DNA of 64,000 nt from NCBI RefSeq assembly GCF_000423125.1, contig NZ_AUHJ01000009.1, positions 62,001-126,000 on the forward strand. The letters are read 5' to 3'. Positions 1 through 64,000 of this stretch are shown here, one piece after another (position 1 is the stretch's first letter; each line of letters begins with the position of its first letter). The stretch comes from Haliea salexigens DSM 19537 (GTDB lineage: Bacteria > Pseudomonadota > Gammaproteobacteria > Pseudomonadales > Halieaceae). Below the pieces are notes generated by a model that saw only the letters and a program-made list of their open reading frames with translations, had not been told where the DNA came from and searched no databases. The translations under genes were made by a program, and so were the position numbers.

Positions 1-856
1 TGATCAGTTGGTAGCTCGCACACTCTCTGACGAGCCGACAGAGCGAACGGAAACCCAACGCACCACTCACGCGGTAGTTGAATGAGTTGTTGACCAGTCG
101 CGTCATGGCCACTTCGGGAGGCTGCTCCTGCAGCTGCAACGCAGCACCGGGCTCATAGCGGGGAAAAACAATGAACCGCGGACGCGCCGGGTCTGCCTGG
201 CGCTGCAAGCTGTCACCAGGCGGGAACATGTGTACCACATCGCCCTTGCGCGTTTTAGCATACCGCGGGCCGAAGCCGAGATGCGGGGCAAAGTCACGCA
301 GCAGAGGTATCGAGGCATTCTTCAACGGCGCGGCACGCGGCAAGGGCAGGAAGCAGCCATCTGCATGGCGCAGAATGCCGAATTCATCGGAGAGCAGCCG
401 CCAGCCGCGACCGACCAGAGCCGCACACAAGGTACTCTTGCCTGAGCCCGGCTGCGCCGGCAACACCACGGCGCAGCCATCGCGTTCCACCACGGCACTG
501 TGCAGCATCAAATAATCGTGGGCCGACATGGCAATGCACCAGTTCAGGCCCCACTCGAACATCGGAAATGCATGATCCAGCGGATAGGGATCGAAAGGCG
601 TGAGCCCTTCAATGCGAAATACCACCTGCGGACGGTACCAGCGTCGAGCGCCTAGCTGCCGCTCCACGACGATACGGAAGTGACAGACCTCATCCTCTGG
701 GAGCACATCGAGTGATGCGTACGATCGCTGCCACGTGGCAGAAAAACTGTCCACATCACTGCCCAACCGCACTTTAAAAGGTCCTGTCTCGAAACACAGG
801 CGCCGCTCCCGCAGCCTGCGCGACAAATCCGCCTCACCCAACGCCCCGACTTTCAA
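1..856 (-). CDS. HprK-related kinase A (HPr-rel-A system), C-terminus cut by window edge
   Basis: About 285 codons are visible before the window edge. The start is read as a TTG that overlaps the TGA of the upstream PqqD-like gene (TTGA), indicating translational coupling. The first residues (LKVGALGEADLSRRL) and the following RLCFETGPFKVRLGS match my recollection of the HprK-related kinase A family. A P-loop of HPr kinase type (AQPGSGKST) lies near residue 140, followed by a segment reading LLSDEFG. HPr kinase relatives phosphorylate serine on a protein or peptide; the substrate here is unknown. Family loci often also carry a nucleotidyltransferase, which would be left of the window. The operon starts at a sigma-54-type promoter shared in design with the PEP-CTERM genes. 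Confidence 0.85.
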   Translation of the reverse strand, partial: MKVGALGEADLSRRLRERRLCFETGPFKVRLGSDVDSFSATWQRSYASLDVLPEDEVCHFRIVVERQLGARRWYRPQVVFRIEGLTPFDPYPLDHAFPMFEWGLNWCIAMSAHDYLMLHSAVVERDGCAVVLPAQPGSGKSTLCAALVGRGWRLLSDEFGILRHADGCFLPLPRAAPLKNASIPLLRDFAPHLGFGPRYAKTRKGDVVHMFPPGDSLQRQADPARPRFIVFPRYEPGAALQLQEQPPEVAMTRLVNNSFNYRVSGALGFRSLCRLVRECASYQLI

Positions 857-1137
857 CGTGCGAAGCGCTCGACGAGCTGCATGGAAGCCAGGCGTTCCAA
901 TACGTTGCAGACCTGTGGCAGCCAATTCTCCCATGGTTCATCTGCGACCTTTGCCACTGCTACAGCGAGCTCCAAGTGCGTCAGACAGGCCCCCGAAGAA
1001 AGGCACGAGAGCACCTCCGCTGGCAAGGCATCAAGCAAGTGAGTCTCGCCGGTCGCATTGGAGTAAACGGCGACACAATCGCCGATCTCCTCTAGGATCA
1101 AAGTATCGTGGGAACTGAGTTGCCAGCCGTGCATCAT
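853..1137 (-). CDS. PqqD-like peptide chaperone of the HPr-rel-A system
   Basis: A 94-residue protein of the length and pattern of PqqD/RiPP recognition elements: an N-terminal beta-rich half (LILEEIGDCVAVYSNATGETHLLD) and a C-terminal helical half ending LVERFAR. PqqD relatives bind a leader peptide or protein and present it to a modifying enzyme. Its stop codon overlaps the start of the HprK-related kinase, so the two are expected to be made together and probably act on the same substrate. The gene begins about 35 bases after the upstream Tat-signal protein, the obvious candidate client. Family assignment is from recognition of the sequence; function is inferred. Confidence 0.8.
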   Translation of the reverse strand: MMHGWQLSSHDTLILEEIGDCVAVYSNATGETHLLDALPAEVLSCLSSGACLTHLELAVAVAKVADEPWENWLPQVCNVLERLASMQLVERFAR

Positions 1138-1171
1138 GTCATGCTAACACGAGCCACGGCGGCAAAGGTGA

Positions 1172-1696
1172 TCAGTTGAAAGTGCGCAGGCTCGAGGGAT
1201 TGAGAGACGTCCAGCAGGAGCCCGTCATCGGTGTAGCGTGGAGATCATTGAACGCGGACTCAGGAATCTGCGGCCAATACCCGACAATCTCCGGGGTGCG
1301 ACCGTTGACATCAAAAAGAACCAGCACATGCCGCGTTGACTCTACGTATCCATGGCCCAAAAGTTCTTCACGATTGGTGGCGTAAACCGTTCCGCTGTTG
1401 TGGTAGTACACGCCGTTGATGTCGTACAAGTCATTCGCCAGGCCCTGCACACTACGACCCTGCTTCTTGAAGTACGGCACTTCGAGCCTCACCGCGGTAT
1501 CGCCCTGCAGGCTGTTCCCTTGACTCGCGGACTTCATATTGGAAAAACTGCCGCCGGAGCATTGTGCCGCGCTCGCCATCGCGAGTGCCGCGTTAGGGGT
1601 TAGTGACACGATTACCGGTGCCGCCGCTGACGCTTTCAACAAGCGACGCCGGGTGGCATTGACCACATGCGTTTCGTCCTTCGACTTTTTACTCAC
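1172..1696 (-). CDS. Tat-signal secreted protein, candidate client of the PqqD/HprK cassette
   Basis: 174 residues from a GTG start preceded by GAGGG about eight bases upstream; a start further upstream is open but would lie at or beyond the sigma-54 promoter. The N-terminus carries a twin-arginine type signal (ATRRRLLKAS followed by a hydrophobic stretch and NAALA). The mature part has two cysteines (AAQC near the cleavage site and GSCW near the end) and no domain I recognise. It is first in an operon with the PqqD-like chaperone and the HprK-related kinase, suggesting it is their substrate or works with them. A Tat route would fit a protein folded or modified in the cytoplasm before export. 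Function is unknown. Confidence 0.7.
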   Translation of the reverse strand: MSKKSKDETHVVNATRRRLLKASAAAPVIVSLTPNAALAMASAAQCSGGSFSNMKSASQGNSLQGDTAVRLEVPYFKKQGRSVQGLANDLYDINGVYYHNSGTVYATNREELLGHGYVESTRHVLVLFDVNGRTPEIVGYWPQIPESAFNDLHATPMTGSCWTSLNPSSLRTFN

Positions 1697-1766
1697 TGTA
1701 TTACCCTCGTACGCGGCTCCGCGTCTCAAAACTGGTCGATCTTGTTGGCCACAAAGCAGCCACAAA

Positions 1767-1781
1767 GCAAAAATCAAGCCA
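1767..1781 (-). promoter_or_regulatory. Sigma-54 (-24/-12) promoter of the Tat/PqqD/HprK operon
   Basis: On the minus strand this reads TGGCTTGATTTTTGC, with GG and GC exactly 12 bases apart as required for RpoN. The predicted transcript start is near 1755, giving a leader of about 60 bases before the GTG at 1696. Confidence 0.75.
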
Positions 1782-1843
1782 AAATATTAACACACTGATT
1801 TATAAAGAAAACAAACTGCTCGAATCCACGCGATCTCGGTCAA

Positions 1844-1862
1844 TTGTAAAAATTCTCGACAA
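1844..1862 (-). promoter_or_regulatory. Putative activator site (PrsR-like UAS) for the Tat/PqqD/HprK operon
   Basis: On the minus strand this reads TTGTCGAGAATTTTTACAA. It shares the pattern KTGTCRRG-N4-YTTTACA with motifs upstream of the three PEP-CTERM genes and lies 63 bases upstream of the -24 element. A sigma-54 promoter needs an enhancer-binding activator; PrsR is the expected one for this system, but the binding itself is inferred. Confidence 0.55.
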
Positions 1863-2008
1863 ATAATCAGCGCCGCACTCTTGCTCTGTCGACGAGCAGA
1901 TACGCTCGCACATCATCCTTCGTAGACTAACACAAGTGTCCGCCTGACTTTTGCGCACTGGTTCACAGTGCTTGACATAACGCGCGATGCGTGGCGTTTG
2001 CTCAAAAT

Positions 2009-2028
2009 GTGTCGGAAAATCTTACACC
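2009..2028 (+). promoter_or_regulatory. Putative activator site (PrsR-like UAS) for the GDSL esterase gene
   Basis: Reads GTGTCGGAAAATCTTACACC, an imperfect dyad (GTGT...ACAC) matching the motif seen upstream of the other PEP-CTERM genes. It lies 49 bases upstream of the -24/-12 element at 2077-2091. Confidence 0.55.
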
Positions 2029-2076
2029 AGCCTGTCAGGAAGATATTTTTCCAATAATTTTCAAAGGGTTACGATT

Positions 2077-2091
2077 TGGCTCGAACCTTGC
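2077..2091 (+). promoter_or_regulatory. Sigma-54 (-24/-12) promoter of the PEP-CTERM GDSL esterase
   Basis: Reads TGGCTCGAACCTTGC with correct GG-to-GC spacing. The predicted start is near 2103, giving a leader of about 90 bases, the same as for the PEP-CTERM gene at 17043. Confidence 0.75.
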
Positions 2092-2191
2092 CTAGGCAAA
2101 CTTGAGGGACCGCCCATGATCACAACCTGCGCCGGGATGTGTCGAACGCGTGTACCCTCACACCGATCGCTCACACAGGAATAAGAAACCG

Positions 2192-3229
2192 ATGAAATCA
2201 CGCTTTTGCCAGTTCAAGCACACTGCGCGCGCGGCCATCGCGGCATTGGCCATCGCCAGTAGCCCGCTGTACGCCGCGCCCCTGTTTTCTGACATCTACG
2301 TTTTTGGTGACAGCCTGTCGGACACAGGCAATACCCGTTCAGAGGTTCCCTTCGGCTCAACCGGAACGGTTGCGGCACTTGCCGGCTACGGCCCTAACGG
2401 ACGCTTCAGCAATGGGCCCGTGTGGCATGAGTACCTCGCCGACCTTCTGGCTTTGCCCCGCGCAACGCGCTCCTCCGCTGGCGGCAATAACTATGCGTAT
2501 GGTGGCGCACGGGTCGACAACGCCGGCGGCGTCTCAGCCGGCGTTCTGACCCAGCAGGCCCGCTACAACACCGACCTTGGCGGCGCCACGTCAGACCCTG
2601 ACGCGCTGTATGTCGCCTGGGCGGGTGGCAATGACATGCGCGACCTGGTGGGTAGCGTCGATCCGCTGGCCGCCATCAACGCCACGCTGGACTCACTGTT
2701 TGGCGTACTGGGTGGGCTGGTAGCGAGCGGCGCTGGCACATTACTGATCCCCAATCTGCCTGACCTCGGCAGTATTCCGGAATTTCGCACCTCGGCCGAA
2801 GCCGCATCGGCCACATTCGTCACCACGGCGTGGAACACCGGCCTCGAACAACGCGTGAATGGCCTCGCAGCAACCACATCAGCATCAATCTACTTTCTCG
2901 ATGTGTTCTCGGTATTCAACGATATTATCGCTGACCCGGCACCGTTCGGCTTCACCAATGCCACAGGCGAATGCCGCTCCGTTGTGAGCTCAGGCTTTCT
3001 CGGCTTGGGGCGCACGGAAGTAGAATGTGCCGGAGCGGCCGGCTATGTGTTCTGGGATGAAATTCACCCCACCACGGCAGCCCATAGCCAGCTTGGCGCC
3101 AGCGCCTTCGCGTTGTTGAGCAGCGGCGCGGCGGTCGGCACAGTGCCGGCACCGATGACACTTTGGCTGTTCCTGTTTGGGCTGCTCGCCCTGATCTACA
3201 TGCACCGGCGGAACGCGGTGGCCGCGTAA
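2192..3229 (+). CDS. PEP-CTERM-anchored GDSL/SGNH esterase
   Basis: 345 residues. The ATG at 2192 is preceded by AGGA and is the first codon giving a normal signal peptide (KSRFCQFKHTARAAIAALAI, cleaved around AAP). GDSL block I is FGDSLSDTGN with nucleophile Ser41. The oxyanion residues are in block III (WAGGNDMRD), and the catalytic Asp/His pair is in DEIHPTTAAH near the end. The C-terminus is a PEP-CTERM tripartite tail: VPAP in place of the usual VPEP, one membrane helix and a basic end (MHRRN). The enzyme is expected to be exported, handled by exosortase A and placed at the surface, where it would cleave ester groups, perhaps on the EPS or on lipids. Expression is predicted to be sigma-54 dependent. 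Confidence 0.9.
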   Translation: MKSRFCQFKHTARAAIAALAIASSPLYAAPLFSDIYVFGDSLSDTGNTRSEVPFGSTGTVAALAGYGPNGRFSNGPVWHEYLADLLALPRATRSSAGGNNYAYGGARVDNAGGVSAGVLTQQARYNTDLGGATSDPDALYVAWAGGNDMRDLVGSVDPLAAINATLDSLFGVLGGLVASGAGTLLIPNLPDLGSIPEFRTSAEAASATFVTTAWNTGLEQRVNGLAATTSASIYFLDVFSVFNDIIADPAPFGFTNATGECRSVVSSGFLGLGRTEVECAGAAGYVFWDEIHPTTAAHSQLGASAFALLSSGAAVGTVPAPMTLWLFLFGLLALIYMHRRNAVAA

Positions 3230-3246
3230 TACGGTCACTGACTTGT

Positions 3247-4101
3247 GTGCGGAGCGGCAGACCGCCAGACATACGCGCGTCTTGCCGCTCCGACACCAAG
3301 CATAGCCCGCGCCCTGCGGGGCGGCTGCGCCGCCTTCCTGCACTGCTGGCACTCATCCTGCTGCTCGCCAATCTCCCGACACTGACAGTGGCAGCCCCGC
3401 AGAACGCCACCCGGCTCACACTAGAGCTGCAGATTGCTGAGGAATACCGCACCCACTACCTAGTGCTCATGGAGCAGCAGGTGCATGTCTATAGCGATGA
3501 GGGCTGCCTCGAGGGGGTCTACACAACCTCATCCGACACTTTGCACATCCATTCAGCGTCAGACGGCGCAGCCATGCTACTGAACCGCAACAGCGCCGCC
3601 AAGCTGGCCGCACAGCTGTCGGCAGAGGTGATGGCTATGGAGGACTCGCTCGCCACCCTGACTCCGGAACAGCAGGTCGTCAGCCGCTTGCGCATGGCGC
3701 AGCTATTCAACCGTGAGGGCGAGGGAACAGCAACCAGCGTGGATATGGCTGTTGAATCGGGTGCAGATGAGTCCATCCTCGGGATCGCGTGCAAAGGCTA
3801 TTCATTGCACAGCAGTGGCGCCACGGTGGGTGAAGCGTGTTTTGCCCCTGCGGGTGCGGTGCCACATGGCGCTGCATTGGCGGACATGTTGGCGCTGATG
3901 CACGACCTTCACATTGCACTGCAGGAGGCTGCACCGGCCTACGTGAGCTGGGTGCTTCCCACGCAATTACTCTCCAGCCTGAAACCCGAATTGGGTATCC
4001 CCCTGCGTCTGAGCATCGTCGAAGACAACGGCACAACAATCAGCGCCTGGCGCATGACAGAGCTCGAAGAAACCTCCGCCAGCCCCTTGGTTGTGGACTG
4101 A
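3247..4101 (+). CDS. Secreted protein of unknown function
   Basis: The frame is open well upstream, overlapping the esterase, but the part with protein character begins after the esterase stop. GTG 3247 is chosen as start, giving 284 residues; its ribosome-binding site is weak. A hydrophobic stretch (ALLALILLLANLPTLTVAA) after a basic N-terminus looks like a signal peptide. The mature part has scattered cysteines (EGC, IACKG, GEACF) that could form disulfides. I recognise no domain. It lies 17 bases after the esterase gene, so it is probably cotranscribed from the same sigma-54 promoter and may work with the esterase. Confidence 0.6.
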   Translation: MRSGRPPDIRASCRSDTKHSPRPAGRLRRLPALLALILLLANLPTLTVAAPQNATRLTLELQIAEEYRTHYLVLMEQQVHVYSDEGCLEGVYTTSSDTLHIHSASDGAAMLLNRNSAAKLAAQLSAEVMAMEDSLATLTPEQQVVSRLRMAQLFNREGEGTATSVDMAVESGADESILGIACKGYSLHSSGATVGEACFAPAGAVPHGAALADMLALMHDLHIALQEAAPAYVSWVLPTQLLSSLKPELGIPLRLSIVEDNGTTISAWRMTELEETSASPLVVD

Positions 4102-4137
4102 AATCGCAACCCCAGCTCAAGGCAGGCACACTCCGCA

Positions 4138-4174
4138 ACAAAAAAGGGTAGAGAGCTTTCGCTCTCTACCCTTT
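4138..4174 (-). terminator. Rho-independent terminator of the PEP-CTERM gene at 4208-4870
   Basis: A perfect 14-base stem (4143-4156 with 4161-4174) and a four-base loop. On the minus strand the stem runs into a T-rich stretch (CCCTTTTTTG), so it is built to stop leftward transcription. It may also stop the rightward gene ending at 4101. Confidence 0.85.
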
Positions 4175-4207
4175 GCGCACTTGTGGGCCGGGCCTATACC
4201 CGCTTTT

Positions 4208-4870
4208 TCAGGCCTTGCGGCGACGAGCCGTAAAGCCAAGACCAAACAAGCCAAGACCCATCAGCAGCAGCGTGCCCGGTACCGGCACCGGGGCGGCGTC
4301 GACACGTGACGTCGTGTAAGCGAGGTCATCCGAGGTGATCTCCTGCCCGGATATCAACAACGTCTGAATGGCCGTGTCGGAGGTGATGCTAATGAATTCC
4401 ATCGTGCCATCACCCGGGCCAAAGCCGCTCGGCCGCGACACCAGGCCCAGAGACTCATTGCCCGCACCAAAAAACTCGATGGATTCCGCACCGACGCCCG
4501 CAGCACTGAACCAACCGCTAAAGCCGAAAATGCCCCCCAGCCCACTGAAATCCAGGCTGTAGGTACCGTCACCGAACCCCGCGCCAAAGAGGGAACCGGA
4601 ACTCGGTACAATCGGAGAGCTGCTACGAAAATCAGTCCAATTACCCTGCGCTACGGAGGCGAGTTGGACCGTGCCGGGCACTACACTCACCGAACCACCG
4701 AACAGGGATGTCAGGAAGGCACGACCACCGGGGGTACCCTCGAAATCCTCAACCGCGTCGGCCAGGAATGTGCCTGCGACGATGGGAGCCGCTTGAAGAC
4801 CGAGTGCACCGAAGGTCAGTGACACCGCCAGCGCGGCTTTGCAGACTAATTTCTTGCTTGTATTCAGCAT
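4208..4870 (-). CDS. PEP-CTERM sorting domain protein
   Basis: 220 residues with an N-terminal signal peptide (KLVCKAALAVSLTFGALG, cleaved near LQAAP) and a typical C-terminal PEP-CTERM tail: VPVPGTLLLMGLGLFG followed by LGFTARRRKA. The body is glycine/serine/phenylalanine-rich and contains no enzyme motif, as is usual for exosortase substrates that become part of the extracellular matrix. The gene stands alone, with its own sigma-54 promoter at 4919-4933, a matching upstream motif at 4997-5015 and a strong terminator. It is therefore a monocistronic member of the PEP-CTERM regulon. Its precise role is unknown. Confidence 0.88.
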   Translation of the reverse strand: MLNTSKKLVCKAALAVSLTFGALGLQAAPIVAGTFLADAVEDFEGTPGGRAFLTSLFGGSVSVVPGTVQLASVAQGNWTDFRSSSPIVPSSGSLFGAGFGDGTYSLDFSGLGGIFGFSGWFSAAGVGAESIEFFGAGNESLGLVSRPSGFGPGDGTMEFISITSDTAIQTLLISGQEITSDDLAYTTSRVDAAPVPVPGTLLLMGLGLFGLGFTARRRKA

Positions 4871-4918
4871 GGCTCTAACCCTCGAAATTCAAATAAGTAA
4901 CGCTCTGCAACGTCTTAA

Positions 4919-4933
4919 GCAAAAAGCCTGCCA
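4919..4933 (-). promoter_or_regulatory. Sigma-54 (-24/-12) promoter of the PEP-CTERM gene 4208-4870
   Basis: On the minus strand this reads TGGCAGGCTTTTTGC with exact GG/GC spacing. The predicted start is near 4907, about 37 bases before the ATG. Confidence 0.8.
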
Positions 4934-4996
4934 TAAAAATATTTACGTTTTAAAACAGTAGCTTGCAAAAACAACGTCGCACAAGCCCGAGGGCCA

Positions 4997-5015
4997 CTGT
5001 AAAGAAAACCGACAC
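4997..5015 (-). promoter_or_regulatory. Putative activator site (PrsR-like UAS)
   Basis: On the minus strand this reads GTGTCGGTTTTCTTTACAG. It matches the motif at 2009-2028 in the first seven bases (GTGTCGG) and in the TTACA core. It lies 64 bases upstream of the -24 element, almost the same distance as at 1844-1862. Confidence 0.55.
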
Positions 5016-5054
5016 CCTTCACAGCGCAGGCGAGCCGGCCGCTACGCGCCTCCA

Positions 5055-7832
5055 TCAGCTCTCGCGAAGTTGCTCCGCCAACGCCTTGGCGGCAGGCGTC
5101 TCAGGGAACGCCGGGCCACGCAGCAGCGTATCCAGCAAGGTCAGCGCCTCGTCAGAACGCCCCGCCGCCGCCAGAATCTGCGCACGGTGGTAGCGAAATT
5201 GAGGCGAATCCGGGGCGCTGTCCAGCGTTTTCTGGTTTACTGCCAGCGCTTCATCGTAATCGCCGTTCTCCAGCAGGATCATGGCATGTGTATCCTGAAT
5301 CGCCGCATTATCAGGAACGGCTCGCAATGCCTTCTCCACGAGCTCCAGCGCCCGTGCGGTGTTTGAGGCGCGATACGCCCAGGCCAGGTTGTTCATCGCA
5401 ACCACATCGTCCGGTGCCAGGCGATGCAGGGTTTCAAACACGGCAGCAGCCTCTTCATCCCGCCCCTGAGACAGGTACAGCGGCCCCAGCTGGTTGAGCA
5501 CGGTCACATCCTCGGGAGCGCTCTGCAGCCAGCCTTCGAGCATCCTGTAGGCCTCGTCACGCTTGCCTTGCTGCAACAGTGTGGAGGACAGAAACACCAG
5601 CGAATTGCTGGACGGCGACTCACTGTGCGCCTTGCGCAGCAGCGTTTCGGCCTCGTCCAGATCGCCCTGGGTCAGCGCCAACCGACCTCGAGCCAGGTTG
5701 AGTTGCGCCTCGGGCACCACACCGGCCGGCATTTTTGCCAGCTGCTCGCTGGTCTCGGCCAGCTTGTTCTGCTGCAGCAGCACTTCAACCAGCATTTTGC
5801 GGGAATCCACATCCTGCGGCTGCAGATCCACCGCCTGGCGCAGGTGACGCTCAGCCGCCGGCAGGTCGCCGTTGGCACGCTCCGCCTGCGCCGCCAGGCG
5901 CAGCGCCCGTACATTATCCGGCATCAATTCCAGCAGGCGGCGGCTGGAATTCACCGCTGCACCCGGCTGATCAAGTGCCAGGAAAGCGCCCGCAAGCAAC
6001 TGGTGTACGCGGGGATCGCCGTTGTGTTCATCGCGCACGGCGGTAAGCAGGTCCACCGCTTCGCCGGGGCGCTGCTGCGTGAACTGATACCGGGCCAGCA
6101 TAAGCCTTGGCTCCAGCGCCTTGGGGTGAGCGCTCATGGCCCGCTCCAGCGCCGCCACCATCTCCGTCATTTCACCGCGCTGTTCGTGCACGGCGGCGAG
6201 GTTCATCATGCCCTGCAGGTCATCGGGCTGCGCGGTGAGGCTGTCATTGAGGATATCCAGCGCCGCGGCAGAGTCATCGTCCAGCATGGCCAGAGACGCC
6301 AGCCCGGTGCTTGCCTGGGTATTGCCCGGCTCCAGCGCCAGAGCGGCGCGGTAATTCTCCGCCGCACCCGCCCGGTCCCCCGCATCCAGTGCCAGTTGTG
6401 CTGCCAGCACACTGGGCAGGGCATCCTCAGGGGCGCTGTCGCGAAACGACTGCAGTTCGGCATTCGCCGCCTCGGCATCGCCACCGGCAGCCAGCGCGCG
6501 CACCAGCCGATACCGTATTTCACCATCGGCGGGGTCGAGCTCACGTGCGGTACGCAAGGCCACCGTGCCTGCATCCAGGTCGCCGGAGCGCACCAGGGAG
6601 GTGCCGAGTTCCATTTGCACCTGGGCGGAATCCGGTGTGGCGGTGGCCATATCCTGGTAAACCGCCGCACTGGCACCGTGCATGCCCTGCGCGGTGAGCG
6701 CCAGCGCCAGGATATTCATCGTGGGGACATTCATGGGCAATTCCTCCAACAACTTGCGGGTGATGGTTTCGGCGCGTCCGGGCTCGCCCATGCGCAAGTA
6801 CACCGCGGCCAGCATCTGGCGCGCGTTGATGTTACGGGGCTGGGCCGCAAGAAACCGGCTCAGCTGGTCTTCCGCTGTTGCGAGGTTGCCCTCACGGAAG
6901 TTGGCGTTTGCCGCCAAATAGAGGCTTGGCAAGTGGTCCGGTGCCACGTTGAGCACCTTGGCCAGTTCACCCAGGCCAGCGCTGGCGTTGCCATTTTCGA
7001 TCTCGATACGGGCCTGCGCGTAGTTTACGCCGGGGTGGTCAGGAATGATTTTCTCGAGCTGCTCCAGCTCTTTCGCTGCTTCATTGTGCTTGCCCTGTTC
7101 GACCTGCACGGCCACCAGGCTCAGGCGGTCATTCAGGCGAAAGCGGTTCAGGCTGCTCGCAGTCGCGAACGCGGCCTCGGCCGCAGGGTAATCCCCACGC
7201 GCTTGCAGCAAGCCACCGTACAGGCTCCAGGCTTCGGCAAATTCGGGGTGCGTTGTCGTCAGCTCCTTGAGGATGCTCTGGGCGTCCTCGCGCTCGCCGG
7301 TGTGGCTGACCGATACGAACGCCTGGGAAAGCTGCACCTGGGGGTCATCCGGTGCCAGCTGTATGGCCTTGCTCAGGGTGTCTTCCGCGCTGAACGTGTC
7401 TCCCGTGGACGCTTGCGCCCGCGCCACCAGGGCTAGCCAGGCGGATTCCTCTGCGGCAAAGGCGTAGCCCGGGTCGGCATAGTGCTGCAGCAGTTTTTCC
7501 GCCTCGCCCGCGCCTATCAGCGCCTCGGCATAGAGCACGGCGACCTCCGGAACCTGTTCCGCCTCCAGCGACTTTTCAAACTCTACCGCCGCTTCAGCCA
7601 TGGCGCGCTGGCGCAGGAACACTTCGCCCAGCACCCGTCGCCCTGCCGCGCTGCGAGTGTCCTGCTGTAACGCGGTTTTGGCGTCGATCTCCGCCGCGTT
7701 CAATTTGCCTTCGGCGAACGACTGCTGCGCCCGGGCCAGCAGCTCATCGTGGGTGAGTGATTTGGAACACGCGGAAACAGCCAATACCACCATGGCGGGC
7801 AGCCACAGCTTCCGGGCAACAGACATTTGCAT
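5055..7832 (-). CDS. prsT: TPR-repeat lipoprotein PrsT of the PEP-CTERM system
   Basis: 925 residues, the usual size for the large PEP-CTERM-associated TPR lipoprotein. The N-terminus is a lipoprotein signal (WLPAMVVLAVSAC, lipidated Cys22), followed by tetratricopeptide-type helical repeats to the end, such as LARAQQSFAEGKLNAAEIDA and PDNVRALRLAAQAERANGDL. Such proteins are envelope scaffolds that accompany the prsK/prsR genes in exosortase loci. Here prsT is separated from prsK by 55 kb and sits downstream of the AMIN/barrel and ABC genes with a 105-base gap. No enzymatic motif is seen. ATG 7832 and ATG 7826 are both possible starts. Confidence 0.9.
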   Translation of the reverse strand: MQMSVARKLWLPAMVVLAVSACSKSLTHDELLARAQQSFAEGKLNAAEIDAKTALQQDTRSAAGRRVLGEVFLRQRAMAEAAVEFEKSLEAEQVPEVAVLYAEALIGAGEAEKLLQHYADPGYAFAAEESAWLALVARAQASTGDTFSAEDTLSKAIQLAPDDPQVQLSQAFVSVSHTGEREDAQSILKELTTTHPEFAEAWSLYGGLLQARGDYPAAEAAFATASSLNRFRLNDRLSLVAVQVEQGKHNEAAKELEQLEKIIPDHPGVNYAQARIEIENGNASAGLGELAKVLNVAPDHLPSLYLAANANFREGNLATAEDQLSRFLAAQPRNINARQMLAAVYLRMGEPGRAETITRKLLEELPMNVPTMNILALALTAQGMHGASAAVYQDMATATPDSAQVQMELGTSLVRSGDLDAGTVALRTARELDPADGEIRYRLVRALAAGGDAEAANAELQSFRDSAPEDALPSVLAAQLALDAGDRAGAAENYRAALALEPGNTQASTGLASLAMLDDDSAAALDILNDSLTAQPDDLQGMMNLAAVHEQRGEMTEMVAALERAMSAHPKALEPRLMLARYQFTQQRPGEAVDLLTAVRDEHNGDPRVHQLLAGAFLALDQPGAAVNSSRRLLELMPDNVRALRLAAQAERANGDLPAAERHLRQAVDLQPQDVDSRKMLVEVLLQQNKLAETSEQLAKMPAGVVPEAQLNLARGRLALTQGDLDEAETLLRKAHSESPSSNSLVFLSSTLLQQGKRDEAYRMLEGWLQSAPEDVTVLNQLGPLYLSQGRDEEAAAVFETLHRLAPDDVVAMNNLAWAYRASNTARALELVEKALRAVPDNAAIQDTHAMILLENGDYDEALAVNQKTLDSAPDSPQFRYHRAQILAAAGRSDEALTLLDTLLRGPAFPETPAAKALAEQLRES

Positions 7833-7937
7833 GGTAACGCCTCGTAACGTTCTATTCTTTCCCCCACTCTAAGGCAGGAACGCGGTGCCGCCAAGGCGCA
7901 AATGCGGCACTGGCTCACACTTTGGCAGGGAAAGGGG

Positions 7938-9731
7938 CTAGAACCAGCGGCGCAGCTCGACAAACACACGGTCACTCGCGTCGTATTGCCCAAACAAGCC
8001 GACCTCATCCCCTCCGAACAAGTCTGCACCAAACTGCAGGCGCCACTCCTGCGTCACGCTCCAGCTCACGCGCGGCTGCAGGGACCAGTCACTGCGATTC
8101 AACCCGGTGAGGTAGAGCACTTCCGCTTCCACACGGTCACCGAACCGCCGATTCACCAGCAGCGTGAGCCCGGTCTCGTTGCGATCCGACACCAGCCCGG
8201 CGCTGTAGTCGGCCAGATGACGGCCGTAGAACTGCGCATCGAAGCGCCAATCGCCCCAGGGCAGCATGACACCCATCACGTAATCCAGCCCGTCACTCTC
8301 TGCCGAGCCACTGATCGCTGCCGGATCCAATGAGAAAAAACTGCGACCGCGGGTATACACCGCTTCACCCTTGAACACGAAGTCGCGGAAATCCTTGGAG
8401 AAGGTACCGCCAAACTGCTGGATGCGGTCGTGACGCAGCTCCAGCCCATCTGCTGTCTGGTAGAGCATGGGAGCCACATCGGTGCTCTGGTAGTAAAAGC
8501 CACTGAGATCCCACCCGTCGAGCAGGTAGGAGAAGCGGCCACCCAGGCCGTGGTTAGACAGCTTGCTGCGGCTCGGTGTGCGCTCGGCCACCGGCGTTCC
8601 GGCTGCCACCGGGAAGGGATAAAAGTCCGCCCCTGGCTCGCCTATCCTGTCGTAGCTGGGATACGGCACCCAGAGCAGTTCCAGGTGGGCATCACCCGCA
8701 AACCGCTCGGCGCGCACCGCCCACTGGGGAATGCGCATGGTCTCGAACTCCTCGAGATAGAACTCCCGGGTATCGCGCGCCGACACCACATCGGCGAGAA
8801 ACAGGCCCACCATTTCCCCCCAGACCACGTGTTGCCGGCCGAGGCGGTACTCCCAGTTGCCGGCGCCGAAATCCAGATAGGCCTCGCGTAATGACGCATC
8901 GCGGCGCTGATCGTGGCGCACAGCGGCGGGGTAAAAATCATCTTCCAGACTGTAGGCGCCATCCCCTTCCAAGCGGCCCACGACTTTGAAACGCGCACCC
9001 CAGTCGAAGCTGCCACTCACACCAACTTCCAGCCGCGCGCGCAGCTTCGACCAGTGTTCCGGCTGTGCCGTGGTGTGCGCCGCAGCCAGTTCGCCGTAGC
9101 CCCCCACCAATACATCGCTGATACCCGCGGGGGAGGCACTGGGAGCAGCTCCCCCCACCGGGGCACCGGGAGCGGGTTGACGGCGTTGCGGCCGGGCGAC
9201 ACGCGGTGCGGTGTCGGCCACCGCCGCAGGCCTGGGCGCACTGTCCAAAGTCGGCCGGCCCGACGCAGCGCCCTGCGCCACGCGGTTCTCGCGCGAATAG
9301 AGGTCCAGAACCAGACGGTAGCCACCGTTGGCATCGGGGCCGAGCACGAAGCTCTCGTGATGCACGCCGCTGTCGGCCAGATCCAGCACCAGCCGCAGCG
9401 TGTGCCCCTCGCGCACGCCGGTGCGCATCCCGGCAACGGGCGTGGCGGCGAACAAAGCCGGCGCGGGTGTGCTGGCGAGCACGGTATGCTTGAGATCGAT
9501 AACAATGCGATCGGGGCCGGACAACTCAAACAGGTCGTATTGCGGCGCGGCGCTGATATCCACCACCATGCGTGTGCGCCCGGGCTCGCGCCCCACCCGC
9601 ACACTGGCACTGGCCTGCGCGGCCTGGCCAGCAACCACCCCGGGTTCGTTCGCGGCCAGCGCGAACGACGGTACCACCAGCGCGGTGCAGAGGAACGCCA
9701 CTGCCCGGCAGGCGGACAGCACCCGGTTCAC
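7938..9731 (-). CDS. AMIN-domain protein fused to an outer-membrane beta-barrel
   Basis: 597 residues from a GTG overlapping the ABC ATPase stop (GTGA). A signal peptide (CTALVVPSFALAA) is followed by an AMIN-like domain at about 45-155 (TRMVVDISAAPQYDLFELSG, RIVIDLKH) and a Pro/Ala-rich linker. From about 215 to the end comes a barrel resembling DUF1302 proteins: LRARLEVGVSGSFDWGARF, YRLGRQHVVWGEM and alternating beta strands ending VFVELRRWF. AMIN domains usually bind cell-wall glycan or position proteins in the periplasm. DUF1302 barrels are porin-like and often lie beside RND or ABC lipid exporters. With the coupled ABC ATPase it suggests an outer-membrane exit for an exported lipid or acylated molecule. 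Substrate unknown. Confidence 0.75.
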   Translation of the reverse strand: MNRVLSACRAVAFLCTALVVPSFALAANEPGVVAGQAAQASASVRVGREPGRTRMVVDISAAPQYDLFELSGPDRIVIDLKHTVLASTPAPALFAATPVAGMRTGVREGHTLRLVLDLADSGVHHESFVLGPDANGGYRLVLDLYSRENRVAQGAASGRPTLDSAPRPAAVADTAPRVARPQRRQPAPGAPVGGAAPSASPAGISDVLVGGYGELAAAHTTAQPEHWSKLRARLEVGVSGSFDWGARFKVVGRLEGDGAYSLEDDFYPAAVRHDQRRDASLREAYLDFGAGNWEYRLGRQHVVWGEMVGLFLADVVSARDTREFYLEEFETMRIPQWAVRAERFAGDAHLELLWVPYPSYDRIGEPGADFYPFPVAAGTPVAERTPSRSKLSNHGLGGRFSYLLDGWDLSGFYYQSTDVAPMLYQTADGLELRHDRIQQFGGTFSKDFRDFVFKGEAVYTRGRSFFSLDPAAISGSAESDGLDYVMGVMLPWGDWRFDAQFYGRHLADYSAGLVSDRNETGLTLLVNRRFGDRVEAEVLYLTGLNRSDWSLQPRVSWSVTQEWRLQFGADLFGGDEVGLFGQYDASDRVFVELRRWF

Positions 9732-10444
9732 GGCGCGGCCTCCTCCGCAGACTGCGCACTGCGCTCCTCTTGACGCAGGATGCAGCCGTCTTCCATGTGC
9801 ACAAGACGGTCAGCCATCGCCATCACATGACTGTCGTGGGTCGAAAATACGAAGGTCGTGCCCGCCTTGCTGTTGATGCTCTGCATGAGTTCCAGAATGC
9901 TGCGCCCGGTCTCGCGGTCGAGATTGGCGGTTGGCTCGTCGGCCAGCACCAGCCGTGAATGGGTCGCCAGGGCGCGGGCAATCGCCACGCGTTGCCGTTG
10001 GCCACCGGACAACTGATTGGGGCGATGTTCGGCAAAGCGCGCCAGCCCCACCATGTCCAGATAGTGCGCTACCCGCTCGCGCCGCTCCGCTCGCGATAAC
10101 TCCGGCAGCTGCAGCAACGGGTATTCCACGTTCTCCCGCGCCGACAGCACCGGCAACAGGTTGAAATTCTGGAAAATGAAGCCCAGCGTACGGGCCCGCA
10201 CGTCCGCCAGCTGATCGGGTGTTTTGCCGGAGACATCCTGCCCTTCAATGAACACATGCCCCGTGCTCGGGCTATCAATGCAGCCGATGATATTCAGCAG
10301 TGTGGACTTGCCACTGCCGGACGGGCCCGCGATGGCCAGAAACGCCCCGGGATCGATCGTCAGTGACACGTCGCGCAGCGCATCCACCACCTGTTCGCCC
10401 AGCGGATACCGCTTACCCACCTTTTCTACCTTTACAATCGCCAT
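9728..10444 (-). CDS. ABC transporter ATPase, MacB/LolD type
   Basis: 238 residues. ATG 10444 is chosen because MAIVKVEKVGKRY is the normal beginning of this family; a longer frame exists upstream. Walker A is GPSGSGKST, the Q-loop is FIFQNFNLLP, the signature is LSGGQRQR and Walker B is LVLADEPTANLD with the switch His in FSTHD. MacB/LolD-type ATPases power permeases that push lipoproteins or amphiphiles from the inner membrane without passing them through the bilayer. The two matching permeases are at 11373-13826, separated by the LolA-like gene on the other strand. The barrel gene is coupled downstream. Confidence 0.88.
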   Translation of the reverse strand: MAIVKVEKVGKRYPLGEQVVDALRDVSLTIDPGAFLAIAGPSGSGKSTLLNIIGCIDSPSTGHVFIEGQDVSGKTPDQLADVRARTLGFIFQNFNLLPVLSARENVEYPLLQLPELSRAERRERVAHYLDMVGLARFAEHRPNQLSGGQRQRVAIARALATHSRLVLADEPTANLDRETGRSILELMQSINSKAGTTFVFSTHDSHVMAMADRLVHMEDGCILRQEERSAQSAEEAAP

Positions 10445-10490
10445 TGCACAGCGCCAGAATGCCGGAACATGTCGCCACAGGATAGCACCC

Positions 10491-11339
10491 ATGTTTCGGC
10501 AACTACGCAAGAATCCTGACTTTTTGACCATTTTGGGGGGGGGCGCCCTCGCCTTTTTGCTGGCCTCCGGCGCCGCTCGCGCCCAACCGGCACCAGCGGA
10601 AGATGACGCTGCGCCCGCCCGCTCAGAGCTGACGTCAGATTACAGCGACGGCACCTCGGATGCCGCGACGGTGGACGCCACGGCCCTGGTACAGCGCGCC
10701 GACGCTATTCGCTTCCCCCGGGAGAGCTTCGAAACGCTGATCACCGTCACCAACTACACGGCTGGCGAGGCGGGCGATGTACGCGAGTACAAGGTCATGT
10801 CACGGGGCAATGAAAACACCATCGTGCTCACCGAATCGCCGGCTTCCGAGCGCGGTCAGGCCCTGCTCATGCGCGGCCGCGACCTGTGGATATTCATGCC
10901 CACCGTCTCCCAGCCAGTGCGCCTCTCACTGTCCCAGCGTCTCACCGGGCAAGTGGCCAATGGTGACCTGGCGCGTGCCAATTTTGCCGGCGACTACAGC
11001 GCGGAGCTGGCGGGGCGGGAAAATCTGGATGGTGAGGACGCCTGGGTGCTGGACCTGACCGCAGCTGGCCGCGGCGTCACCTACGCCAAGGTGCGGTACT
11101 GGGTGGCCGTCGCGGATGACCGGCCGATCAAGGCAGAGTTCTACGCCGTGTCCGGACGGCTGCTGAAAACCAGCCGCTACGAAGCCTTTCAGGACCTGGC
11201 CGGGCGCATGCGCCCCACCCGGCTGGTCATCGAGGATGCACTCAAGGAAGGTGACTACTCTGTGCTGGAGTACAACACCATGACGGTGAAAGACCTGCCC
11301 GAGCGCATGTTTACCCAACAGTACCTGCGCCGGCTTTAG
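10491..11339 (+). CDS. LolA-like outer-membrane lipoprotein-sorting protein
   Basis: 282 residues, starting at ATG 10491 with AGGAT just upstream, divergent from the ABC ATPase 46 bases away. An N-terminal signal sequence (FLTILGGGALAFLLASGAARA) leads into an acidic linker and then a LolA-like fold (EYKVMSRGNENTIVLTESPAS, LLMRGRDLWIFMPTVSQPVRLS, KVRYWVAVADDRPIKAEFYA). Such proteins ferry lipids or lipoproteins across the periplasm and commonly accompany MacB-like ABC systems. Here it sits between ATPase and permease genes on the opposite strand. The signal peptide coding region contains a run of nine G (10535-10543). Confidence 0.8.
   Translation: MFRQLRKNPDFLTILGGGALAFLLASGAARAQPAPAEDDAAPARSELTSDYSDGTSDAATVDATALVQRADAIRFPRESFETLITVTNYTAGEAGDVREYKVMSRGNENTIVLTESPASERGQALLMRGRDLWIFMPTVSQPVRLSLSQRLTGQVANGDLARANFAGDYSAELAGRENLDGEDAWVLDLTAAGRGVTYAKVRYWVAVADDRPIKAEFYAVSGRLLKTSRYEAFQDLAGRMRPTRLVIEDALKEGDYSVLEYNTMTVKDLPERMFTQQYLRRL
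10535..10543 (+). repeat. Nine-G homopolymer in the signal peptide of the LolA-like gene
   Basis: Nine consecutive G encode part of LGGGA at about residues 16-19. Runs of this length are prone to slippage, and a one-base change would frameshift the protein near its start. It could also be a sequencing length error; as written the frame is intact. Confidence 0.7.
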
Positions 11340-11372
11340 GGCCACTTGTTTGCAAGGGTGTTGCAGCGCCCG

Positions 11373-12593
11373 CTAAACGGCCTGGCGCAGTGACTCGGCG
11401 ATGTCGGCCCGCGCCGCACGCCGCGCCGGCCGCAATGCGGCAATGACCGGCGCCAGCACACCCACGGCAAAAGCCAGGCCGCTGATCCACCACGCCAGCC
11501 GCACCAGTGCGATGTAGGCAATATCCGAGTTCGGTGGCGGCGGCATGGGTATGCCGACGGCGGAAATGGCAAGTGCCAGCCCATTGCCCAGCACCACACC
11601 AAGCACTGCGCCCGCGGCGCCGAGAAATGCACTTTCCAGCAGCACCAGCCGGAATATCTGCCGCTGAGGGGCGCCGCAGGCCTGCATGGTGCCAAACTCC
11701 GCCGCGCGCTCGTACACATTCATATTAATGCTGTTGCCCACACTGAGTGTCACCATCAGCAGGATCACCAGCACCAGAAACCCGAACTGCTGCTGGTACA
11801 ACGCCACCGTCTGCTCATAAAAGGGGTTGAGGCGGCGCCAGTCCAGCACTTCAACATCGCGCTCGGCCAGTGTTGCCTGCGCGGCCTGTTGCACGGCGGC
11901 GGTTGCCTCCGTGCGCGCCAGCCGCAACACGGCCAGGTGCACGCCGGGATCGCCCAACAGCTCCTGGGCGGCGGGCAGAGGAATGCGCACCGCGCGGGCG
12001 TCATAATCCTTGGAGAAGGTCTGGAAGATGCCGACCACCTCGAATTCCAGTACGTTCACCGCGCCTTCTGTGGTGTTGGTGAGCAGGTCCACCCAATCCC
12101 CCGGCTGCAGATTGAGGGCCTGGGCCACGCCCGCACCCAGCATCATGCCGAAGGGGTCACTGTCGGTCAGCTGCCGCCCTGCCGAGATGTTGATATAGGT
12201 TCCCAGGCGGGCTTCGGCGGCAGGCTCCACGCCCTCGCCGATAATCGCCCAGTCCGTGCGCCCATTGTTCAGCAAGCCCGTGAATACATTGCGCAGCAGC
12301 ACTTCTTCTACTGCGGGAATAGCTTGCAGCTGGGCACGCAGGGCTTCCGGCTCGGCAAGCAGGTAGGCAGCGGGCTCACGGGCGCCCTGCTCACGATAGC
12401 CCGCCCGGTTAACCTGCAGGTGCCCCGACTGGGAGTGAATCATCGATTCCCCGAGCTCATCCACCGTGTCCTTGATGAAACCACCGGCGAGGATGAGGGC
12501 GACCACGCCAAAGGCGATGGCGAACAGGGTCATCAGCGAGCGGCCACGCTGGCGCAGCACGTTGCGGGCGGCAAGCTGCAGCAGCTCTCTCAC
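11373..12593 (-). CDS. ABC transporter permease, MacB/FtsX family
   Basis: 406 residues from a GTG start. The MacB-type layout is clear: one N-terminal membrane helix (SLMTLFAIAFGVVALILAGGF), a periplasmic domain of about 220 residues, then three C-terminal helices (FLVLVILLMVTLSVGNSINM, AFLGAAGAVLGVVLGNGLAL, WISGLAFAVGVLAPVIAAL). The motif NVYERAAEFGTMQACGAPQ is the usual cytoplasmic coupling region for the ATPase. It pairs with the adjacent permease, nine bases upstream, and the ATPase at 9728-10444. Substrates of this class are lipoproteins, lipids or peptides; the setting here suggests an acylated product. Confidence 0.85.
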   Translation of the reverse strand: MRELLQLAARNVLRQRGRSLMTLFAIAFGVVALILAGGFIKDTVDELGESMIHSQSGHLQVNRAGYREQGAREPAAYLLAEPEALRAQLQAIPAVEEVLLRNVFTGLLNNGRTDWAIIGEGVEPAAEARLGTYINISAGRQLTDSDPFGMMLGAGVAQALNLQPGDWVDLLTNTTEGAVNVLEFEVVGIFQTFSKDYDARAVRIPLPAAQELLGDPGVHLAVLRLARTEATAAVQQAAQATLAERDVEVLDWRRLNPFYEQTVALYQQQFGFLVLVILLMVTLSVGNSINMNVYERAAEFGTMQACGAPQRQIFRLVLLESAFLGAAGAVLGVVLGNGLALAISAVGIPMPPPPNSDIAYIALVRLAWWISGLAFAVGVLAPVIAALRPARRAARADIAESLRQAV

Positions 12594-12602
12594 TGGAACC
12601 CC

Positions 12603-13826
12603 CTAGCGCGCATGGCGAATGGCCTCCACGATCTCCATGCGCGAGGCACGCCAGGCCGGGTAGAAAGAGGCCAGCGTGGTGGTGACTATCGCAATCAGCA
12701 ATACTTCCAGCACCATCGGCGGGGTGATTAGGAGCGCCGCATCGTAGCTGCGGGCGAAGGTCGGCGGCGGCGGCATTTCGATGGCAGCCAGCGCCAGCAG
12801 CTGACCGACGCCCAGAGCGGCCAACACGCCGAGCACGGCACCGAGCAGGCCCAGCAGTGCGCCCTCCAGCAGGAAGCCACGCAACACAGACGCACGCGTA
12901 TTTCCCAGGGCCATCACCGTGCCGATTTCTCCTGTGCGCTCCAGCACACTCATCATCATGGTGTTGCCGATACCCAGCAGGATGATGAACACCACAATCC
13001 CTTTCACCAGGTCCAGCTGTTGTTGAAACAGCGCCGAGGCGCGCGCATAAAACTCCGCCAGCGTGTACCAGGGCTGCACGTCAAACTCATCGGCAGGTAA
13101 CGCATTGCGCACCGGGCCCAGCGCGGACGCTGTCGCGCTGGTGTCCTGCAGGAACACCAGCCAGGCATGGGCGCCCTCCACCTGCGCCAGCTCCCGGGCC
13201 AGCGACAGCGGCAACAGCAGGGCGGCATCGTCAAACTCCTGACTGAACGAGCTGAACACCCCCGCGACTTCGGCTTCAGCCGCACCCAACTGCCCCGTGG
13301 GTGTGTTGACCAGCAACACCACCGACTCTCCCGGTTCCACCTCCAGCTGCCGCGCCAGGCCCTCACCGAGGACTACATGGCGGTGATCTGCAGGCCCCAG
13401 GCGACGGCCCAGCTCAATCCGTAGCGAGCGGTCATCCAGCATATCGCGCGCCGGGTCTATCCCTTCGCTCATGAAGGGCAAGGTGCGCTCACCAAAGCTG
13501 ACCAGACCGTTCAATAACAGACGCGGCGATATCGTCGACCCCGACGGCAAAAGGGCCGGATCAAGCGTAACATCGGCGGGAAGCAGATAGGCCCAGGGGT
13601 CACTCCGGCCCCGCTCCTGAAAGCCCGGCCGTGTGACCTGCAAGTGGCCGAACTGCGAGCGAATGGTGGCCTCGCGAAACTCCTCGAACATGGCCGCGTT
13701 GAACCCCGTTGCCACCAGCAACGCGGTCACCCCAAAACCGATGGAGAGCAGTGCGGTGAGGCTGCGGCGAAACTGGCGGCGTAAATTACGCAGCGCCAGC
13801 AGCAGCGACATCAACAGCGCCGACAC
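12603..13826 (-). CDS. ABC transporter permease, MacB/FtsX family
   Basis: 407 residues; second permease of the set, with the same one-plus-three membrane helix layout (SLTALLSIGFGVTALLVATGF at the start; VKGIVVFIILLGIGNTMMMS and later helices) and the coupling motif ERTGEIGTVMALGN. The GTG at 13826 directly follows the stop of the upstream ligase gene; ATG 13811 would also give a complete protein. It is similar in plan to its neighbour, so the transporter is probably a heterodimer. It is translated in series with the CapK-like enzyme, linking the exporter to an acyl- or carboxyl-activating step. Confidence 0.85.
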   Translation of the reverse strand: MSALLMSLLLALRNLRRQFRRSLTALLSIGFGVTALLVATGFNAAMFEEFREATIRSQFGHLQVTRPGFQERGRSDPWAYLLPADVTLDPALLPSGSTISPRLLLNGLVSFGERTLPFMSEGIDPARDMLDDRSLRIELGRRLGPADHRHVVLGEGLARQLEVEPGESVVLLVNTPTGQLGAAEAEVAGVFSSFSQEFDDAALLLPLSLARELAQVEGAHAWLVFLQDTSATASALGPVRNALPADEFDVQPWYTLAEFYARASALFQQQLDLVKGIVVFIILLGIGNTMMMSVLERTGEIGTVMALGNTRASVLRGFLLEGALLGLLGAVLGVLAALGVGQLLALAAIEMPPPPTFARSYDAALLITPPMVLEVLLIAIVTTTLASFYPAWRASRMEIVEAIRHAR

Positions 13827-15239
13827 TCAGCCAGGCCCCGGGAAATAGCGGAACTTGCGTTCATAATCCAGGCCCATGCCGTGGGGGAATTCGGCGTAGG
13901 CGAAACAGCAGAGCTCCGGCGCCGGCACAGCACGGCGTGCGGCGGACTCCGCTATCAGCTCAGCCAGGTCTGCACCGACGGCCTCCGGTGGACGGCTGGC
14001 GCACTGCGCGAGTTGCACATCCAGGCGCAGGCCGTCGGCGATTGGCAACACTCGAAAGGCCCCCGACAGCTGATCTGCCAACGCTGGCCGCCGGTAGAGT
14101 AGCGCCTTGAACTGGTCGACATGCCAGTGGCTATCGACCTGGTCGCGCGCCCGGCCGAGCATCGCCAGCATGGGAAAGGGCACCGCTGCCAGCGCCTCCC
14201 GCGCGGCATCCTGCAGGGGTTCGCGATCCTCTTCCGTCAACCATCTCGCGCGATCCCCCGTGCGATAGCGGATCATGGGCACAGGTGCCTCACGATCGAG
14301 CATGGTGATCACCAGGTCACCCACCCCATCCGGCCCAGGGTCAACAATCTCCACGTAGCTGCGCAATGGGTTGAAACAGAACCAGGAGGGCAACACGGCG
14401 TCCGGGTTACGACGGTGCCAGGCACGGCGCAGAGCAATGGTGGCCGAGTTCTCGAAAAACAGGTTCAGGCCCAGTTCACCCACACCCATGGAACTGCCTA
14501 TCAGCGTGCCATCAGATTCATCCAGAGGAATACGCAGGGTAGCCGCCAGGTAACTGCGGTAGTCCTCGGAAAACATCTCTTCACCGAGGATGACGTTCAT
14601 ACGCAATTGCGACCAGTCGAAACCCTGCTCCGCCGCATAATCCAGCAGGCGCTTGCAGAACAGGGGGTCGGTGCAGAGTATGGCCTGGTCAAACAAGGGG
14701 CCCGCCTGGGCGAGGATGGCCAGCGCCATGTCCTCACGCACGCTGACATTCGCCACGCAAACCGTATTGGAGGTAAACACCACGCCCATGGGCAGGCAAT
14801 TCACCAGCAGGGTGTTGCGTTGGTCGATGCCAAATGCCTGCTGCAGGCCAAGGTCAATGTCGTCCGGTGTCAGATGGTGCTGGCGGCGGGTGCTGAGGCC
14901 GAAGGCGAAATTGCTGCCACCGTGGCCCGAGCTGGTGAGCACACCGGCCAGCGCAGCTGGAGGCAGATTGTCAACCAGCAGTTGTTGCACTGGAAAGCGT
15001 TCGAAAAGGTCGGCCTTGGCTAGAATGGGGGCCTGCGCCAACACGTCCCCACCCGTGCGCACCTGGCCCGACGCTACCCCGGCCTCCTGCAGCAACGTAC
15101 GATAGGCTGCAGAGTGCCGCGCTGCCCGCGTAAACACGACGGGCAAGCGCTTGCGCCCCAGCGCTTGAAGCCTGGCTGGCGATTGCCGTGCCAGCATGGC
15201 CAACAGAAGCTTGCGTTTCAGTCGTCTCAGAATTTGCAT
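13827..15239 (-). CDS. CapK/phenylacetate-CoA-ligase-like adenylate-forming enzyme
   Basis: 470 residues. The body resembles the PaaK/CapK branch of the ANL superfamily: LTSSGHGGSNFAFG in place of the usual T/S-G-rich ATP loop, GSSMGVGELGLN in the middle, and GVGDLVITMLDREAPVPMIRYRTGDRARW as the A8-like region. These enzymes activate a carboxylate as acyl-AMP and pass it to CoA or another acceptor; CapK-like members occur in capsule loci. Here it lies between two exosortase-associated acyltransferases and two ABC permeases. It may therefore supply the acyl group for the acyltransferases or for the exported compound. Substrate unknown. Confidence 0.7.
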   Translation of the reverse strand: MQILRRLKRKLLLAMLARQSPARLQALGRKRLPVVFTRAARHSAAYRTLLQEAGVASGQVRTGGDVLAQAPILAKADLFERFPVQQLLVDNLPPAALAGVLTSSGHGGSNFAFGLSTRRQHHLTPDDIDLGLQQAFGIDQRNTLLVNCLPMGVVFTSNTVCVANVSVREDMALAILAQAGPLFDQAILCTDPLFCKRLLDYAAEQGFDWSQLRMNVILGEEMFSEDYRSYLAATLRIPLDESDGTLIGSSMGVGELGLNLFFENSATIALRRAWHRRNPDAVLPSWFCFNPLRSYVEIVDPGPDGVGDLVITMLDREAPVPMIRYRTGDRARWLTEEDREPLQDAAREALAAVPFPMLAMLGRARDQVDSHWHVDQFKALLYRRPALADQLSGAFRVLPIADGLRLDVQLAQCASRPPEAVGADLAELIAESAARRAVPAPELCCFAYAEFPHGMGLDYERKFRYFPGPG

Positions 15240-15267
15240 GAGGAAAATCGCGGTTCAGGCTTGTGCA

Positions 15268-15999
15268 TCAGGGGCCGCTGCGGAACCACCACAGCAGTGC
15301 GGGATTGGAAGCTTCCAGTGCCGCTTCGAGTTTGCGCAAATCACCCAGGTAGGGAGTCACCGGGCCGTAATAGTCGCTCTCAGGGCCAATGGGCGTGAAA
15401 TCGAACCCATAGATTCGCAGTACCCGTGCCAGGCCCTTTTCCATCGCGGCATACCAGTAGCGAATGCCGTTCTCACAACTGAAGCGATAGATTTGCCGAT
15501 ACAGCCCCAGCACCAGCAACGGCGCATTGACGCGTTTCTCACCGCGCGGTGACTCGTCGACCGCATCGCGACCCTTGAGATGCGACTCGTTGATGCCCCA
15601 CAGGCTGTCCCCTGCCCGGCGCCGATATTCCCGCTTCACCGCAAGGCGGGACACCTCGCCGGATTCAGCGGCGGGCGGTGGCTCAAAATCAGCGAACGGC
15701 GGACAGTGGTCAAAAAACGGGAGCGGCTCGCCTTGCACCGGCATCACGAGGCGCGCGGTGCCAGCCACAACGCCTTCGGCATTGGTGGCAGAAAAATGCG
15801 CTGAGCGCGCATCGTAGGCATCTGTTTCCAGCCCATCGGGATAGCGGGCGGCATTCAGGAAGTGGCATTCGAGGCAATAAATCTGGTAGCGCAACGCGTA
15901 GAGATCGTTGAGCTCTGCAACTTCACTTCCGCGGTCGTAGGAGTGCAGCGAAAAGTATTTCGCCAAGGCACCTAACGATGCTGCTGCGTCGCGGTCCAT
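15268..15999 (-). CDS. PEP-CTERM/exosortase system-associated acyltransferase
   Basis: 243 residues from the ATG at 15999, which has an excellent ribosome-binding site (GGAGGGAGCA); an ATG at 16017 is in frame but less well placed. The protein resembles N-acyl amino acid synthase/autoinducer-synthase GNAT proteins of exosortase loci: LYALRYQIYCLECHFL near the N-terminus, then YDARSAHFSA, GTARLVMP and GEVSRLAVKREYRRR. They are thought to transfer an acyl chain to an amino group, but the substrate has not been settled to my knowledge. It is followed 28 bases on by the CapK-like ligase and preceded by a paralogue. Confidence 0.85.
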   Translation of the reverse strand: MDRDAAASLGALAKYFSLHSYDRGSEVAELNDLYALRYQIYCLECHFLNAARYPDGLETDAYDARSAHFSATNAEGVVAGTARLVMPVQGEPLPFFDHCPPFADFEPPPAAESGEVSRLAVKREYRRRAGDSLWGINESHLKGRDAVDESPRGEKRVNAPLLVLGLYRQIYRFSCENGIRYWYAAMEKGLARVLRIYGFDFTPIGPESDYYGPVTPYLGDLRKLEAALEASNPALLWWFRSGP

Positions 16000-16086
16000 T
16001 GCTCCCTCCACCCTCATTTATGATTCTGCCTGCAGCATAGCACCAAATGCCTACGTGTCTGCAATCAGGCCCGCGAGGGCCTGTCG

Positions 16087-16725
16087 TCAAAGCTCCGAAT
16101 CAAGCCAGTGCAGGAACGCCGGATTCACTTCGGCCAAACGACGTTGCAGGGCCGAAAGCTCCAGCAGGTACGGGGCAACCGGCCCGTAGTAGTCTACCGC
16201 GGGCCCGATTCGTTGAAACTCGACGCCGATGCGACGCAGCATGCGCAGCAACGGACGCTCCATGGCCGCATACCAGTACTCGATGCCATGCTGCAGACTG
16301 TACTGGTACATCTGCCGGTAGACGGTGAGGATGACCGTGCCGGTGTTGCCCCCTCCGGGCGGGGTGCGGCAATTCTGGTTGAGCACCAGACGGGAGACCT
16401 CGCCCGCGACCCGCGACGGAGGCAGCGTGACTCCCTCGAACAGCCTGCAATGCTGCTGATAGGGGAAGCCGTCTCCCGCCGCGTCGAGTACCAGTCGCAC
16501 TGACCCCGCCACCTCGTCATTCCGATCAAAGGCAGCGAAACACCGGGAGCGGGCATCGTACCCGTCGATCTCCAGCCCTTCCGGATACTGCTCGGCGCAC
16601 AAGAAGGCCCGTTCTTCGCAGTAGACGCTGTAGCGCAGCCGATAGATTCGGCGCAGTTCCTCAGGTTGATTGACAATACGTGTGTTCAGCCAGTGTTCCG
16701 GACGGAACGCCTTGGGGTTGGTCAT
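16087..16725 (-). CDS. Second PEP-CTERM/exosortase system-associated acyltransferase
   Basis: 212 residues from ATG 16725 with GAGGCG upstream. It shares the family landmarks of its neighbour: IYRLRYSVYCEERAFL, EIDGYDARSRCFAAF, GSVRLVLD, GEVSRLVLN, then YQYSLQHGIEYWYAAMERPL. The two are about the same length and plainly paralogous but diverged, so they may use different acyl donors or acceptors. The gene is first in the leftward operon that continues through the ligase and the ABC permeases. The upstream region has no -24/-12 element on this strand that I can find. Confidence 0.85.
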   Translation of the reverse strand: MTNPKAFRPEHWLNTRIVNQPEELRRIYRLRYSVYCEERAFLCAEQYPEGLEIDGYDARSRCFAAFDRNDEVAGSVRLVLDAAGDGFPYQQHCRLFEGVTLPPSRVAGEVSRLVLNQNCRTPPGGGNTGTVILTVYRQMYQYSLQHGIEYWYAAMERPLLRMLRRIGVEFQRIGPAVDYYGPVAPYLLELSALQRRLAEVNPAFLHWLDSEL

Positions 16726-16834
16726 AAAACGCCTCGCAGGATGACCCCGCACTACCGATTTTCAGGGGAGTGACCTTACGCATCCTGCCTGGGTCGAACG
16801 CATACTAAAAGATACCGGCGGCGACGGAAAGCAA

Positions 16835-16854
16835 TTGTCAGGATTTTTTACACC
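16835..16854 (+). promoter_or_regulatory. Putative activator site (PrsR-like UAS)
   Basis: Reads TTGTCAGGATTTTTTACACC, closest to the motif upstream of the Tat/PqqD/HprK operon and to GTGTCGG...TTACACC at 2009-2028. It lies 74 bases upstream of the -24/-12 promoter. Confidence 0.55.
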
Positions 16855-16927
16855 CATAGCCTGCGAAGGGCGGTGCCCCATCACAGCAACACGAACAACC
16901 TGTTGTTTATAAAGCGTTTTATTTAAC

Positions 16928-16942
16928 TGGCATGGCAGTTGC
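16928..16942 (+). promoter_or_regulatory. Sigma-54 (-24/-12) promoter of the PEP-CTERM gene at 17043
   Basis: Reads TGGCATGGCAGTTGC, a near-ideal RpoN element with exact spacing. The predicted start is near 16954, giving a leader of about 90 bases. Confidence 0.8.
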
Positions 16943-17042
16943 TTTAGGTTCCGTGCGAAGGCGGCCAGGCCACGAACACTGGCCAGACGCTTAAACTCCG
17001 ATACCCCACCGGGCACTGTCGGAACCCAACATCAGGAGATTC

Positions 17043-17993
17043 ATGATGAAAACAATGATCAAGACAGCAGGCGCAGCGAGTCTCCTCGCAGTTGCCGTTG
17101 CCAGCACCTCGGCAGTAGCCGCGCCCCTCGCAGAACTCGGGTTCAGCCAGCAAGCGGGTTTCGGTACCCCCACGTTCTTTGGTGGTTCACTCAGCTACAA
17201 GCCTGCAAGCGATGTTCCCAACCTTGACCCGCTGGCACCCGCCGGCACCAACCTCAGCTTCGCTTGGGAAGGCGCCAACGACCCGGTAGAGTCCTCAATC
17301 GCCATTCAGTCGTACAACAACAGCACTGCGCCAGTGGCAGACCTGGACGGCACGCCCCTGCGCTACACTGCCGGTTTCGCCGGCGTTGATGGCGACGGGC
17401 AATGGAACGCCGGCGACTGGTGGGTTATCGACACCATTACGCAAACCAACAATACGCTGACCACTCTTGGTGGCGCTATCGTTGACCCGCTGTGGGTTGT
17501 CGACACGCTGGCGAACCTGCGTATCTACGCGGATGCCGCGCGCACGGACCTGGCTTACGCCGACCCGACCACGACCAACAGCATCAGCTTCAATGAAACG
17601 CTGAACACCGACAGCGAAGCAGCCTGCGCGGGCCCCAACCCGCTGGAAACGCTGTGCGATGACATTTTTACCGCATCATCTGACGCGTTTGCACCGGTTT
17701 CGTTCGTACGCGACGGCTACCGCTATGACCTGAGCTTCACGCTGTTCGCCGGTACTTCTACCGACAACGGTGTTCCTGCCGGTACTTCGGAAGTTGTTCT
17801 GAACCCCGACGGCACTATCACGGTGTACACCCCTGAGTATGATCCCGGCACCAGCTCTATCCACGTAGCGATGAGCTACATGGCCACGGCAGTTCCCGAG
17901 CCTTCGATTCTTGGCTTGGTCGGTGCAGGCATGCTCGCTCTGGGCTTCGCTGGTCGTCGTCGCAAGCAGGTGCAGGCCAAGAAAGCCGCATAA
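17043..17993 (+). CDS. PEP-CTERM sorting domain protein, THxN-like
   Basis: 316 residues, with AGGAGA before two consecutive ATG codons. The signal peptide ends at SAVAAP. The C-terminus is a canonical PEP-CTERM tail (AVPEPSILGLVGAGMLALGF, then AGRRRKQ). The body resembles the THxN class of exosortase substrates: LSFAWEGANDPVESSIAIQS, FNETLNTDS, LCDDIFTASSDAF and YRYDLSFTLFAG. At the place where that class has THxN this protein has TQTNN. It is monocistronic, with its own sigma-54 promoter and a strong terminator. Expected to be an abundant extracellular matrix protein; no enzyme motif is seen. Confidence 0.88.
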   Translation: MMKTMIKTAGAASLLAVAVASTSAVAAPLAELGFSQQAGFGTPTFFGGSLSYKPASDVPNLDPLAPAGTNLSFAWEGANDPVESSIAIQSYNNSTAPVADLDGTPLRYTAGFAGVDGDGQWNAGDWWVIDTITQTNNTLTTLGGAIVDPLWVVDTLANLRIYADAARTDLAYADPTTTNSISFNETLNTDSEAACAGPNPLETLCDDIFTASSDAFAPVSFVRDGYRYDLSFTLFAGTSTDNGVPAGTSEVVLNPDGTITVYTPEYDPGTSSIHVAMSYMATAVPEPSILGLVGAGMLALGFAGRRRKQVQAKKAA

Positions 17994-18036
17994 TGCAGCA
18001 CGCTGAAGCAGCTTCGTAAGCAGCTCGCTTTAAGGA

Positions 18037-18062
18037 AACGGCCCGCAAGGGCCGTTTTTTTT
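18037..18062 (+). terminator. Rho-independent terminator of the PEP-CTERM gene
   Basis: AACGGCCC-GCAA-GGGCCGTT stem-loop followed by a run of eight T on the plus strand, 44 bases after the stop codon. Confidence 0.92.
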
Positions 18063-18198
18063 GGCAGGTCTGAAACGCGCCGCTTCCGGTCGAGTAACAC
18101 CAGACTGCAAGAAGGCGCACTCCAAAAGTGTTAAGCAAGTACAGCTATTCTGGTATAGCATCGCAACGCTACGACAAATTAACAATGGCCCACCACCT

Positions 18199-19953
18199 TT
18201 GACGCACGGACAAACAATAAAGCGGATTCTCGTGCTTGATGGCGACATGGTCAGCGCACTCACCATCGCCCGCTCGCTGGCCGCGCGACATTACGTCGTG
18301 GATACCGCCAGCCCCAAAGCCGCCCCTCTCGTCGCTTATTCAAACGCGGTCAACGCAAACTATCGGTACCCAGACCCGCTCGTTGATGAAACTGCGTTCC
18401 TGGAATGGCTCCTGAAGCATCTCGACCAAGAAAAATACGAGTTGGTTATTCCAGTCACCGAAAGAAGCCTCGTGCCCCTTGCAAAGCATCGCAGTGTGTT
18501 CAGTCACGCCCGCATGGCAATGGCTGACGACGAGAGTCTCGAACTCGTGTTGGACAAAGCGGCAACGTTCGCGCTGGCCGAACGTATTGGCGTTTCCGCC
18601 CCGCAGAGCTTCTACATTTCAGACATCGACGAGTTGGCGACATTACAGCCACAGCTACGTTTTCCAGTGGTGGTCAAACCGAGCCATTCCGTTTCCGCGG
18701 GCAGCGAAGGCTACTCCAAACGCAACGTTAGCTACGCCAACAACGACCATGAACTCCGCCAGCAATGCAGAGCGTGTCTGCGACATTCTTCAGTGATTCT
18801 CCAGAGCTACTTTCGCGGCCTGGGTGCCGGAGTAGAGTTGATTGCCAAGCAAGGGGAGATCCTTTACGCCTTCCAACACCTGCGCTTGCACGAAGTCCCC
18901 TTGACGGGAGGCGGTAGCAGCTTCCGCATGAGCACAGAACTGGAGCCCGCGCTTCTTGACGCTGCAACCAGGCTGATCCGGGAAATTCACTGGACGGGGG
19001 TCGCTATGGTCGAGTTCAAGTGGAACCCAGAGACCAAGGAATACTGCCTGATGGAAATCAACGGGCGTTTCTGGGGCTCACTTCCGCTTGCCGTTGCCGC
19101 CGGAGCCGATTTCCCGGCGATGCAGGCAGAGCTCTCGTTGACCGGTAAGGTAGGCGCCTATCCGGCCTATCGGCGCGGCATGTATTGTCGGAATCTGCCC
19201 AGCGATGTCATGTGGCATGAGATGGTGTTGCGCAGCCAGAGCGACGAAATTACCCAGGTTCCCTCTTTTGGCAGTGTGTTGAAAGACTTTAGCAAGGTAT
19301 TGTCCCCGAAGCACCATTTCGACACGCAGTGCCTGAGAGACCCGCTTCCGGGCCTGATCGAAATCAACCGCCTTTTGGCAAACTATGGCCGGCGGCTTCG
19401 GGACACCCTGGCTGAGAACCTGTTCACAGTCTCCCAGCGATTGCTTTGGCGCAATGGGACAGTTCGTGAGAGACTCAGAGCGTCAAAAACAATCCTGTTC
19501 ATATGCTATGGCAACATCAATCGTAGCGCGCTTGCGCAATCACTCATGGTGGCCCGGCTGCCCACCACGTGGAACCTGGATGTTCTCTCGGCAGGCTTTC
19601 ACGTGGAGGAACAACGTCCCGCCGACCCGCGTATGGTGCAGGTTGCAGCGGCGAATGGCGCAGACTTGACTCAGTCCCGATCACGCATGGTCGACAAACA
19701 AATGCTGACAGAAAGCGACATTATATTTGTGATGGAAAGGGAGCACCGAAACCGGCTGGTAGCGCTAGACCCCACGGTGGCGAGCAAAACGTTCTCGCTG
19801 GGCGCCTGCCTGACCGGGCTCCAGCGTCCGCACGCTGAGATCGCAGATCCCTATAATAAATCCGAAACGGTCTATCGCGCATGCTTTGACGATGTCCAGC
19901 GAGCAGTAGCGCGCATTGCAGAGGAATTGAACGTTCATCATGTCGGCCATTGA
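18199..19953 (+). CDS. ATP-grasp ligase fused to a low-molecular-weight protein tyrosine phosphatase
   Basis: TTG 18199 (584 residues) is used as start. The frame is open further left but enters the terminator at 18037-18062, and no clear ribosome-binding site marks any start. Residues 6-400 form an ATP-grasp enzyme: RILVLDGD nucleotide fold, FPVVVKPSHSVSAGS lysine-containing ATP lid, MVEFKWNPETKEYCLMEING metal and ATP site. From about 430 a complete LMW phosphatase follows: CYGNINRS (CX5R; Cys436, Arg442) and the DPY acid loop near residue 550. LMW phosphatases in EPS loci reset the tyrosine autokinase, present here at 55419. The ATP-grasp half should join a carboxylate to an amine. This fusion is unusual. 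First gene of a nine-gene operon. Confidence 0.8.
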   Translation: MTHGQTIKRILVLDGDMVSALTIARSLAARHYVVDTASPKAAPLVAYSNAVNANYRYPDPLVDETAFLEWLLKHLDQEKYELVIPVTERSLVPLAKHRSVFSHARMAMADDESLELVLDKAATFALAERIGVSAPQSFYISDIDELATLQPQLRFPVVVKPSHSVSAGSEGYSKRNVSYANNDHELRQQCRACLRHSSVILQSYFRGLGAGVELIAKQGEILYAFQHLRLHEVPLTGGGSSFRMSTELEPALLDAATRLIREIHWTGVAMVEFKWNPETKEYCLMEINGRFWGSLPLAVAAGADFPAMQAELSLTGKVGAYPAYRRGMYCRNLPSDVMWHEMVLRSQSDEITQVPSFGSVLKDFSKVLSPKHHFDTQCLRDPLPGLIEINRLLANYGRRLRDTLAENLFTVSQRLLWRNGTVRERLRASKTILFICYGNINRSALAQSLMVARLPTTWNLDVLSAGFHVEEQRPADPRMVQVAAANGADLTQSRSRMVDKQMLTESDIIFVMEREHRNRLVALDPTVASKTFSLGACLTGLQRPHAEIADPYNKSETVYRACFDDVQRAVARIAEELNVHHVGH

Positions 19954-20959
19954 AGCCTACAATGAGAGCACCGAAACAGCGGCAGAGAAGCGAAATGAAC
20001 GCCCTTTCTTCTCCGTGGTCTTGCCGACACGCAATCGACCGGAGCTGTTCAACCGGGCACTGAATTCGGTACTGGAGCAATCGTTTCAGGACTTTGAAGT
20101 ACTGGTCGTGAATGACGGTTCTGATGACGACTATCTGGAGCGCTATAAAGAACTGGAAGCCTCCGCAGATCCGAGAGTACGGTGGCACTATCAGGCGCAG
20201 AGGCCCAATGGCCATGGCCCCAGCTACTCGATCAACACCGGCGCTCACAGGGCGCGTGGGCTATACCTGTGCATACTGGACGACGATGACAGCTGGGACG
20301 CAGTTGACCACCTGCAGCAGGCCCATGCCACCATCACCGCGACCGGCGCAGTGGACGCCTATTACAGCAACCAAACTGCCTATCGTGCTGATGGCATGCC
20401 GGTACAGAGAGCGTTGTGGTTGAACGCGCTGGCAAAAGAACTGCCACGACCGGGCGTCACTCAACCAGTCGACCCTGAATTCCTTCTTAGCTGCCCCGGG
20501 TTTCCGCACCTCAACTGCAGCATCATAAAACGTGAGCTCTACCTCGGAATTGGCGGCATGGACGAGGGTATCCGTTATGAGTGCGAAGTGGACTTGTACT
20601 TGCGCACGCTGGATGCGGCGTCGCTCATCCTTTACAACCCGACTGTCGTTGCGCGCCACAATGTCCCAGACGTTGCGCAGCAGGCGAACGTCTCCACCAA
20701 CGTAACCAGAGTGGGAAAGCTGCTCTCACAATGCAACATTTACCAGAAGAACCTGGCCACCGCCAACAGCGTCGCGGTTCAGGGTCGTTGCCGCGATAAA
20801 CTGACCTTGGCCTACAAAAATCTGGCGCAGGCATTTGCTGAAGACCGGGACTTCCCCCGCGCCACAACCTTCGCCAGAATGGCACTGGCATTCCGCTACA
20901 CGATCAAGTGGCGCCTATACTGCCTGCAGTTAGCACTGCTTGCGGCCTTCAGAGGCTGA
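19940..20959 (+). CDS. Family 2 glycosyltransferase
   Basis: 339 residues, overlapping the preceding gene by 14 bases. The N-terminal GT-A domain has FSVVLPTRNRPELFNRAL, the UDP-sugar segment FEVLVVNDGSDD and the metal motif CILDDDDSWD. The later segment ECEVDLYLRTLD is typical of the acceptor side. The C-terminal 100 residues are helical and end with hydrophobic residues. It is expected to add a sugar to a lipid-linked EPS repeat unit on the cytoplasmic face. The donor cannot be told from sequence. Confidence 0.85.
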   Translation: MSAIEAYNESTETAAEKRNERPFFSVVLPTRNRPELFNRALNSVLEQSFQDFEVLVVNDGSDDDYLERYKELEASADPRVRWHYQAQRPNGHGPSYSINTGAHRARGLYLCILDDDDSWDAVDHLQQAHATITATGAVDAYYSNQTAYRADGMPVQRALWLNALAKELPRPGVTQPVDPEFLLSCPGFPHLNCSIIKRELYLGIGGMDEGIRYECEVDLYLRTLDAASLILYNPTVVARHNVPDVAQQANVSTNVTRVGKLLSQCNIYQKNLATANSVAVQGRCRDKLTLAYKNLAQAFAEDRDFPRATTFARMALAFRYTIKWRLYCLQLALLAAFRG

Positions 20960-21032
20960 CGAATGATCAATGCAAGTCTGAATAACTCGGTGCCTCTTGG
21001 CAGACGACCTACACAACGGGTATTGCGAAGTC

Positions 21033-22841
21033 ATGGCTATTGAGCACCCTGTGAACCTGACCGCGAGCATACGAACGAACGAACTGGCTTGTTCTCCGCA
21101 GTTCATTCGAGGCGGTCTCACCAATGAAAACGCTCCCTTGGACCGCAACTTCGTTCTCGCAAGCCATGGCGTGCAACTCGCAAGTGGCATCACTGCCGTA
21201 ATAGCCGGCCAGCCAATGCTGTCGGGAGCGAGCCCTGAGGATGAGTTTAGCGGCAACGACCTTCTTGACCTTTACGCTCGGTATGGCAATGAATGCGCAG
21301 CGCATCTGAGTGGAACCTGGGCGTTTCTCATCGCAGACCCTCTACAACAAAGAATCCTTCTGGCGACTGATCGTATGGGGCGCCTCCCGATATATTTTGC
21401 GGTCCAAGACCACAATGTAGTCGCTAGCGCGACGCTACCTGACCTGCGCAAGCTCTCACCCTCACGGGGGGTCGACAGTCAAAACCTTTACAACTACGTT
21501 TACTTCCACATGATACCTGCCCCCGGGTCCGTATGGAGCGGCATACAGAAGCTGCGAGCGGGCGAGCAATTGGAGGTAACGGCCGCTGGCTGGAACACTT
21601 CCCGCTACTGGACTCCGAGTTTCAGGGAAACAGCTGCCGATAAAGCCCTCCGCCACACCTCACTGCAGCAGCACCTGAAAGGTGCTGTGCAACGCAGTCA
21701 ATCGAACACGGGAAAAACAGGCGCCTTTCTGAGCGGTGGCCTGGATAGCTCCACCGTTGCCGGCATGCTCAGTGAACTACAGGGCGGAAGCTGCGATGCC
21801 TATGCCATAGGCTTCGATGCCGAGGGCTATGACGAGATGGCCTATGCTCGGATCACAGCCGAGCACTTCGGTATTCGACTACATGAATACTATGTCACTC
21901 CCGATGATGTGGTTACCGCGCTCCCAGCCGTTGCGGCGAGCTTTGATGAGCCCTTCGGCAACTCATCCGCCCTACCGGCGTATTTTTGTGCGCGTATGGC
22001 GGCTTCAGATGGCATCACAACCCTGCTGGCTGGGGATGGCGGCGATGAGCTTTTCGCGGGGAACGAGCGTTACGCCAAACAAAAGGTATTTGACCTCTAT
22101 AGAAACTTGCCTGACTGGCTGCAACGCGCCGTGATCACACCGGCTATATCCAGTCTGCCAGGAATACTACCAGGCGCCGGAAAAGCCAAAAGCTACATTA
22201 CCCAAGCCAACCTGCCATTGCCGGACCGCCTCCAATACTACAGTTTTCTCGAACAAATCAGCCCTGAAACAGTGTTCAACACGGGCCTCTTGCATGAGGT
22301 CGATGTCAATGAACCTCTCAGGGTGATGCGGGAAACTTTCCATACCCCGAAAGATGCCTCTGCGCTGAACCGCATGCTCTTCCTGGACTGGCAGATGACG
22401 CTGGCTGACAACGATTTACGCAAGGTATCCCAGGCGTGCAGACTGGCTGGGGTGAAGGTGCGCTACCCGATGCTGGACGATGAGCTTGTTGCGTTTTCAA
22501 CGACCCTGCCCACACGCTGGAAATTGCCTGGGAATCGTTTGCGGGATTTCTACAAGCAAGCACTGTCCGGCTGGTTGCCAGAGGCCACGATTAAGAAGGC
22601 AAAGCACGGCTTCGGTCTGCCGTTTGGCGTATGGATGAAGGACCACAAGCCGTTACAGGAAATGGCCTACGAGAATATCCTGAAGCTTAAAAGCCGCAAC
22701 ATTTTTCAGGCAGACTTTCTTGAGGAGGCGATTGCACAGCACCGATCCGAACATGCCTCTTACTTCGGGGAGCTTATCTGGGTCCTCACCGTCCTTGAGA
22801 TATGGTTGCAAGCCAATCAGCCCGATTATCGTCATGAGTAA
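21033..22841 (+). CDS. Asparagine-synthase-like amide ligase lacking the glutaminase cysteine
   Basis: 602 residues from ATG 21033; a TTG at 20997 is also possible. The C-terminal half is a full asparagine-synthase ATP-pyrophosphatase domain: FLSGGLDSSTVAGML P-loop, AIGFDAEGYDE, LLAGDGGDELFAGNERY. The N-terminal half has the glutaminase fold pattern (HLSGTWAFLIAD, LLATDRMGRLPIYFA), but neither start gives the Met-Cys beginning needed for glutamine hydrolysis. It therefore probably uses free ammonia or another amine, as beta-lactam synthetases and lasso-peptide cyclases do. A separate, cysteine-containing XrtA amidotransferase is at 44741-46648, so this is not a simple duplicate. Followed by an acyl carrier protein 55 bases on. 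Confidence 0.8.
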   Translation: MAIEHPVNLTASIRTNELACSPQFIRGGLTNENAPLDRNFVLASHGVQLASGITAVIAGQPMLSGASPEDEFSGNDLLDLYARYGNECAAHLSGTWAFLIADPLQQRILLATDRMGRLPIYFAVQDHNVVASATLPDLRKLSPSRGVDSQNLYNYVYFHMIPAPGSVWSGIQKLRAGEQLEVTAAGWNTSRYWTPSFRETAADKALRHTSLQQHLKGAVQRSQSNTGKTGAFLSGGLDSSTVAGMLSELQGGSCDAYAIGFDAEGYDEMAYARITAEHFGIRLHEYYVTPDDVVTALPAVAASFDEPFGNSSALPAYFCARMAASDGITTLLAGDGGDELFAGNERYAKQKVFDLYRNLPDWLQRAVITPAISSLPGILPGAGKAKSYITQANLPLPDRLQYYSFLEQISPETVFNTGLLHEVDVNEPLRVMRETFHTPKDASALNRMLFLDWQMTLADNDLRKVSQACRLAGVKVRYPMLDDELVAFSTTLPTRWKLPGNRLRDFYKQALSGWLPEATIKKAKHGFGLPFGVWMKDHKPLQEMAYENILKLKSRNIFQADFLEEAIAQHRSEHASYFGELIWVLTVLEIWLQANQPDYRHE

Positions 22842-22896
22842 TCCCCTGCCAATCATCCACCCTGTGGCCCCATGAACCTTCCTGAGGAACTACCGC

Positions 22897-23148
22897 GTGA
22901 CAGCACTTGAACTGACAAAGCAACTCGTAAGGTCCTGCCTGCAACTGGGCAAAGACTACCCGTTATCAGAGGACACCGTGCTCCTGGGCGGATTCCCCGA
23001 GTTTAACTCCCTTACCATTACCACACTGATAACACAAATCGAGGACGCTACCGGCTGTGAAATCAGTGATCAGGAGATAAGTGGCGAAATCTTTGAGACA
23101 ATTCAATCGCTGAGCGAATTTGTTGAAGCGAAAATATCAGAGGCGTAA
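22897..23148 (+). CDS. Acyl carrier protein of the XrtA type
   Basis: 83 residues from a GTG with GAGGA upstream. The carrier-protein helix pattern is clear, with LLGGFPEFNSLTITTLITQI around the phosphopantetheine serine (Ser38). The residue before the serine is Asn where most carriers have Asp (DSL becomes NSL). In other exosortase A loci an acyl carrier protein sits with an AMP-dependent ligase, a PLP decarboxylase and two hydrolases. Here it is followed directly by the two hydrolases and preceded by the asparagine-synthase-like enzyme. It probably carries an acyl or amino-acyl group used to decorate the EPS. Confidence 0.85.
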   Translation: MTALELTKQLVRSCLQLGKDYPLSEDTVLLGGFPEFNSLTITTLITQIEDATGCEISDQEISGEIFETIQSLSEFVEAKISEA

Positions 23149-23153
23149 TCGAA

Positions 23154-23969
23154 TTGAGCCAGATTGACACCATCGCCGAGTTTATCGGGAGTGATCACCC
23201 TGCATTCTCACTGCAGTATTGGCCGACAGAAACCCCCAAGGCGAACATCATCTATCTTCCTCCCTTCGGCGAGGAGATGAATCGTTGTCGATCGATGGTG
23301 GCGAGCCAGGCGCGCTGGTTCGCACGCCAAGGCTCCTCTTGTACGATTCTGGACTACTTCGGCACTGGGGAGAGCCACGGAGAGTTCGAAGATGCCAGCC
23401 TGGAAATATGGCGGGAAAACATAGCCAATGCCATCCAGAGGGTCAGGGAGCGAAGCGATGTCCCCATCACATTGTGGGGATTACGGCTTGGGGCGCTCAT
23501 CGCTTTTGACTGTATCTCTCGCCCGTCAACCGCTGTAAACAAGCTGCTGCTCTGGCAGCCTGTAACGTCGGGAAAGCTCTTCCTGACACAAATGCTACGT
23601 CAACGAACCGCGTCACTAATGCAAGCAGGCAAAGAGGCAGAGACAACCGAGCAGATGAAAAACGCCCTGGCTGCCGGGGAAACCATCGAAGTGGCCGGCT
23701 TTAAACTGGGTGGCGTATTGGCTACGGGCATTGATCGACTCACCCTGGCTGCAAGCAGTGCCTCTCCCGGCACAACAATTTTCTGGTTGGAGCACTGTAA
23801 TGATGAGTCGTCCGATCTGAACATGAAAACCAGCAAAGCCATCGCAGAGTTACGGGAAAATGGTGTGACGGTAGCGGTCGATACCTTTGTCGGGGAACCG
23901 GTATGGCAGCTACACAAGCGTGGTGAATGCGGGAACCTCCTGGAGAAGACAAGGGCACTGAGCCTATGA
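23154..23969 (+). CDS. Exosortase A system-associated hydrolase 2
   Basis: 271 residues from a TTG, five bases after the carrier gene. It is an alpha/beta-hydrolase-like protein with family landmarks IIYLPPFGEEMNRCRSMVA, LDYFGTGESHGEFEDA and LWGLRLGALIAFD. The usual nucleophile elbow GxSxG is replaced by GLRLG, which I recall as characteristic of this XrtA family, so ordinary serine-hydrolase chemistry is doubtful. It is paired with hydrolase 1 by a four-base overlap. The two are thought to act on carrier-bound groups in EPS synthesis, but the reaction is unknown. Confidence 0.85.
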   Translation: MSQIDTIAEFIGSDHPAFSLQYWPTETPKANIIYLPPFGEEMNRCRSMVASQARWFARQGSSCTILDYFGTGESHGEFEDASLEIWRENIANAIQRVRERSDVPITLWGLRLGALIAFDCISRPSTAVNKLLLWQPVTSGKLFLTQMLRQRTASLMQAGKEAETTEQMKNALAAGETIEVAGFKLGGVLATGIDRLTLAASSASPGTTIFWLEHCNDESSDLNMKTSKAIAELRENGVTVAVDTFVGEPVWQLHKRGECGNLLEKTRALSL

Positions 23970-24856
23970 ACGACGCCCAATCTCCAACGCGCGAGTCAGC
24001 CTTCGCGTTCGACTGTAAGGGAAGCAGCCTTATCGGCTTCCTGCACGGTGGCGATGAACACTGCGATGTGGGAGTCCTTACCATTGTACCTGGTGGGCCA
24101 CAGTACAGGATTGGCGTCGGTCGACAGTTGTTGAGGCTCGCTCGTCGTCTCGTAGCTGATGGCATTCATGTCATGCGTTTCGATCAAAGAGGTCTGGGTG
24201 ATAGTGAGGGCGATTTCAAAGGCTTTCAGCACACCCGCGACGATATCGAAGCGGCTATCGCGGAGTTCAAGATAAGAGCTCCCGCCGTCAAACGGATCAT
24301 TCTCTGGGGCGGCTGCGACGCTGCTTCAGCTGCGATTTTACATGCGCACAAGCTACCCGATGTTGTGTGCATCATAGCGGGGAACCCCTTTGTCGGGTCG
24401 TCGACGTCACCATTGAAGGCCCAGCAGATGCACTATCTTGCGCGCATTCGACAGAAGTCGTTCTGGAAAAAGCTGTTCAAACTGGAATACAAACTCAGTG
24501 ACTACGCGTCGGGCGCGATTAAAAAAGTCCGGCAGAGGCTGAAACCAAAGAAACCTGAGACAGCGCCGGGATCCCAAGCCCAGGCAGGCGCCCGTACAGA
24601 CTTTTCCGCCGATCTCCTGACCGGGTTGAAAATGTTCAACGGCAAGATACTCTTTTTAATGGGAGACAGGTTCCTACTGAGCACCGAATTTGATCGGCTT
24701 GTCTCTTCGTCACCCGAGTGGGTAGCTGCTTATAACAAGCCAGGAAACGAGCGGCTGGACATCAAGGGAGGTGATCAGGTTTTCTCCAACCAGGATGCAC
24801 AGGAGAGGATGTTCGAACTGGCAGGAGAGTGGATCCGTAAATCGTATCTAACCTAG
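23966..24856 (+). CDS. Exosortase A system-associated hydrolase 1
   Basis: 296 residues. The start is the ATG that overlaps the TGA of hydrolase 2 (ATGA); an upstream in-frame codon would force a 43-base overlap. Family landmarks are AFDCKGSSLIGFLHGGDEHC, IVPGGPQYRIGVGRQ, VMRFDQRGLGDSEGDFKGF and the elbow LWGGCDAASAAIL, where a cysteine takes the nucleophile place. A lysine-rich insert (IKKVRQRLKPKKPE) precedes the last strands. It works with hydrolase 2 and the carrier protein; the substrate is unknown. A gap of 75 bases follows. Confidence 0.85.
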   Translation: MNDAQSPTRESAFAFDCKGSSLIGFLHGGDEHCDVGVLTIVPGGPQYRIGVGRQLLRLARRLVADGIHVMRFDQRGLGDSEGDFKGFQHTRDDIEAAIAEFKIRAPAVKRIILWGGCDAASAAILHAHKLPDVVCIIAGNPFVGSSTSPLKAQQMHYLARIRQKSFWKKLFKLEYKLSDYASGAIKKVRQRLKPKKPETAPGSQAQAGARTDFSADLLTGLKMFNGKILFLMGDRFLLSTEFDRLVSSSPEWVAAYNKPGNERLDIKGGDQVFSNQDAQERMFELAGEWIRKSYLT

Positions 24857-24931
24857 TTTCCAGGATTTTGAAGCAAACCAACCGGCTTGGGTGCAAGCAT
24901 CGCAACCAATAATTGCGAACATGGGCTTATT

Positions 24932-25831
24932 ATGAAGGTAATTTACTTCCAGGATCCGGAAGGCAATTTCGGGGATGAACTGAACCGCTGGCTGTGGCCC
25001 AGACTATTTGACGGCGCCGTTACCGGCTTTGGTCACCACGGTATCGAAACCCTGGAGGAAAACGGCAAGGAAAGCCTCCTTTTTTACGGAATCGGCACCA
25101 TCCTTGATGACCGAATACCGGTAGAGCCAAAGAAAATTATTTTTGGGAGCGGTTTTGGCTACGGTGCACCACTTTTTAACCTGAACAACTGTGACATCAG
25201 ATTCGTTCGGGGGCCCAAGACTGCAGAAGCCATCGGAGTACCAATCGACAAGGCACTAACAGACCCCGCCATTCTTCTGCGCCATTTCTTTCCAGTTGTG
25301 GCAAATGAAAACAAGGTTCACGACGTCTCTTTCATGCCTCACCACAGCACAACTAAAGGAGACTTTTGGGAAGATGCATGCAAGGACTCGGGCATAAATT
25401 ACATTAGCCCTATGGGGTTTGACGTAGAAGCTGTCGTTCAGCAAATTTCTTCCAGTCGGCTAGTGATCGCAGAAGCAATGCATGCCGCAATCGTGGCGGA
25501 CGCGTTTAGAGTTCCATGGATACCGGTAACCAGCGTACCTGAAACGAACCCTTTCAAATGGCAGGACTGGTGTGAATCACTCGACCTCAGATACCAGCCA
25601 CACACTATTACGCCCATCTACAGGAACGTGACTGGCAACCCGGCAAAAGATCTCATCAATAAAGTGAAAGCTCTCCTCCGGCGCCATGAACTTCGTGCCA
25701 TCAGCAAAAAGAGGGGCGCCACTATGCTGAGTGATACACGTGTGCTAGATGCACGTCGAATGAAGATGGATGAACTCGTTGAAGGCCTTCGAGACCACCT
25801 GCGAATAGATAGCGCAAAACCACCATGCTAA
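24932..25831 (+). CDS. Polysaccharide pyruvyl transferase family protein
   Basis: 299 residues from ATG 24932. It opens with VIYFQDPEGNFGDELNRWLW and continues with LFYGIGTILDD, IIFGSGFGYGAP, RFVRGPKTAEA and VIAEAMHAAIVADAFRVPW, the layout of the pyruvyltransferase/GT-B-like family that puts ketal pyruvate on EPS sugars. It overlaps the sulfotransferase gene by seven bases. The base composition is more AT-rich than upstream genes, and this continues to about 33 kb. It should add a negatively charged group to the polymer, together with the sulfotransferase. Confidence 0.78.
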   Translation: MKVIYFQDPEGNFGDELNRWLWPRLFDGAVTGFGHHGIETLEENGKESLLFYGIGTILDDRIPVEPKKIIFGSGFGYGAPLFNLNNCDIRFVRGPKTAEAIGVPIDKALTDPAILLRHFFPVVANENKVHDVSFMPHHSTTKGDFWEDACKDSGINYISPMGFDVEAVVQQISSSRLVIAEAMHAAIVADAFRVPWIPVTSVPETNPFKWQDWCESLDLRYQPHTITPIYRNVTGNPAKDLINKVKALLRRHELRAISKKRGATMLSDTRVLDARRMKMDELVEGLRDHLRIDSAKPPC

Positions 25832-26616
25832 CCTCAAAGGTACGCCAATATCTCAGGAAGAGCTTTCGAATTAGGCCGAGCCACTGCTTTTGCCTTGGCG
25901 CCGCAAAAACAGGTACCACGTCATTCTCCGCGATGTTTGCGGACCACTATCGGGCTGCCCATGAGCCGAATGTTGCGGATCTCACGGCGACTGTTGAAAA
26001 GGTCATCCTTGGGGAACTCCGACCACCTGAAATCAAGGACTGGCTATATAAGCGGGACAAGGAGCTCAACCTTGAAGTTGAGGCCTCGCACCCATTGGGA
26101 TATCTGGCACCGTGGCTGCCCGAGGTGTTTCCGGAAGCCAAGTTCGTGATCACCATTCGAGACCCACTGCCCTGGCTCAAATCACGGCTTAACTTTCACT
26201 ACTACAAGACGCCTGAGGTCTGGCAGCGTTATAGAGACTTCATTTGGGGGCGACACCACATAGGCTACCAACTTGAAGAAGCTGTTCTAGAGGAACTTGG
26301 ACTATACTCACTGGATGCATATCTCACTCAGTACTCTGAACAGTACAAACTGCTGTTTAACCATTTGCCAGAGGATAGAACACTAATGCTGCGAACTGAG
26401 CGATTGAGTGATTCTATCGAGATACTCGCTGCGTTTCTGGAACTTGACCCGACGACAATTATAGCGAAGCATGAAAATATTGTAGCAGTCGATTCGAATG
26501 TGATTGACTTACTTCCAACAGCTTTTGTGGCGAGCCGTATCAAGGAAAAGTGCGGCTGGATAGAAGAACGCTTAAGTATTCGAATACCATGTTTTGAACG
26601 CGGGCTATCCGTATGA
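25825..26616 (+). CDS. Sulfotransferase family protein
   Basis: 263 residues. The PAPS 5'-phosphosulfate loop is CFCLGAAKTGTTS near residue 25. The 3'-phosphate site is FVITIRDPLPWLKSRL near residue 110, with the Arg and the Ser of the usual RxxxxxxxS pattern. It lies between the pyruvyltransferase-like gene and a secreted TPR protein, overlapping both (ATGA at its end). It would transfer sulfate from PAPS to a sugar or to another cytosolic acceptor. Sulfated EPS is common in marine bacteria, which fits the presumed habitat. Confidence 0.82.
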   Translation: MLTSKVRQYLRKSFRIRPSHCFCLGAAKTGTTSFSAMFADHYRAAHEPNVADLTATVEKVILGELRPPEIKDWLYKRDKELNLEVEASHPLGYLAPWLPEVFPEAKFVITIRDPLPWLKSRLNFHYYKTPEVWQRYRDFIWGRHHIGYQLEEAVLEELGLYSLDAYLTQYSEQYKLLFNHLPEDRTLMLRTERLSDSIEILAAFLELDPTTIIAKHENIVAVDSNVIDLLPTAFVASRIKEKCGWIEERLSIRIPCFERGLSV

Positions 26617-27260
26617 TGCTTTCCTTTCGGACAATTTTCCTCGTCATTGTAGCAATGAGCCCCGCATCTGTTGCGGCAGATCCCGCCCCTTGGGTCGGTA
26701 TGTCTTTTGGTGGCATAACGTGCAAGGGGGGCAGCGCGGGCAATTTCGGCCCATACGATTACGTCACCGACAAAGAGAAACTCCCTGTCGTCGAAAGACG
26801 CCATTTTACACCGCAGGTTGAACAACTTGTTAAAGGCGAATCGACGCTTGATCCAATGCGTGATGTCAACTACACGTTAGTCAGGTTCCCCAACCACCAC
26901 CGAGCTCTCTATTCCGCAGTACGGTTTTCCTTAGGTGAAGCATCGAACTCTAAGGGGAACTATTCCGCAGAGTGCTACCTCCAAAGAGCTATCAATTTCA
27001 GCCCTTCAGATCCGGTTCCACACATGCTTTTTGGTCTCTATCTACACCGACTGGGCAAACTCGATCAATCACTTAAACATTATCGTGTCGCGGAAAAAAT
27101 GGCTCCAAATGATGCCAATCTACTGTATAACTTCGGACTTGCTCTGTTCGATTCTGGGAATTTCTCTGAATCCTATGAGTATGCCAAGAGAGCCTACGAT
27201 TCTGGAATGGATTTTCCGGCACTCAAGCGAAAACTACAGCAAGCCGGGTACTGGAAGTAA
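26613..27260 (+). CDS. Secreted TPR protein of unknown function
   Basis: 215 residues, starting in a four-base overlap with the sulfotransferase. A signal peptide (LSFRTIFLVIVAMSPASVAA) is followed by about 80 residues without a known domain, including one cysteine (ITCKGG). Then come two to three TPR-like helical hairpins (DPVPHMLFGLYLHRLGKLDQ, NDANLLYNFGLALFDSGNFS). It is probably a periplasmic scaffold for the modification or export of the EPS. It is the last gene of the plus-strand operon. Confidence 0.65.
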   Translation: MMLSFRTIFLVIVAMSPASVAADPAPWVGMSFGGITCKGGSAGNFGPYDYVTDKEKLPVVERRHFTPQVEQLVKGESTLDPMRDVNYTLVRFPNHHRALYSAVRFSLGEASNSKGNYSAECYLQRAINFSPSDPVPHMLFGLYLHRLGKLDQSLKHYRVAEKMAPNDANLLYNFGLALFDSGNFSESYEYAKRAYDSGMDFPALKRKLQQAGYWK

Positions 27261-27336
27261 ATTACAAGAGGTTTGGTGCCGCCATCTTGAGACAATCACT
27301 GGGCCTTGACTGGCCACAAAATTGACTGTCACGCAT

Positions 27337-27365
27337 TGCCTGCAGATCGCGTGGATCTGCAGGCA
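27337..27365. terminator. Perfect 12-base hairpin between convergent genes
   Basis: TGCCTGCAGATC and GATCTGCAGGCA are separated by five bases, between the TPR gene (plus) and the Mur-ligase fusion (minus). There is no T-run on either strand, but the position fits a bidirectional transcription stop. Confidence 0.6.
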
Positions 27366-27379
27366 TCGAACTGATCCCC

Positions 27380-29212
27380 CTAGACAGGCAATTGCTGCAA
27401 CCCAGCCTCAAATGCAGCGACTAGCTGTTGCTGCTCCCTCTCCGAGAGGCTCTGGTGCACCAGCTGCCAGCTCTTGCGAACATCGCCCGGTGGGCGTACT
27501 CCCAGCCTTATCCGACAAAAATCCTGCGTCTGACCTGCTGCGATCATCGACCGTACCCCGAGGTGACCGCCGTCACCACCGCCTCGGCGAACCTTCATTG
27601 TACCCACCTCGAGATCCATGTCGTCGTGAACCAGCACAACACGAGCCAGCTCCTCCGAACCGAGCATACGAAGGATAGTGCTGCCCGAATGGTTGATGGC
27701 CGCAGCCGGCTTCACCAACACTACTCGTTCACCTTCCAGTAGCCCTTCAGCAACTTGCCCCTCGGCTGTCTGCTGCCAGGTTATGTCCTGCTGCTGGGCG
27801 AATGCATCCAATGCAAGATGACCGGCGTTATGTCGGGTCAATCGATATTTGTCTCCGGGGTTCCCTAGCCCTACCAGAATGAAACGACCGTCACCTAGGG
27901 GGATGGCTGGTAGAGCCTCATCAGTGCCATCGACGAGTGCTGACGAGGTGTCACTGCCGGCCAGCGTGAAATCATACAGTCTCGGGCAACTTGTGCAGAA
28001 TTGTGACTTACCACATCGAACTTGCCAGCAAGCGATTGGATCCTCCCGATCAAAAATCAATCTCACGAGATGATCAACCCGGGAAGACCCCTTGAGCAGC
28101 ACCAGGTCACCAGGGCGTAGAACGTCGCTTAAATACATAGAGGCTTGACGCAACTCGCTAAAGCCTCGCAAGCGCTCCCGCTGCTCTGCGGTAGCTCGTT
28201 TGATGGCCCGATAGGCATGAGTTCCAACGAAAATAACTAGATCGGCAATTTCCAGGGCTTTCTCCGCCACCTGCGGGTAGAGCTTGGAAGCTGACCGAGA
28301 GTAATCAGAGAGTGTACCAATCACCATCACCTTGCGCGGAGCTGCCGCATCTCGTATGAAGGCCATTGGAGCGTCCAGCGACCAATAGGGTGCTTTCCAG
28401 TCATCCCTTACGAAGGTCACGCCATCGCTCCTGGTCACCACCTGCATCCGACCCTCACTGGGTTCCAGGGTTTGCAGATTAGCAATAGCCACGGGTAACT
28501 CCATCCCCGTCGCAAGAGCTACAGCCAGAGCACATAGGACGGAAAGAGCGAGGTGCTCACCATACAACCGGGTGGGCACGGCAAATTGCTCCCCATCGTA
28601 GGCCACCCTTAGGGTCAGCGGTTGTGGCCACGCAGATTTGCACTCCAACAACCGCAAATGGGCACCCTCGCTCCACCCCACCCAGATTACGTTTCCGTCC
28701 CACTCCTCTCCCCGCTGCCGCAGCAGAGGATCATCAATATTGAGAATTGCCGTACCATTCTCCGGCAACGCGTTGACGAGGCGAAACTTTTCGTTGGCAA
28801 TATCCTCAAGCCCAAAACCAGACCGGGCATGCTCTCGCTGAAACAGTGTCACAACGGCAATACGCGGTTTAAACAACCTGAGGGGCCAGTCCATAGCACC
28901 AGACTCCCCACCCGAAACCTCCAATACCGCATAGCGATCCTTGCGCCGAATAGAGGCTATGGTTCTGGCTACCATCACCGAGTCGTTAGACGATTGCTGC
29001 GTCTTGGTGACCGCACCCACACAGGACAGTAATCCGGCACTGAGATCCTTGGTGGTGGTCTTGCCAGCACTGCCGGTAATGGCAACAAACTCCACCTTGC
29101 CCGTGAAGGGTCTCCTCATTAACGCGAGCCCCAAGGATGTAACGACCTCGGTGCGCCAGCGAATTGTAGCGACCAAAGCCATAATTCGATTGGTCAAAGC
29201 GGATATAGTCAT
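27380..29212 (-). CDS. Mur ligase fused to a peptidyl-tRNA hydrolase domain
   Basis: 610 residues. Residues 40-400 are Mur-ligase-like: ITGSAGKTTT P-loop (47-54), a central segment, and a C-terminal part with VMVIGTLSDYSRSASKLYPQ as in MurF. A cysteine cluster (CGKSQFCTSC) lies near residue 405. Residues 443-610 are a whole Pth domain with all catalytic residues seen: Asn451 in GLGNPG, His461 in TRHNAG, the Asn in KPAAAINHSG and the Asp in HDDMDL, plus RRGGGDGGHLGVRS. Mur ligases form amide bonds with amino acids; Pth cleaves aminoacyl or peptidyl esters from tRNA. A bifunctional enzyme that uses or edits activated amino acids is plausible. It is not the housekeeping Pth, which is normally a single-domain protein. 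Confidence 0.85.
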   Translation of the reverse strand: MTISALTNRIMALVATIRWRTEVVTSLGLALMRRPFTGKVEFVAITGSAGKTTTKDLSAGLLSCVGAVTKTQQSSNDSVMVARTIASIRRKDRYAVLEVSGGESGAMDWPLRLFKPRIAVVTLFQREHARSGFGLEDIANEKFRLVNALPENGTAILNIDDPLLRQRGEEWDGNVIWVGWSEGAHLRLLECKSAWPQPLTLRVAYDGEQFAVPTRLYGEHLALSVLCALAVALATGMELPVAIANLQTLEPSEGRMQVVTRSDGVTFVRDDWKAPYWSLDAPMAFIRDAAAPRKVMVIGTLSDYSRSASKLYPQVAEKALEIADLVIFVGTHAYRAIKRATAEQRERLRGFSELRQASMYLSDVLRPGDLVLLKGSSRVDHLVRLIFDREDPIACWQVRCGKSQFCTSCPRLYDFTLAGSDTSSALVDGTDEALPAIPLGDGRFILVGLGNPGDKYRLTRHNAGHLALDAFAQQQDITWQQTAEGQVAEGLLEGERVVLVKPAAAINHSGSTILRMLGSEELARVVLVHDDMDLEVGTMKVRRGGGDGGHLGVRSMIAAGQTQDFCRIRLGVRPPGDVRKSWQLVHQSLSEREQQQLVAAFEAGLQQLPV

Positions 29213-29315
29213 CCTTCGGGGTTCCCGTGCTCACGGATAGATTTGAGTACCTCCAAGACGCTGGAGAACCGACACTACCCAACTATTTTTCGGTTTGCGA
29301 TTGAACCATGGCATA

Positions 29316-29343
29316 CGGTGTAGGCTGAGGATACTCTACACCG
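29316..29343. repeat. Perfect 8-12-8 inverted repeat, candidate operator
   Basis: CGGTGTAG and CTACACCG lie 12 bases apart in the 255-base gap between the divergent Mur-ligase fusion and polysaccharide deacetylase. Half-site centres 20 bases apart suit a dimeric regulator bound on one face of the helix. An RNA hairpin is the alternative. Confidence 0.45.
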
Positions 29344-29467
29344 AGCCGCGTACCCATCAAGCCTTAAGCACCGAAAAATCGATTGTCGCACGAAAGTACT
29401 ACGGATAGATCAAAATCACGCTCGCAACGGAGTATAAACTGCGTAAAAATGGTCTCTTCTTCAAACA

Positions 29468-30520
29468 ATGTTAGTGGACGGTTCTTGGGATTTGAAACAC
29501 CTCATACTCGCACTCGCAAAAAGCACCGGGCTCTTTGCCCTCAGCAGGCTCGTCACCGCCAATCAGGTGAGGATACTTGCCTATCACGGAATATGGATGG
29601 GTACGGGCCATTTCGGCAATTTTTTGTATATGAGCGCATGTAAGTTCCAGCGCAGAATGGAGTTGCTGGAAGAGTTGGACTACCCCGTAATCACCCTCAC
29701 TGACGCATTAGCAAAGCGCTGCAGCGGTGAACTACCGCGGGGTGCAACCGTTATCACTATCGATGATGGCTGGCAGAGCACATATGAACATATGCTCCCC
29801 ATCCTACAAACACGCAATTACCCTGCCACAGTTTATCTAACCACTTACTATTGCTTCAATCAGGCACCTGTTGTCGATGTTGCCTTGCAATATTGTATTC
29901 ATCAGATTGACCCAACAAGACACCCTTTCATACATGTACCAGAATATGATCTGGGACCACTTCCCATTGGCACCCGTACCGAGAAAGACCGGGTTCTGGG
30001 GGCCGCATCTGCTGTTGTAGCGCGGCTAGACAACGATTCCGCGAGGCAGCTGTTCTTACGCTCTCTCTGTCAACAAACGGGATTAGACTACGACTTCATG
30101 GCGGCAAACCGCCTCTTTCATCTTATGACTCCGATGGAAGTGAAGAAGATCTCAGAATCAGGCGTCGCGGTGGAATTACACACTCACCACCACAGAATCA
30201 CACACAAGGGCGTAGATTGCCTGGATGCCGAGCTTACAATCAACAGTGAGCGTATACAGGCGATTACCGGTCGTTTCCCCAGCCATTTTTGCTATCCAAG
30301 CGGCCGCTATTCACCCGAGGTCTGGCCAACACTCAGTGAGGCAGGCATAGCTTCAGCTACAACCACTGACATCGGGCTTGTGAACAGTCACTCGGACAAA
30401 TATGCGCTGCCGCGCATTCTGGACGGGCAAAACATTTCGGAATTAGAATTCGAGGCTGAGATGAGCGGCTTTTTGGAGCTGATCCGCCAGGCGCGACAAC
30501 TATTCAGACTTCGTGCGTGA
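29468..30520 (+). CDS. Polysaccharide deacetylase (NodB type)
   Basis: 350 residues. NodB motifs are present: VITIDDGWQSTYEH (motif 1 catalytic and metal Asp), VELHTHHHRITH (motif 2, metal histidines, in an unusual His-rich form) and FCYPSGRYSPEVW (motif 3). The N-terminal part (VRILAYHGIW) is the common beginning of the xylanase/chitin deacetylase group. No signal peptide is evident, so it may act on a lipid-linked intermediate in the cytoplasm. It begins a rightward group with two ATP-grasp genes. Removing N-acetyl groups would expose free amines, the acceptor that the surrounding amide ligases need. Confidence 0.82.
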   Translation: MLVDGSWDLKHLILALAKSTGLFALSRLVTANQVRILAYHGIWMGTGHFGNFLYMSACKFQRRMELLEELDYPVITLTDALAKRCSGELPRGATVITIDDGWQSTYEHMLPILQTRNYPATVYLTTYYCFNQAPVVDVALQYCIHQIDPTRHPFIHVPEYDLGPLPIGTRTEKDRVLGAASAVVARLDNDSARQLFLRSLCQQTGLDYDFMAANRLFHLMTPMEVKKISESGVAVELHTHHHRITHKGVDCLDAELTINSERIQAITGRFPSHFCYPSGRYSPEVWPTLSEAGIASATTTDIGLVNSHSDKYALPRILDGQNISELEFEAEMSGFLELIRQARQLFRLRA

Positions 30521-30583
30521 CCACCGCAACGAAGCCTAACATTAGGGTACTGAAGCCCTAACCATGATTACGAGAATATTAAA

Positions 30584-31675
30584 TTGGCAGATCACTCAAA
30601 AAAAACGCCTCCCGCTACGCTCACTGACATAGTACGTCAGACGCTACAACGAGGGAGGGAGGGCCACCTGCCTGTCTGCCGGCAGGTGGCGGAAATGCTT
30701 GTATTGCGCCTCGCGTACGGATTGGGGCCAAGACACTACCACGTTGCACGACACTGGCGCAGGGAACTCGCCTGGGAATTCAAGACAGGCTTTTGGAACT
30801 ACCCGAAATTCCGCCGCTTCCTAAACACGCTCAACCCTCCGGCATACCAAAAAATCTCGCAGAGTAAACTTAGCGAAAAGGCCGTTTTGGAGCTTCTGAA
30901 AATCCCAACGCCCCGGTTTCTGGGCCGCTTTCATGCACACCTCGGTGTAGCTGAAACAGGTGCTCGCTTGATCAATAGCACAGATTTGACGGAACTATTG
31001 CATAGCCACCCGGAAGTAGATCGACTGTGTTTCAAATTAGTTGAAGGCTACGGGGGCGAGGGCTTTCGCGCGGTAAAAGTAATACGAGAAAAGACATTGA
31101 CCTTCAGTTTACTAGATACAGGCCAGGCAGTAGAAATCCCCAGATTTGTCGACGAGTTTCTGCAACTCACCGCAGGAGCTGACTACGTCATTGAAGAATA
31201 TCTTCAGCAACACCCCAAACTTGCAAGCTTCAACGCTTCCAGCGTCAACAGCCTAAGAATCTGGGCTGTCAGTACAGGTAACAATGGAGCTTTACTCGGC
31301 GCCTTCCTTCGGGTGGGCCGATACGGAAGTCTGGTCGACAATACGAGCCAAGGTGCTCTTGCGTTTCCTATCGACATGGAATCCGGCGAAATAGGTCGAG
31401 GGCTGATCCTAAATATTTGGAACGAAACCTTCGAGTGCCATAAGGATTCGGGAGTGAAAATCACCGGGGAGAGTGTGCCCTACTGGAGCGAGGCCGTGGA
31501 TCTGGCGATACGTGCAGTCGCGGCTTTCCCTCACCTACAATTCGCCGGCGTAGATGTTGCAATTGCTGCTGAGGGGCCAGTTGTTATCGAGCTCAATGTG
31601 GAACCGGACCCAACCGCCAGCATAGTTTTCGATCGACCTCATCGAGAAATTTTTAGCCAGTTCGACACCACTTGA
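30584..31675 (+). CDS. Sugar-transfer-associated ATP-grasp protein
   Basis: 363 residues from a TTG start. ATP-grasp features are KLSEKAVLELLKIPTPRFLG early, FKLVEGYGGEGFRAVKV for the ATP-binding lysine loop, YVIEEYLQQHP, and the final FAGVDVAIAAEGPVVIELNV with the metal-binding Glu and Asn. This matches my recollection of the ATP-grasp family found beside glycosyltransferases in EPS loci, presumed to link carboxylates such as amino acids to sugars. It is followed by a related gene at 31949 after a 273-base gap without a visible gene. Confidence 0.75.
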   Translation: MADHSKKTPPATLTDIVRQTLQRGREGHLPVCRQVAEMLVLRLAYGLGPRHYHVARHWRRELAWEFKTGFWNYPKFRRFLNTLNPPAYQKISQSKLSEKAVLELLKIPTPRFLGRFHAHLGVAETGARLINSTDLTELLHSHPEVDRLCFKLVEGYGGEGFRAVKVIREKTLTFSLLDTGQAVEIPRFVDEFLQLTAGADYVIEEYLQQHPKLASFNASSVNSLRIWAVSTGNNGALLGAFLRVGRYGSLVDNTSQGALAFPIDMESGEIGRGLILNIWNETFECHKDSGVKITGESVPYWSEAVDLAIRAVAAFPHLQFAGVDVAIAAEGPVVIELNVEPDPTASIVFDRPHREIFSQFDTT

Positions 31676-31948
31676 AACAGAGTCAACTACCTAAACTTTG
31701 TGAGGCCTTCGCGCAAGAGCGCAGAATCAAGCACGGGAAAGAGCCAAAATATTTCAGAAAAACCGATGGCACCATGTTCAGCAATCTCGCTCGGAGCAGC
31801 TTAGTTCAGTGACCGAGAATATATTAAGATCGCTTCGTCATCTATTATTCAATAGCCTTTGGGCCAGAGCCCGGGTAACAATGCCAAATACAAACGCTCA
31901 TAAAGATGAAAGACAGGGCTTTTCTGTCTACTCACGAGTAAGTTGACT

Positions 31949-33118
31949 ATGCTTAATCAGTATAAAAATAAGATGATTGAAATTTTCAAGATGGCAGAGG
32001 AGGTACATAGGCAAACCGGTCGTAGCTACCTTACCCAGGCGCAGGACATACGCAAACTTTGTCGGGCCAATTCGACATGCAGAATATGGGATTACTACAA
32101 ACTTGGAATTTACCAACACGAAAACGTCAATGCACGACTAGCTCGCTCGTATCTCGGTGAAAGTTCGCTGGCGGCTGCTAGCGTAGCACTCAACCCTAGG
32201 CACGCAGTGACAGCCGCATGGGACAAGTTAGTTTTCGATATGATCGCTCAGCTTCACGACTTGCCAACGGCACATAATATGGCTGTTTTCAAACCGGCAA
32301 GTGCTCTACCCAGCTATATTCCCCAACCACTCCACACGCGAAAAAGCCTGGTACGCTTTCTGTCCAATCCATCGTCATACCCCTTGTTCATGAAGCCAGT
32401 CCATGCACAACAGAATATTGGAGGCTACTACCTCGACAGCTATAATCCGAGCACCGACACAGTCTCCGTCGGAGCGAGCTCTGAACTGACGTTATCGAAT
32501 CTGATCGAAACGACCATTGATCTACAAAGTGACTTGTACGACAGAAGTGCCGGCTATCTTTTTCAGACGCCCGTTAAGCAGCACGATTTACTGACATCGG
32601 TGACAGGGACAAGCGCCCCATCGGGACTGCGTTTCATCGTCCTCCAGGACCAGCACTCTTCAACCCCCAAAATTCACCGCTGCATTATGAAACTCGTTCG
32701 CCAAGGGAATTACAGCGATAATTTTCACAGTGGTAAAAACGGCAACATGATTGCCTATATCGACCCCGCAACAGGCTCCCTGTCGCAGGCTGTCACTGGG
32801 TACTGGCCCTTTGCGGTCGCCCACCAGTTTCACCCCACAACAGGATACGACCTGCTAAATCTGAAGATACCGATGTGGTCGAAGATAGTCGATACCGTGC
32901 TCAAGGCTTCCAGCGTCTTTGCGACAATGAAAATTCTCCACTGGGATGTGCTCGTTGGGCCAGAGGGCCCAGTGCTTCTTGAGCTGAATGATCTGGGTAG
33001 CACGAGTTTCGTACAACTCCACGGCACAGGGTTAATGGACGATTTTATGACTGATTTCATGCGTCGCAATGGGCAGCTGAAGCACCACAAAGATATAAGA
33101 AACCTGACAGGACAATGA
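31949..33118 (+). CDS. ATP-grasp-like protein, relative of the preceding gene
   Basis: 389 residues from ATG 31949; a TTG six bases earlier is possible. The C-terminus HWDVLVGPEGPVLLELNDLG closely parallels the metal-binding end of the 30584 gene (VDVAIAAEGPVVIELNV). The N-terminal and middle parts have diverged (SYPLFMKPVHAQQNIGGYYL may be the ATP loop). The last 60 residues hold a Gln and the basic tail expected of this family. It is probably another carboxylate-amine ligase acting on an EPS building block. Base composition is clearly AT-richer than the core EPS operon, a sign of separate origin. Confidence 0.6.
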   Translation: MLNQYKNKMIEIFKMAEEVHRQTGRSYLTQAQDIRKLCRANSTCRIWDYYKLGIYQHENVNARLARSYLGESSLAAASVALNPRHAVTAAWDKLVFDMIAQLHDLPTAHNMAVFKPASALPSYIPQPLHTRKSLVRFLSNPSSYPLFMKPVHAQQNIGGYYLDSYNPSTDTVSVGASSELTLSNLIETTIDLQSDLYDRSAGYLFQTPVKQHDLLTSVTGTSAPSGLRFIVLQDQHSSTPKIHRCIMKLVRQGNYSDNFHSGKNGNMIAYIDPATGSLSQAVTGYWPFAVAHQFHPTTGYDLLNLKIPMWSKIVDTVLKASSVFATMKILHWDVLVGPEGPVLLELNDLGSTSFVQLHGTGLMDDFMTDFMRRNGQLKHHKDIRNLTGQ

Positions 33119-33225
33119 CAGCTTCCCAAACTCTTAAACCGTAACCCGCTCTGTCCAACGTTGAATCAAATAACTCCGCGCAAGCACGCGACCCGAACAA
33201 TAGCGCCGAGGCTCAGCAGCAAACC

Positions 33226-34398
33226 TCACCTGCGGAAAAAATCGAATGCTGCACGCCAATACAAGGCACGATCACGCGGAAACCAAAGGTCAGCATGACA
33301 CCGAAGATTCAGCGACCAGAAAATGAAGCCCAATATGGTTCTTAACCGGTCCCTCCAACCAGTTTCCCTACTTTTGAGCAGGGACAGCACATGGCCAATA
33401 TCAGCCGGAAATAGATATCGACAAGAAATGCCAGACGGCGGCGGCCCCAGTGCTGAACGAGTAGAACCGAAAAATGCGTCTGCTTGTAAACAGGGAAAGT
33501 CCTTCCCCGCATAAAGATCGAGATGCAAGTAGCCCCAATAACGTGCGTTTATCTCAATGAACCAGAAGCGATCAGAGTCAGGGTCCCATTTATACTCCAT
33601 CATCGCGACGCCTTCCCAGCCTAGCAGTTCCATTTTCCGCTTGGCATCTTCGAGAAGAGACTGGTGCCAGAACGTCTCACGCAATGACATCATCCCTCCA
33701 TGGAAAGGGTTCATATGGATACCCAATGTCATGCTTTCGGCGCGAAACTCCCCGCGGTGGCGCCATAAACTGACACCCACCTTCCGGCCCGGAGCATGTC
33801 CCTGGCAAATAACGGCCTGATAATTCGGCAGAAGTTCGGCCACGGCTTCCAGGGCTTCGGCAATAGAAAGGCATCGGTGCACCACTGCATTGCCGGTTTC
33901 GCCCAATGCTTTCCCCGCATCACCTTTGACGTAAAATGGCGATGCCACGGACTGCAAGGACAATTCAAGACCCGCAAGCTCATGCGCACCGGTGAGGACA
34001 ACAGAGAAGGGTAGATTGCATGCGCCATCGGGGTGGGCACGGAGGATCGCATCACTATCCACCTTACTCATGCATCCCTCCCAAACATCCTGAGGAACTG
34101 CATCGGGCAGCAGTGGCACAAAACGCTCATAGCGATCACGCACCGCATGAAGGAAGCCTTCGCTTGGCACGATCATATCGACCCGTCGTTCACTGATATA
34201 GTCGTCCAGCCAGCTTGCAAAGTTTCCACTAGCATACGGCGGATGAACAGCAACATCCTCGGCGTAATGTGAATGCAGACCAAGGGCGCTGGCTGATGTC
34301 GCGCAGGCGGTGACGGAATAGCCCGCCCGTCCAAGCGAGCGGATTACACCCAGCATCCCTACGGCGTGAGCGTCCATCACGAGAATACGTTTGCTCAT
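33226..34398 (-). CDS. ATP-grasp carboxylate-amine ligase, paralogue of the 18199 fusion
   Basis: 390 residues. It opens RILVMDAHAVGMLGVIRSLG and carries MMEYKWDPDSDRFWFIEINA followed by RYWGYLHLDLYAGKDFPCLQ. These match the ATP-grasp half of the 18199 gene (MVEFKWNPETKEYCLMEING, DFPAMQAELS), but there is no phosphatase domain. The lysine-containing loop is SPFYVKGDAGKALGETGNAV. It is convergent with the 31949 gene and lies downstream of the PD40 haem protein with a 136-base gap. Expected reaction: ATP-dependent joining of a carboxylate to an amine, substrates unknown. Confidence 0.75.
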   Translation of the reverse strand: MSKRILVMDAHAVGMLGVIRSLGRAGYSVTACATSASALGLHSHYAEDVAVHPPYASGNFASWLDDYISERRVDMIVPSEGFLHAVRDRYERFVPLLPDAVPQDVWEGCMSKVDSDAILRAHPDGACNLPFSVVLTGAHELAGLELSLQSVASPFYVKGDAGKALGETGNAVVHRCLSIAEALEAVAELLPNYQAVICQGHAPGRKVGVSLWRHRGEFRAESMTLGIHMNPFHGGMMSLRETFWHQSLLEDAKRKMELLGWEGVAMMEYKWDPDSDRFWFIEINARYWGYLHLDLYAGKDFPCLQADAFFGSTRSALGPPPSGISCRYLFPADIGHVLSLLKSRETGWRDRLRTILGFIFWSLNLRCHADLWFPRDRALYWRAAFDFFRR

Positions 34399-34534
34399 TA
34401 CTACGCTTCCTTACGCACAGCGCCAGTTACAGAACCTACCGAGGCATCTACTCGCGCCACCCTCCATGCACTGTATCGCGATGAAAGCGAGCGCGCGAAA
34501 ACACCACGGAGAACATCGCTGCGTCATTCCCCCA

Positions 34535-37069
34535 CTACTCTAGAGAGCCTGCCCCCGAGTCCAGCCAGTCAGCCAGGGTACGCAACTCAGCGGCCGTTAT
34601 AGTCACCGGATGGTCCGGGCCAAAGTCGATGTCGTTAGGATAGGTTGCATCGGTGCGGCCATCCGTGCGCTGGTTCGCAGCCTTCCAGTAAAGCAAGCTC
34701 TCGCGGGCGAACATCGAGTTGACGTACTTGCTGGTATACGGTCGCTGGATACCCCAGCGACGACGCTCGTTCTCCGACTCGCGCATCAACACCCGTCTAC
34801 CTTCCAGCACGGAGGCCTGAAACTGGTCCCACACCAGAGCGTCATAATCCATAAGCGGCAGGTCCGCGACATGGCAAGTTTGACAGCGGCGCTCAAAAAT
34901 CGGCTTGATATCACGCGCGTAGGTAGGCACGGGGCTGGATTTCAGCAGCACCTCAGCCTCGGCGGCAAACGCGAGAGAATCCTCATAGGATCTTCCGGGT
35001 TGGGAGTGCAGGTGGCAACCGGTGCATACGCGCTTTTCACCGGGGCGCAGGGATTGTGGCACTTGGTCCCGTTTGATTACCCTGCCCATACTATCTACCC
35101 CGGCCATGACGTAAGGCGTATCGCAGGGCAACTCCACCTTGAAGGATTTGTCTCCCAGCAAAGGTACATCTCCCAGCAGCCGCAATTGATTGCCAATGGA
35201 GTTCTTGAAGGCACGCGGCTCAAGCTCGTTTGGCAACACCTCCCAGAACCGGATCGCCGCCAACTCGGCGTGCGGCAGGCCATGGATTTCGCCACCGTTA
35301 TTGGCCATAGATTTATAGTTGTTGTTAAATTCATACGGCCTTGACGCGGAAGTCTCTGCGGTACCCGCATCACTGCTCGCCAACTGACAGCTACCGTCAT
35401 TTGTGGAGCGCAAACCTGGAGTATCGGGAATCGACCGGGCGGCGACCACTCTTGCACCGAATTCGTGCCACTCCTCGCGGTCCACTACCCGCACCATATC
35501 AGACATCGCGCGGGAGGGAATGCGGGTGGTGTGATACACGCCGACATCACAACCGCGTTGCTCCGGCTGATCAGCTACGCGCTCCTGAAAACTCCTTACC
35601 GAACCAGACACGTTGGTACAGAAGCCCCGACCCATCGTCAACATCAGCTGGTTACCCGGGATGCCCTCGGGATAGCCGATTTTGCCTTGGTAAAGGCCGT
35701 TCTGTTTGACAGAGGGCTCGTCATTGGACTTGGACCAGTTTGCCACATTGTAGAGTTCACGCGGCAGAAAACCGGGCAGCGCGCCCTCCACCCCGACAGG
35801 CTCGGGGCTCCAGCAGAATACATCGCCCAGCCCGAGATTGTTGCCGCGATAGTAGTTACTCACACAGATATCGCTGTTGTAGCGCTGCCCGAGAAAATGC
35901 AGCGCCTTCATTGTTTTGGTGCGCCCGGAGGCCGACGTGAAAGTATTTCTGTGCGCCCCCAGCAGTGCGTTCATATCGCCGCCACGGGCATCCATCTCCA
36001 TCACCAGCCACATGTTGTCGAGCGTGCCTGGCCAATTGATACTGCCATTGGTGCCCCCGTAGGCCAGATTGTGGCTCAGCCACTGAGAACTATAGGCAAT
36101 TCGGCCATTCTGTAAAACATACGGGTGCATCGCCGTGGTCACCTCATGCGGACTTACATTGACCGCGTTGCTCCCATCGTCATCGGCAATATAAAGCTGA
36201 GTCTCCGCTCTGTTATTGGGCGTGATCCGGTCCAGCCACGGCTCGCGGAACCTAGCACGGGAAGAGGCAAAAAGAATACGGCCATCCGGCAGCCAAGCCG
36301 GGCTGACATCAAAAACCCCCGGCTCATGCTTTAGCGGCGTAACCTTGCCAGTGGCAATGTCGAACACATGCAGACGCGCTTCGGTGGCCTCATCGAGCCG
36401 CTTGTTTGGCAGCGTTGTGCCATCCCACCAGGCGTTAGTCAGGCGTTTTCCCCGATACACGGAGAACAGGACTCGCTGACCATCAAAGGACACCATCGGA
36501 TCCAGCGGCACGCAGGGTTCATTGTGTTGAACGCAGTCGTACAGAATACGCTCAGAGCCGTCTGCCTCCCGCAAAATCAACTGACCCGGCGCATTGAATC
36601 CATCAAAAACATGACGCGAGTCCGGCAGTCGATCCCATACATCGGGACTATGCAGGATATAGGTTTCGTCATTTCTTAGCTCTACTTCATGCAGGCCGAT
36701 AGTGCGAGGCACTCGCACGTAAACAATCGCCTCATTGAGGTCGCCCTCGTAGACCGGCTCATCCTCTATGGTTGTTCGGGGGGTCAATCCGTCCGGTATT
36801 TGCGTGGGCGGCGTTTCTGGCCCGGCGACCGGCACCGCGGCAGGAGAATCGTCTTTGGGTGAGGGGGGCACTTGTTCTGCTCCGGCGCCACCGGATACTT
36901 CGCCTCCCATTCGGATCCGAACAAACTCTTCCCATATAGCAGCACCCGGGCCTGTGTACCGTTCGATGTAGATATCTTGCCCAACAGATAGGGAAGCAAA
37001 AGCAGCAAGAAGTAAAAAAACTCCTAGATTGCTAATGGAAACACTTGAACGAGTACTGCCAATACGCAT
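34535..37069 (-). CDS. Secreted beta-propeller protein with two c-type haem motifs, HzsA-like
   Basis: 844 residues from ATG 37069, which gives a clean signal peptide (SISNLGVFLLLAAFASLSVG); an ATG 17 codons earlier is in frame. The middle has PD40/TolB-type propeller repeats (FDVSPAWLPDGRILFASSRA, YVLQNGRIAYSSQWLSHNLA). Two haem-attachment motifs follow near the C-terminus, CTGCH (about 682) and CQTCH (about 729), the second in a sequence resembling the planctomycete cytochrome module (RDIKPIFERRCQTCHVADLP). The layout recalls hydrazine-synthase alpha-like proteins. The actual reaction is unknown. It would be a periplasmic redox or carbohydrate-binding protein, odd next to an EPS operon. Confidence 0.7.
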   Translation of the reverse strand: MRIGSTRSSVSISNLGVFLLLAAFASLSVGQDIYIERYTGPGAAIWEEFVRIRMGGEVSGGAGAEQVPPSPKDDSPAAVPVAGPETPPTQIPDGLTPRTTIEDEPVYEGDLNEAIVYVRVPRTIGLHEVELRNDETYILHSPDVWDRLPDSRHVFDGFNAPGQLILREADGSERILYDCVQHNEPCVPLDPMVSFDGQRVLFSVYRGKRLTNAWWDGTTLPNKRLDEATEARLHVFDIATGKVTPLKHEPGVFDVSPAWLPDGRILFASSRARFREPWLDRITPNNRAETQLYIADDDGSNAVNVSPHEVTTAMHPYVLQNGRIAYSSQWLSHNLAYGGTNGSINWPGTLDNMWLVMEMDARGGDMNALLGAHRNTFTSASGRTKTMKALHFLGQRYNSDICVSNYYRGNNLGLGDVFCWSPEPVGVEGALPGFLPRELYNVANWSKSNDEPSVKQNGLYQGKIGYPEGIPGNQLMLTMGRGFCTNVSGSVRSFQERVADQPEQRGCDVGVYHTTRIPSRAMSDMVRVVDREEWHEFGARVVAARSIPDTPGLRSTNDGSCQLASSDAGTAETSASRPYEFNNNYKSMANNGGEIHGLPHAELAAIRFWEVLPNELEPRAFKNSIGNQLRLLGDVPLLGDKSFKVELPCDTPYVMAGVDSMGRVIKRDQVPQSLRPGEKRVCTGCHLHSQPGRSYEDSLAFAAEAEVLLKSSPVPTYARDIKPIFERRCQTCHVADLPLMDYDALVWDQFQASVLEGRRVLMRESENERRRWGIQRPYTSKYVNSMFARESLLYWKAANQRTDGRTDATYPNDIDFGPDHPVTITAAELRTLADWLDSGAGSLE

Positions 37070-37201
37070 GCTGAACTCTGTCTCGTAGCCGGGTAGTGGG
37101 GCGCTGAAGCTATTCCGCATCAGGCGATGTTCACATTGAAGGATAGCCTAAAAGGCACTCCACTACGAACCCGCTACGCCAGCGGGAAAGGAGAAATTTG
37201 C

Positions 37202-38170
37202 TCAGCTCTCAGCAGTCTGGCGCATGTTCAGAGCCATACGCAGCAGGTATTTGGGAGCAGATGTATCCCACGGGGTAAAACGCGGCAACTGCAATACGTC
37301 AGTAGCGGAGGACGATACCCCCCAGTTTGTGGCCACAGCCACTTCAAACCCGGCCTCCCTGACTAACGACACATGCTCATCACTATAGTCTTTTTCTCTG
37401 CGCCCATTGGGGTACGCGAAGACGCGCAGGGGCGCGTCTAACAGCGCTTCCAGCTGAGCCTTGCCACTCTGGATCTGTTCCCGCGCTTGTTCCAATGTAA
37501 GTTTGGTCAAAATCGGATGCGATACTGTATGCCCCCCGATTTCCACGCCATTGTGGTGCAGGGTACGCAATTGCGACGAGGTCAGCATCAAATGATCTGG
37601 CAACGGACCCACTCGGGCGGCAACACAACTGGCGATTTCATCGCGCCGCCCCGTGGGGAGGTACTTCCCCTCACGAATGATCGCATAGGCGGCTTTTCGC
37701 CGCTGTTCTTGGCTGCTCGTGTCATATCGTGGAAAATCGATCTCTGTCAGGTCCAGAACCGGCTGGTCGTAAACTCTCAAAGACTCCACTATCGTGTCGT
37801 TCCACATGCGCCCGCCGTTAAGGTAACCACTAGCCACGAACACCGTGGCCGACAAGCCATAGCGCTGCAGCACTGGCAAGGCGACGGTGGCATTGTCGGC
37901 ATAACCATCGTCAAAAGTGACACAAGCCGCGCGCGGTGGTAAACACCCTGCGTGCAATCTACGCACTGCCTCGTTCAGAGGCAGTACGTTGAAGTGACGA
38001 CTCAGCAGTTGCATCTGCCAGCCAAACTCCTCCGCCGTTGGCTCCGCAGGCCGCATCCAGTCGCGTTCAGGCAGTACCCGGTGATATATCAGTATCGACA
38101 GACGCTGATGACCTGCGAGCCCAGCAAGCGAAAGCCCTACACGGAAAGCGAGCTGTTGCCAGTTAGCCAC
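37202..38170 (-). CDS. Polysaccharide deacetylase (NodB type)
   Basis: 322 residues from a GTG, overlapping the flippase stop by eight bases. NodB motifs: AACVTFDDGYADNATVALPV (motif 1), EIGGHTVSHPILTKLT (motif 2) and VFAYPNGRREKDYS (motif 3). Its N-terminus LSILIYHRVLPERDWMRPAE is a normal start for the family. No signal peptide is evident. It is the last gene of the EPS operon, and the third NodB-type enzyme in the window after 29468 and 51779. Probably removes an acetyl group from a sugar of the EPS. Confidence 0.85.
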   Translation of the reverse strand: MANWQQLAFRVGLSLAGLAGHQRLSILIYHRVLPERDWMRPAEPTAEEFGWQMQLLSRHFNVLPLNEAVRRLHAGCLPPRAACVTFDDGYADNATVALPVLQRYGLSATVFVASGYLNGGRMWNDTIVESLRVYDQPVLDLTEIDFPRYDTSSQEQRRKAAYAIIREGKYLPTGRRDEIASCVAARVGPLPDHLMLTSSQLRTLHHNGVEIGGHTVSHPILTKLTLEQAREQIQSGKAQLEALLDAPLRVFAYPNGRREKDYSDEHVSLVREAGFEVAVATNWGVSSSATDVLQLPRFTPWDTSAPKYLLRMALNMRQTAES

Positions 38171-39689
38171 GGGGGCTGTCCCCCGGCAACAGAACCCTCA
38201 ATAAGCCGGTTCGCGCATGCACAAGCCTTACCAACTGCAGCTCCGGCCCTTCCGGACGGGACTCCAGTAACCACAAAAAGCCCAACACCAGAAAGAAGCA
38301 GATACCGCCTACGGCCACAGCGGCAAACAGCTGGGCCAATTGCCAGGGCATAGGTTCCGCGGCCCAGTGTGTGGGAAACATCCCGTTTACCAACAGAAAC
38401 ATGGCCAAGGCCGCCAGCCCCGGCTTGTACAGAATGTAAACTACCCGCCTCAAACCCAGAGCCATGTTGCGGCGCAGAACCATGTAGGCCACCACCAGCA
38501 CAAGAGACAGGGTGGCAAAGGTCGCGTACGCCACACCGAGTACGCCGTAGATTGGCAAGAACAGGTTCAAAAATATCACCATCAAAGTCAGACGCACAAC
38601 AATGATTGATGTGGCCCAGCGAATGCGGCCCAGCGCTATCAACACATTATTGGTACTGGACATCATAATCATTAACAATGTCGCCAGTGCCAACCATTGG
38701 ACCAGCGGTACTATATGGAGCCACTTTGCACCCAGTAAGGTCGGCACCAACAGATGCGCAACCGAGAAGATACCGACTGCCATGACGAAGCCTAGAATCA
38801 TCAAGGCACCCATCACATCACAGAAAACGTTCAACAATCGTGCCGGGTCCTTGTTAACTCTGGAATAGCCTGGGAACGCGGCGCGATTGATTGGTTCAGC
38901 CAACTCACGCAACAACTGGCCAGTCTCTTTCGACATCGACAGAGAACCCACCGCGGAAACCCCTGCCACACGCGATACCATGAAATTTTCAATATGCCGG
39001 TTGAAGAAATTGAGAATATTGTTCACCTGCAGCCAGGCGGAAAACGAAAACAACTCACGCCAGAAATCGAGGCGGAACCGGGGGCGGAAAGGCTGCATGA
39101 CATAACTGAGCAACACCAGCATCAGCGATGTAGACAACAACCCATACAACATCGCCCAATAACTTCTGAGTATAAATGCTAGCGGGATAGCGACAAAAAA
39201 CCCTGTCAGCTTGATAGAGAGCTGGAAGCGAAATTCCCTGTCAAAGGTCATGTGTTTTTGGAAATTTATTATGGCAACGTTCTTGACCCCATCGATCAAG
39301 AACAGAAGACACATGAAGCGCAGCACCGAGACCAGTCCAGGCTCTTTGAGCAGTTCAGCGGCCAACGGAGCAAACAGATAAAGCAGGCAGGAACTGACCA
39401 GCGAAAACAAAAAATGCAAGGTCCAGGCGGTATGGTAGTGAAGGTCGGTGGCGTCCTGATTCTGAATCAGCGCAGTACCGAAGCCGAATGCCCTGATCAG
39501 TTCTACAAAGGCATAGACCGACATCGCCAGGGCATAAATGCCAAAATCTGATGGCGTCAGCAGGCGCGCAAGAATCAGGGTGCTGACCACGCTAATGGAG
39601 CGACTGACCAGTCGAATAGACATGGTCCATACCGCTCCCTTGGCAATTGACTTGCCCACCCCACGCCGTGTGTGTGTTGACTCACCCAC
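38163..39689 (-). CDS. Wzx-like lipopolysaccharide/EPS flippase (MOP superfamily)
   Basis: 508 residues with about 12 to 14 membrane helices (for example LHFLFSLVSSCLLYLFAPLA, ALMILGFVMAVGIFSVAHLL). The N-terminus GVGKSIAKGAVWTMSIRLVS and LLTPSDFGIYALAMSVYAFV are typical of the polysaccharide transporter branch. It should flip the lipid-linked repeat unit to the periplasmic face, where the O-ligase-like protein and the chain-length protein act. Its start overlaps the upstream O-ligase stop by eight bases; the last 18 codons are basic and rich in loops. Confidence 0.9.
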   Translation of the reverse strand: MGESTHTRRGVGKSIAKGAVWTMSIRLVSRSISVVSTLILARLLTPSDFGIYALAMSVYAFVELIRAFGFGTALIQNQDATDLHYHTAWTLHFLFSLVSSCLLYLFAPLAAELLKEPGLVSVLRFMCLLFLIDGVKNVAIINFQKHMTFDREFRFQLSIKLTGFFVAIPLAFILRSYWAMLYGLLSTSLMLVLLSYVMQPFRPRFRLDFWRELFSFSAWLQVNNILNFFNRHIENFMVSRVAGVSAVGSLSMSKETGQLLRELAEPINRAAFPGYSRVNKDPARLLNVFCDVMGALMILGFVMAVGIFSVAHLLVPTLLGAKWLHIVPLVQWLALATLLMIMMSSTNNVLIALGRIRWATSIIVVRLTLMVIFLNLFLPIYGVLGVAYATFATLSLVLVVAYMVLRRNMALGLRRVVYILYKPGLAALAMFLLVNGMFPTHWAAEPMPWQLAQLFAAVAVGGICFFLVLGFLWLLESRPEGPELQLVRLVHARTGLLRVLLPGDSPRG

Positions 39690-41007
39690 GGCTGTGTTGC
39701 TCCCGCGTCAGATCCCGTCCCAAACCGAGTAGCGACTGCCGCTGCAGTGTCATTACCGCGATGATGCCCAGAACGGCATACAGCAGGTCGAAATAGGCGA
39801 GGCTTACATTGGCGCCAGTAATGCCGTAACCGACTAGCGACAAGGTCAGTGCATTGGCTAGCTGCCGGTACCAAAGTACCCCGTGTTCCTTACCGAGGTC
39901 CGCGTTCTTCATACTACTAAACAGCGCCAACGCGAGAAACATTAGGAAAATGAAAAGCCCCGGGAAGCCGTGATCCCCCAGTACCTGAAAATAAATATTA
40001 TGGGCCGCCTTGGAGCCACTGTGTGGCGGGATTGGAGGCGTCGCCACCGGCGAAAAACCCGGTGTCTCAGGGGCGTAATAGCTCCATAGATTTGGATCCA
40101 GCACCGAGCGGAACCCGCCACCGGTCAAAGGGTGATCCAGCGCTATCAACGTCGATATTTTCCATGCCCAGAGCCGGCCAATAAAGGAGCTGTCTTCCTC
40201 GACGGCGGTCGCAATTGTCGCCTGCCGCTCACGCCAGTCTTCCGGCGCACTCTGATACAGCACAGGTAGCATTGAAAACGCCAGCAAAACCAGCACCCCC
40301 TTGTGTCGTGACTTCAACCAGAAGGCGAACGCCAGAATAGCCAAGCCTATAAAGCCTCCGCGCGAGCCGGTTCCAACGATACTGATAATGTTCAAGCCCA
40401 CCATTCCCAAAAGGCCCATTCTGACCATCTTGTGCTCCGTGACCTGAACAAGATAAACGATGAGGGGTATGCACATATTGATAGCCACTGCCAGATCGTT
40501 GCGATCCGCGATAATCCCTGCCCTGCCAACAATTCTGTGGCCACCACCAGAAAGTATGAACTTTACCGCCTCCATCGCCGCATAGGCTGATATCCCTAAA
40601 ACGATAGTCCACACCAGTACATCAATATGCAGCCTCTTGCGAATTATCAGAGTGATAAAGAAAAACAACAGCAGAACTTTGACAAACTGGTTCCAGTACG
40701 CCCAAACATTCTGAGGGTTGGAGTTCAAGTTGAATAGCGTACTCATAAGTGTCCAGAAACCAAACGCCAGTATCCAGAACCCAATGGCGTTCAGACGGAA
40801 CTCCTTGTGCTTCTCAACGAAGAGATAAGACAGCATCGTCACCAACACAATGGTCAGGTTCAACCTGAAGCTTTGGGAAAACCCGAACGCCCAGTTAACC
40901 GGCGCAATCAGCGCTATCCACGTCCAAGCTGCCACGCCAATATAGGGCCGCCGGAAGGAGTAGTAGATGGCCACAAAAAGAAAGCCCACCAACAACAGAT
41001 CGCGCAT
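39682..41007 (-). CDS. Exosortase A system-associated O-antigen-ligase-like protein
   Basis: 441 residues from ATG 41007, the usual MRDLLLVGFLF beginning of this family, preceded by AGGA within the small upstream frame. Around 10 to 12 membrane helices surround a long periplasmic loop (about 270-340, with HSGSKAAHNIYFQVLGDHGF). The conserved residues of the family are in SIVGTGSRGGFIGLAILAFA and RRPYIGVAAWTWIALIAPV. Members are Wzy/WaaL-like: they polymerise or ligate lipid-linked glycans at the outer face of the inner membrane. The product is part of the EPS polymer or its transfer to PEP-CTERM proteins, still open. Confidence 0.9.
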   Translation of the reverse strand: MRDLLLVGFLFVAIYYSFRRPYIGVAAWTWIALIAPVNWAFGFSQSFRLNLTIVLVTMLSYLFVEKHKEFRLNAIGFWILAFGFWTLMSTLFNLNSNPQNVWAYWNQFVKVLLLFFFITLIIRKRLHIDVLVWTIVLGISAYAAMEAVKFILSGGGHRIVGRAGIIADRNDLAVAINMCIPLIVYLVQVTEHKMVRMGLLGMVGLNIISIVGTGSRGGFIGLAILAFAFWLKSRHKGVLVLLAFSMLPVLYQSAPEDWRERQATIATAVEEDSSFIGRLWAWKISTLIALDHPLTGGGFRSVLDPNLWSYYAPETPGFSPVATPPIPPHSGSKAAHNIYFQVLGDHGFPGLFIFLMFLALALFSSMKNADLGKEHGVLWYRQLANALTLSLVGYGITGANVSLAYFDLLYAVLGIIAVMTLQRQSLLGLGRDLTREQHSRG

Positions 41008-41090
41008 CAGTCGTCGTCCTGCCGATCGGCCCAGGAAAACAGGTAGCAGACGCATACAACGACAAGCAGCAAGAAGAGGCTGTCGATCAT
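41007..41090 (-). CDS. 27-residue membrane microprotein, coupled on both sides
   Basis: ATG at 41090 overlaps the stop of the upstream ligase-like gene (ATGA). The frame's own TGA overlaps the ATG of the O-ligase-like gene (TGATG), so the frame exactly fills the space between them. The product has a short acidic start (MIDSL), one hydrophobic helix (FLLLVVVCVCYLFSW) with two cysteines and a charged end (ADRQDDD): a single-span membrane peptide. The TGATG coupling could by itself be why the frame exists, to control O-ligase translation. A partner of the O-ligase or polymerase is the other reading. Frame conservation in related loci would be needed to decide. Confidence 0.55.
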   Translation of the reverse strand: MIDSLFLLLVVVCVCYLFSWADRQDDD

Positions 41091-42439
41091 TGGTGCGACA
41101 CCCGGCTGAGGACGTAGCGAAATTTACCGGACTTCTCGCGTGGAATCTCTTCGCAGGCGTCTATCTCTATTTCAACCGACTCACCCAATCGCGCACGCAG
41201 CCCCGATTCGATCTCCACTCTCATTGCTTGCGTCAACGTATCCCGTGGTACCACCTCTACCCGTGTCCGCTCCAACGACTCCTGCACAATCCGAAAATTT
41301 GCAACACCGGGCATATCCCTCAGCACATAAATGAGTGCAAGGCCATGCAGAATCGTGCCATCCGCCGCGGTGACGAAATCCGTCGTGCGCCCCTCCACGC
41401 TGGCCAATACCGGAAGGCCACGACCACATTTGCAGGTATCGCTCGCCAGCACCCCAACGTCACCCGTTCTATAGCGCACAAACGGAAACTCACTGGTGTA
41501 CAGGTGGGTGACCACAATCTCGCCGCTTTCACCTGCGGGCAGTACATTGCCATCCGCATCGACGATCTCCACCACCATGTCCTCGGCGGTAATATGCAGG
41601 CTACCTTCCGGGCAGGCGTGGGCAATAAAACCCGCGTCGCGACCGCCATAGCCGTTGGCGACGGGGCAGCCGAACGCTCGCTCGATGACCATCCGCTGGT
41701 GGTCGTACAGCCTCTCGGAGGTTACGAAGGCCACTTTTATACCAAGCGCATCCACTGCGATATCATGCTCCAGAGCGAACTGAGCGATCAGCGCGAGAGA
41801 CGACGGGTAACCAAACAGCATCGCCGGACGGCGCGCCACGATACGCTCCACAAAGCGCTGCAGATTCTCCTGCGACATCTCGAAGGCTGACAATAGCTCG
41901 GTGCGAAACAGCGCGTCACGCGCAAGCCGCACCCGGTCTTGCGCGCCAAGCTCAATCGGAGAACCCCACACTACGATTTCGGGGTCACCGATATCCACAC
42001 CCCACCAACGGGTAGCCCGGCGCTTGGCAGCCACATCGTGGCTTACACGTTCGTTGCCCAGATAGAATATCAGCGGTTCGCCGCTGGAGCCGCCGGTATT
42101 GAAGCGCTTGAGCCCTTTTGCGCCCGGTGCCTTGAGATCATCCGTATGCGCTCGAATCGTCGCCTTGTCGAGCAGCGGCAGGCGTTGCAGGTCAGCAATG
42201 GAGGTAACGCTTTCAGGCTGGAAGGCCAGTTCGTTGAACAACTTGCTGTAGTACGGCACCGTGCGGCCAATCCTGGACAGGAAGCGTTGCAGGTTTTCCA
42301 ACTGCAGTGCCAGCACTTCATCCTGCGGTAGCCACTGCGATGTGTTCAGCGCGCGATGCACAGCGACCGTGTCATGCCCCTTGAGCTTCTCGTGCAACGG
42401 GAAGAGCACGTTAGCCACCAGCTGTTGATACACGCTCAC
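41087..42439 (-). CDS. CapK/PaaK-like adenylate-forming enzyme
   Basis: 450 residues. GTG 42439 overlaps the stop of the glycosyltransferase gene (GTGA), and the frame continues further up only inside that gene. ANL-type motifs: GLKRFNTGGSSGEPLIFYLG (ATP loop), GYGGRDAGFIAHACPEGSLH, then SGEIVVTHLYTSEFPFVRYR with TGDVG as the hinge region. A cysteine pair (CKCG) and a catalytic-lysine-like PREKSGKFRYVL follow. CapK-like enzymes in capsule loci activate a carboxylate by adenylation. This is the second such gene in the window (the other at 13827) and is inside the core operon, so it more directly concerns EPS modification. Substrate unknown. Confidence 0.75.
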   Translation of the reverse strand: MSVYQQLVANVLFPLHEKLKGHDTVAVHRALNTSQWLPQDEVLALQLENLQRFLSRIGRTVPYYSKLFNELAFQPESVTSIADLQRLPLLDKATIRAHTDDLKAPGAKGLKRFNTGGSSGEPLIFYLGNERVSHDVAAKRRATRWWGVDIGDPEIVVWGSPIELGAQDRVRLARDALFRTELLSAFEMSQENLQRFVERIVARRPAMLFGYPSSLALIAQFALEHDIAVDALGIKVAFVTSERLYDHQRMVIERAFGCPVANGYGGRDAGFIAHACPEGSLHITAEDMVVEIVDADGNVLPAGESGEIVVTHLYTSEFPFVRYRTGDVGVLASDTCKCGRGLPVLASVEGRTTDFVTAADGTILHGLALIYVLRDMPGVANFRIVQESLERTRVEVVPRDTLTQAMRVEIESGLRARLGESVEIEIDACEEIPREKSGKFRYVLSRVSHQ

Positions 42440-43533
42440 GCTGCCTCCACCCGCTTTTTCCCTGCCACTTCGGCATAGGCCGCCAACCACTGCGCGCGAA
42501 CCTGCGGCCAGGCGTACTGAGCGACCTCTGCAAGCCCCTGTCGGCGCAAAGCTGTGCGTAAAACCGCGTCTTCCTGCAAGCGACATATCGCGGCTGCCAT
42601 TGCGGCCGGCTCATTGGCTGCCACCAGCAGGGCGGTTTCCTCGTGACGCACTATGTAGGGCACACCGCCCACCGCCGTGGAGATAACAGGCACCCCACAA
42701 GCCAGTGCCTCGATAACCGAATTGGGCATATTGTCCACCGTGGTCGGATTCAACATGGCATCCGCCGTGGCGTACAGATCGACAATACCCGGCCGATCCA
42801 GGCGCCCGGTGAACTCCACGGCATGACTGATTCCCAGCACACTCGCCTGATTGCGCAGCTCGCCTTCCTGCGGGCCACTCCCGGCAATGCGCAGACGGGT
42901 ACGGGGCATGGACGTGAGCGTTTCTGCCAGTGCCCGCAGTGCGGTGCCAATGCCATAGATCGGCTCCAGATTCCGGGTGATTACCAGAGTAAACGGTGTG
43001 CCGTCAGTCGGTGGTAACGACGAGGGACGGAATACATTGAGATCAACAATATTGGGGATCACCCGCGTTGCTTGCCCGAATTCACTGAACACTGCCTGCA
43101 AGTAACCGGAGGGCACCACCACCAGAGTGGCCCTGCGCAGCGAGGGCTGCACCCGGCGCCAGGCACGCTCGAAGTAGCTACCCGCCTCTCCGCCGCGATA
43201 GTTGACGATCACCGGGCAGCGCCGCAAGGGCGCCAGCCACAGCACCGGTGCGGCAAATAGCTGCCAGGACCAGCCCGAATTGGCCATCAAGTGAATAACA
43301 TCAGCCTTCCCAGCCAGGCGCCATACCGCCCAGAGGTAGGGAAACAGCCGAAACAAGGCGCGCAGGCCGGGCACATGTGCCACCCACGCCGGCCGGTAGG
43401 GTGCATTGGTTGCAACCTGCGTCACCTGCAGCCCCTCTTCGCGCAAGAGCCTGGCGAGCTGCTCGGTCTGCATGGCCATGCCGCCATTGGGTGGCGGCGC
43501 GGGACCAATCAGGCCCAGGTGCAACGCGCTCAC
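42436..43533 (-). CDS. Family 4 glycosyltransferase
   Basis: 365 residues from a GTG overlapping the upstream stop. GT-B fold: N-terminal LGLIGPAPPPNGGMAMQTEQ with the glycine-rich loop, VIHLMANSG, and the C-terminal nucleotide-sugar site with LVITRNLEPIYGIGTALRAL, GSGPQEGELRNQA and NSVIEALACGVPVISTAVGG (the E-x7-E region). Adds a sugar in the building of the repeat unit on the cytoplasmic side of the inner membrane. The donor is not known. Confidence 0.85.
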   Translation of the reverse strand: MSALHLGLIGPAPPPNGGMAMQTEQLARLLREEGLQVTQVATNAPYRPAWVAHVPGLRALFRLFPYLWAVWRLAGKADVIHLMANSGWSWQLFAAPVLWLAPLRRCPVIVNYRGGEAGSYFERAWRRVQPSLRRATLVVVPSGYLQAVFSEFGQATRVIPNIVDLNVFRPSSLPPTDGTPFTLVITRNLEPIYGIGTALRALAETLTSMPRTRLRIAGSGPQEGELRNQASVLGISHAVEFTGRLDRPGIVDLYATADAMLNPTTVDNMPNSVIEALACGVPVISTAVGGVPYIVRHEETALLVAANEPAAMAAAICRLQEDAVLRTALRRQGLAEVAQYAWPQVRAQWLAAYAEVAGKKRVEAA

Positions 43534-44729
43534 AGTACGCGGCCGTACACGGCAGGATAGCGACCCACACTCGCGGTCCAGGTACGCTCCTGCTCAACGA
43601 ATGCCCGGCCACGATCACGCATGTCCTGCCAATCATCGCGCCTGGCCAACAGGTCACCAACCGCTGCAGATAGCGCTCCAGCCTGCCCGGCTGAGAACAA
43701 CATGCCGGTATCCCCGTGGCGGATAAGCTCCTGGTGCCCACCCACATCCGAGGCCACCACCAGGCGCCCCTGCGCCATGGCCTCCAGCGGCTTGAGTGGG
43801 GTGACGAGTTCAGTCAGGCGCATGGGTAACCGGGGGTAGACAAAAATGTCGACCAGATTGTAGTACGCCTGCACCTCCGAGTGCGGCACGCGTCCCGTCA
43901 GGATTACATGCTCCTGCAGCTTCAGCGCAGATATCTTCTCGCGGATCAGCGATTCCTGAGGTCCGCCTCCCACCAGCAGCAGACGCAATTCCGGGCGGTC
44001 TGCGAGTAGTGCGGGCATCGCTTCCAAAAGCAATGGAATACCCTCGTAAGCGTAGAAGGAGCCGATAAAACCGAGTACAACGTTGCCTTCAAGCCCGAGA
44101 TTGCGCGCAAGCTCGAGGCTCGCCGGTGCACCGAAGGTGAAATTTTCTGTATCGACTGCGTTGGGGATAACTGTCACCTTCGCCGCATCAATGCCGCGCG
44201 AGACAATTTCACTGCGCAACCCCTCGCAAATGGTGGTCACCGCGTCTGCTCGCTGAAACACATGCGTCTCCAGCGCGCGAGTCAGACGGTAGCGAGGCCC
44301 CCACTCACGGCTGGTGCCGTGATCCACGGCCGCATCCTCCCAGAAGGCGCGACACTCATACACGACGGGCACACCCAGTTCACGGCCTGCGCGCAGTGCC
44401 GCAAGACCATTCAGCGCGGGTGAGTGTGCGTGCAGAATGTCCGGCTTCTCGATCGCGGCCACCTTCACAATACGCTGCGCCAGCGTGGCAACCACCTCCC
44501 ACTGATCAAACAGCGGCAGGCGGTATAGTGGATTACTGCTGGAGCGGGTGCGGTAAAAATGCAGACCGTCTACCGTTTCATCCTCCGCTTCGCTCACGCC
44601 CTGTTTGAGGCCGGTGACATGGGCCGTGTGCCAACCCAGGGCACGCTGCCCACGCAGAATATTGCGCGTACGGAAGGTGTAGCCGCTGTGCAGGGGTATG
44701 GAGTGATCCAGCACATGCAGAACACGCAT
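43530..44729 (-). CDS. Exosortase A-associated glycosyltransferase (Daro_2409-like)
   Basis: 399 residues. ATG 44729 is chosen for the family's standard beginning (MRVLHVLDHSIPLHSGYTFR) with GAGAGAAAAG upstream; an earlier codon at 44744 is in frame. GT-B type with VYECRAFWEDAAVDHGTSRE, FIGSFYAYEGIPLLLEAMPA and KPLEAMAQGRLVVASDVGGH. It is one of the glycosyltransferases that I recognise as specific to XrtA loci. It should act on the lipid-linked repeat unit. Confidence 0.88.
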   Translation of the reverse strand: MRVLHVLDHSIPLHSGYTFRTRNILRGQRALGWHTAHVTGLKQGVSEAEDETVDGLHFYRTRSSSNPLYRLPLFDQWEVVATLAQRIVKVAAIEKPDILHAHSPALNGLAALRAGRELGVPVVYECRAFWEDAAVDHGTSREWGPRYRLTRALETHVFQRADAVTTICEGLRSEIVSRGIDAAKVTVIPNAVDTENFTFGAPASLELARNLGLEGNVVLGFIGSFYAYEGIPLLLEAMPALLADRPELRLLLVGGGPQESLIREKISALKLQEHVILTGRVPHSEVQAYYNLVDIFVYPRLPMRLTELVTPLKPLEAMAQGRLVVASDVGGHQELIRHGDTGMLFSAGQAGALSAAVGDLLARRDDWQDMRDRGRAFVEQERTWTASVGRYPAVYGRVL

Positions 44730-44740
44730 GGTCTTTTCTC

Positions 44741-46648
44741 TCACGCGGCCACCACAAACTGGTCGTCGCGCACCGTGGCCTGGAACATCAGCAGTGTCCA
44801 GAGAGGGGCACTGTGGTCACGCATGCCGGACTGGTGCTCATCGACAAGGCGTGCCAGATAACGCTGATTGAACAAGCCAGTCGCGGCAAGTCCACCGGAC
44901 TCGAGAAGGTCGCGAGGGAGGCGATCTTTCAGCGGACCTCGGAACCACTTCGCCAGCGGCACACCAAAGCCCATCTTGTCTCGATAGAGCACATCGTTGG
45001 GCAAATGCGGTTCAAGGGACTTCTTCAACAGGTACTTGCCCTCCTGCCCACGCAATTTCCACTCCGAGGGTAAGCCGGATACCCATTCCGTAAGTGGGTG
45101 ATCCAGGAACGGCACACGCACTTCCAGTGCATGCGCCATGCTGGCGCGGTCGACCTTGGTCAGGATGTCGCCAACGAGATACGTCTTCATATCGAGGTAC
45201 TGAATCATCGAGAGAGGGTCATCTGTCGGGCAATTGGCGGCATGCGCATCAAAAACCGAGTGCACAGAATAGCCCTGGAGTTCGCGCTTGAATGCATCAC
45301 TGAATAAAGCGGAGCGCTGCTCATCACTGCAAATGGACACCGAGTGCAGGTACGCCTGCACGGAGTTACGCGCCAGCGCCTGAAAGGTAGTTTTGGCACG
45401 AAACATCCGAGGCGCCCAGTCCGCTTTCGGATACAGGCGCCCCAGTGCACCAAACACCGGTGCGCGAATGCCAAGCGGCAGGGCCTGCCGCAAACGCTCC
45501 TCGTTCATGTGCCAGCGGTAACGCCGATACCCGGCAAAGTGCTCATCGCCGCCATCACCCGAAAGCGCCACCGTGACACGCTTCTTGGCCAGCTGGCACA
45601 CGCGAAACGTTGGAATTGCCGAACTGTCGGCATAGGGTTCGTCGTAAAGCACCGCCAGTTCGTCCAGCAAATCGAAGTCTTCGCTACCCACCGTCTCCTG
45701 AAAGTGGTTGGTGTGATAGCGTTCCGCTACCCGCGCTGCGTACTCGGTTTCATTGAACTGCTTGACGTCAAAGCCGATCGCACAGGTATTCACCGGCTCA
45801 TTCTGCAACTGCGCCATCATGGCGACAACAGCACTGGAATCAACACCGCCGGAGAGAAACGCACCCAACGGCACTTCCGCTACGAGCCTCACCTGTACGG
45901 CCTCACGCAGCCGGGCAAGGAGCTCCGCCTGTAGATCGGATTCGCTGGCGACAGCCACAGGTTGGAAGGGGATATCCCAGAATTGCTTTTGCTCCGGCAC
46001 AGGCATGCCGGCGCGCAAGAGCAGGGTATGGCCAGGACACAGCTTGTGCACTCCCTGGTAAATCGTTTTCGGCTCCGGCACATAACCGAGCGCAAAATAG
46101 TCTTCCACCGCGCGCGGATCCAGCTTTCTCGGCAAGCCCGGATGCGCTTTCAGCACTTTCAGCTCAGAGCCGAAAATCAATTGGCCATCCGCCAATACGC
46201 TATAGAAGAAAGGCTTGATGCCAAACCGGTCGCGCGCCAGAAACAGGCTGCGGGCGTTCTGATCATATAAAGCGAATGCGAACATGCCGCGAAAGCGGTC
46301 CACGCAACGCTCGCCCCAGGCCTGCCAGGCGTACAGGATAACTTCTGTATCACAATGGGTGCGGAACTGGTAACCCAGGCCTTGCAGCTCGCTCGCCAGT
46401 TCGCGGAAGTTGTAGATTTCACCGTTGTAGACCACGCACAGCTTGCCATCGGCACTGAACATCGGTTGCTGGCCGCTGGCCAGGTCGATAATCGACAAGC
46501 GCCGATGCGCTAGCCCTACCCCCGGCGCTGTGTAGAGGCCACCCTCGTCCGGCCCACGGTGAAACTGGGTCTGGTTCATGGCGGCCAGCAGACCGCGATC
46601 CGGTTCACGCTGCTCGGTGAGATCAAAGATGCCGGCGATGCCACACAT
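44741..46648 (-). CDS. Exosortase A system-associated glutamine amidotransferase
   Basis: 635 residues with the full asparagine synthase B layout. The N-terminus MCGIAGIFDLTEQ gives the nucleophile Cys2, followed by FHRGPDEGG, VVYNGEIYNF and DRFGIKPFFYS. The ATP-pyrophosphatase half has FLSGGVDSSAVVAMM and ALSGDGGDEHFAGYRRYRWH. It transfers amide nitrogen from glutamine to a carboxylate, and in EPS loci is believed to amidate a uronic acid sugar. That fits the TviB-like dehydrogenase at 60385, which would make the uronic acid. Contrast the 21033 gene, which lacks Cys2. Confidence 0.92.
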   Translation of the reverse strand: MCGIAGIFDLTEQREPDRGLLAAMNQTQFHRGPDEGGLYTAPGVGLAHRRLSIIDLASGQQPMFSADGKLCVVYNGEIYNFRELASELQGLGYQFRTHCDTEVILYAWQAWGERCVDRFRGMFAFALYDQNARSLFLARDRFGIKPFFYSVLADGQLIFGSELKVLKAHPGLPRKLDPRAVEDYFALGYVPEPKTIYQGVHKLCPGHTLLLRAGMPVPEQKQFWDIPFQPVAVASESDLQAELLARLREAVQVRLVAEVPLGAFLSGGVDSSAVVAMMAQLQNEPVNTCAIGFDVKQFNETEYAARVAERYHTNHFQETVGSEDFDLLDELAVLYDEPYADSSAIPTFRVCQLAKKRVTVALSGDGGDEHFAGYRRYRWHMNEERLRQALPLGIRAPVFGALGRLYPKADWAPRMFRAKTTFQALARNSVQAYLHSVSICSDEQRSALFSDAFKRELQGYSVHSVFDAHAANCPTDDPLSMIQYLDMKTYLVGDILTKVDRASMAHALEVRVPFLDHPLTEWVSGLPSEWKLRGQEGKYLLKKSLEPHLPNDVLYRDKMGFGVPLAKWFRGPLKDRLPRDLLESGGLAATGLFNQRYLARLVDEHQSGMRDHSAPLWTLLMFQATVRDDQFVVAA

Positions 46649-46665
46649 AATCAGGTTCCGTCCTT

Positions 46666-47874
46666 TTACCCTGCGCTCGATGTCCTACCCAGCAGTACAT
46701 CATACACTTGCAGATAGGCGGCAACAGTGCGCTGCCAATCAAAATCCCGTTGCACGCGCTCCAAACCTGCGTTACCCATGCGAATACACAGCGCCGGGTC
46801 ATCAATAAGACGCTGCAATGCCCGAGCCAGCGCCGCAATATCACTCACAGGAACCAGCAAGCCGGTGTCGCCCTCGGTGACCAACTCCGGGTTACCGCCC
46901 ACCCGGGTCGCCACAACAGGCAAGCCCGTCGCCATGGCCTCGAGCACCGTGTTGGAAACACCCTCGCCCAGTGACGGCAACACAAACACATCCATACAGG
47001 CCAGCAGGTTCGGGATGTCGTCCCGATCTCCGGCCATCCATACACAGTCACCGAGTGCCAGCTCCTCGACCAGAGACTGTAAGGACGCTCGCTCGGGGCC
47101 ATCGCCCACCAGTATACAGCGCAGCATTTCACGCTGTGCGGGTTCGGCCTGAACAATCGCCGCCAGCGCGCGTAGCAGGCTGCCCTGATCCTTGACCGCG
47201 GCCAGCCGGCCCACGGTTCCCACCACGCGACAACCCGGGACAGTGAAAAAGCCTTCGGGTATGCCCCGGGCCTCAGAGCGTACCCGCGGGTTTCCAGTTC
47301 CCGCCTTGCGTTGAGGTGAAAACCTGTCGTGGGCCACGCCATTGTAAATTTGCACCACCTTCGCCGGGGGAAGACCCACGGGGCCTTTCAGCCACTCCGC
47401 GAGATCACGACTCACTGCTATAAAGCGATGAATCATCGGGCTCAATCCGCGCCGCAGCCAACGATACTTCACATTACTGCCATCGATGTCGTTGATGTCT
47501 CGCCCGTGTTCACCGTGCACCCGCTTGCACCGTGGCATCACAACGCCGAGCGCCTGGGTTTCGAGTGCGGCAAGATTGCGCGTGTGCACAATGGCGGGGC
47601 TCAGCCGGCGCAGTACCCGCCACAAGCGCCAGTACATCCCCCAATCATGGCCTGGCCGCTTATCCAACTCGATCACCTCGACACCCGGCGCGGTGATGCG
47701 GCTTGCGAACTCTTCACTGCGCGTGAGACAGATAATCGCATGGCGGTAGCGGCCCGGAGGACAGCGATTAATGATGTTGACCAGCCCGTTCTCCAGCCCC
47801 CCCGTACCCAGGGCGTAGATGATATGCGCTACAAGTGGTGCTTCTGCCTTCAGTGGCTGCTGCTTCGGTTTCAT
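46666..47874 (-). CDS. XrtA-associated sugar transferase (stp2 type)
   Basis: 402 residues. GT-B family 4 protein with the family start VAHIIYALGTGGLENGLVNI, then VHTRNLAALETQALGVV, RVHGEHGRDINDIDGSNVKY, and the C-terminal site DIPNLLACMDVFVLPSLGEG with AMATGLPVVATRVGGNPE. I recognise it as one of the two sugar transferases that accompany exosortase EpsH1. It lies 14 bases downstream of the exosortase gene, in the same operon. Confidence 0.9.
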   Translation of the reverse strand: MKPKQQPLKAEAPLVAHIIYALGTGGLENGLVNIINRCPPGRYRHAIICLTRSEEFASRITAPGVEVIELDKRPGHDWGMYWRLWRVLRRLSPAIVHTRNLAALETQALGVVMPRCKRVHGEHGRDINDIDGSNVKYRWLRRGLSPMIHRFIAVSRDLAEWLKGPVGLPPAKVVQIYNGVAHDRFSPQRKAGTGNPRVRSEARGIPEGFFTVPGCRVVGTVGRLAAVKDQGSLLRALAAIVQAEPAQREMLRCILVGDGPERASLQSLVEELALGDCVWMAGDRDDIPNLLACMDVFVLPSLGEGVSNTVLEAMATGLPVVATRVGGNPELVTEGDTGLLVPVSDIAALARALQRLIDDPALCIRMGNAGLERVQRDFDWQRTVAAYLQVYDVLLGRTSSAG

Positions 47875-47888
47875 GCAACTCTCTATTT

Positions 47889-49442
47889 TTACTGAGAAGC
47901 CAGCCCTTGACTCACGGCATCGGCAATCGAGGAGAGCTGTGCAGCTGTAATTGCTTCAAGCGCCGCCCGCGCATCTTCTGGCACATCCCCAGGTATCTGC
48001 GTCGCCACGAAAACGCGAGCTCCTGTCCTGCGTGCCTGCAGAAGCTTCTGCTGTGCCTCGAGAAACTTGGCGACATACGGGTTGGCTACGTTGCGACCCG
48101 CGATGTGGTACCACGACCACACCAGATATTTCGTACCACCATGGCGTATCTGGACTTCTTCTATGGCATCCAGTGACCCAATGTCCACCGTCATTCGCTG
48201 CTGATCCACAACCCGCCATAGCTGACGTGGCTCGGGCCTCCAGGGCTCTGCACTGGCAACCAGCTCCGAGCCTTGGCTCTGGGTCAGGAATTGCCGCAGA
48301 AAGAGCGCTACCGGCTGAGGACCTGAATAGAACTGATCCAATTCCCGGTCAGCGCCAGCCACGTCCGGCTGCCAGAACTCCGGTAACCTGGCTATGGGCT
48401 GCCACACACCCTCTGGCTGCGACAAGGTGAGCGGCGCCATCTGTCCGAGAGGCGCCTCCCTCTCCAGAGTCCACCAGGTTGCAGCCGGCCAAATCGCCGC
48501 CAAAATCACCGCACAGGCCGCGACAAACGCAAGCGAGCCGGAGGCCGGGGTACCGGCGGCGACCACACCAACGCCCGAATCGATGTCAGCTGTCGTATCC
48601 TCTTGCCAGAAGCCGCCTGCCCAAAACAGGATAACCATTACCAGCCCGAAAAAACCCCAGCCGTACACGAGGTGGTCTACACCCACACCCAGACGCATAT
48701 CACTCAAATGCCCCATCATAACAACGCCGTAGGCGCGCAGGCTGTTCGCCAGTATGGGAACGACGATTGAAGCGATAACGAACAACAGCCTGCGCTGCAG
48801 GCTGCTGTAGGTGAGATAGGCGTAAATCAGGCCAAGGGTGAATGAAGCGATCAAATAGCGAACACCGCTACATTCAGCGATGACCGACCAGGTACCCGTG
48901 GGCAAATACAAATACATGCCTTCCCGATAAAGCGGAACACCGCTCGCTCGGACCAGGTACTCTGTCGTTGTCGCGGTCAGGTTCATCAGCGGCGGAATCA
49001 ACTCTGCCCCCATGGGCACGGCAAGGAACAGAAACAGCAGGGGGAACGCCGCGCGCGCGGCCATCGCATTGCCAATGATGGCCCAGATGCCACTAACCAG
49101 AATCGCTACAAAAGCAAGTTGCTCCAGAACCCGCACGTCTACCATGTGCGCCAATAGCCATATCGCACCGAAAAGCACGACAAGCAGAAGCGCGTAGGGC
49201 TGCGGACGCACGGTCAGTGACGAGTAGGCACTTCTCTCTCGCCAAACGAGCCAGATACTGATCGGCATCACCAGGAATCCATGTGCGAACGTCTGCGACC
49301 GCGACCAAATATCGACCAGCGACAAAACGGTTTGATGGAAGATCAGAAATAGCAACAATACAAAAGCCACCAGCGTTACCAGAGCTAATGTTGCTTGCCC
49401 CCGCCCCGCGCGCGATTCAGTGATAGCTTGTGTCGATGTCAT
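47889..49442 (-). CDS. xrtA: Exosortase A fused to a C-terminal EpsI domain
   Basis: 517 residues. The first 270 form the multi-pass exosortase core with the catalytic triad visible: Cys191 in WSVIAECSGVRYLIAS, Arg236 in NSLRAYGVVMM and His257 in GVDHLVYGWGFFG. The later part, about 300-517, is the EpsI domain (GVWQPIARLPEFWQP, YLVWSWYHIAGRNVANPYVA) joined in this protein, as in many XrtA proteins. It should cut the PEP-CTERM tail of exported proteins (three encoded in this window) in the inner membrane and pass them on. Its ATG overlaps the stop of the upstream transferase gene. Confidence 0.95.
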   Translation of the reverse strand: MTSTQAITESRAGRGQATLALVTLVAFVLLLFLIFHQTVLSLVDIWSRSQTFAHGFLVMPISIWLVWRERSAYSSLTVRPQPYALLLVVLFGAIWLLAHMVDVRVLEQLAFVAILVSGIWAIIGNAMAARAAFPLLFLFLAVPMGAELIPPLMNLTATTTEYLVRASGVPLYREGMYLYLPTGTWSVIAECSGVRYLIASFTLGLIYAYLTYSSLQRRLLFVIASIVVPILANSLRAYGVVMMGHLSDMRLGVGVDHLVYGWGFFGLVMVILFWAGGFWQEDTTADIDSGVGVVAAGTPASGSLAFVAACAVILAAIWPAATWWTLEREAPLGQMAPLTLSQPEGVWQPIARLPEFWQPDVAGADRELDQFYSGPQPVALFLRQFLTQSQGSELVASAEPWRPEPRQLWRVVDQQRMTVDIGSLDAIEEVQIRHGGTKYLVWSWYHIAGRNVANPYVAKFLEAQQKLLQARRTGARVFVATQIPGDVPEDARAALEAITAAQLSSIADAVSQGLASQ

Positions 49443-50746
49443 TTCCGCTTTTCCTTTGCGTACCGCGGCTGTGCCGATTCTTCACCCAGTAACAAAACGA
49501 CTTCCGGCAGGTTATCGTCCCAGCTGAACCCCTGTAGCACGCACTGGCGCGCCAAGGTCCCCAGTTGAGGGTAGTCTTCCTGCAGTAACTGGCCAAGGAG
49601 ACGGCAGTAATCCGCCGTGGTCTCCGCCAACAGCACATCCTGGCCATCTGCCGCCGCAATGCCTTCAAGCCCCCGAGCGCTGACCAGCACAGGCCGCGCC
49701 ATGGCCATGGCTTCAAGTACCTTGTTCTGAACCCCGCGCGCGATGCGCATGGGTGCCACCGCCGCAAAGGCGTGTTTCAGATAGGGCCGCACGTCCGCCA
49801 CGCGACCGGTAACTGCCACGCCGGGTTCCTGCGCCAGTTGGCGTACCGCACGGGTCGGACTACCACCGACGATGGTGAACGTGACCTGCGGATATTGCTG
49901 CCGCAGTGCCGGGAGCACTTCGTGCACAAACCAGACCACGGCATCCACATTCGGCCAGTAATCCATGGCTCCTGTGAACACCAGAGGAATCACGTTTTCC
50001 GGGTAGGGATTTGACTGAGGTCCATCGGCATCAAACGCGGGATCGAAATATTCACAATTGACGCCGTTATTGTAGAACCCGATCTTGTGGGCCGTTGCCG
50101 GGGAAAGCTGATGAAACAGATCCGCCTCGGCCGAGGACACAAACAGCCCCGCATCGAACTGCTCGGCCAATGCCTGCTCCAGCGCCAACAGGCAGCGCGC
50201 TTCGCGGCGATACACCCAGCTGAGGGGCCAGGGCTTCTGCACCGCGTACTGCTGCCACTTGTCAGAATCCACATCCACGAAATCAATCACCTTGCGCTGA
50301 AAGGGAACGCTCGCCGGCAGAAACTGCGCCATCGATGAGGAATAGACGATCGCATGCCGGATAGTGTGCTGCGCTGCCACCTCCTCTGACCATTGCCGCA
50401 ACGCGCGATCGTGGTAGTACGGCACGGACAGCGCCTGGCCGGTCAGCAAGCCGCTCGCACTGCGCAGCGTCGCGAGCCGCGGCTTGAGCGGACGAAGAAA
50501 TACACTCGCGCAGTATTTCTCCAGCTCTGGAGCCCAGGGCCAGTCCTCCGGGTCGTCGACGAAACTGCCGAGGTGGATATCAAAATGTCGACTCAGGTGA
50601 TGCAACAGATGGAACGAACGAATCTTGTCGCCTTTGTTCGGCGGGTAGGGAATACGGTGGCAGAGAAACAGGAGAGGCTGACGGCGCGTTTCCTCACCGG
50701 GGTGCGCTGCCTGCTGGTCCCGCGATAACACGCTGCCCGTTGTCAT
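49439..50746 (-). CDS. XrtA-associated sugar transferase (stp1 type)
   Basis: 435 residues. The N-terminus, LLFLCHRIPYPPNKGDKIRS, is characteristic of the PEP-CTERM/EpsH1-associated sugar transferase family. Further landmarks are VDVDSDKWQQYAVQKPWPLS, NNGVNCEYFDPAFDADG, LVFTGAMDYWPNVDAVVWFV and a C-terminal VLEAMAMARPVLVSARGLEG. It is expected to act early in EPS repeat-unit assembly. It ends in a four-base overlap with the exosortase gene. Confidence 0.9.
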   Translation of the reverse strand: MTTGSVLSRDQQAAHPGEETRRQPLLFLCHRIPYPPNKGDKIRSFHLLHHLSRHFDIHLGSFVDDPEDWPWAPELEKYCASVFLRPLKPRLATLRSASGLLTGQALSVPYYHDRALRQWSEEVAAQHTIRHAIVYSSSMAQFLPASVPFQRKVIDFVDVDSDKWQQYAVQKPWPLSWVYRREARCLLALEQALAEQFDAGLFVSSAEADLFHQLSPATAHKIGFYNNGVNCEYFDPAFDADGPQSNPYPENVIPLVFTGAMDYWPNVDAVVWFVHEVLPALRQQYPQVTFTIVGGSPTRAVRQLAQEPGVAVTGRVADVRPYLKHAFAAVAPMRIARGVQNKVLEAMAMARPVLVSARGLEGIAAADGQDVLLAETTADYCRLLGQLLQEDYPQLGTLARQCVLQGFSWDDNLPEVVLLLGEESAQPRYAKEKRK

Positions 50747-50750
50747 TGGC

Positions 50751-51782
50751 CTAACCCAAACTGCGCGCCAGCGGCGGCCCCAGCAGGTTCGCCATCGGCA
50801 ATGGCAGGCGCTGCCAAGCGTTGACCAACAACCGATACTTCGGGTTGTTGGGGTTCACATCAGGCACCTGATCACTGTTGACCAGAAAGTACTCGTAGGG
50901 CAACGCCTGTGGCTCAAAGCCCCAATGCTTCTTGAACTCGAAGGGCCCGGTGTCCCGCTTGCTGCGCCCGAAGTCGTACACGGTGATGCCTTCATCGGCA
51001 CTGCGCCGCATGAGGTCCCAGTACATGAAATGGTTGCAGCCGCGAATCGTGCGAGCCCGCGCAATGCTGCCGCCGTAATACGGCAACACTTCATTGCGGA
51101 AGTAGAAACTCATCACACCTGCAACGTCCTCATCACCCTGACGGATCATCAACACGCGACAATCCCGAGCAAACTCGCGACGCAAGGCTTCCAGATAGCG
51201 CCGGCTGAATACCGGCGTACCCAGATTGCGCACACTCTCGGCATACACGCGGTACAAGCGCTGTGTACCCTCAACCTCTTCACCCACAAGGCCCTCCTTG
51301 ATGCCCTTGCGGATCATGGCACGCTGCCGGTTGGGTATGGCCTTCAGGTTCGCATCGTTGTCTGCGGTGATTGGCTTGCGAAAAGTGTAATACAGCTCCT
51401 TGACCGGCCAGCCGCTGTCGCTTGCCTCGAGATTGCGCAGCTCCAGAGCATCGACCCCCAATGCGGTCGCCATCGCCGCGGCTTCATCACGCAACAACCG
51501 TGCGGCATCTGCGTTCGGCGTGGCAATGCCGCCATACACGCAGAACGGCAATCCGGACAGCTTGTACCCGAACAGACGGCTGCGCACTTCCGCCAATGGC
51601 AACACGCCGACGATGTCACCGCCCTGTTCCGCCAGCAGAAAGTGGCAGCGATGCCCCAGGGAACCTTCGAGTACCCTGCGCCAACCAAAACGGTGAAAGA
51701 AGGTTGCCTGCTCACACTGATCTACAAACCTGTCCCAGGCGGCTTCGTCACTGGCTTCGGCAGAGCGGACTCGCAGCGTCAC
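50751..51782 (-). CDS. FemAB-family XrtA/PEP-CTERM-associated protein
   Basis: 343 residues from a GTG overlapping the deacetylase stop. GNAT/FemAB-like fold: TFFHRFGWRRVLEGSLGHRC near the N-terminus, then IRKGIKEGLVGEEVEGTQRL, and the second acyltransferase half with VAGVMSFYFRNEVLPYYGGS and YDFGRSKRDTGPFEFKKHWG. FemAB proteins transfer amino acids from aminoacyl-tRNA to an amine or hydroxyl. In exosortase loci the enzyme is thought to add an amino acid to the EPS. This fits the ATP-grasp and Mur/Pth genes in the same region. Confidence 0.9.
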   Translation of the reverse strand: MTLRVRSAEASDEAAWDRFVDQCEQATFFHRFGWRRVLEGSLGHRCHFLLAEQGGDIVGVLPLAEVRSRLFGYKLSGLPFCVYGGIATPNADAARLLRDEAAAMATALGVDALELRNLEASDSGWPVKELYYTFRKPITADNDANLKAIPNRQRAMIRKGIKEGLVGEEVEGTQRLYRVYAESVRNLGTPVFSRRYLEALRREFARDCRVLMIRQGDEDVAGVMSFYFRNEVLPYYGGSIARARTIRGCNHFMYWDLMRRSADEGITVYDFGRSKRDTGPFEFKKHWGFEPQALPYEYFLVNSDQVPDVNPNNPKYRLLVNAWQRLPLPMANLLGPPLARSLG

Positions 51783-52705
51783 GCCCCGGCACTCCCGCCC
51801 AAACCGTCGAACTGCCCGGCCGCGAACGCCGGCTGCTGCAGGCCGGCGGGTGCCGCGATAGCGTCAGCGAACACACGGTCCATACGGTCCCAGCGAAAGT
51901 CCACGAGCAGCTGCTGCAGGCGCGGTTGCATACGCTTCAGGTTCAGGTAGTGACGAAAACGGGTGCGGGCCGTGAGGCCATCAGGGCGCGGTTGCTGTGG
52001 GTCGATTTCCCAGGGGTGGAAGTAAAAATGGGCGCTCTGCTGTTCGCGTTCGTTGATGCGCCGCAACGCCCAGCGTGAAAATGCGTAAGGGAACAGGCGA
52101 AACCAGCCGCCCCCGCCACAGTTGATGTTGCGGCCTGCCAGCGGCAGGGTGGTCACCGGAATTTCCGCCAGGCGGCCGGATGCCGCCGCAAAGGCAAAAC
52201 GCGGTGCCTCGGGCATGCCGTAGAGGTCGTGCCGGAGTGGCGCAATACTGGAGCTGTAGCGATAACCCGCATCCGCCAGCGCGTCCAGCGCCCAGAGGTT
52301 GTCTCGGCCAATGGAATAACTGGCCGCCCTATAACCCTGCACGGCAACACCGCCAACATCTTCGAGAAAAGCTTTGGTCCGGCGGATGTCGTCGGCGAAT
52401 TCCGCCGGGCGCTGGGTGTTGGCACGAATGTGCTCCCAGCCATGACTGGCGAGCTCATGGCCTTCAGCCACGATGCGCTGCACCATGGCGGGGTGCCGCT
52501 GCGCCACCCAACCGAGGGTGAAGAACGTCGCTTTCACGTCGTGCTCGGCAAAAAGGTCCAGGATTCGTTCGACGTTCGCCTGCACGCGCAACGGTGTCGT
52601 ATCCCAGTCCACGCGCCTGATATGGGGCTCAAAGGCCGAGACCTGAAAGTAGTCTTCCACATCCACGGTCATCGCATTCAGGCGCGTGTCGAGTTGCTCG
52701 CTCAT
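51779..52705 (-). CDS. XrtA-system polysaccharide deacetylase
   Basis: 308 residues. ATG 52705 overlaps the TGA of the epimerase gene (ATGA) and gives the family beginning (NAMTVDVEDYFQVSAFEP), whose Asp pair binds metal. Other NodB elements: VKATFFTLGWVAQRHPAMVQ, HELASHGWEHI (metal histidines) and GYRAASYSI. Near the end is HFYFHPWEIDPQQPRP. The enzyme should take N-acetyl from a sugar of the EPS. It is the family member most closely tied to XrtA loci. Confidence 0.92.
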   Translation of the reverse strand: MSEQLDTRLNAMTVDVEDYFQVSAFEPHIRRVDWDTTPLRVQANVERILDLFAEHDVKATFFTLGWVAQRHPAMVQRIVAEGHELASHGWEHIRANTQRPAEFADDIRRTKAFLEDVGGVAVQGYRAASYSIGRDNLWALDALADAGYRYSSSIAPLRHDLYGMPEAPRFAFAAASGRLAEIPVTTLPLAGRNINCGGGGWFRLFPYAFSRWALRRINEREQQSAHFYFHPWEIDPQQPRPDGLTARTRFRHYLNLKRMQPRLQQLLVDFRWDRMDRVFADAIAAPAGLQQPAFAAGQFDGLGGSAGA

Positions 52706-53838
52706 GCCGCGCGACCACTCGCAAAGCAACGCGCCAGAACGGTTGCAATGCGCTCGGCTGCGTGTCCGTCCCAATGCTCTGGCTGACGCCCAGCCTTGCC
52801 GCCCACTTCCATCACCTCGCGGTAGGCCTTGCGTATGGCGGTGGCGTCAGTGCCGACAATGGTATTGGTACCCTGCGTAACAGTAATGGGCCGCTCCGTG
52901 CTCTCGCGCAATGTTATGCAGGGCACTCCGAGCGCGGTGGTTTCCTCCTGAATGCCGCCGGAGTCCGTGAGTACCATGCGCGCATCCCGCATCAGGCCAA
53001 GCATCTCCAGATAGCCCTGGGGTGGCAGAAGCAGAATACTGGCATCGTCGAGTAACGTATCCAGCCCCGCGTCACTGACGCGGGCTCGTGTGCGCGGGTG
53101 CACCGGAAACACCAGCGGTGTCTCGCGGCTGATCTCGGCAAGCTCGGTGAGCAGGCGACGCAATACAGGGGCATCATCCACGTTGGACGGCCGATGCAGG
53201 GTCATCAGGCCATAGCCTTGCGTGAAGCCAGCACCGGCTTCTGCCAGTGTGTGGGCAGAGGGCGTTGCAGATGCCAGATTGTAGTGCAGGGTATCGATCA
53301 TCACGTTGCCGACGAAATGCACCTTGTCCCGGCTGATACCTTCGCGCTCGAGGTTGTCCGCCGCCGAGGCCTCGGTCGTGAACAGCAGGTCCGACAACTG
53401 ATCGGTGAGAATGCGGTTGATTTCTTCCGGCATGGCGCGATCGCCGCTACGCAACCCCGCTTCCACATGCACCACGGGGATGCCTTTTTTCACCGCGACC
53501 AGCGCACAGGCTATGGTGGAATTGACATCTCCCACCACCAGCACCGCGGTCGGACGCTGCGCATCCAGTACCGGCTCGAACTTGAGCATGATCTGCGCGG
53601 TTTGCTCGGCGTGGGTACCCGAACCCACACCCAGGTCGACGTCCGGCTCCGGGATATGCAGCTGTTCGAAGAAAGCGTGCTTCATCGCCGCATCGTAGTG
53701 CTGCCCGGTATGCACCAGGCTCGCCTGCAACCCGCTGCCAGGTGCATTGAAAGCGCGCATGATGGGGGCAATTTTCATGAAATTGGGCCGCGCACCTACC
53801 ACACAGAGAATGCGCGCGACCGCCTGCTCAATCGCCAT
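52702..53838 (-). CDS. wecB: UDP-N-acetylglucosamine 2-epimerase
   Basis: 378 residues. It opens with VARILCVVGARPNFMKIAPI, then SLVHTGQHYDAAMK, VLVVGDVNSTIACALVAVKK, VHVEAGLRSGDRAMPEEINR and VLTDSGGIQEETTALGVPCI, all standard landmarks of WecB. Converts UDP-GlcNAc to UDP-ManNAc. With the TviB/TviC-like enzymes at 60-62.7 kb it provides the amino-sugar precursors of the EPS. Confidence 0.93.
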   Translation of the reverse strand: MAIEQAVARILCVVGARPNFMKIAPIMRAFNAPGSGLQASLVHTGQHYDAAMKHAFFEQLHIPEPDVDLGVGSGTHAEQTAQIMLKFEPVLDAQRPTAVLVVGDVNSTIACALVAVKKGIPVVHVEAGLRSGDRAMPEEINRILTDQLSDLLFTTEASAADNLEREGISRDKVHFVGNVMIDTLHYNLASATPSAHTLAEAGAGFTQGYGLMTLHRPSNVDDAPVLRRLLTELAEISRETPLVFPVHPRTRARVSDAGLDTLLDDASILLLPPQGYLEMLGLMRDARMVLTDSGGIQEETTALGVPCITLRESTERPITVTQGTNTIVGTDATAIRKAYREVMEVGGKAGRQPEHWDGHAAERIATVLARCFASGRAA

Positions 53839-53847
53839 GGCTGCGTC

Positions 53848-55422
53848 CTAGAAAGCGTGTCTGACGTTGAACGTGACGCGGTTCTCGTCGTAATTGTTCA
53901 GGGCAAAATCGGATTCCTGAGTCAGGAACTGGTAGGCAAGCGTGAGGGTTGTATCATTCCCGAGCCGGCGCGTTAGCCCCAAACCTGCCACCCAGGTTTC
54001 GCTATCCTGCCCAAAACCACCGAAGTTGCCGCCATCAACTTCCTGCCCCTCGCGCTCGTACCAGCGCAGGCGGGCATTCGCCGACAAGGTACTGGAGAGC
54101 GAGCGGGTAAAGGTAACGCCTGCCTCGCTGAACGTCGCCTCGGAGCCGTCATCGGCACGCTGTTGCCGTGAATCGGAAGCCGAAAGCGTTACGGAGCTTC
54201 TCCGGGCCTCAAAGCGATAGCGCAACTCGAAACGTTCGTCCAGCACCGGTGAATTTCCGATGAACGTGGGCTGCCCCTCATTTCCGAGGAGATCCCCCGG
54301 TAGTTCACCAAACCCCGGGCCGAAAGGATCACTGGGGTCAACGAGACTTGCGTCGGATCCGCGCAGCGTGCGCGGCAGAGTCAGCGTGCGCACGTAGCTC
54401 GCGCTCAGTTCACTGCGCTTGTGACGGTAGCGTATATCTGCCCGAGGTGTGCTGCCAAAAAACCGCTCACCGGTACCGACATTGACCTCGACCCGGGGAT
54501 TGGGCGTCCAGCGGATTCCTACGTCCCAGTAGCTACCGTCAATATCGTCGCGCTGGCTGGTGAATTCGTTCCATTCCTCGCCAGCCAGGCCATTGATCTG
54601 CCAGCTGTCCAGCACCTGGAAGGCAAGACGGAATTCGGCGTTCGACAGCTCATTGTCAAAGGCGGGCTGGAAGTCCGTGGCTTCGTAATTGATTTTGCTG
54701 TACTGGCCGCCCAAGCCAGCGCTAAGGCGCCCCTGGCCCGGCAACGTGTCGAGATCAAATTCGACACGGTCTTCAGCGCTGTTGCCATAGATGTCGGCAT
54801 CGTTGAACTGTTCGTTGTAGGCGTAACGCAAGCGCAGGTTGGCCGTCTGCGCCAGACGACGCTGCAATAACGCCCCCACAGTGTAGTCGTAGACGATATT
54901 AGTGTTGTCGCGCCCATTGCCGGTGCCCGGCGGCCCGAAGGGATTCAGCGAGTTCTCTCGCGCAGAGGCCGCTGCATCCAATCGTAGCCAGTCTTCCACC
55001 AGCTCATAGTCGCTATTGAAACGGACGCTGGGGATAAACGACTTGCGATTGCTCAACTGGGAAGCCTGACCGGTTTCACACTCCAGGTCGCTGTCCCCTA
55101 ACGAATTGTACTCCACCGCCGCCTGCAGATTCACGTTGCCGCGCGCACCACTGCCAGTAACACTGATGTCCGGCCGCGCTGTCGCCACGGCCTTGCCTTC
55201 TTTGTCGTTCGGTGCGAGACAGATGTTGTCCGAGTAGTAGCCACCTACGGACATGCCCACATCGGTATCCCATTCGGCAGCCTGTGTCGGCAAGGCCAAC
55301 AGCGCGCCCACCGCCGTCAAGGCCAGCAGCCGGGCCTGGGGCCATTGGGCGACAGGATAGCTGGACGCGGCACACCCAAGTGCGCCGCTGAGTTTAGAGA
55401 CGGGTTCCTGGCGTTGTTTCAC
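53848..55422 (-). CDS. PEP-CTERM system-associated outer-membrane beta-barrel
   Basis: 524 residues from a GTG overlapping the stop of the kinase gene. A longer-than-usual N-terminus precedes a signal peptide (LLALTAVGALLALPTQAAEW). The body has the alternating strands and Gly/Asn turns of a large barrel: VGMSVGGYYSDNICLAPND, VRFNSDYELVEDWLRLDAAA, RLRYAYNEQFNDADIYGNSA. It ends ENRVTFNVRHAF with the terminal Phe needed for barrel insertion. This family occurs regularly in XrtA loci and is the likely outer-membrane exit for the EPS. Confidence 0.88.
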   Translation of the reverse strand: MKQRQEPVSKLSGALGCAASSYPVAQWPQARLLALTAVGALLALPTQAAEWDTDVGMSVGGYYSDNICLAPNDKEGKAVATARPDISVTGSGARGNVNLQAAVEYNSLGDSDLECETGQASQLSNRKSFIPSVRFNSDYELVEDWLRLDAAASARENSLNPFGPPGTGNGRDNTNIVYDYTVGALLQRRLAQTANLRLRYAYNEQFNDADIYGNSAEDRVEFDLDTLPGQGRLSAGLGGQYSKINYEATDFQPAFDNELSNAEFRLAFQVLDSWQINGLAGEEWNEFTSQRDDIDGSYWDVGIRWTPNPRVEVNVGTGERFFGSTPRADIRYRHKRSELSASYVRTLTLPRTLRGSDASLVDPSDPFGPGFGELPGDLLGNEGQPTFIGNSPVLDERFELRYRFEARRSSVTLSASDSRQQRADDGSEATFSEAGVTFTRSLSSTLSANARLRWYEREGQEVDGGNFGGFGQDSETWVAGLGLTRRLGNDTTLTLAYQFLTQESDFALNNYDENRVTFNVRHAF

Positions 55423-56387
55423 GGGTTCATCGCCCTCTCTGCATCCTGATCCGCGACCTCGGCCGCTTCAGCGCGGCCACCATACCCATAGCCGTACCCA
55501 TAGCCGTAGCCGTAGCCGACGCCCATCCCGAAGAGCCCCATACGGCGACGAGAGGCGCGGTTCAACATCACCGCGACCATCTTGTCCTCGCCAATATGTT
55601 CTAGCGCTTCCTTCACAGCATGCTGCGGCGTGATATCAGCCGACGCAACAAACACGATCTGCCCCATGAAACTCGCCAGAACACCGGCCTCTGTGGTCAG
55701 CAGCAGGGGCGGTGAATCAAACACGATAATACGATCCGGATAGCGTGCGGACAGCTCCAACATGAACTGGTGCATATTCTCGCTGGCCAGTAGCTCCGTG
55801 GCGTGTTCATCGGCTGTACCCGCCGGCAATATGCGGAGTTTTTCCATATTCGTGCGCAGGATGACATCTTCCGGCTTCGCCTCGCGGCGCAACACGTCAA
55901 TCAGTCCCGGCGTACCCGCCGGTATGCCCAGGCGATGGCCCGCCGTCGCCTTGAGTACGTCGGCGTCGACAAACAGTACGGTCTTGTCCCGCTCCATGGC
56001 AATGCTCAGAGCAAGGTTGATGGAGGAGAATGTCTTGCCGTCGCCCTGCAGGGCACTGGTTACCATGATCAGGTTGGCATTGGCAATCGGGCTTGCCGAA
56101 TTTCCGGACGCATTCTTCAACAACGGACGCTTGATAGTGCGAAACTCCTCCGCAATCGCACTGCGGGGAATGGCCGGCGTCAGGAAACCCTGCGCGTGCA
56201 GCGCATCAAAGAGAATGTGAACCTGCGCGCCCTGCTGCCAGTCGCTTGTGTCCTCGCTGTCACTGCTCGTCAGTGCAGGCGGTGGCTGCTGCGCCTCACC
56301 GGCGCGTTCCACCGTCTTCTGTGGTGGCTCCGGTTGCGCCTGCTTGGCAGCCTCCATCTGGCTCAAGGCCTTCTCAATCGTACTCAT
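55419..56387 (-). CDS. XrtA-associated tyrosine autokinase (CpsD/CapB type)
   Basis: 322 residues from ATG 56387 (GGAGA upstream); the family start MSTIEKALSQME is clear. Walker A TSALQGDGKTFSSINLALSI, Walker A' TVLFVDADVLKATAGHRLGI and Walker B RIIVFDSPPLL are present. The C-terminus has a tyrosine cluster, six YG units in GVGYGYGYGYGYGYGGRAE, the site of autophosphorylation. It works with the chain-length protein encoded just upstream to govern EPS length and export. The LMW phosphatase domain of the 18199 gene is a good candidate to reverse it. Confidence 0.92.
   Translation of the reverse strand: MSTIEKALSQMEAAKQAQPEPPQKTVERAGEAQQPPPALTSSDSEDTSDWQQGAQVHILFDALHAQGFLTPAIPRSAIAEEFRTIKRPLLKNASGNSASPIANANLIMVTSALQGDGKTFSSINLALSIAMERDKTVLFVDADVLKATAGHRLGIPAGTPGLIDVLRREAKPEDVILRTNMEKLRILPAGTADEHATELLASENMHQFMLELSARYPDRIIVFDSPPLLLTTEAGVLASFMGQIVFVASADITPQHAVKEALEHIGEDKMVAVMLNRASRRRMGLFGMGVGYGYGYGYGYGYGGRAEAAEVADQDAERAMNP
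55481..55521 (-). repeat. Six-base tandem repeat coding the tyrosine cluster
   Basis: Repeats of the TAC/TAT-GGC/GGG type give the YGYGYG run of the autokinase tail. Each unit adds or removes one Tyr-Gly pair without frameshift, so the number of phosphorylation sites can vary. Confidence 0.75.
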
Positions 56388-56445
56388 TGTTGTCGTCTCC
56401 GGCCATTCAACCTGCTGCATGCCAATACTGCCGTATTGCTGGCTC

Positions 56446-57984
56446 TCATGCCGCTATACCCGGCGCCACCAGCACACCGGCAAACGCTATCAGCAGGGCA
56501 CCACCGCACACCGTAAAACCTGCCAGCCGCCAGACGCTACTGCGCTTCTCTTCGGGTGATTTATTCCAGGTCACCGTTCCCAGCAGGGGCAGCCCCGTGG
56601 AGTGTGCCAGCATGCGGGCATCAGTAACAATGGGATGCACCAGAGCCAGCAGTAACGCTACGCCAACCCCTGCGCCGAGAGCGACTACCAACACACCGGC
56701 GTTAAGCAGAAGCTTGTTCGGCTTGCTAGGTTTTTGCGGTACGAAGGGCGGATCAATAACGCGGAAGGTCACCTCCCCCCCCGTGCTCTCCACGTCACCC
56801 GACAAGCGAGCGGATTCCCGCCGTTCCAGCATCTGCTGGTGCTGGCGGGCAATGACATCGTAGTCGCGATTCAGCTGTTTCAGTTCGGCTTCCACTTCCG
56901 GTATCTGGTTGACCTTGGCCGCCAGCTCATCCGCGCGCCGCTCGTATTCGCCTACCCGCACCCGCAGCTCGGCGGCCTCCGCCTCGGTTTGTGCCAGCAT
57001 GCTGCGCATACCCTGGTACACGGGGCTGCTCGCCAGCCCGCCAAATGACGCCCCGGGTTGCTCACGCATACGGGCGTAGTCGGCCTGCCGCTCCGCTTCC
57101 AACTCCTCGATAAGGCCGCGCAAGCGCACCACCTCAGGGTGTTTTGCTGTGTAGCGAGCCAACAACCCATCCATCTGCATTTGCAGGGATTGCACCCGTG
57201 CGTCCAGCGGTGACTGCGCCATGCCACTGGAGCCTCCGGCGATGAACACCGGGTCTTCCCCCTCTATCTGGCGCTGCAGCTCCCGCCGCCTGTTCTCCAC
57301 TTCGCGCAACTGCAACTGGGCCTGCTGGAGGGCACCACGTGTTTCCTGCAAGCGGCTGTAGTAGTCGCCGCCGCCGCCGGGCAATACATCTACATTCTCT
57401 TGCTTGAACAGGGCGAGGCGACGCTCCGCCTCCACCAGACGCCGCTCCGAATCGGCAATCTGCTGCTGCAGGAAACTCTGTGCACCGGAACTGTCCTCGC
57501 GCTTGTCGCTCATGGAATTTTCGATGAACACGGTAATCAGCGCCTGCGCCACACGCCGCGCCGTCTCCCGGTCCGGATCCGTGACTTCGATCGAGTACAG
57601 CGAGGCGTTGCCGCGGCTACCAGACAGACCGATGGACTGCTGCATGCGTTTAATCAGCGCTTCCTTCTGGCCTTCCGTTGTCGCGCCGAGATCGAGGTCG
57701 GTCATGCGCGCGAGCCGCTCAAGGTTCGGTCGGCTGAGCAATGTCTGGCTCATCATCTGGATGCGCTGATTGATATCCGGTGTGACGGTGAGGCCACGCA
57801 TCAAAGGTCGCAGCACAGAGTTGGTATCCACGTGCATGCGCGCCGTCGCCACATAGGACTCCGGCATCTGCCACACATAGGCCCAACCTGTAAGCGCCAG
57901 CACCCATGCCATGCCCAACGCCAGCCAGCGGTGACGCCAGACACCGAGCACATAGCTCACCAGTTGCGCGTACACATCCTGCAT
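56446..57984 (-). CDS. XrtA-system polysaccharide chain-length determinant
   Basis: 512 residues of Wzz type: an N-terminal membrane helix (WLALGMAWVLALTGWAYVWQ), a long coiled-coil periplasmic domain at about 60-420 (IADSERRLVEAERRLALFKQ and similar), and a C-terminal helix pair (LLLNAGVLVVALGAGVGVALL and VCGGALLIAFAGVLVAPGIA). The PEP-CTERM chain-length family is also recognised by the GTWRPLMRGL-like start (SVLRPLMRGLTVTPDINQRI). It controls polymer length with the tyrosine autokinase and export protein. Confidence 0.92.
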   Translation of the reverse strand: MQDVYAQLVSYVLGVWRHRWLALGMAWVLALTGWAYVWQMPESYVATARMHVDTNSVLRPLMRGLTVTPDINQRIQMMSQTLLSRPNLERLARMTDLDLGATTEGQKEALIKRMQQSIGLSGSRGNASLYSIEVTDPDRETARRVAQALITVFIENSMSDKREDSSGAQSFLQQQIADSERRLVEAERRLALFKQENVDVLPGGGGDYYSRLQETRGALQQAQLQLREVENRRRELQRQIEGEDPVFIAGGSSGMAQSPLDARVQSLQMQMDGLLARYTAKHPEVVRLRGLIEELEAERQADYARMREQPGASFGGLASSPVYQGMRSMLAQTEAEAAELRVRVGEYERRADELAAKVNQIPEVEAELKQLNRDYDVIARQHQQMLERRESARLSGDVESTGGEVTFRVIDPPFVPQKPSKPNKLLLNAGVLVVALGAGVGVALLLALVHPIVTDARMLAHSTGLPLLGTVTWNKSPEEKRSSVWRLAGFTVCGGALLIAFAGVLVAPGIAA

Positions 57985-58022
57985 GGCTCTCTACTCCGCC
58001 ACCAACCTGAAACGCAGCAGCA

Positions 58023-58661
58023 TCAGAACCAGCTCTCAGAAATGATGACAATGTCACCCGGCTGCAGCGGCATGTTGGCCGAAATATCACCTTTCTTCAG
58101 CAGGTCATCCAGGCGCAGACCGTAAGAGTCCTGCTTGCCACCGAAGGTGCGCACCAGTACCGACTTGTTACCGGCTGCAAATTCGGTCATGCCGCCCACT
58201 GAGATCATCAGGTCCAGCAACGTCATGTGCTGACGGTACGGCACGCTGGACGGCGTTGCCGCCTCACCCACAACCCTGACCTGCTGTTCCGGTACGCCCA
58301 CAAACCCGTTGACGATAACGCTGACCACGGGCTGACGCACATAGTCGCCATAGGCTTTTTCAATGTCCCGTGCCAGCTCGGTGGACGTCCGGCCACTCGC
58401 CTGCAAGTCCTCCACCAGACGGGTTGTGAACTTGCCGTCCGGACGCACGATGCCTGTGGTGGTGAGTTCCGGGTTGCCCCAGACGAATATTTCCATGGTA
58501 TCGCCGGGACCAATCACGTAGTTGTAGTCCAGCGCGGCAGAGCCCTCGCCGGCCGGCGCCGGAGGATGCGAGCCGCAGGCGGCCAGCAGTGCAACCATCA
58601 GCGCTACCAGCACCTGCGCAACAGGCGAACGCCCCCCTGGAAGTTCGGTGAATATGCTCAT
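58023..58661 (-). CDS. XrtA-system polysaccharide export lipoprotein (Wza-like)
   Basis: 212 residues from ATG 58661 with a GAGGAG box. A lipoprotein signal ending LLAACGS lipidates the Cys. It is followed by Poly_export (DYNYVIGPGDTMEIFVWGNP) and SLBB-like (VPEQQVRVVGEAATPSSVPY) domains and ends VIISESWF. It should form the outer-membrane or periplasmic export channel with the chain-length protein. It is the first gene of the EPS operon, preceded by a sigma-54 promoter at 58738-58752. Confidence 0.92.
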   Translation of the reverse strand: MSIFTELPGGRSPVAQVLVALMVALLAACGSHPPAPAGEGSAALDYNYVIGPGDTMEIFVWGNPELTTTGIVRPDGKFTTRLVEDLQASGRTSTELARDIEKAYGDYVRQPVVSVIVNGFVGVPEQQVRVVGEAATPSSVPYRQHMTLLDLMISVGGMTEFAAGNKSVLVRTFGGKQDSYGLRLDDLLKKGDISANMPLQPGDIVIISESWF

Positions 58662-58737
58662 CTTCTTCTACTCCTCAGCGAGCCACTCGCGGCCCATATC
58701 GTTGTAACATTGATTCCCGGCGCCACCCTGACAGCAC

Positions 58738-58752
58738 GCAACCGCACTGCCA
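58738..58752 (-). promoter_or_regulatory. Sigma-54 (-24/-12) promoter of the EPS operon
   Basis: On the minus strand this reads TGGCAGTGCGGTTGC with exact spacing. It is 77 bases upstream of the export protein ATG, with a predicted start near 58726. Genes from here to about 37.2 kb are close or overlapping on the same strand. Confidence 0.75.
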
Positions 58753-58774
58753 GCGTAACATCAGGTAACCACAC

Positions 58775-58796
58775 ACGGTGGGCAATATCCCACCGT
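58775..58796 (-). terminator. Hairpin after the XrtA-associated ATPase gene
   Basis: An eight-base stem (ACGGTGGG/CCCACCGT) with a six-base loop, about eight bases past the ATPase stop. There is no T-run on the minus strand, so termination may be partial; four T follow on the plus strand. Confidence 0.45.
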
Positions 58797-58804
58797 TTTC
58801 CCCA

Positions 58805-60259
58805 CTATTCCAGAAAAAAACCGAGACTGAACCCGGTGGCCGCCCAGGCGACAAGAGCCACTGACGACACCAGAATAAGTCCAATGACCCAACCACCGCC
58901 GTGTTCGTGAGAAGGCTCCGATGTGCCTCGCGCACTCGCTGCCACCGGCTTTTGCGCCGCAGTGGCCCTGCGCCTGGCTTGCCTCTTCGGGATAGCTCTG
59001 GTGGCCGGCTTGGCATCCTCAGGCTGCGCCGCCTGCGCACGAGAAGCGGCAGCTGCGGGAAGCGGTTCAGCGTTCTCTCCGCCGTCTAACGGCGCCGACT
59101 TGTGCAGTGGTGAGGCAACAACCGACGCCCCGGCCGTTGGCGCTGGCGAATCGACCTCCGCTGGTGCGTGCAACGTTTCGACGGCCAGCTCATCGGTACC
59201 CGTACGCCGGGCCGCAACACCACCAGCGCCCGCGACGACCGTCAGATGCTGACGCCCGCGCGCTGTCACCGGCGATACCTGGGCGTCCGGCGTGATGGCT
59301 TCCTGTGCCGACTCAACGGCCTCGTCAATCGGTGCCACAGACTGCGGAGTTTCTACCGGAGCACTGTCAGACGCCATCTCGGGCTCTGCGTCCGGCACAT
59401 CCTCAAGCCCGTGGAAATCGGCCTCGGACCAGGTCGCGCCCGCCGCCAGATGCTCGTCCTGCAGTTCGCCGATCACCTCACGCACATCCGCCACTTCCAC
59501 GCGATGCCGCTGCTCCAGCGCACAGTGCAGCAACAGGCGGCTGCAAATCAGGTTGATACGCCGCGGAATACCTTCACTGAACTTGTACACCAGTGGGAAA
59601 ACCGCCTGACTGAACGCGGGGTCACCGCGCCATCCCACCACATCAAGACGGTGCAGGATGTACTCGCGTGTCTCCTCCAGTTCCAGCGACTTCAAATGGC
59701 TGGCGGCCACAATGCGCTGGTGCACCTGCTCCAGCTCCGGGCGCAACACCAGCTCCCTGAGCTCCGGCTGGCCGAGCAGGAAAATCTGCAGCAACGGCTT
59801 GCCGCCGACCTGAATATTGGTCAGCAGGCGCAGCTCTTCCATCGCGGAGACGGCAAGGTCCTGGGCTTCATCGACAATCAGCAGGGCGCGGCGACCGTCG
59901 CGATGCCAGGCACGCAGCTGCTGGGTCAGGCGCTGCAGCAGCTCGCCCTTTTCCACCACATCCACCGCCACACCAAACTCGTAGGCCACGAGCTTCAACA
60001 GGTCGTCAGCTCTTAGCTGGCTGCACACCAGGTTGGCGACGCGCACGTTTTCACCGCTCAAGTGCTCGATCAGGGCGCCGACCAGAGTCGTCTTGCCAGT
60101 ACCGGGCCGGCCGGTGACCATGACAAAGCCTTCCTCGCGCATGAAGGCGTAGGCCATGTACGCCCGCGCCTTGATGTAACCCTTGTGGGCATAGGCGAAA
60201 GCGTGATCCGGGCTGAGCCGGAAAGGCTCTGAATTGAAGCGGTAGAACTGGTCGTACAT
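58805..60259 (-). CDS. XrtA/PEP-CTERM-associated AAA ATPase with C-terminal membrane tail
   Basis: 484 residues, starting MYDQFYRFNSEPFRLSPDHA, the family's standard beginning. The ExeA/GspA-like AAA domain is at about 1-275: GRPGTGKTTLVGAL (Walker A) and ALLIVDEAQDLAVSAMEELR (Walker B). It is followed by about 180 residues of Pro/Ala/Glu-rich linker with little structure (for example VDSPAPTAGASVVASPLHKS). The protein ends with a single membrane helix (VIGLILVSSVALVAWAATGF). The tail would anchor it to the inner membrane or pass to the periplasm. It may power or regulate EPS assembly. Confidence 0.9.
   Translation of the reverse strand: MYDQFYRFNSEPFRLSPDHAFAYAHKGYIKARAYMAYAFMREEGFVMVTGRPGTGKTTLVGALIEHLSGENVRVANLVCSQLRADDLLKLVAYEFGVAVDVVEKGELLQRLTQQLRAWHRDGRRALLIVDEAQDLAVSAMEELRLLTNIQVGGKPLLQIFLLGQPELRELVLRPELEQVHQRIVAASHLKSLELEETREYILHRLDVVGWRGDPAFSQAVFPLVYKFSEGIPRRINLICSRLLLHCALEQRHRVEVADVREVIGELQDEHLAAGATWSEADFHGLEDVPDAEPEMASDSAPVETPQSVAPIDEAVESAQEAITPDAQVSPVTARGRQHLTVVAGAGGVAARRTGTDELAVETLHAPAEVDSPAPTAGASVVASPLHKSAPLDGGENAEPLPAAAASRAQAAQPEDAKPATRAIPKRQARRRATAAQKPVAASARGTSEPSHEHGGGWVIGLILVSSVALVAWAATGFSLGFFLE
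58809..58827 (-). promoter_or_regulatory. Weak match to the activator motif upstream of the EPS operon
   Basis: On the minus strand it begins GTCTCGGTTTTTTTC, matching only the left half of the motif (GTGTCGGTTTTC). The TTACA half is absent. It lies 57 bases upstream of the -24 element, inside the tail of the ATPase gene. A half-site at best. Confidence 0.25.
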
Positions 60260-60384
60260 GGCGACGCGTCTCTACGGGTTACTCGTTATGACCCCAATGG
60301 TGCAGGCAAAGGCATTGTATCGCAAGGTAACATGTGCATTGACCTGCGTTACTGTGAACCAGTTCAAGGCGCTCACCCGCCGAA

Positions 60385-61713
60385 TTACAACCGCCAGAGC
60401 GCCAGTCCGGCCTCCGCGGCCGCATTCCGGTCAAGCACGCCCTTGACGTCGATGACGACGCCACCCGGCGCCAGAATCGGCGCTACCAGCGCCAGCCCCT
60501 TGCCCACATACTCGGCGTGCGGCACGGCGAATACCACCGCATGGGCAGGCGGCAATGCCTCCCACGCGACCAGCTCAATACCGTACTCTTCTTCGGCTTC
60601 TGCCGCGTCGGCCAGTGGATCGTGCACGCTCACGTCACAGCAGTAATCCTGCAGTTCGCGGATGATATCTTCCACACGGGAGTTGCGCAGATCCGGACAG
60701 TTCTCCTTGAAGGTGAGGCCGAGCACCGTCACCCGGGCGCCTGCCACCGGATGGCCGCGGCTCACCAGCTGCTTGACGGTCTGTTCGGCAATGAACTTGC
60801 CCATACCATCATTGGTCTTGCGCCCGCCAAGCACCACCTGCGGATGATAGCCTGCACTTTCCGCCTTGTAGGTCAGGTAGTAGGGGTCGACACCGATGCA
60901 GTGACCTCCCACCAGGCCGGGCCGGAATGGCAGGAAGTTCCACTTGGTGCCCGCCGCCTCCAGCACATCCAGCGTGTCGATACCCAGCTTGTTGAAAATC
61001 ATCGCCAGCTCGTTCATCAGGGCAATGTTAAGGTCGCGCTGGGTATTCTCGATGACCTTGGCCGCCTCTGCCACCTTCACGCTGGCGGCGCGATGCACAC
61101 CCACTTCCACCACCGTCTCGTAGAGTTGGGCCACACGCTCCAGCGTTGCGGGTGTGTCGCCGGAGACCACTTTGGTGATGGTTTCCAGGCGGTGCACCTT
61201 GTCACCCGGGTTGATGCGCTCGGGGGAATACCCGATAAAGAAACCACTGTCGGCCGCCACATCCTCCCCGCTGCGCCCCGCCCAGGGCAAGCCCGATCCC
61301 GCCTCCAATAGCGGCACGCAGACTTCCTCGGTACACCCCGGGTACACGGTGGACTCGTAGATAACCACCGTGCCCGGGCGCAGGTGCTCTGCCACAGCAC
61401 GCGAGGCGCCTTCCAGTGGGCTGAGGTCGGGGCGATGCGCGTGGTCGATGGGGGTAGGCACCACCACGATGATAATGGTTGCCTCGGCCAGTGCCGCAGC
61501 TTCGCTGGTAAACTCAAGCTGCGCAGCGGAGGCAAGCGCCTCAGGGGACACCTCTCCGCTGGGGTCATGCCCCGCCCGGTAGTGGTCCAGTTTGCGCGCA
61601 TTCAGGTCGAAGCCGATTGTCCGCCGGGTGCGACCAAACGCCACGGCCAGCGGCAGGCCCACATAGCCCAGGCCAACAATTGCTACGGTTTCTTGCATGG
61701 ATGAATCGCTCAT
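60385..61713 (-). CDS. tviB: UDP-N-acetyl-hexosamine 6-dehydrogenase (TviB/WbpA type)
   Basis: 442 residues. ATG 61713 overlaps the TGA of the epimerase gene (ATGA); ATG 61698 is also in frame. NAD fold [18 protein letters not shown], then [52 protein letters not shown] and the catalytic cysteine in [20 protein letters not shown]. It oxidises C6 of UDP-GlcNAc (or an isomer) to the uronic acid. The carboxylate so made is a natural substrate of the amidotransferase (44741) and of amide ligases in the region. Confidence 0.9.
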
Positions 61714-62735
61714 TTGGAAGACTGCCCCATAAACCACGCTGCCGTACGTGACAGCCCCTCGCCAACGTCAAAGGCAGGCGTATACCCCAAAAGCTGCCCC
61801 GCTTTGCTGATGTCGGCCTGCGAATGACGCACATCGCCTTCCCGAAACGCGCCATACACCGGCTCCAGCGTCGCCAGTTCCGGCTGACGCGCGCTGAGGA
61901 GGTCGCGTATGCCGTAGTACAACTCGTTGAGCGTGGTGCGGCCGCCAAAGGCCACGTTGTACACCTGGTTCACCGCCTCCGGGGAATCCGCTGTGGCGGC
62001 CAGCACGTTGGCCTGAACGACATTGTCGATGTAGCAGAAATCGCGCGACGTTTCGCCATCGCCATTGATCTGGCAGCGCTGCCCGGCTGTCAACTCGCCA
62101 AACCAGCGTGGAATGACTGCGGCATAGGCACCTTCGGGGTCCTGCCGCGGGCCGAACACATTGAAATAGCGCAGGCCAATGGTCTGCATGCCGTAGGCGC
62201 GTCCGAACACATCGGCGTAAAGCTCGTTGACGTACTTGGTAACAGCGTAGGGTGACAACGGCTTGCCAATCTCGTCCTCGACCTTGGGCAGGCCGGGATG
62301 ATCTCCGTAGGTGGACGACGATGCGGCGTAAACGAAACGCTTGACTCCCGCATCGCGCGCCGCCACCAGCATATTGACGAAGCCGTCGATATTGGCGGCA
62401 TTGGTCAGGAGGGGATCCTCCAGTGACCTTGGCACACTCCCCAGCGCGGCCTCGTGCAGCACGTAATGTACGCCCTCGACCGCGCGCCGGCAGTCTGCCA
62501 GCGAGCGGATGTCTCCTTCGATGAATTCAAACGACCCGGCGCCGGCCGCTTCTTCTAACAGCGCATCCACATTGTGCTGGTGGCCCGTGGCGAAGTTATC
62601 CAGCGCACGCACCCGTTGCCCCAACTGCAGCAGCCGCTGACAAAGGTGGGAACCAATAAAACCCGCCGCACCCGTCACCAGCCACGTGACCGGACTTGCA
62701 CGCAGGGTGCCCTCCGTTGCTTCCAGTGTTGTCAT
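61710..62735 (-). CDS. tviC: UDP-sugar 4-epimerase (TviC/WbpP type)
   Basis: 341 residues. ATG 62735 is preferred, as the twelve codons further upstream look non-coding; an upstream in-frame codon exists at 62771. Extended SDR with [19 protein letters not shown] (NAD loop), the Tyr/Lys pair in [19 protein letters not shown] and [20 protein letters not shown]. It interconverts GlcNAc and GalNAc (or their uronic acids) on UDP. Together with the coupled TviB-like dehydrogenase it gives UDP-HexNAcA for the EPS. Confidence 0.88.
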
Positions 62736-62930
62736 TCCCCACGTTTCCCCATCCCGAACACGCGAATCCACACACTGTTGTTAGTCTTGAAGTGTGCGGC
62801 GTTTGGCATCTGTAAAGCGTCGACATTTACACGCCGTTGCACTGAGTATAAGGTCTGGACGACATTACGGCCATGCCCCCGGTCGCCAGCGGCGACTCGG
62901 GGCAGTTTGCGCGGGGAGTACGACAAGCAC

Positions 62931-64000
62931 ATGACAGGCAATATCGGCCTGATTACCTACCTGGTCGCCGCCGTCAGTTTCGCGCTGCTGGCACTGCTGC
63001 TGGTGCTCCAATGGCGCGTGCGCCCCCTGGGCACCAGCCTGTTCCTTGCCTGCACGGCCTCCGCACTGTGGTCGGCTATCGTCGGCCTTGGCACACTGGC
63101 CGACTATCCCCCGGTGCAGCTGATACAGGTGGCTGAGCTGGTACGGAATATTGCCTGGGTGTATTTCCTGTTGCAGCTGCTCGGCCTGCAAACCGACGGT
63201 GCACTACTGACCCTGCGCGGTCGCGACTGGCGGCCACTGTTCTACTGTGGCGCGGCGCTGGCGCTGGTTGTGGTCATGGCGCCCATGCTGGCGCCACTTC
63301 TGGGTTCCGTAATCGGCTATGAGGCAACCCTCGCCCTGTGGCTGGCGTTCGCCCTCGGCACACTACTCATCGTCGAGCAGCTCTACCGCAACGCTTCAAC
63401 GGCAGAGCGCTGGTCGCTGAAATTCCTCTGTTTCAGCCTCGGTGCCATCGCGGCCTGGGACTTCTTCATGTATTCGGAGGCGCTGCTGTTCCGCCGCCTG
63501 GATCCCGACCTCTGGCAGGCGCGCGGGCTGGTCAACGCCGTGGTCACACCGGCGCTGGGCATTGCCTTTGCACGCTACAGCTCGTGGCGCGGAAAGCTGC
63601 AGGTGTCGCGTCAGGTGGTGTTCCACACGGTCACTCTGGTGGGTGCAGGCATTTACCTGCTGGGCATGGCGGCCATCGGCTACTTCCTCAAGTTCATGGG
63701 CGGCAGCTGGGGCGCGGTGCTGCAACTGACGTTTCTGGTCGCGGCGGCAACACTACTGTTCAGCCTGCTGTTCTCGGGCCGCCTGCGGGCGCTGCTGCGT
63801 GTGCAACTCAGCAAGCACTTCTTCAGCTACCGCTACGACTACCGGGAGGAATGGCTCAAGTTTACCGGGGCGCTCGCGAGCCTGAGTGAAGACGTGGCAG
63901 AAGGTATTATCCGCACCATGGCGCCGCTGGTGGAAAGCCGCGCGGGTTTGCTCTGGGGCGGCAGCGAGGGTCAGCCCCTGCGCTTGCTGGCACACTGGGA
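62931..64000 (+). CDS. prsK: XrtA/PEP-CTERM sensor histidine kinase PrsK, N-terminal part
   Basis: ATG 62931 with GGGGAG about 12 bases upstream; about 356 codons before the window ends. The visible part is a chain of around seven to eight membrane helices (ITYLVAAVSFALLALLLVLQ, FHTVTLVGAGIYLLGMAAIG) followed by KHFFSYRYDYREEWLKFTGA and the beginning of a GAF-like domain. The histidine kinase core lies outside the window. PrsK is the sensor of the PrsK/PrsR pair; PrsR is a sigma-54 activator, normally encoded next to it. This explains the -24/-12 promoters seen throughout the window. Confidence 0.9.
   Translation, partial: MTGNIGLITYLVAAVSFALLALLLVLQWRVRPLGTSLFLACTASALWSAIVGLGTLADYPPVQLIQVAELVRNIAWVYFLLQLLGLQTDGALLTLRGRDWRPLFYCGAALALVVVMAPMLAPLLGSVIGYEATLALWLAFALGTLLIVEQLYRNASTAERWSLKFLCFSLGAIAAWDFFMYSEALLFRRLDPDLWQARGLVNAVVTPALGIAFARYSSWRGKLQVSRQVVFHTVTLVGAGIYLLGMAAIGYFLKFMGGSWGAVLQLTFLVAAATLLFSLLFSGRLRALLRVQLSKHFFSYRYDYREEWLKFTGALASLSEDVAEGIIRTMAPLVESRAGLLWGGSEGQPLRLLAHW

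Follow-up and report, generated by a model that had tools for sequence, protein, structure and literature searches.

Among the described systems closest to the protein reported here, MurF is the UDP-MurNAc-tripeptide:D-Ala-D-Ala ligase, and the UDP-independent Mur ligases include the C-terminal part of cyanophycin synthetase, folylpolyglutamate synthase and PgsB/CapB. In the MurT/GatD amidotransferase, a Mur-type ligase with four cysteines in its middle domain is paired with GatD. Peptidyl-tRNA hydrolase (Pth) is a housekeeping enzyme that recycles tRNA; its plant relative CRS2 has a binding rather than a hydrolase role. Both domain families are already known, and their combination in one protein has apparently not been described in the open-licence PMC literature: judged by title and the start of the abstract, we found no account of a Mur-Pth fusion there, and the 2006 PEP-CTERM paper (PMC1569441) makes no mention of a ligase, tRNA, an amidotransferase or an acetyltransferase. 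The phaseolotoxin cluster was considered as a precedent for a ligase with a Pth and was rejected, as the excerpted source gives a Phyre2 similarity of only 16.3% confidence.

Here we analyse such a fusion from Haliea, encoded in a 64-kb stretch of DNA that was studied as a whole (the window). Its Pth domain belongs to a distinct clade tied to a putative amide ligase, the Haliea gene is part of a locus for a sugar polymer, and the two domains also occur fused in the reverse order.

Domain organization of the fusion protein

A sequence-only reading of the window had proposed a Mur ligase and a Pth in a single chain, and this is borne out by one open reading frame, by Pfam and NCBIfam domains and by full-length homologues. 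The frame runs unbroken through 610 codons and a stop. Its features are listed below, with Pfam values from hmmscan of the 610-aa protein.

27380..29212, minus strand: gene for the Mur ligase-C4-Pth fusion, 610 aa (single ORF; Pfam and NCBIfam; AlphaFold2 model)
29105..29209, minus strand: long helix, residues 2-36, where MurF has its N-terminal UDP-binding domain (DSSP of the model; MurF match)
28517..29080, minus strand: Mur_ligase_M, residues 45-232 (1e-27, 97.8 bits, cut-off 24), with the P-loop GSAGKTTT, residues 47-54, at 29051-29074
28085..28453, minus strand: Mur_ligase_C, residues 254-376 (3.7e-13, 50.9 bits, cut-off 28.4)
27986..28030, minus strand: four-Cys motif C395-X4-C400-X5-C406-X2-C409 (alignment of family rows)
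27881..27985, minus strand: variable linker, residues 410-444 (model confidence; linker omega)
27404..27880, minus strand: Pth domain, Pept_tRNA_hydro PF01195, residues 445-603 (3e-41, 141.7 bits, cut-off 27), with N451, H461, N507 and D530, and L551 at the N114 position (Pfam; tree; alignment; fold match)

The protein has both Mur domains and the P-loop of the Mur ligase superfamily, the latter as the sequence-only reading had it, and the fold agrees. In an AlphaFold2 model (alignment of 27 sequences; mean pLDDT 87.0, pTM 0.68), pLDDT falls under 50 at residues 418-433, between the halves. In a Foldseek comparison the first half aligns with MurF (4qdi, TM 0.74 by target length) and the second half with Pth (7y52, TM 0.79 by target length). 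K142 occupies what we take to be the position of the carbamylated lysine in Mur ligases. The top NCBIfam match is murF (TIGR01143; 177.7 bits, below the cut-off of 288.6). It covers the profile only from position 74 of 418 onwards, so the protein lacks MurF's N-terminal UDP-binding domain; the alignment to 4qdi begins at 4qdi residue 102. Ligation to a UDP-sugar, which the reading had also suggested, is therefore left without support.

Between the two halves the reading had noted a CX5CX2C cluster, which is present but is part of a motif of four cysteines, not three. All four are found in 15 of 15 Mur-Pth rows, in the one Pth-Mur row and in 14 of 16 Mur-only rows; the pattern is zinc-knob-like and may bind a metal. 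The Pth half had been called complete, with all catalytic residues. Asn451, His461, Asn507 and Asp530 (N10, H20, N68 and D93 in E. coli numbering) are indeed in place and the TIGR00447 pth profile gives 134 bits, above its cut-off of 100, but E. coli Asn114 is replaced by Leu551, the C-terminus is short and the match reaches no further than profile position 162 of 183, so that the earlier description was slightly too strong.

Distribution of the fusion

A join in the assembly at 27880-27990, which had been suspected, is refuted by full-length homologues: three other genomes of the genus carry relatives of 78, 70 and 67% identity, which with Haliea makes 4 of the 8 genus genomes, and Nitrosomonas mobilis and a deltaproteobacterial MAG carry relatives of about 40%. 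We regard the Mur-Pth fusion as confirmed, a real two-domain protein with no assembly join. Further carriers are G827 in the same family as Haliea, G378 in the same class, three more genomes of the N. mobilis family (125 examined) and, in one deltaproteobacterial class (155 examined), two genomes in all. In the collected, BLAST-checked family (n = 32), 15 proteins from 12 genomes have the order Mur-Pth, each in one open frame, and one has the order Pth-Mur (G342). Homologues with both domains, which the sequence-only reading had said should be sought, therefore exist and do not always lack one half, though 16 of the 32 members are Mur-only. Counted among these 16, and kept in the Mur tree, are the broken ligase of G927, for which a 322-aa open piece was used, and G924_b (387 aa), which lies close to the end of its contig and stops short of the Cys motif.

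The architecture is rare. In an even sample of the class (369 genomes) we found at least two Mur-Pth genomes, Haliea and G378, together with G342; in an even sample of the phylum (398 genomes), the fusion occurred in the Haliea genome only, among the candidates scored. These counts are lower bounds, the best three candidates per genome being scored in the class and phylum samples and the best four in a survey of the phyla of G905 and G906. That survey gave no further fusion among the best few candidates of 297 and 194 genomes, and a second G906 gene proved to be Mur-only, stopping after the four cysteines. In a tblastn search of plasmids, which returned 104 records, not one match extended over 80% of the query and no plasmid-borne fusion was found; the best match is a Mur-only gene on a Gemmobacter plasmid, adjoining glycosyltransferase and pyruvyl transferase genes.

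The presence of a separate housekeeping pth had been named as a point to check. It is there in Haliea, and an ordinary Pth spanning at least 180 of 183 profile positions is found in all 18 genomes checked (a set that leaves out G921, G924, G937, G993, G1036 and G1094); the fused Pth half is therefore an addition. The seven Mur-only genomes among these 18 have no second Pth, free-standing or fused, beyond the ordinary one.

An XrtA/PEP-CTERM exopolysaccharide locus

The 64-kb window is an XrtA/PEP-CTERM exopolysaccharide locus. It contains matches to TIGR03109, TIGR03019, TIGR03006, TIGR03018, TIGR03007, TIGR03027 and TIGR03016, each above cut-off, and it encodes chain-length and export proteins, deacetylases and glycosyltransferases. 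The genes that bear on the fusion are these:

24887..25831, plus strand: polysaccharide pyruvyl transferase family gene (PF04230)
29468..30520, plus strand: neighbouring polysaccharide deacetylase (PF01522)
30584..31675, plus strand: neighbouring ATPgrasp_ST ligase (PF14397, 1e-39)
31943..33118, plus strand: second ATPgrasp_ST ligase (PF14397, 9.4e-29)
39682..41055, minus strand: PEP_O_lig_1, exosortase A-associated (TIGR03097)
44741..46648, minus strand: XrtA/PEP-CTERM amidotransferase, asparagine-synthase type (TIGR03108, 1059 bits)
47889..49442, minus strand: exosortase A (TIGR03109)
50751..51782, minus strand: FemAB family XrtA/PEP-CTERM protein (TIGR03019, 466 bits)
60385..61737, minus strand: nucleotide sugar dehydrogenase, TviB-like (NF011729, 458.7 bits, below the cut-off of 592; TIGR03026, 361.4 bits, above cut-off)

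The Pfam and NCBIfam matches support the earlier view that the protein has two domains and that its sugar-polymer locus encodes several enzymes that form amides. Of the genes said to lie near it, the ATP-grasp and deacetylase genes are true neighbours, but FemAB, in the same locus, is about 21.5 kb from the fusion gene. The TviB-like dehydrogenase would be expected to make a sugar carboxylate.

When neighbours were grouped by BLAST across 23 contexts, the gene that recurred most regularly near the ligase was of the ATPgrasp_ST type, being present in 13 of them at 16 to 4017 bases. PF14397 was confirmed by hmmscan or genome search in G000, G003, G005, G007, G008, G017, G827, G904 and G905; in G921, G927, G937 and G993 the assignment comes from BLAST grouping alone. 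In the other ten contexts, several of them short contigs, no ATPgrasp_ST gene was seen (G137, G342, G365, G378, G464, G483, G906, G924, G1036 and G1094). In G137 an asparagine-synthase-type gene adjoins the ligase gene; near the G378 ligase, where gene calls are disturbed by high-GC antisense frames, two frames scanned matched no Pfam family. The neighbourhoods in N. mobilis and G937 further include a RimK-like ATP-grasp ligase and a gene of the GNAT type. Among 140 genomes of the Haliea family, PF14397 occurs in 64. Weaker-scoring members (under 200 bits, a line drawn after the table had been seen, with one fragment set aside) occur in 7 of 7 ligase-bearing genomes versus 8 of 133 others (Fisher p 3.6e-8, with no correction for four of the seven genomes being of one genus).

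Some other genes of these neighbourhoods deserve mention in their own right. At 18061-19953 (plus strand) of the window, a 630-aa protein carries both an ATP-grasp ligase part (CPSase_L_D2/ATPgrasp_Ter) and a low-molecular-weight protein tyrosine phosphatase domain, another unusual fusion within this locus. An 861-aa protein encoded at 34535-37120 (minus strand) is weakly similar to hydrazine synthase alpha and a TolB propeller; its relatives (cluster c14) lie close to the ligase in each of the other three genus genomes that have the fusion. Proteins of cluster c17, about 390-440 aa, are encoded near or beside the ligase in G905, G003, G008 and G927 (L012:9816-11135, L050:13759-14937, L054:7857-9152 and L128:10211-11464); the two members scanned gave no Pfam match.

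A proposed reaction

We tentatively favour the reading that the protein is an amide ligase of the exopolysaccharide locus with a built-in, functional Pth-type esterase whose role is to release or clear N-acylated aminoacyl-tRNA. The several amide-forming genes of the locus, FemAB among them, count in favour of this reading. So do purifying selection on both halves, the kept catalytic residues of the Pth, the separate clade of the fused Pth domains, the reverse-order fusion and the occurrence of weaker-scoring ATPgrasp_ST genes in ligase-bearing genomes. Weighing against it are the repeated loss of the Pth half, the Leu at the N114 position, the unconserved F66, the lower mean charge and the ten contexts in which no ATPgrasp_ST gene was seen. 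The Mur half would activate a carboxylate with ATP and couple it to an amine; the carboxylate could be a hexosaminuronic acid of the polymer, or else an amino acid or short peptide. If the amine were the alpha-amine of an aminoacyl-tRNA, the product would be an N-acyl-aminoacyl-tRNA, which is Pth's class of substrate, and the Pth half would cut the ester to give a free N-acyl amino acid and tRNA. That cut could be the regular release step, or it could serve to clear an unwanted by-product. Ligases without the fused half might be served by the housekeeping Pth acting in trans. A ligase product of this kind would explain both why a Pth, and not some other esterase, is attached and why that half is optional.

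If the halves do share a substrate, then either Pth chemistry serves the building of exopolysaccharide, or the ligase makes N-acyl-aminoacyl-tRNA and needs protection from it; the pairing hints at a link between tRNA and sugar-coat building. We consider it rather improbable that the Mur half N-acylates aminoacyl-tRNA so that tRNA is a carboxyl-protecting carrier and the fused Pth releases the product for the exopolysaccharide, in which case the role of the Pth would be biosynthetic and not one of cleaning up. Proofreading of free aminoacyl-tRNA, as the sequence-only reading had it, is unsupported because canonical Pth acts on N-blocked aminoacyl-tRNA. According to the excerpted text of PMC11994314, Pth accepts N-acetyl-aminoacyl-tRNA and not aminoacyl-tRNA, and Asn9 of the Thermus thermophilus enzyme distinguishes peptidyl- from aminoacyl-tRNA; the conserved N451 is the residue that tells N-acylated from free aminoacyl-tRNA.

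Residues, charge and selection in the Pth domain

The architecture of the protein, its conservation and its surroundings are established; ligation, the substrates, any part played by tRNA and the coupling of the halves are inferred. A new ester substrate has nearly the same likelihood as the tRNA step. The Pth half would then be a working hydrolase whose target is an ester, or an amide to be trimmed, on a sugar, amino sugar or nucleoside-linked intermediate from the Mur or ATP-grasp enzymes. Across the 15 fused Pth domains (alignment A1, in which row P0003 is without its last residues), N10, H20 and N68 are present in all and D93 in 14, with Glu in G905. F66 is not conserved, and the N114 position holds N in one, R in six, L in five, K in two and W in one. 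Both halves are under purifying selection within the genus and the linker is far less so: the Mur half gives an omega of 0.09-0.16 in 6 of 6 pairs, the Pth half 0.12-0.29 in the 5 of 6 that could be computed (the other being saturated) and the linker 0.37-0.86 in the 4 of 6 that could be computed, values that are rough since dS is high and partly saturated. Such retention of catalytic residues while N114 and F66 are replaced is consistent with hydrolysis of a substrate other than tRNA. So is charge, which averages +0.5 (range -5 to +12) in the 15 fused domains versus +2.4 in 18 housekeeping Pth; this lower mean speaks against tight tRNA binding.

Other residues argue for tRNA. K105 and R133 of Pth form what we take to be the clamp for the tRNA 5'-phosphate, and both positions are basic in 11 of the 15 fused domains, Haliea included, and in all 18 housekeeping enzymes; the four fused domains that lack a basic residue at one or the other are those of G003, G005, G007 and G827. 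The equation of N114 loss with a dead Pth is weakened as well. In the part of PMC11994314 that deals with the T. thermophilus enzyme, Arg103 stands at the N114 position and its replacement by Ala markedly lowers kcat/Km, so an Arg there is compatible with activity; K or R also occurs at this position in the housekeeping Pth of G905 and, as a likeness in sequence, in those of other taxa (L030, L032, L034 and L044). The Haliea protein has neither N114 nor this type of Arg, and Leu, found in 5 of 15 including Haliea, may lower tRNA hydrolysis.

Origin of the fused Pth domain

In a tree of 48 Pth domains (L026 was left out as too short and in the wrong frame), the 15 fused domains form one clade with support of 99/98, apart from the 32 housekeeping Pth. 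Two Myxococcota Pth are nearest to it, with weak support. The additional housekeeping rows (15 hand-picked from 36 Pth-only loci, of which 14 remained) lean towards the motif VHDDMDLE, one of the short Haliea peptides with which those loci were found. In the Mur tree the fused rows require six label changes, five of them forced by well supported branches; the 20-row clade that contains all Mur-Pth rows has five. The simplest reading is that Pth was gained once and later lost several times; the count of changes includes two Mur-only rows that are less certain than the others or lie near a contig end, G924_b above all. The Pth half thus seems to have been lost repeatedly and to be optional, not essential.

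The reverse-order gene of G342 (L064:9153-11066, minus strand) has Pth before Mur. Its Mur half groups with Mur-only rows, and placement within the Mur-Pth clade is rejected (p-AU 0.027, the group having been chosen after the tree was seen), while placement of its Pth within the fused clade is not (p-AU 0.206). The swapped order and the position of the Mur half favour a second fusion event, on the evidence of a single MAG that is 85% complete in 620 contigs. The ligase P-loop is altered to GSFAKTAT, and the gene lies close to thiC, near a contig end, with no recognised polysaccharide locus around it; the two other genomes of this family that were examined contain no relative with the reverse fusion.

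Several genomes have more than one gene of the family: there are three fused genes in N. mobilis and two in G921, and in G937 and G924 a fused gene adjoins a Mur-only gene. In the tandem N. mobilis pair b/c (L011:6739-10538), the Pth halves are 86% identical (dS 0.45) and the Mur halves 72% (dS 1.64), as if the Pth half had passed between diverged ligases by domain-wise gene conversion; the G921 pair (Pth 52%, Mur 69%) is without this pattern. A shared hydrolase serving differing ligases would leave the same trace, a further point for a substrate other than tRNA.

It is also conceivable, if unlikely, that the halves do unrelated jobs and that the second Pth is an extra copy hitch-hiking on the ligase gene. 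A separate Pth in all 18 genomes checked and a missing Pth half in 16 of 32 family members are consistent with this; the opposite-order fusion, the persistence of the fusion in distant taxa, the omega values, which lie far below 1 wherever they were computed, and the single Pth of the seven Mur-only genomes argue against it. We think it quite improbable that the Pth half is a non-catalytic module, comparable to CRS2, that binds tRNA or protein and brings aminoacyl-tRNA to the ligase. CRS2 structures are among the sequence matches of the fusion protein, and the fused domain departs from typical Pth at N114, at F66 and in its C-terminal tail, but N10, H20, N68 and D93 would be needless for binding alone. 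An assembly or sequencing artefact joining two genes is refuted by the 15 open frames in 12 genomes.

Comparison with known systems

Our preferred reading, an amide ligase with a built-in Pth-type esterase, can be set against the systems with which we began. The UDP-independent Mur ligases resemble the fusion in having a Mur core that works outside peptidoglycan, and cyanophycin synthetase (7lgj) is among the Foldseek matches, though similarity in sequence is low (TIGR02068, 27.1 bits); to our knowledge they have neither a Pth nor such a C-terminal four-Cys motif. MurT is likewise a Mur-type ligase with four cysteines, which lie in its middle domain, whereas those of the fusion follow the C-terminal domain.

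MurF entries are the top fold matches, and MurF shares with the fusion the Mur middle and C-terminal domains, the P-loop and the lysine at the carbamylated position. It differs in having a UDP-binding N-terminal domain, and the four-Cys motif and Pth belong to the fusion alone; in the stretch where two MurF of the Haliea family (L009, L010) read DDxYNAxPGS, the fusion reads RDDWKAPYWS. Pth1 (PF01195, TIGR00447) has the fold of the fused domain (7y52) and the same N10, H20, N68 and D93. Unlike the free-standing Pth1, the fused Pth of Haliea has Leu in place of N114 and a short C-terminus, and it belongs to a clade of its own.
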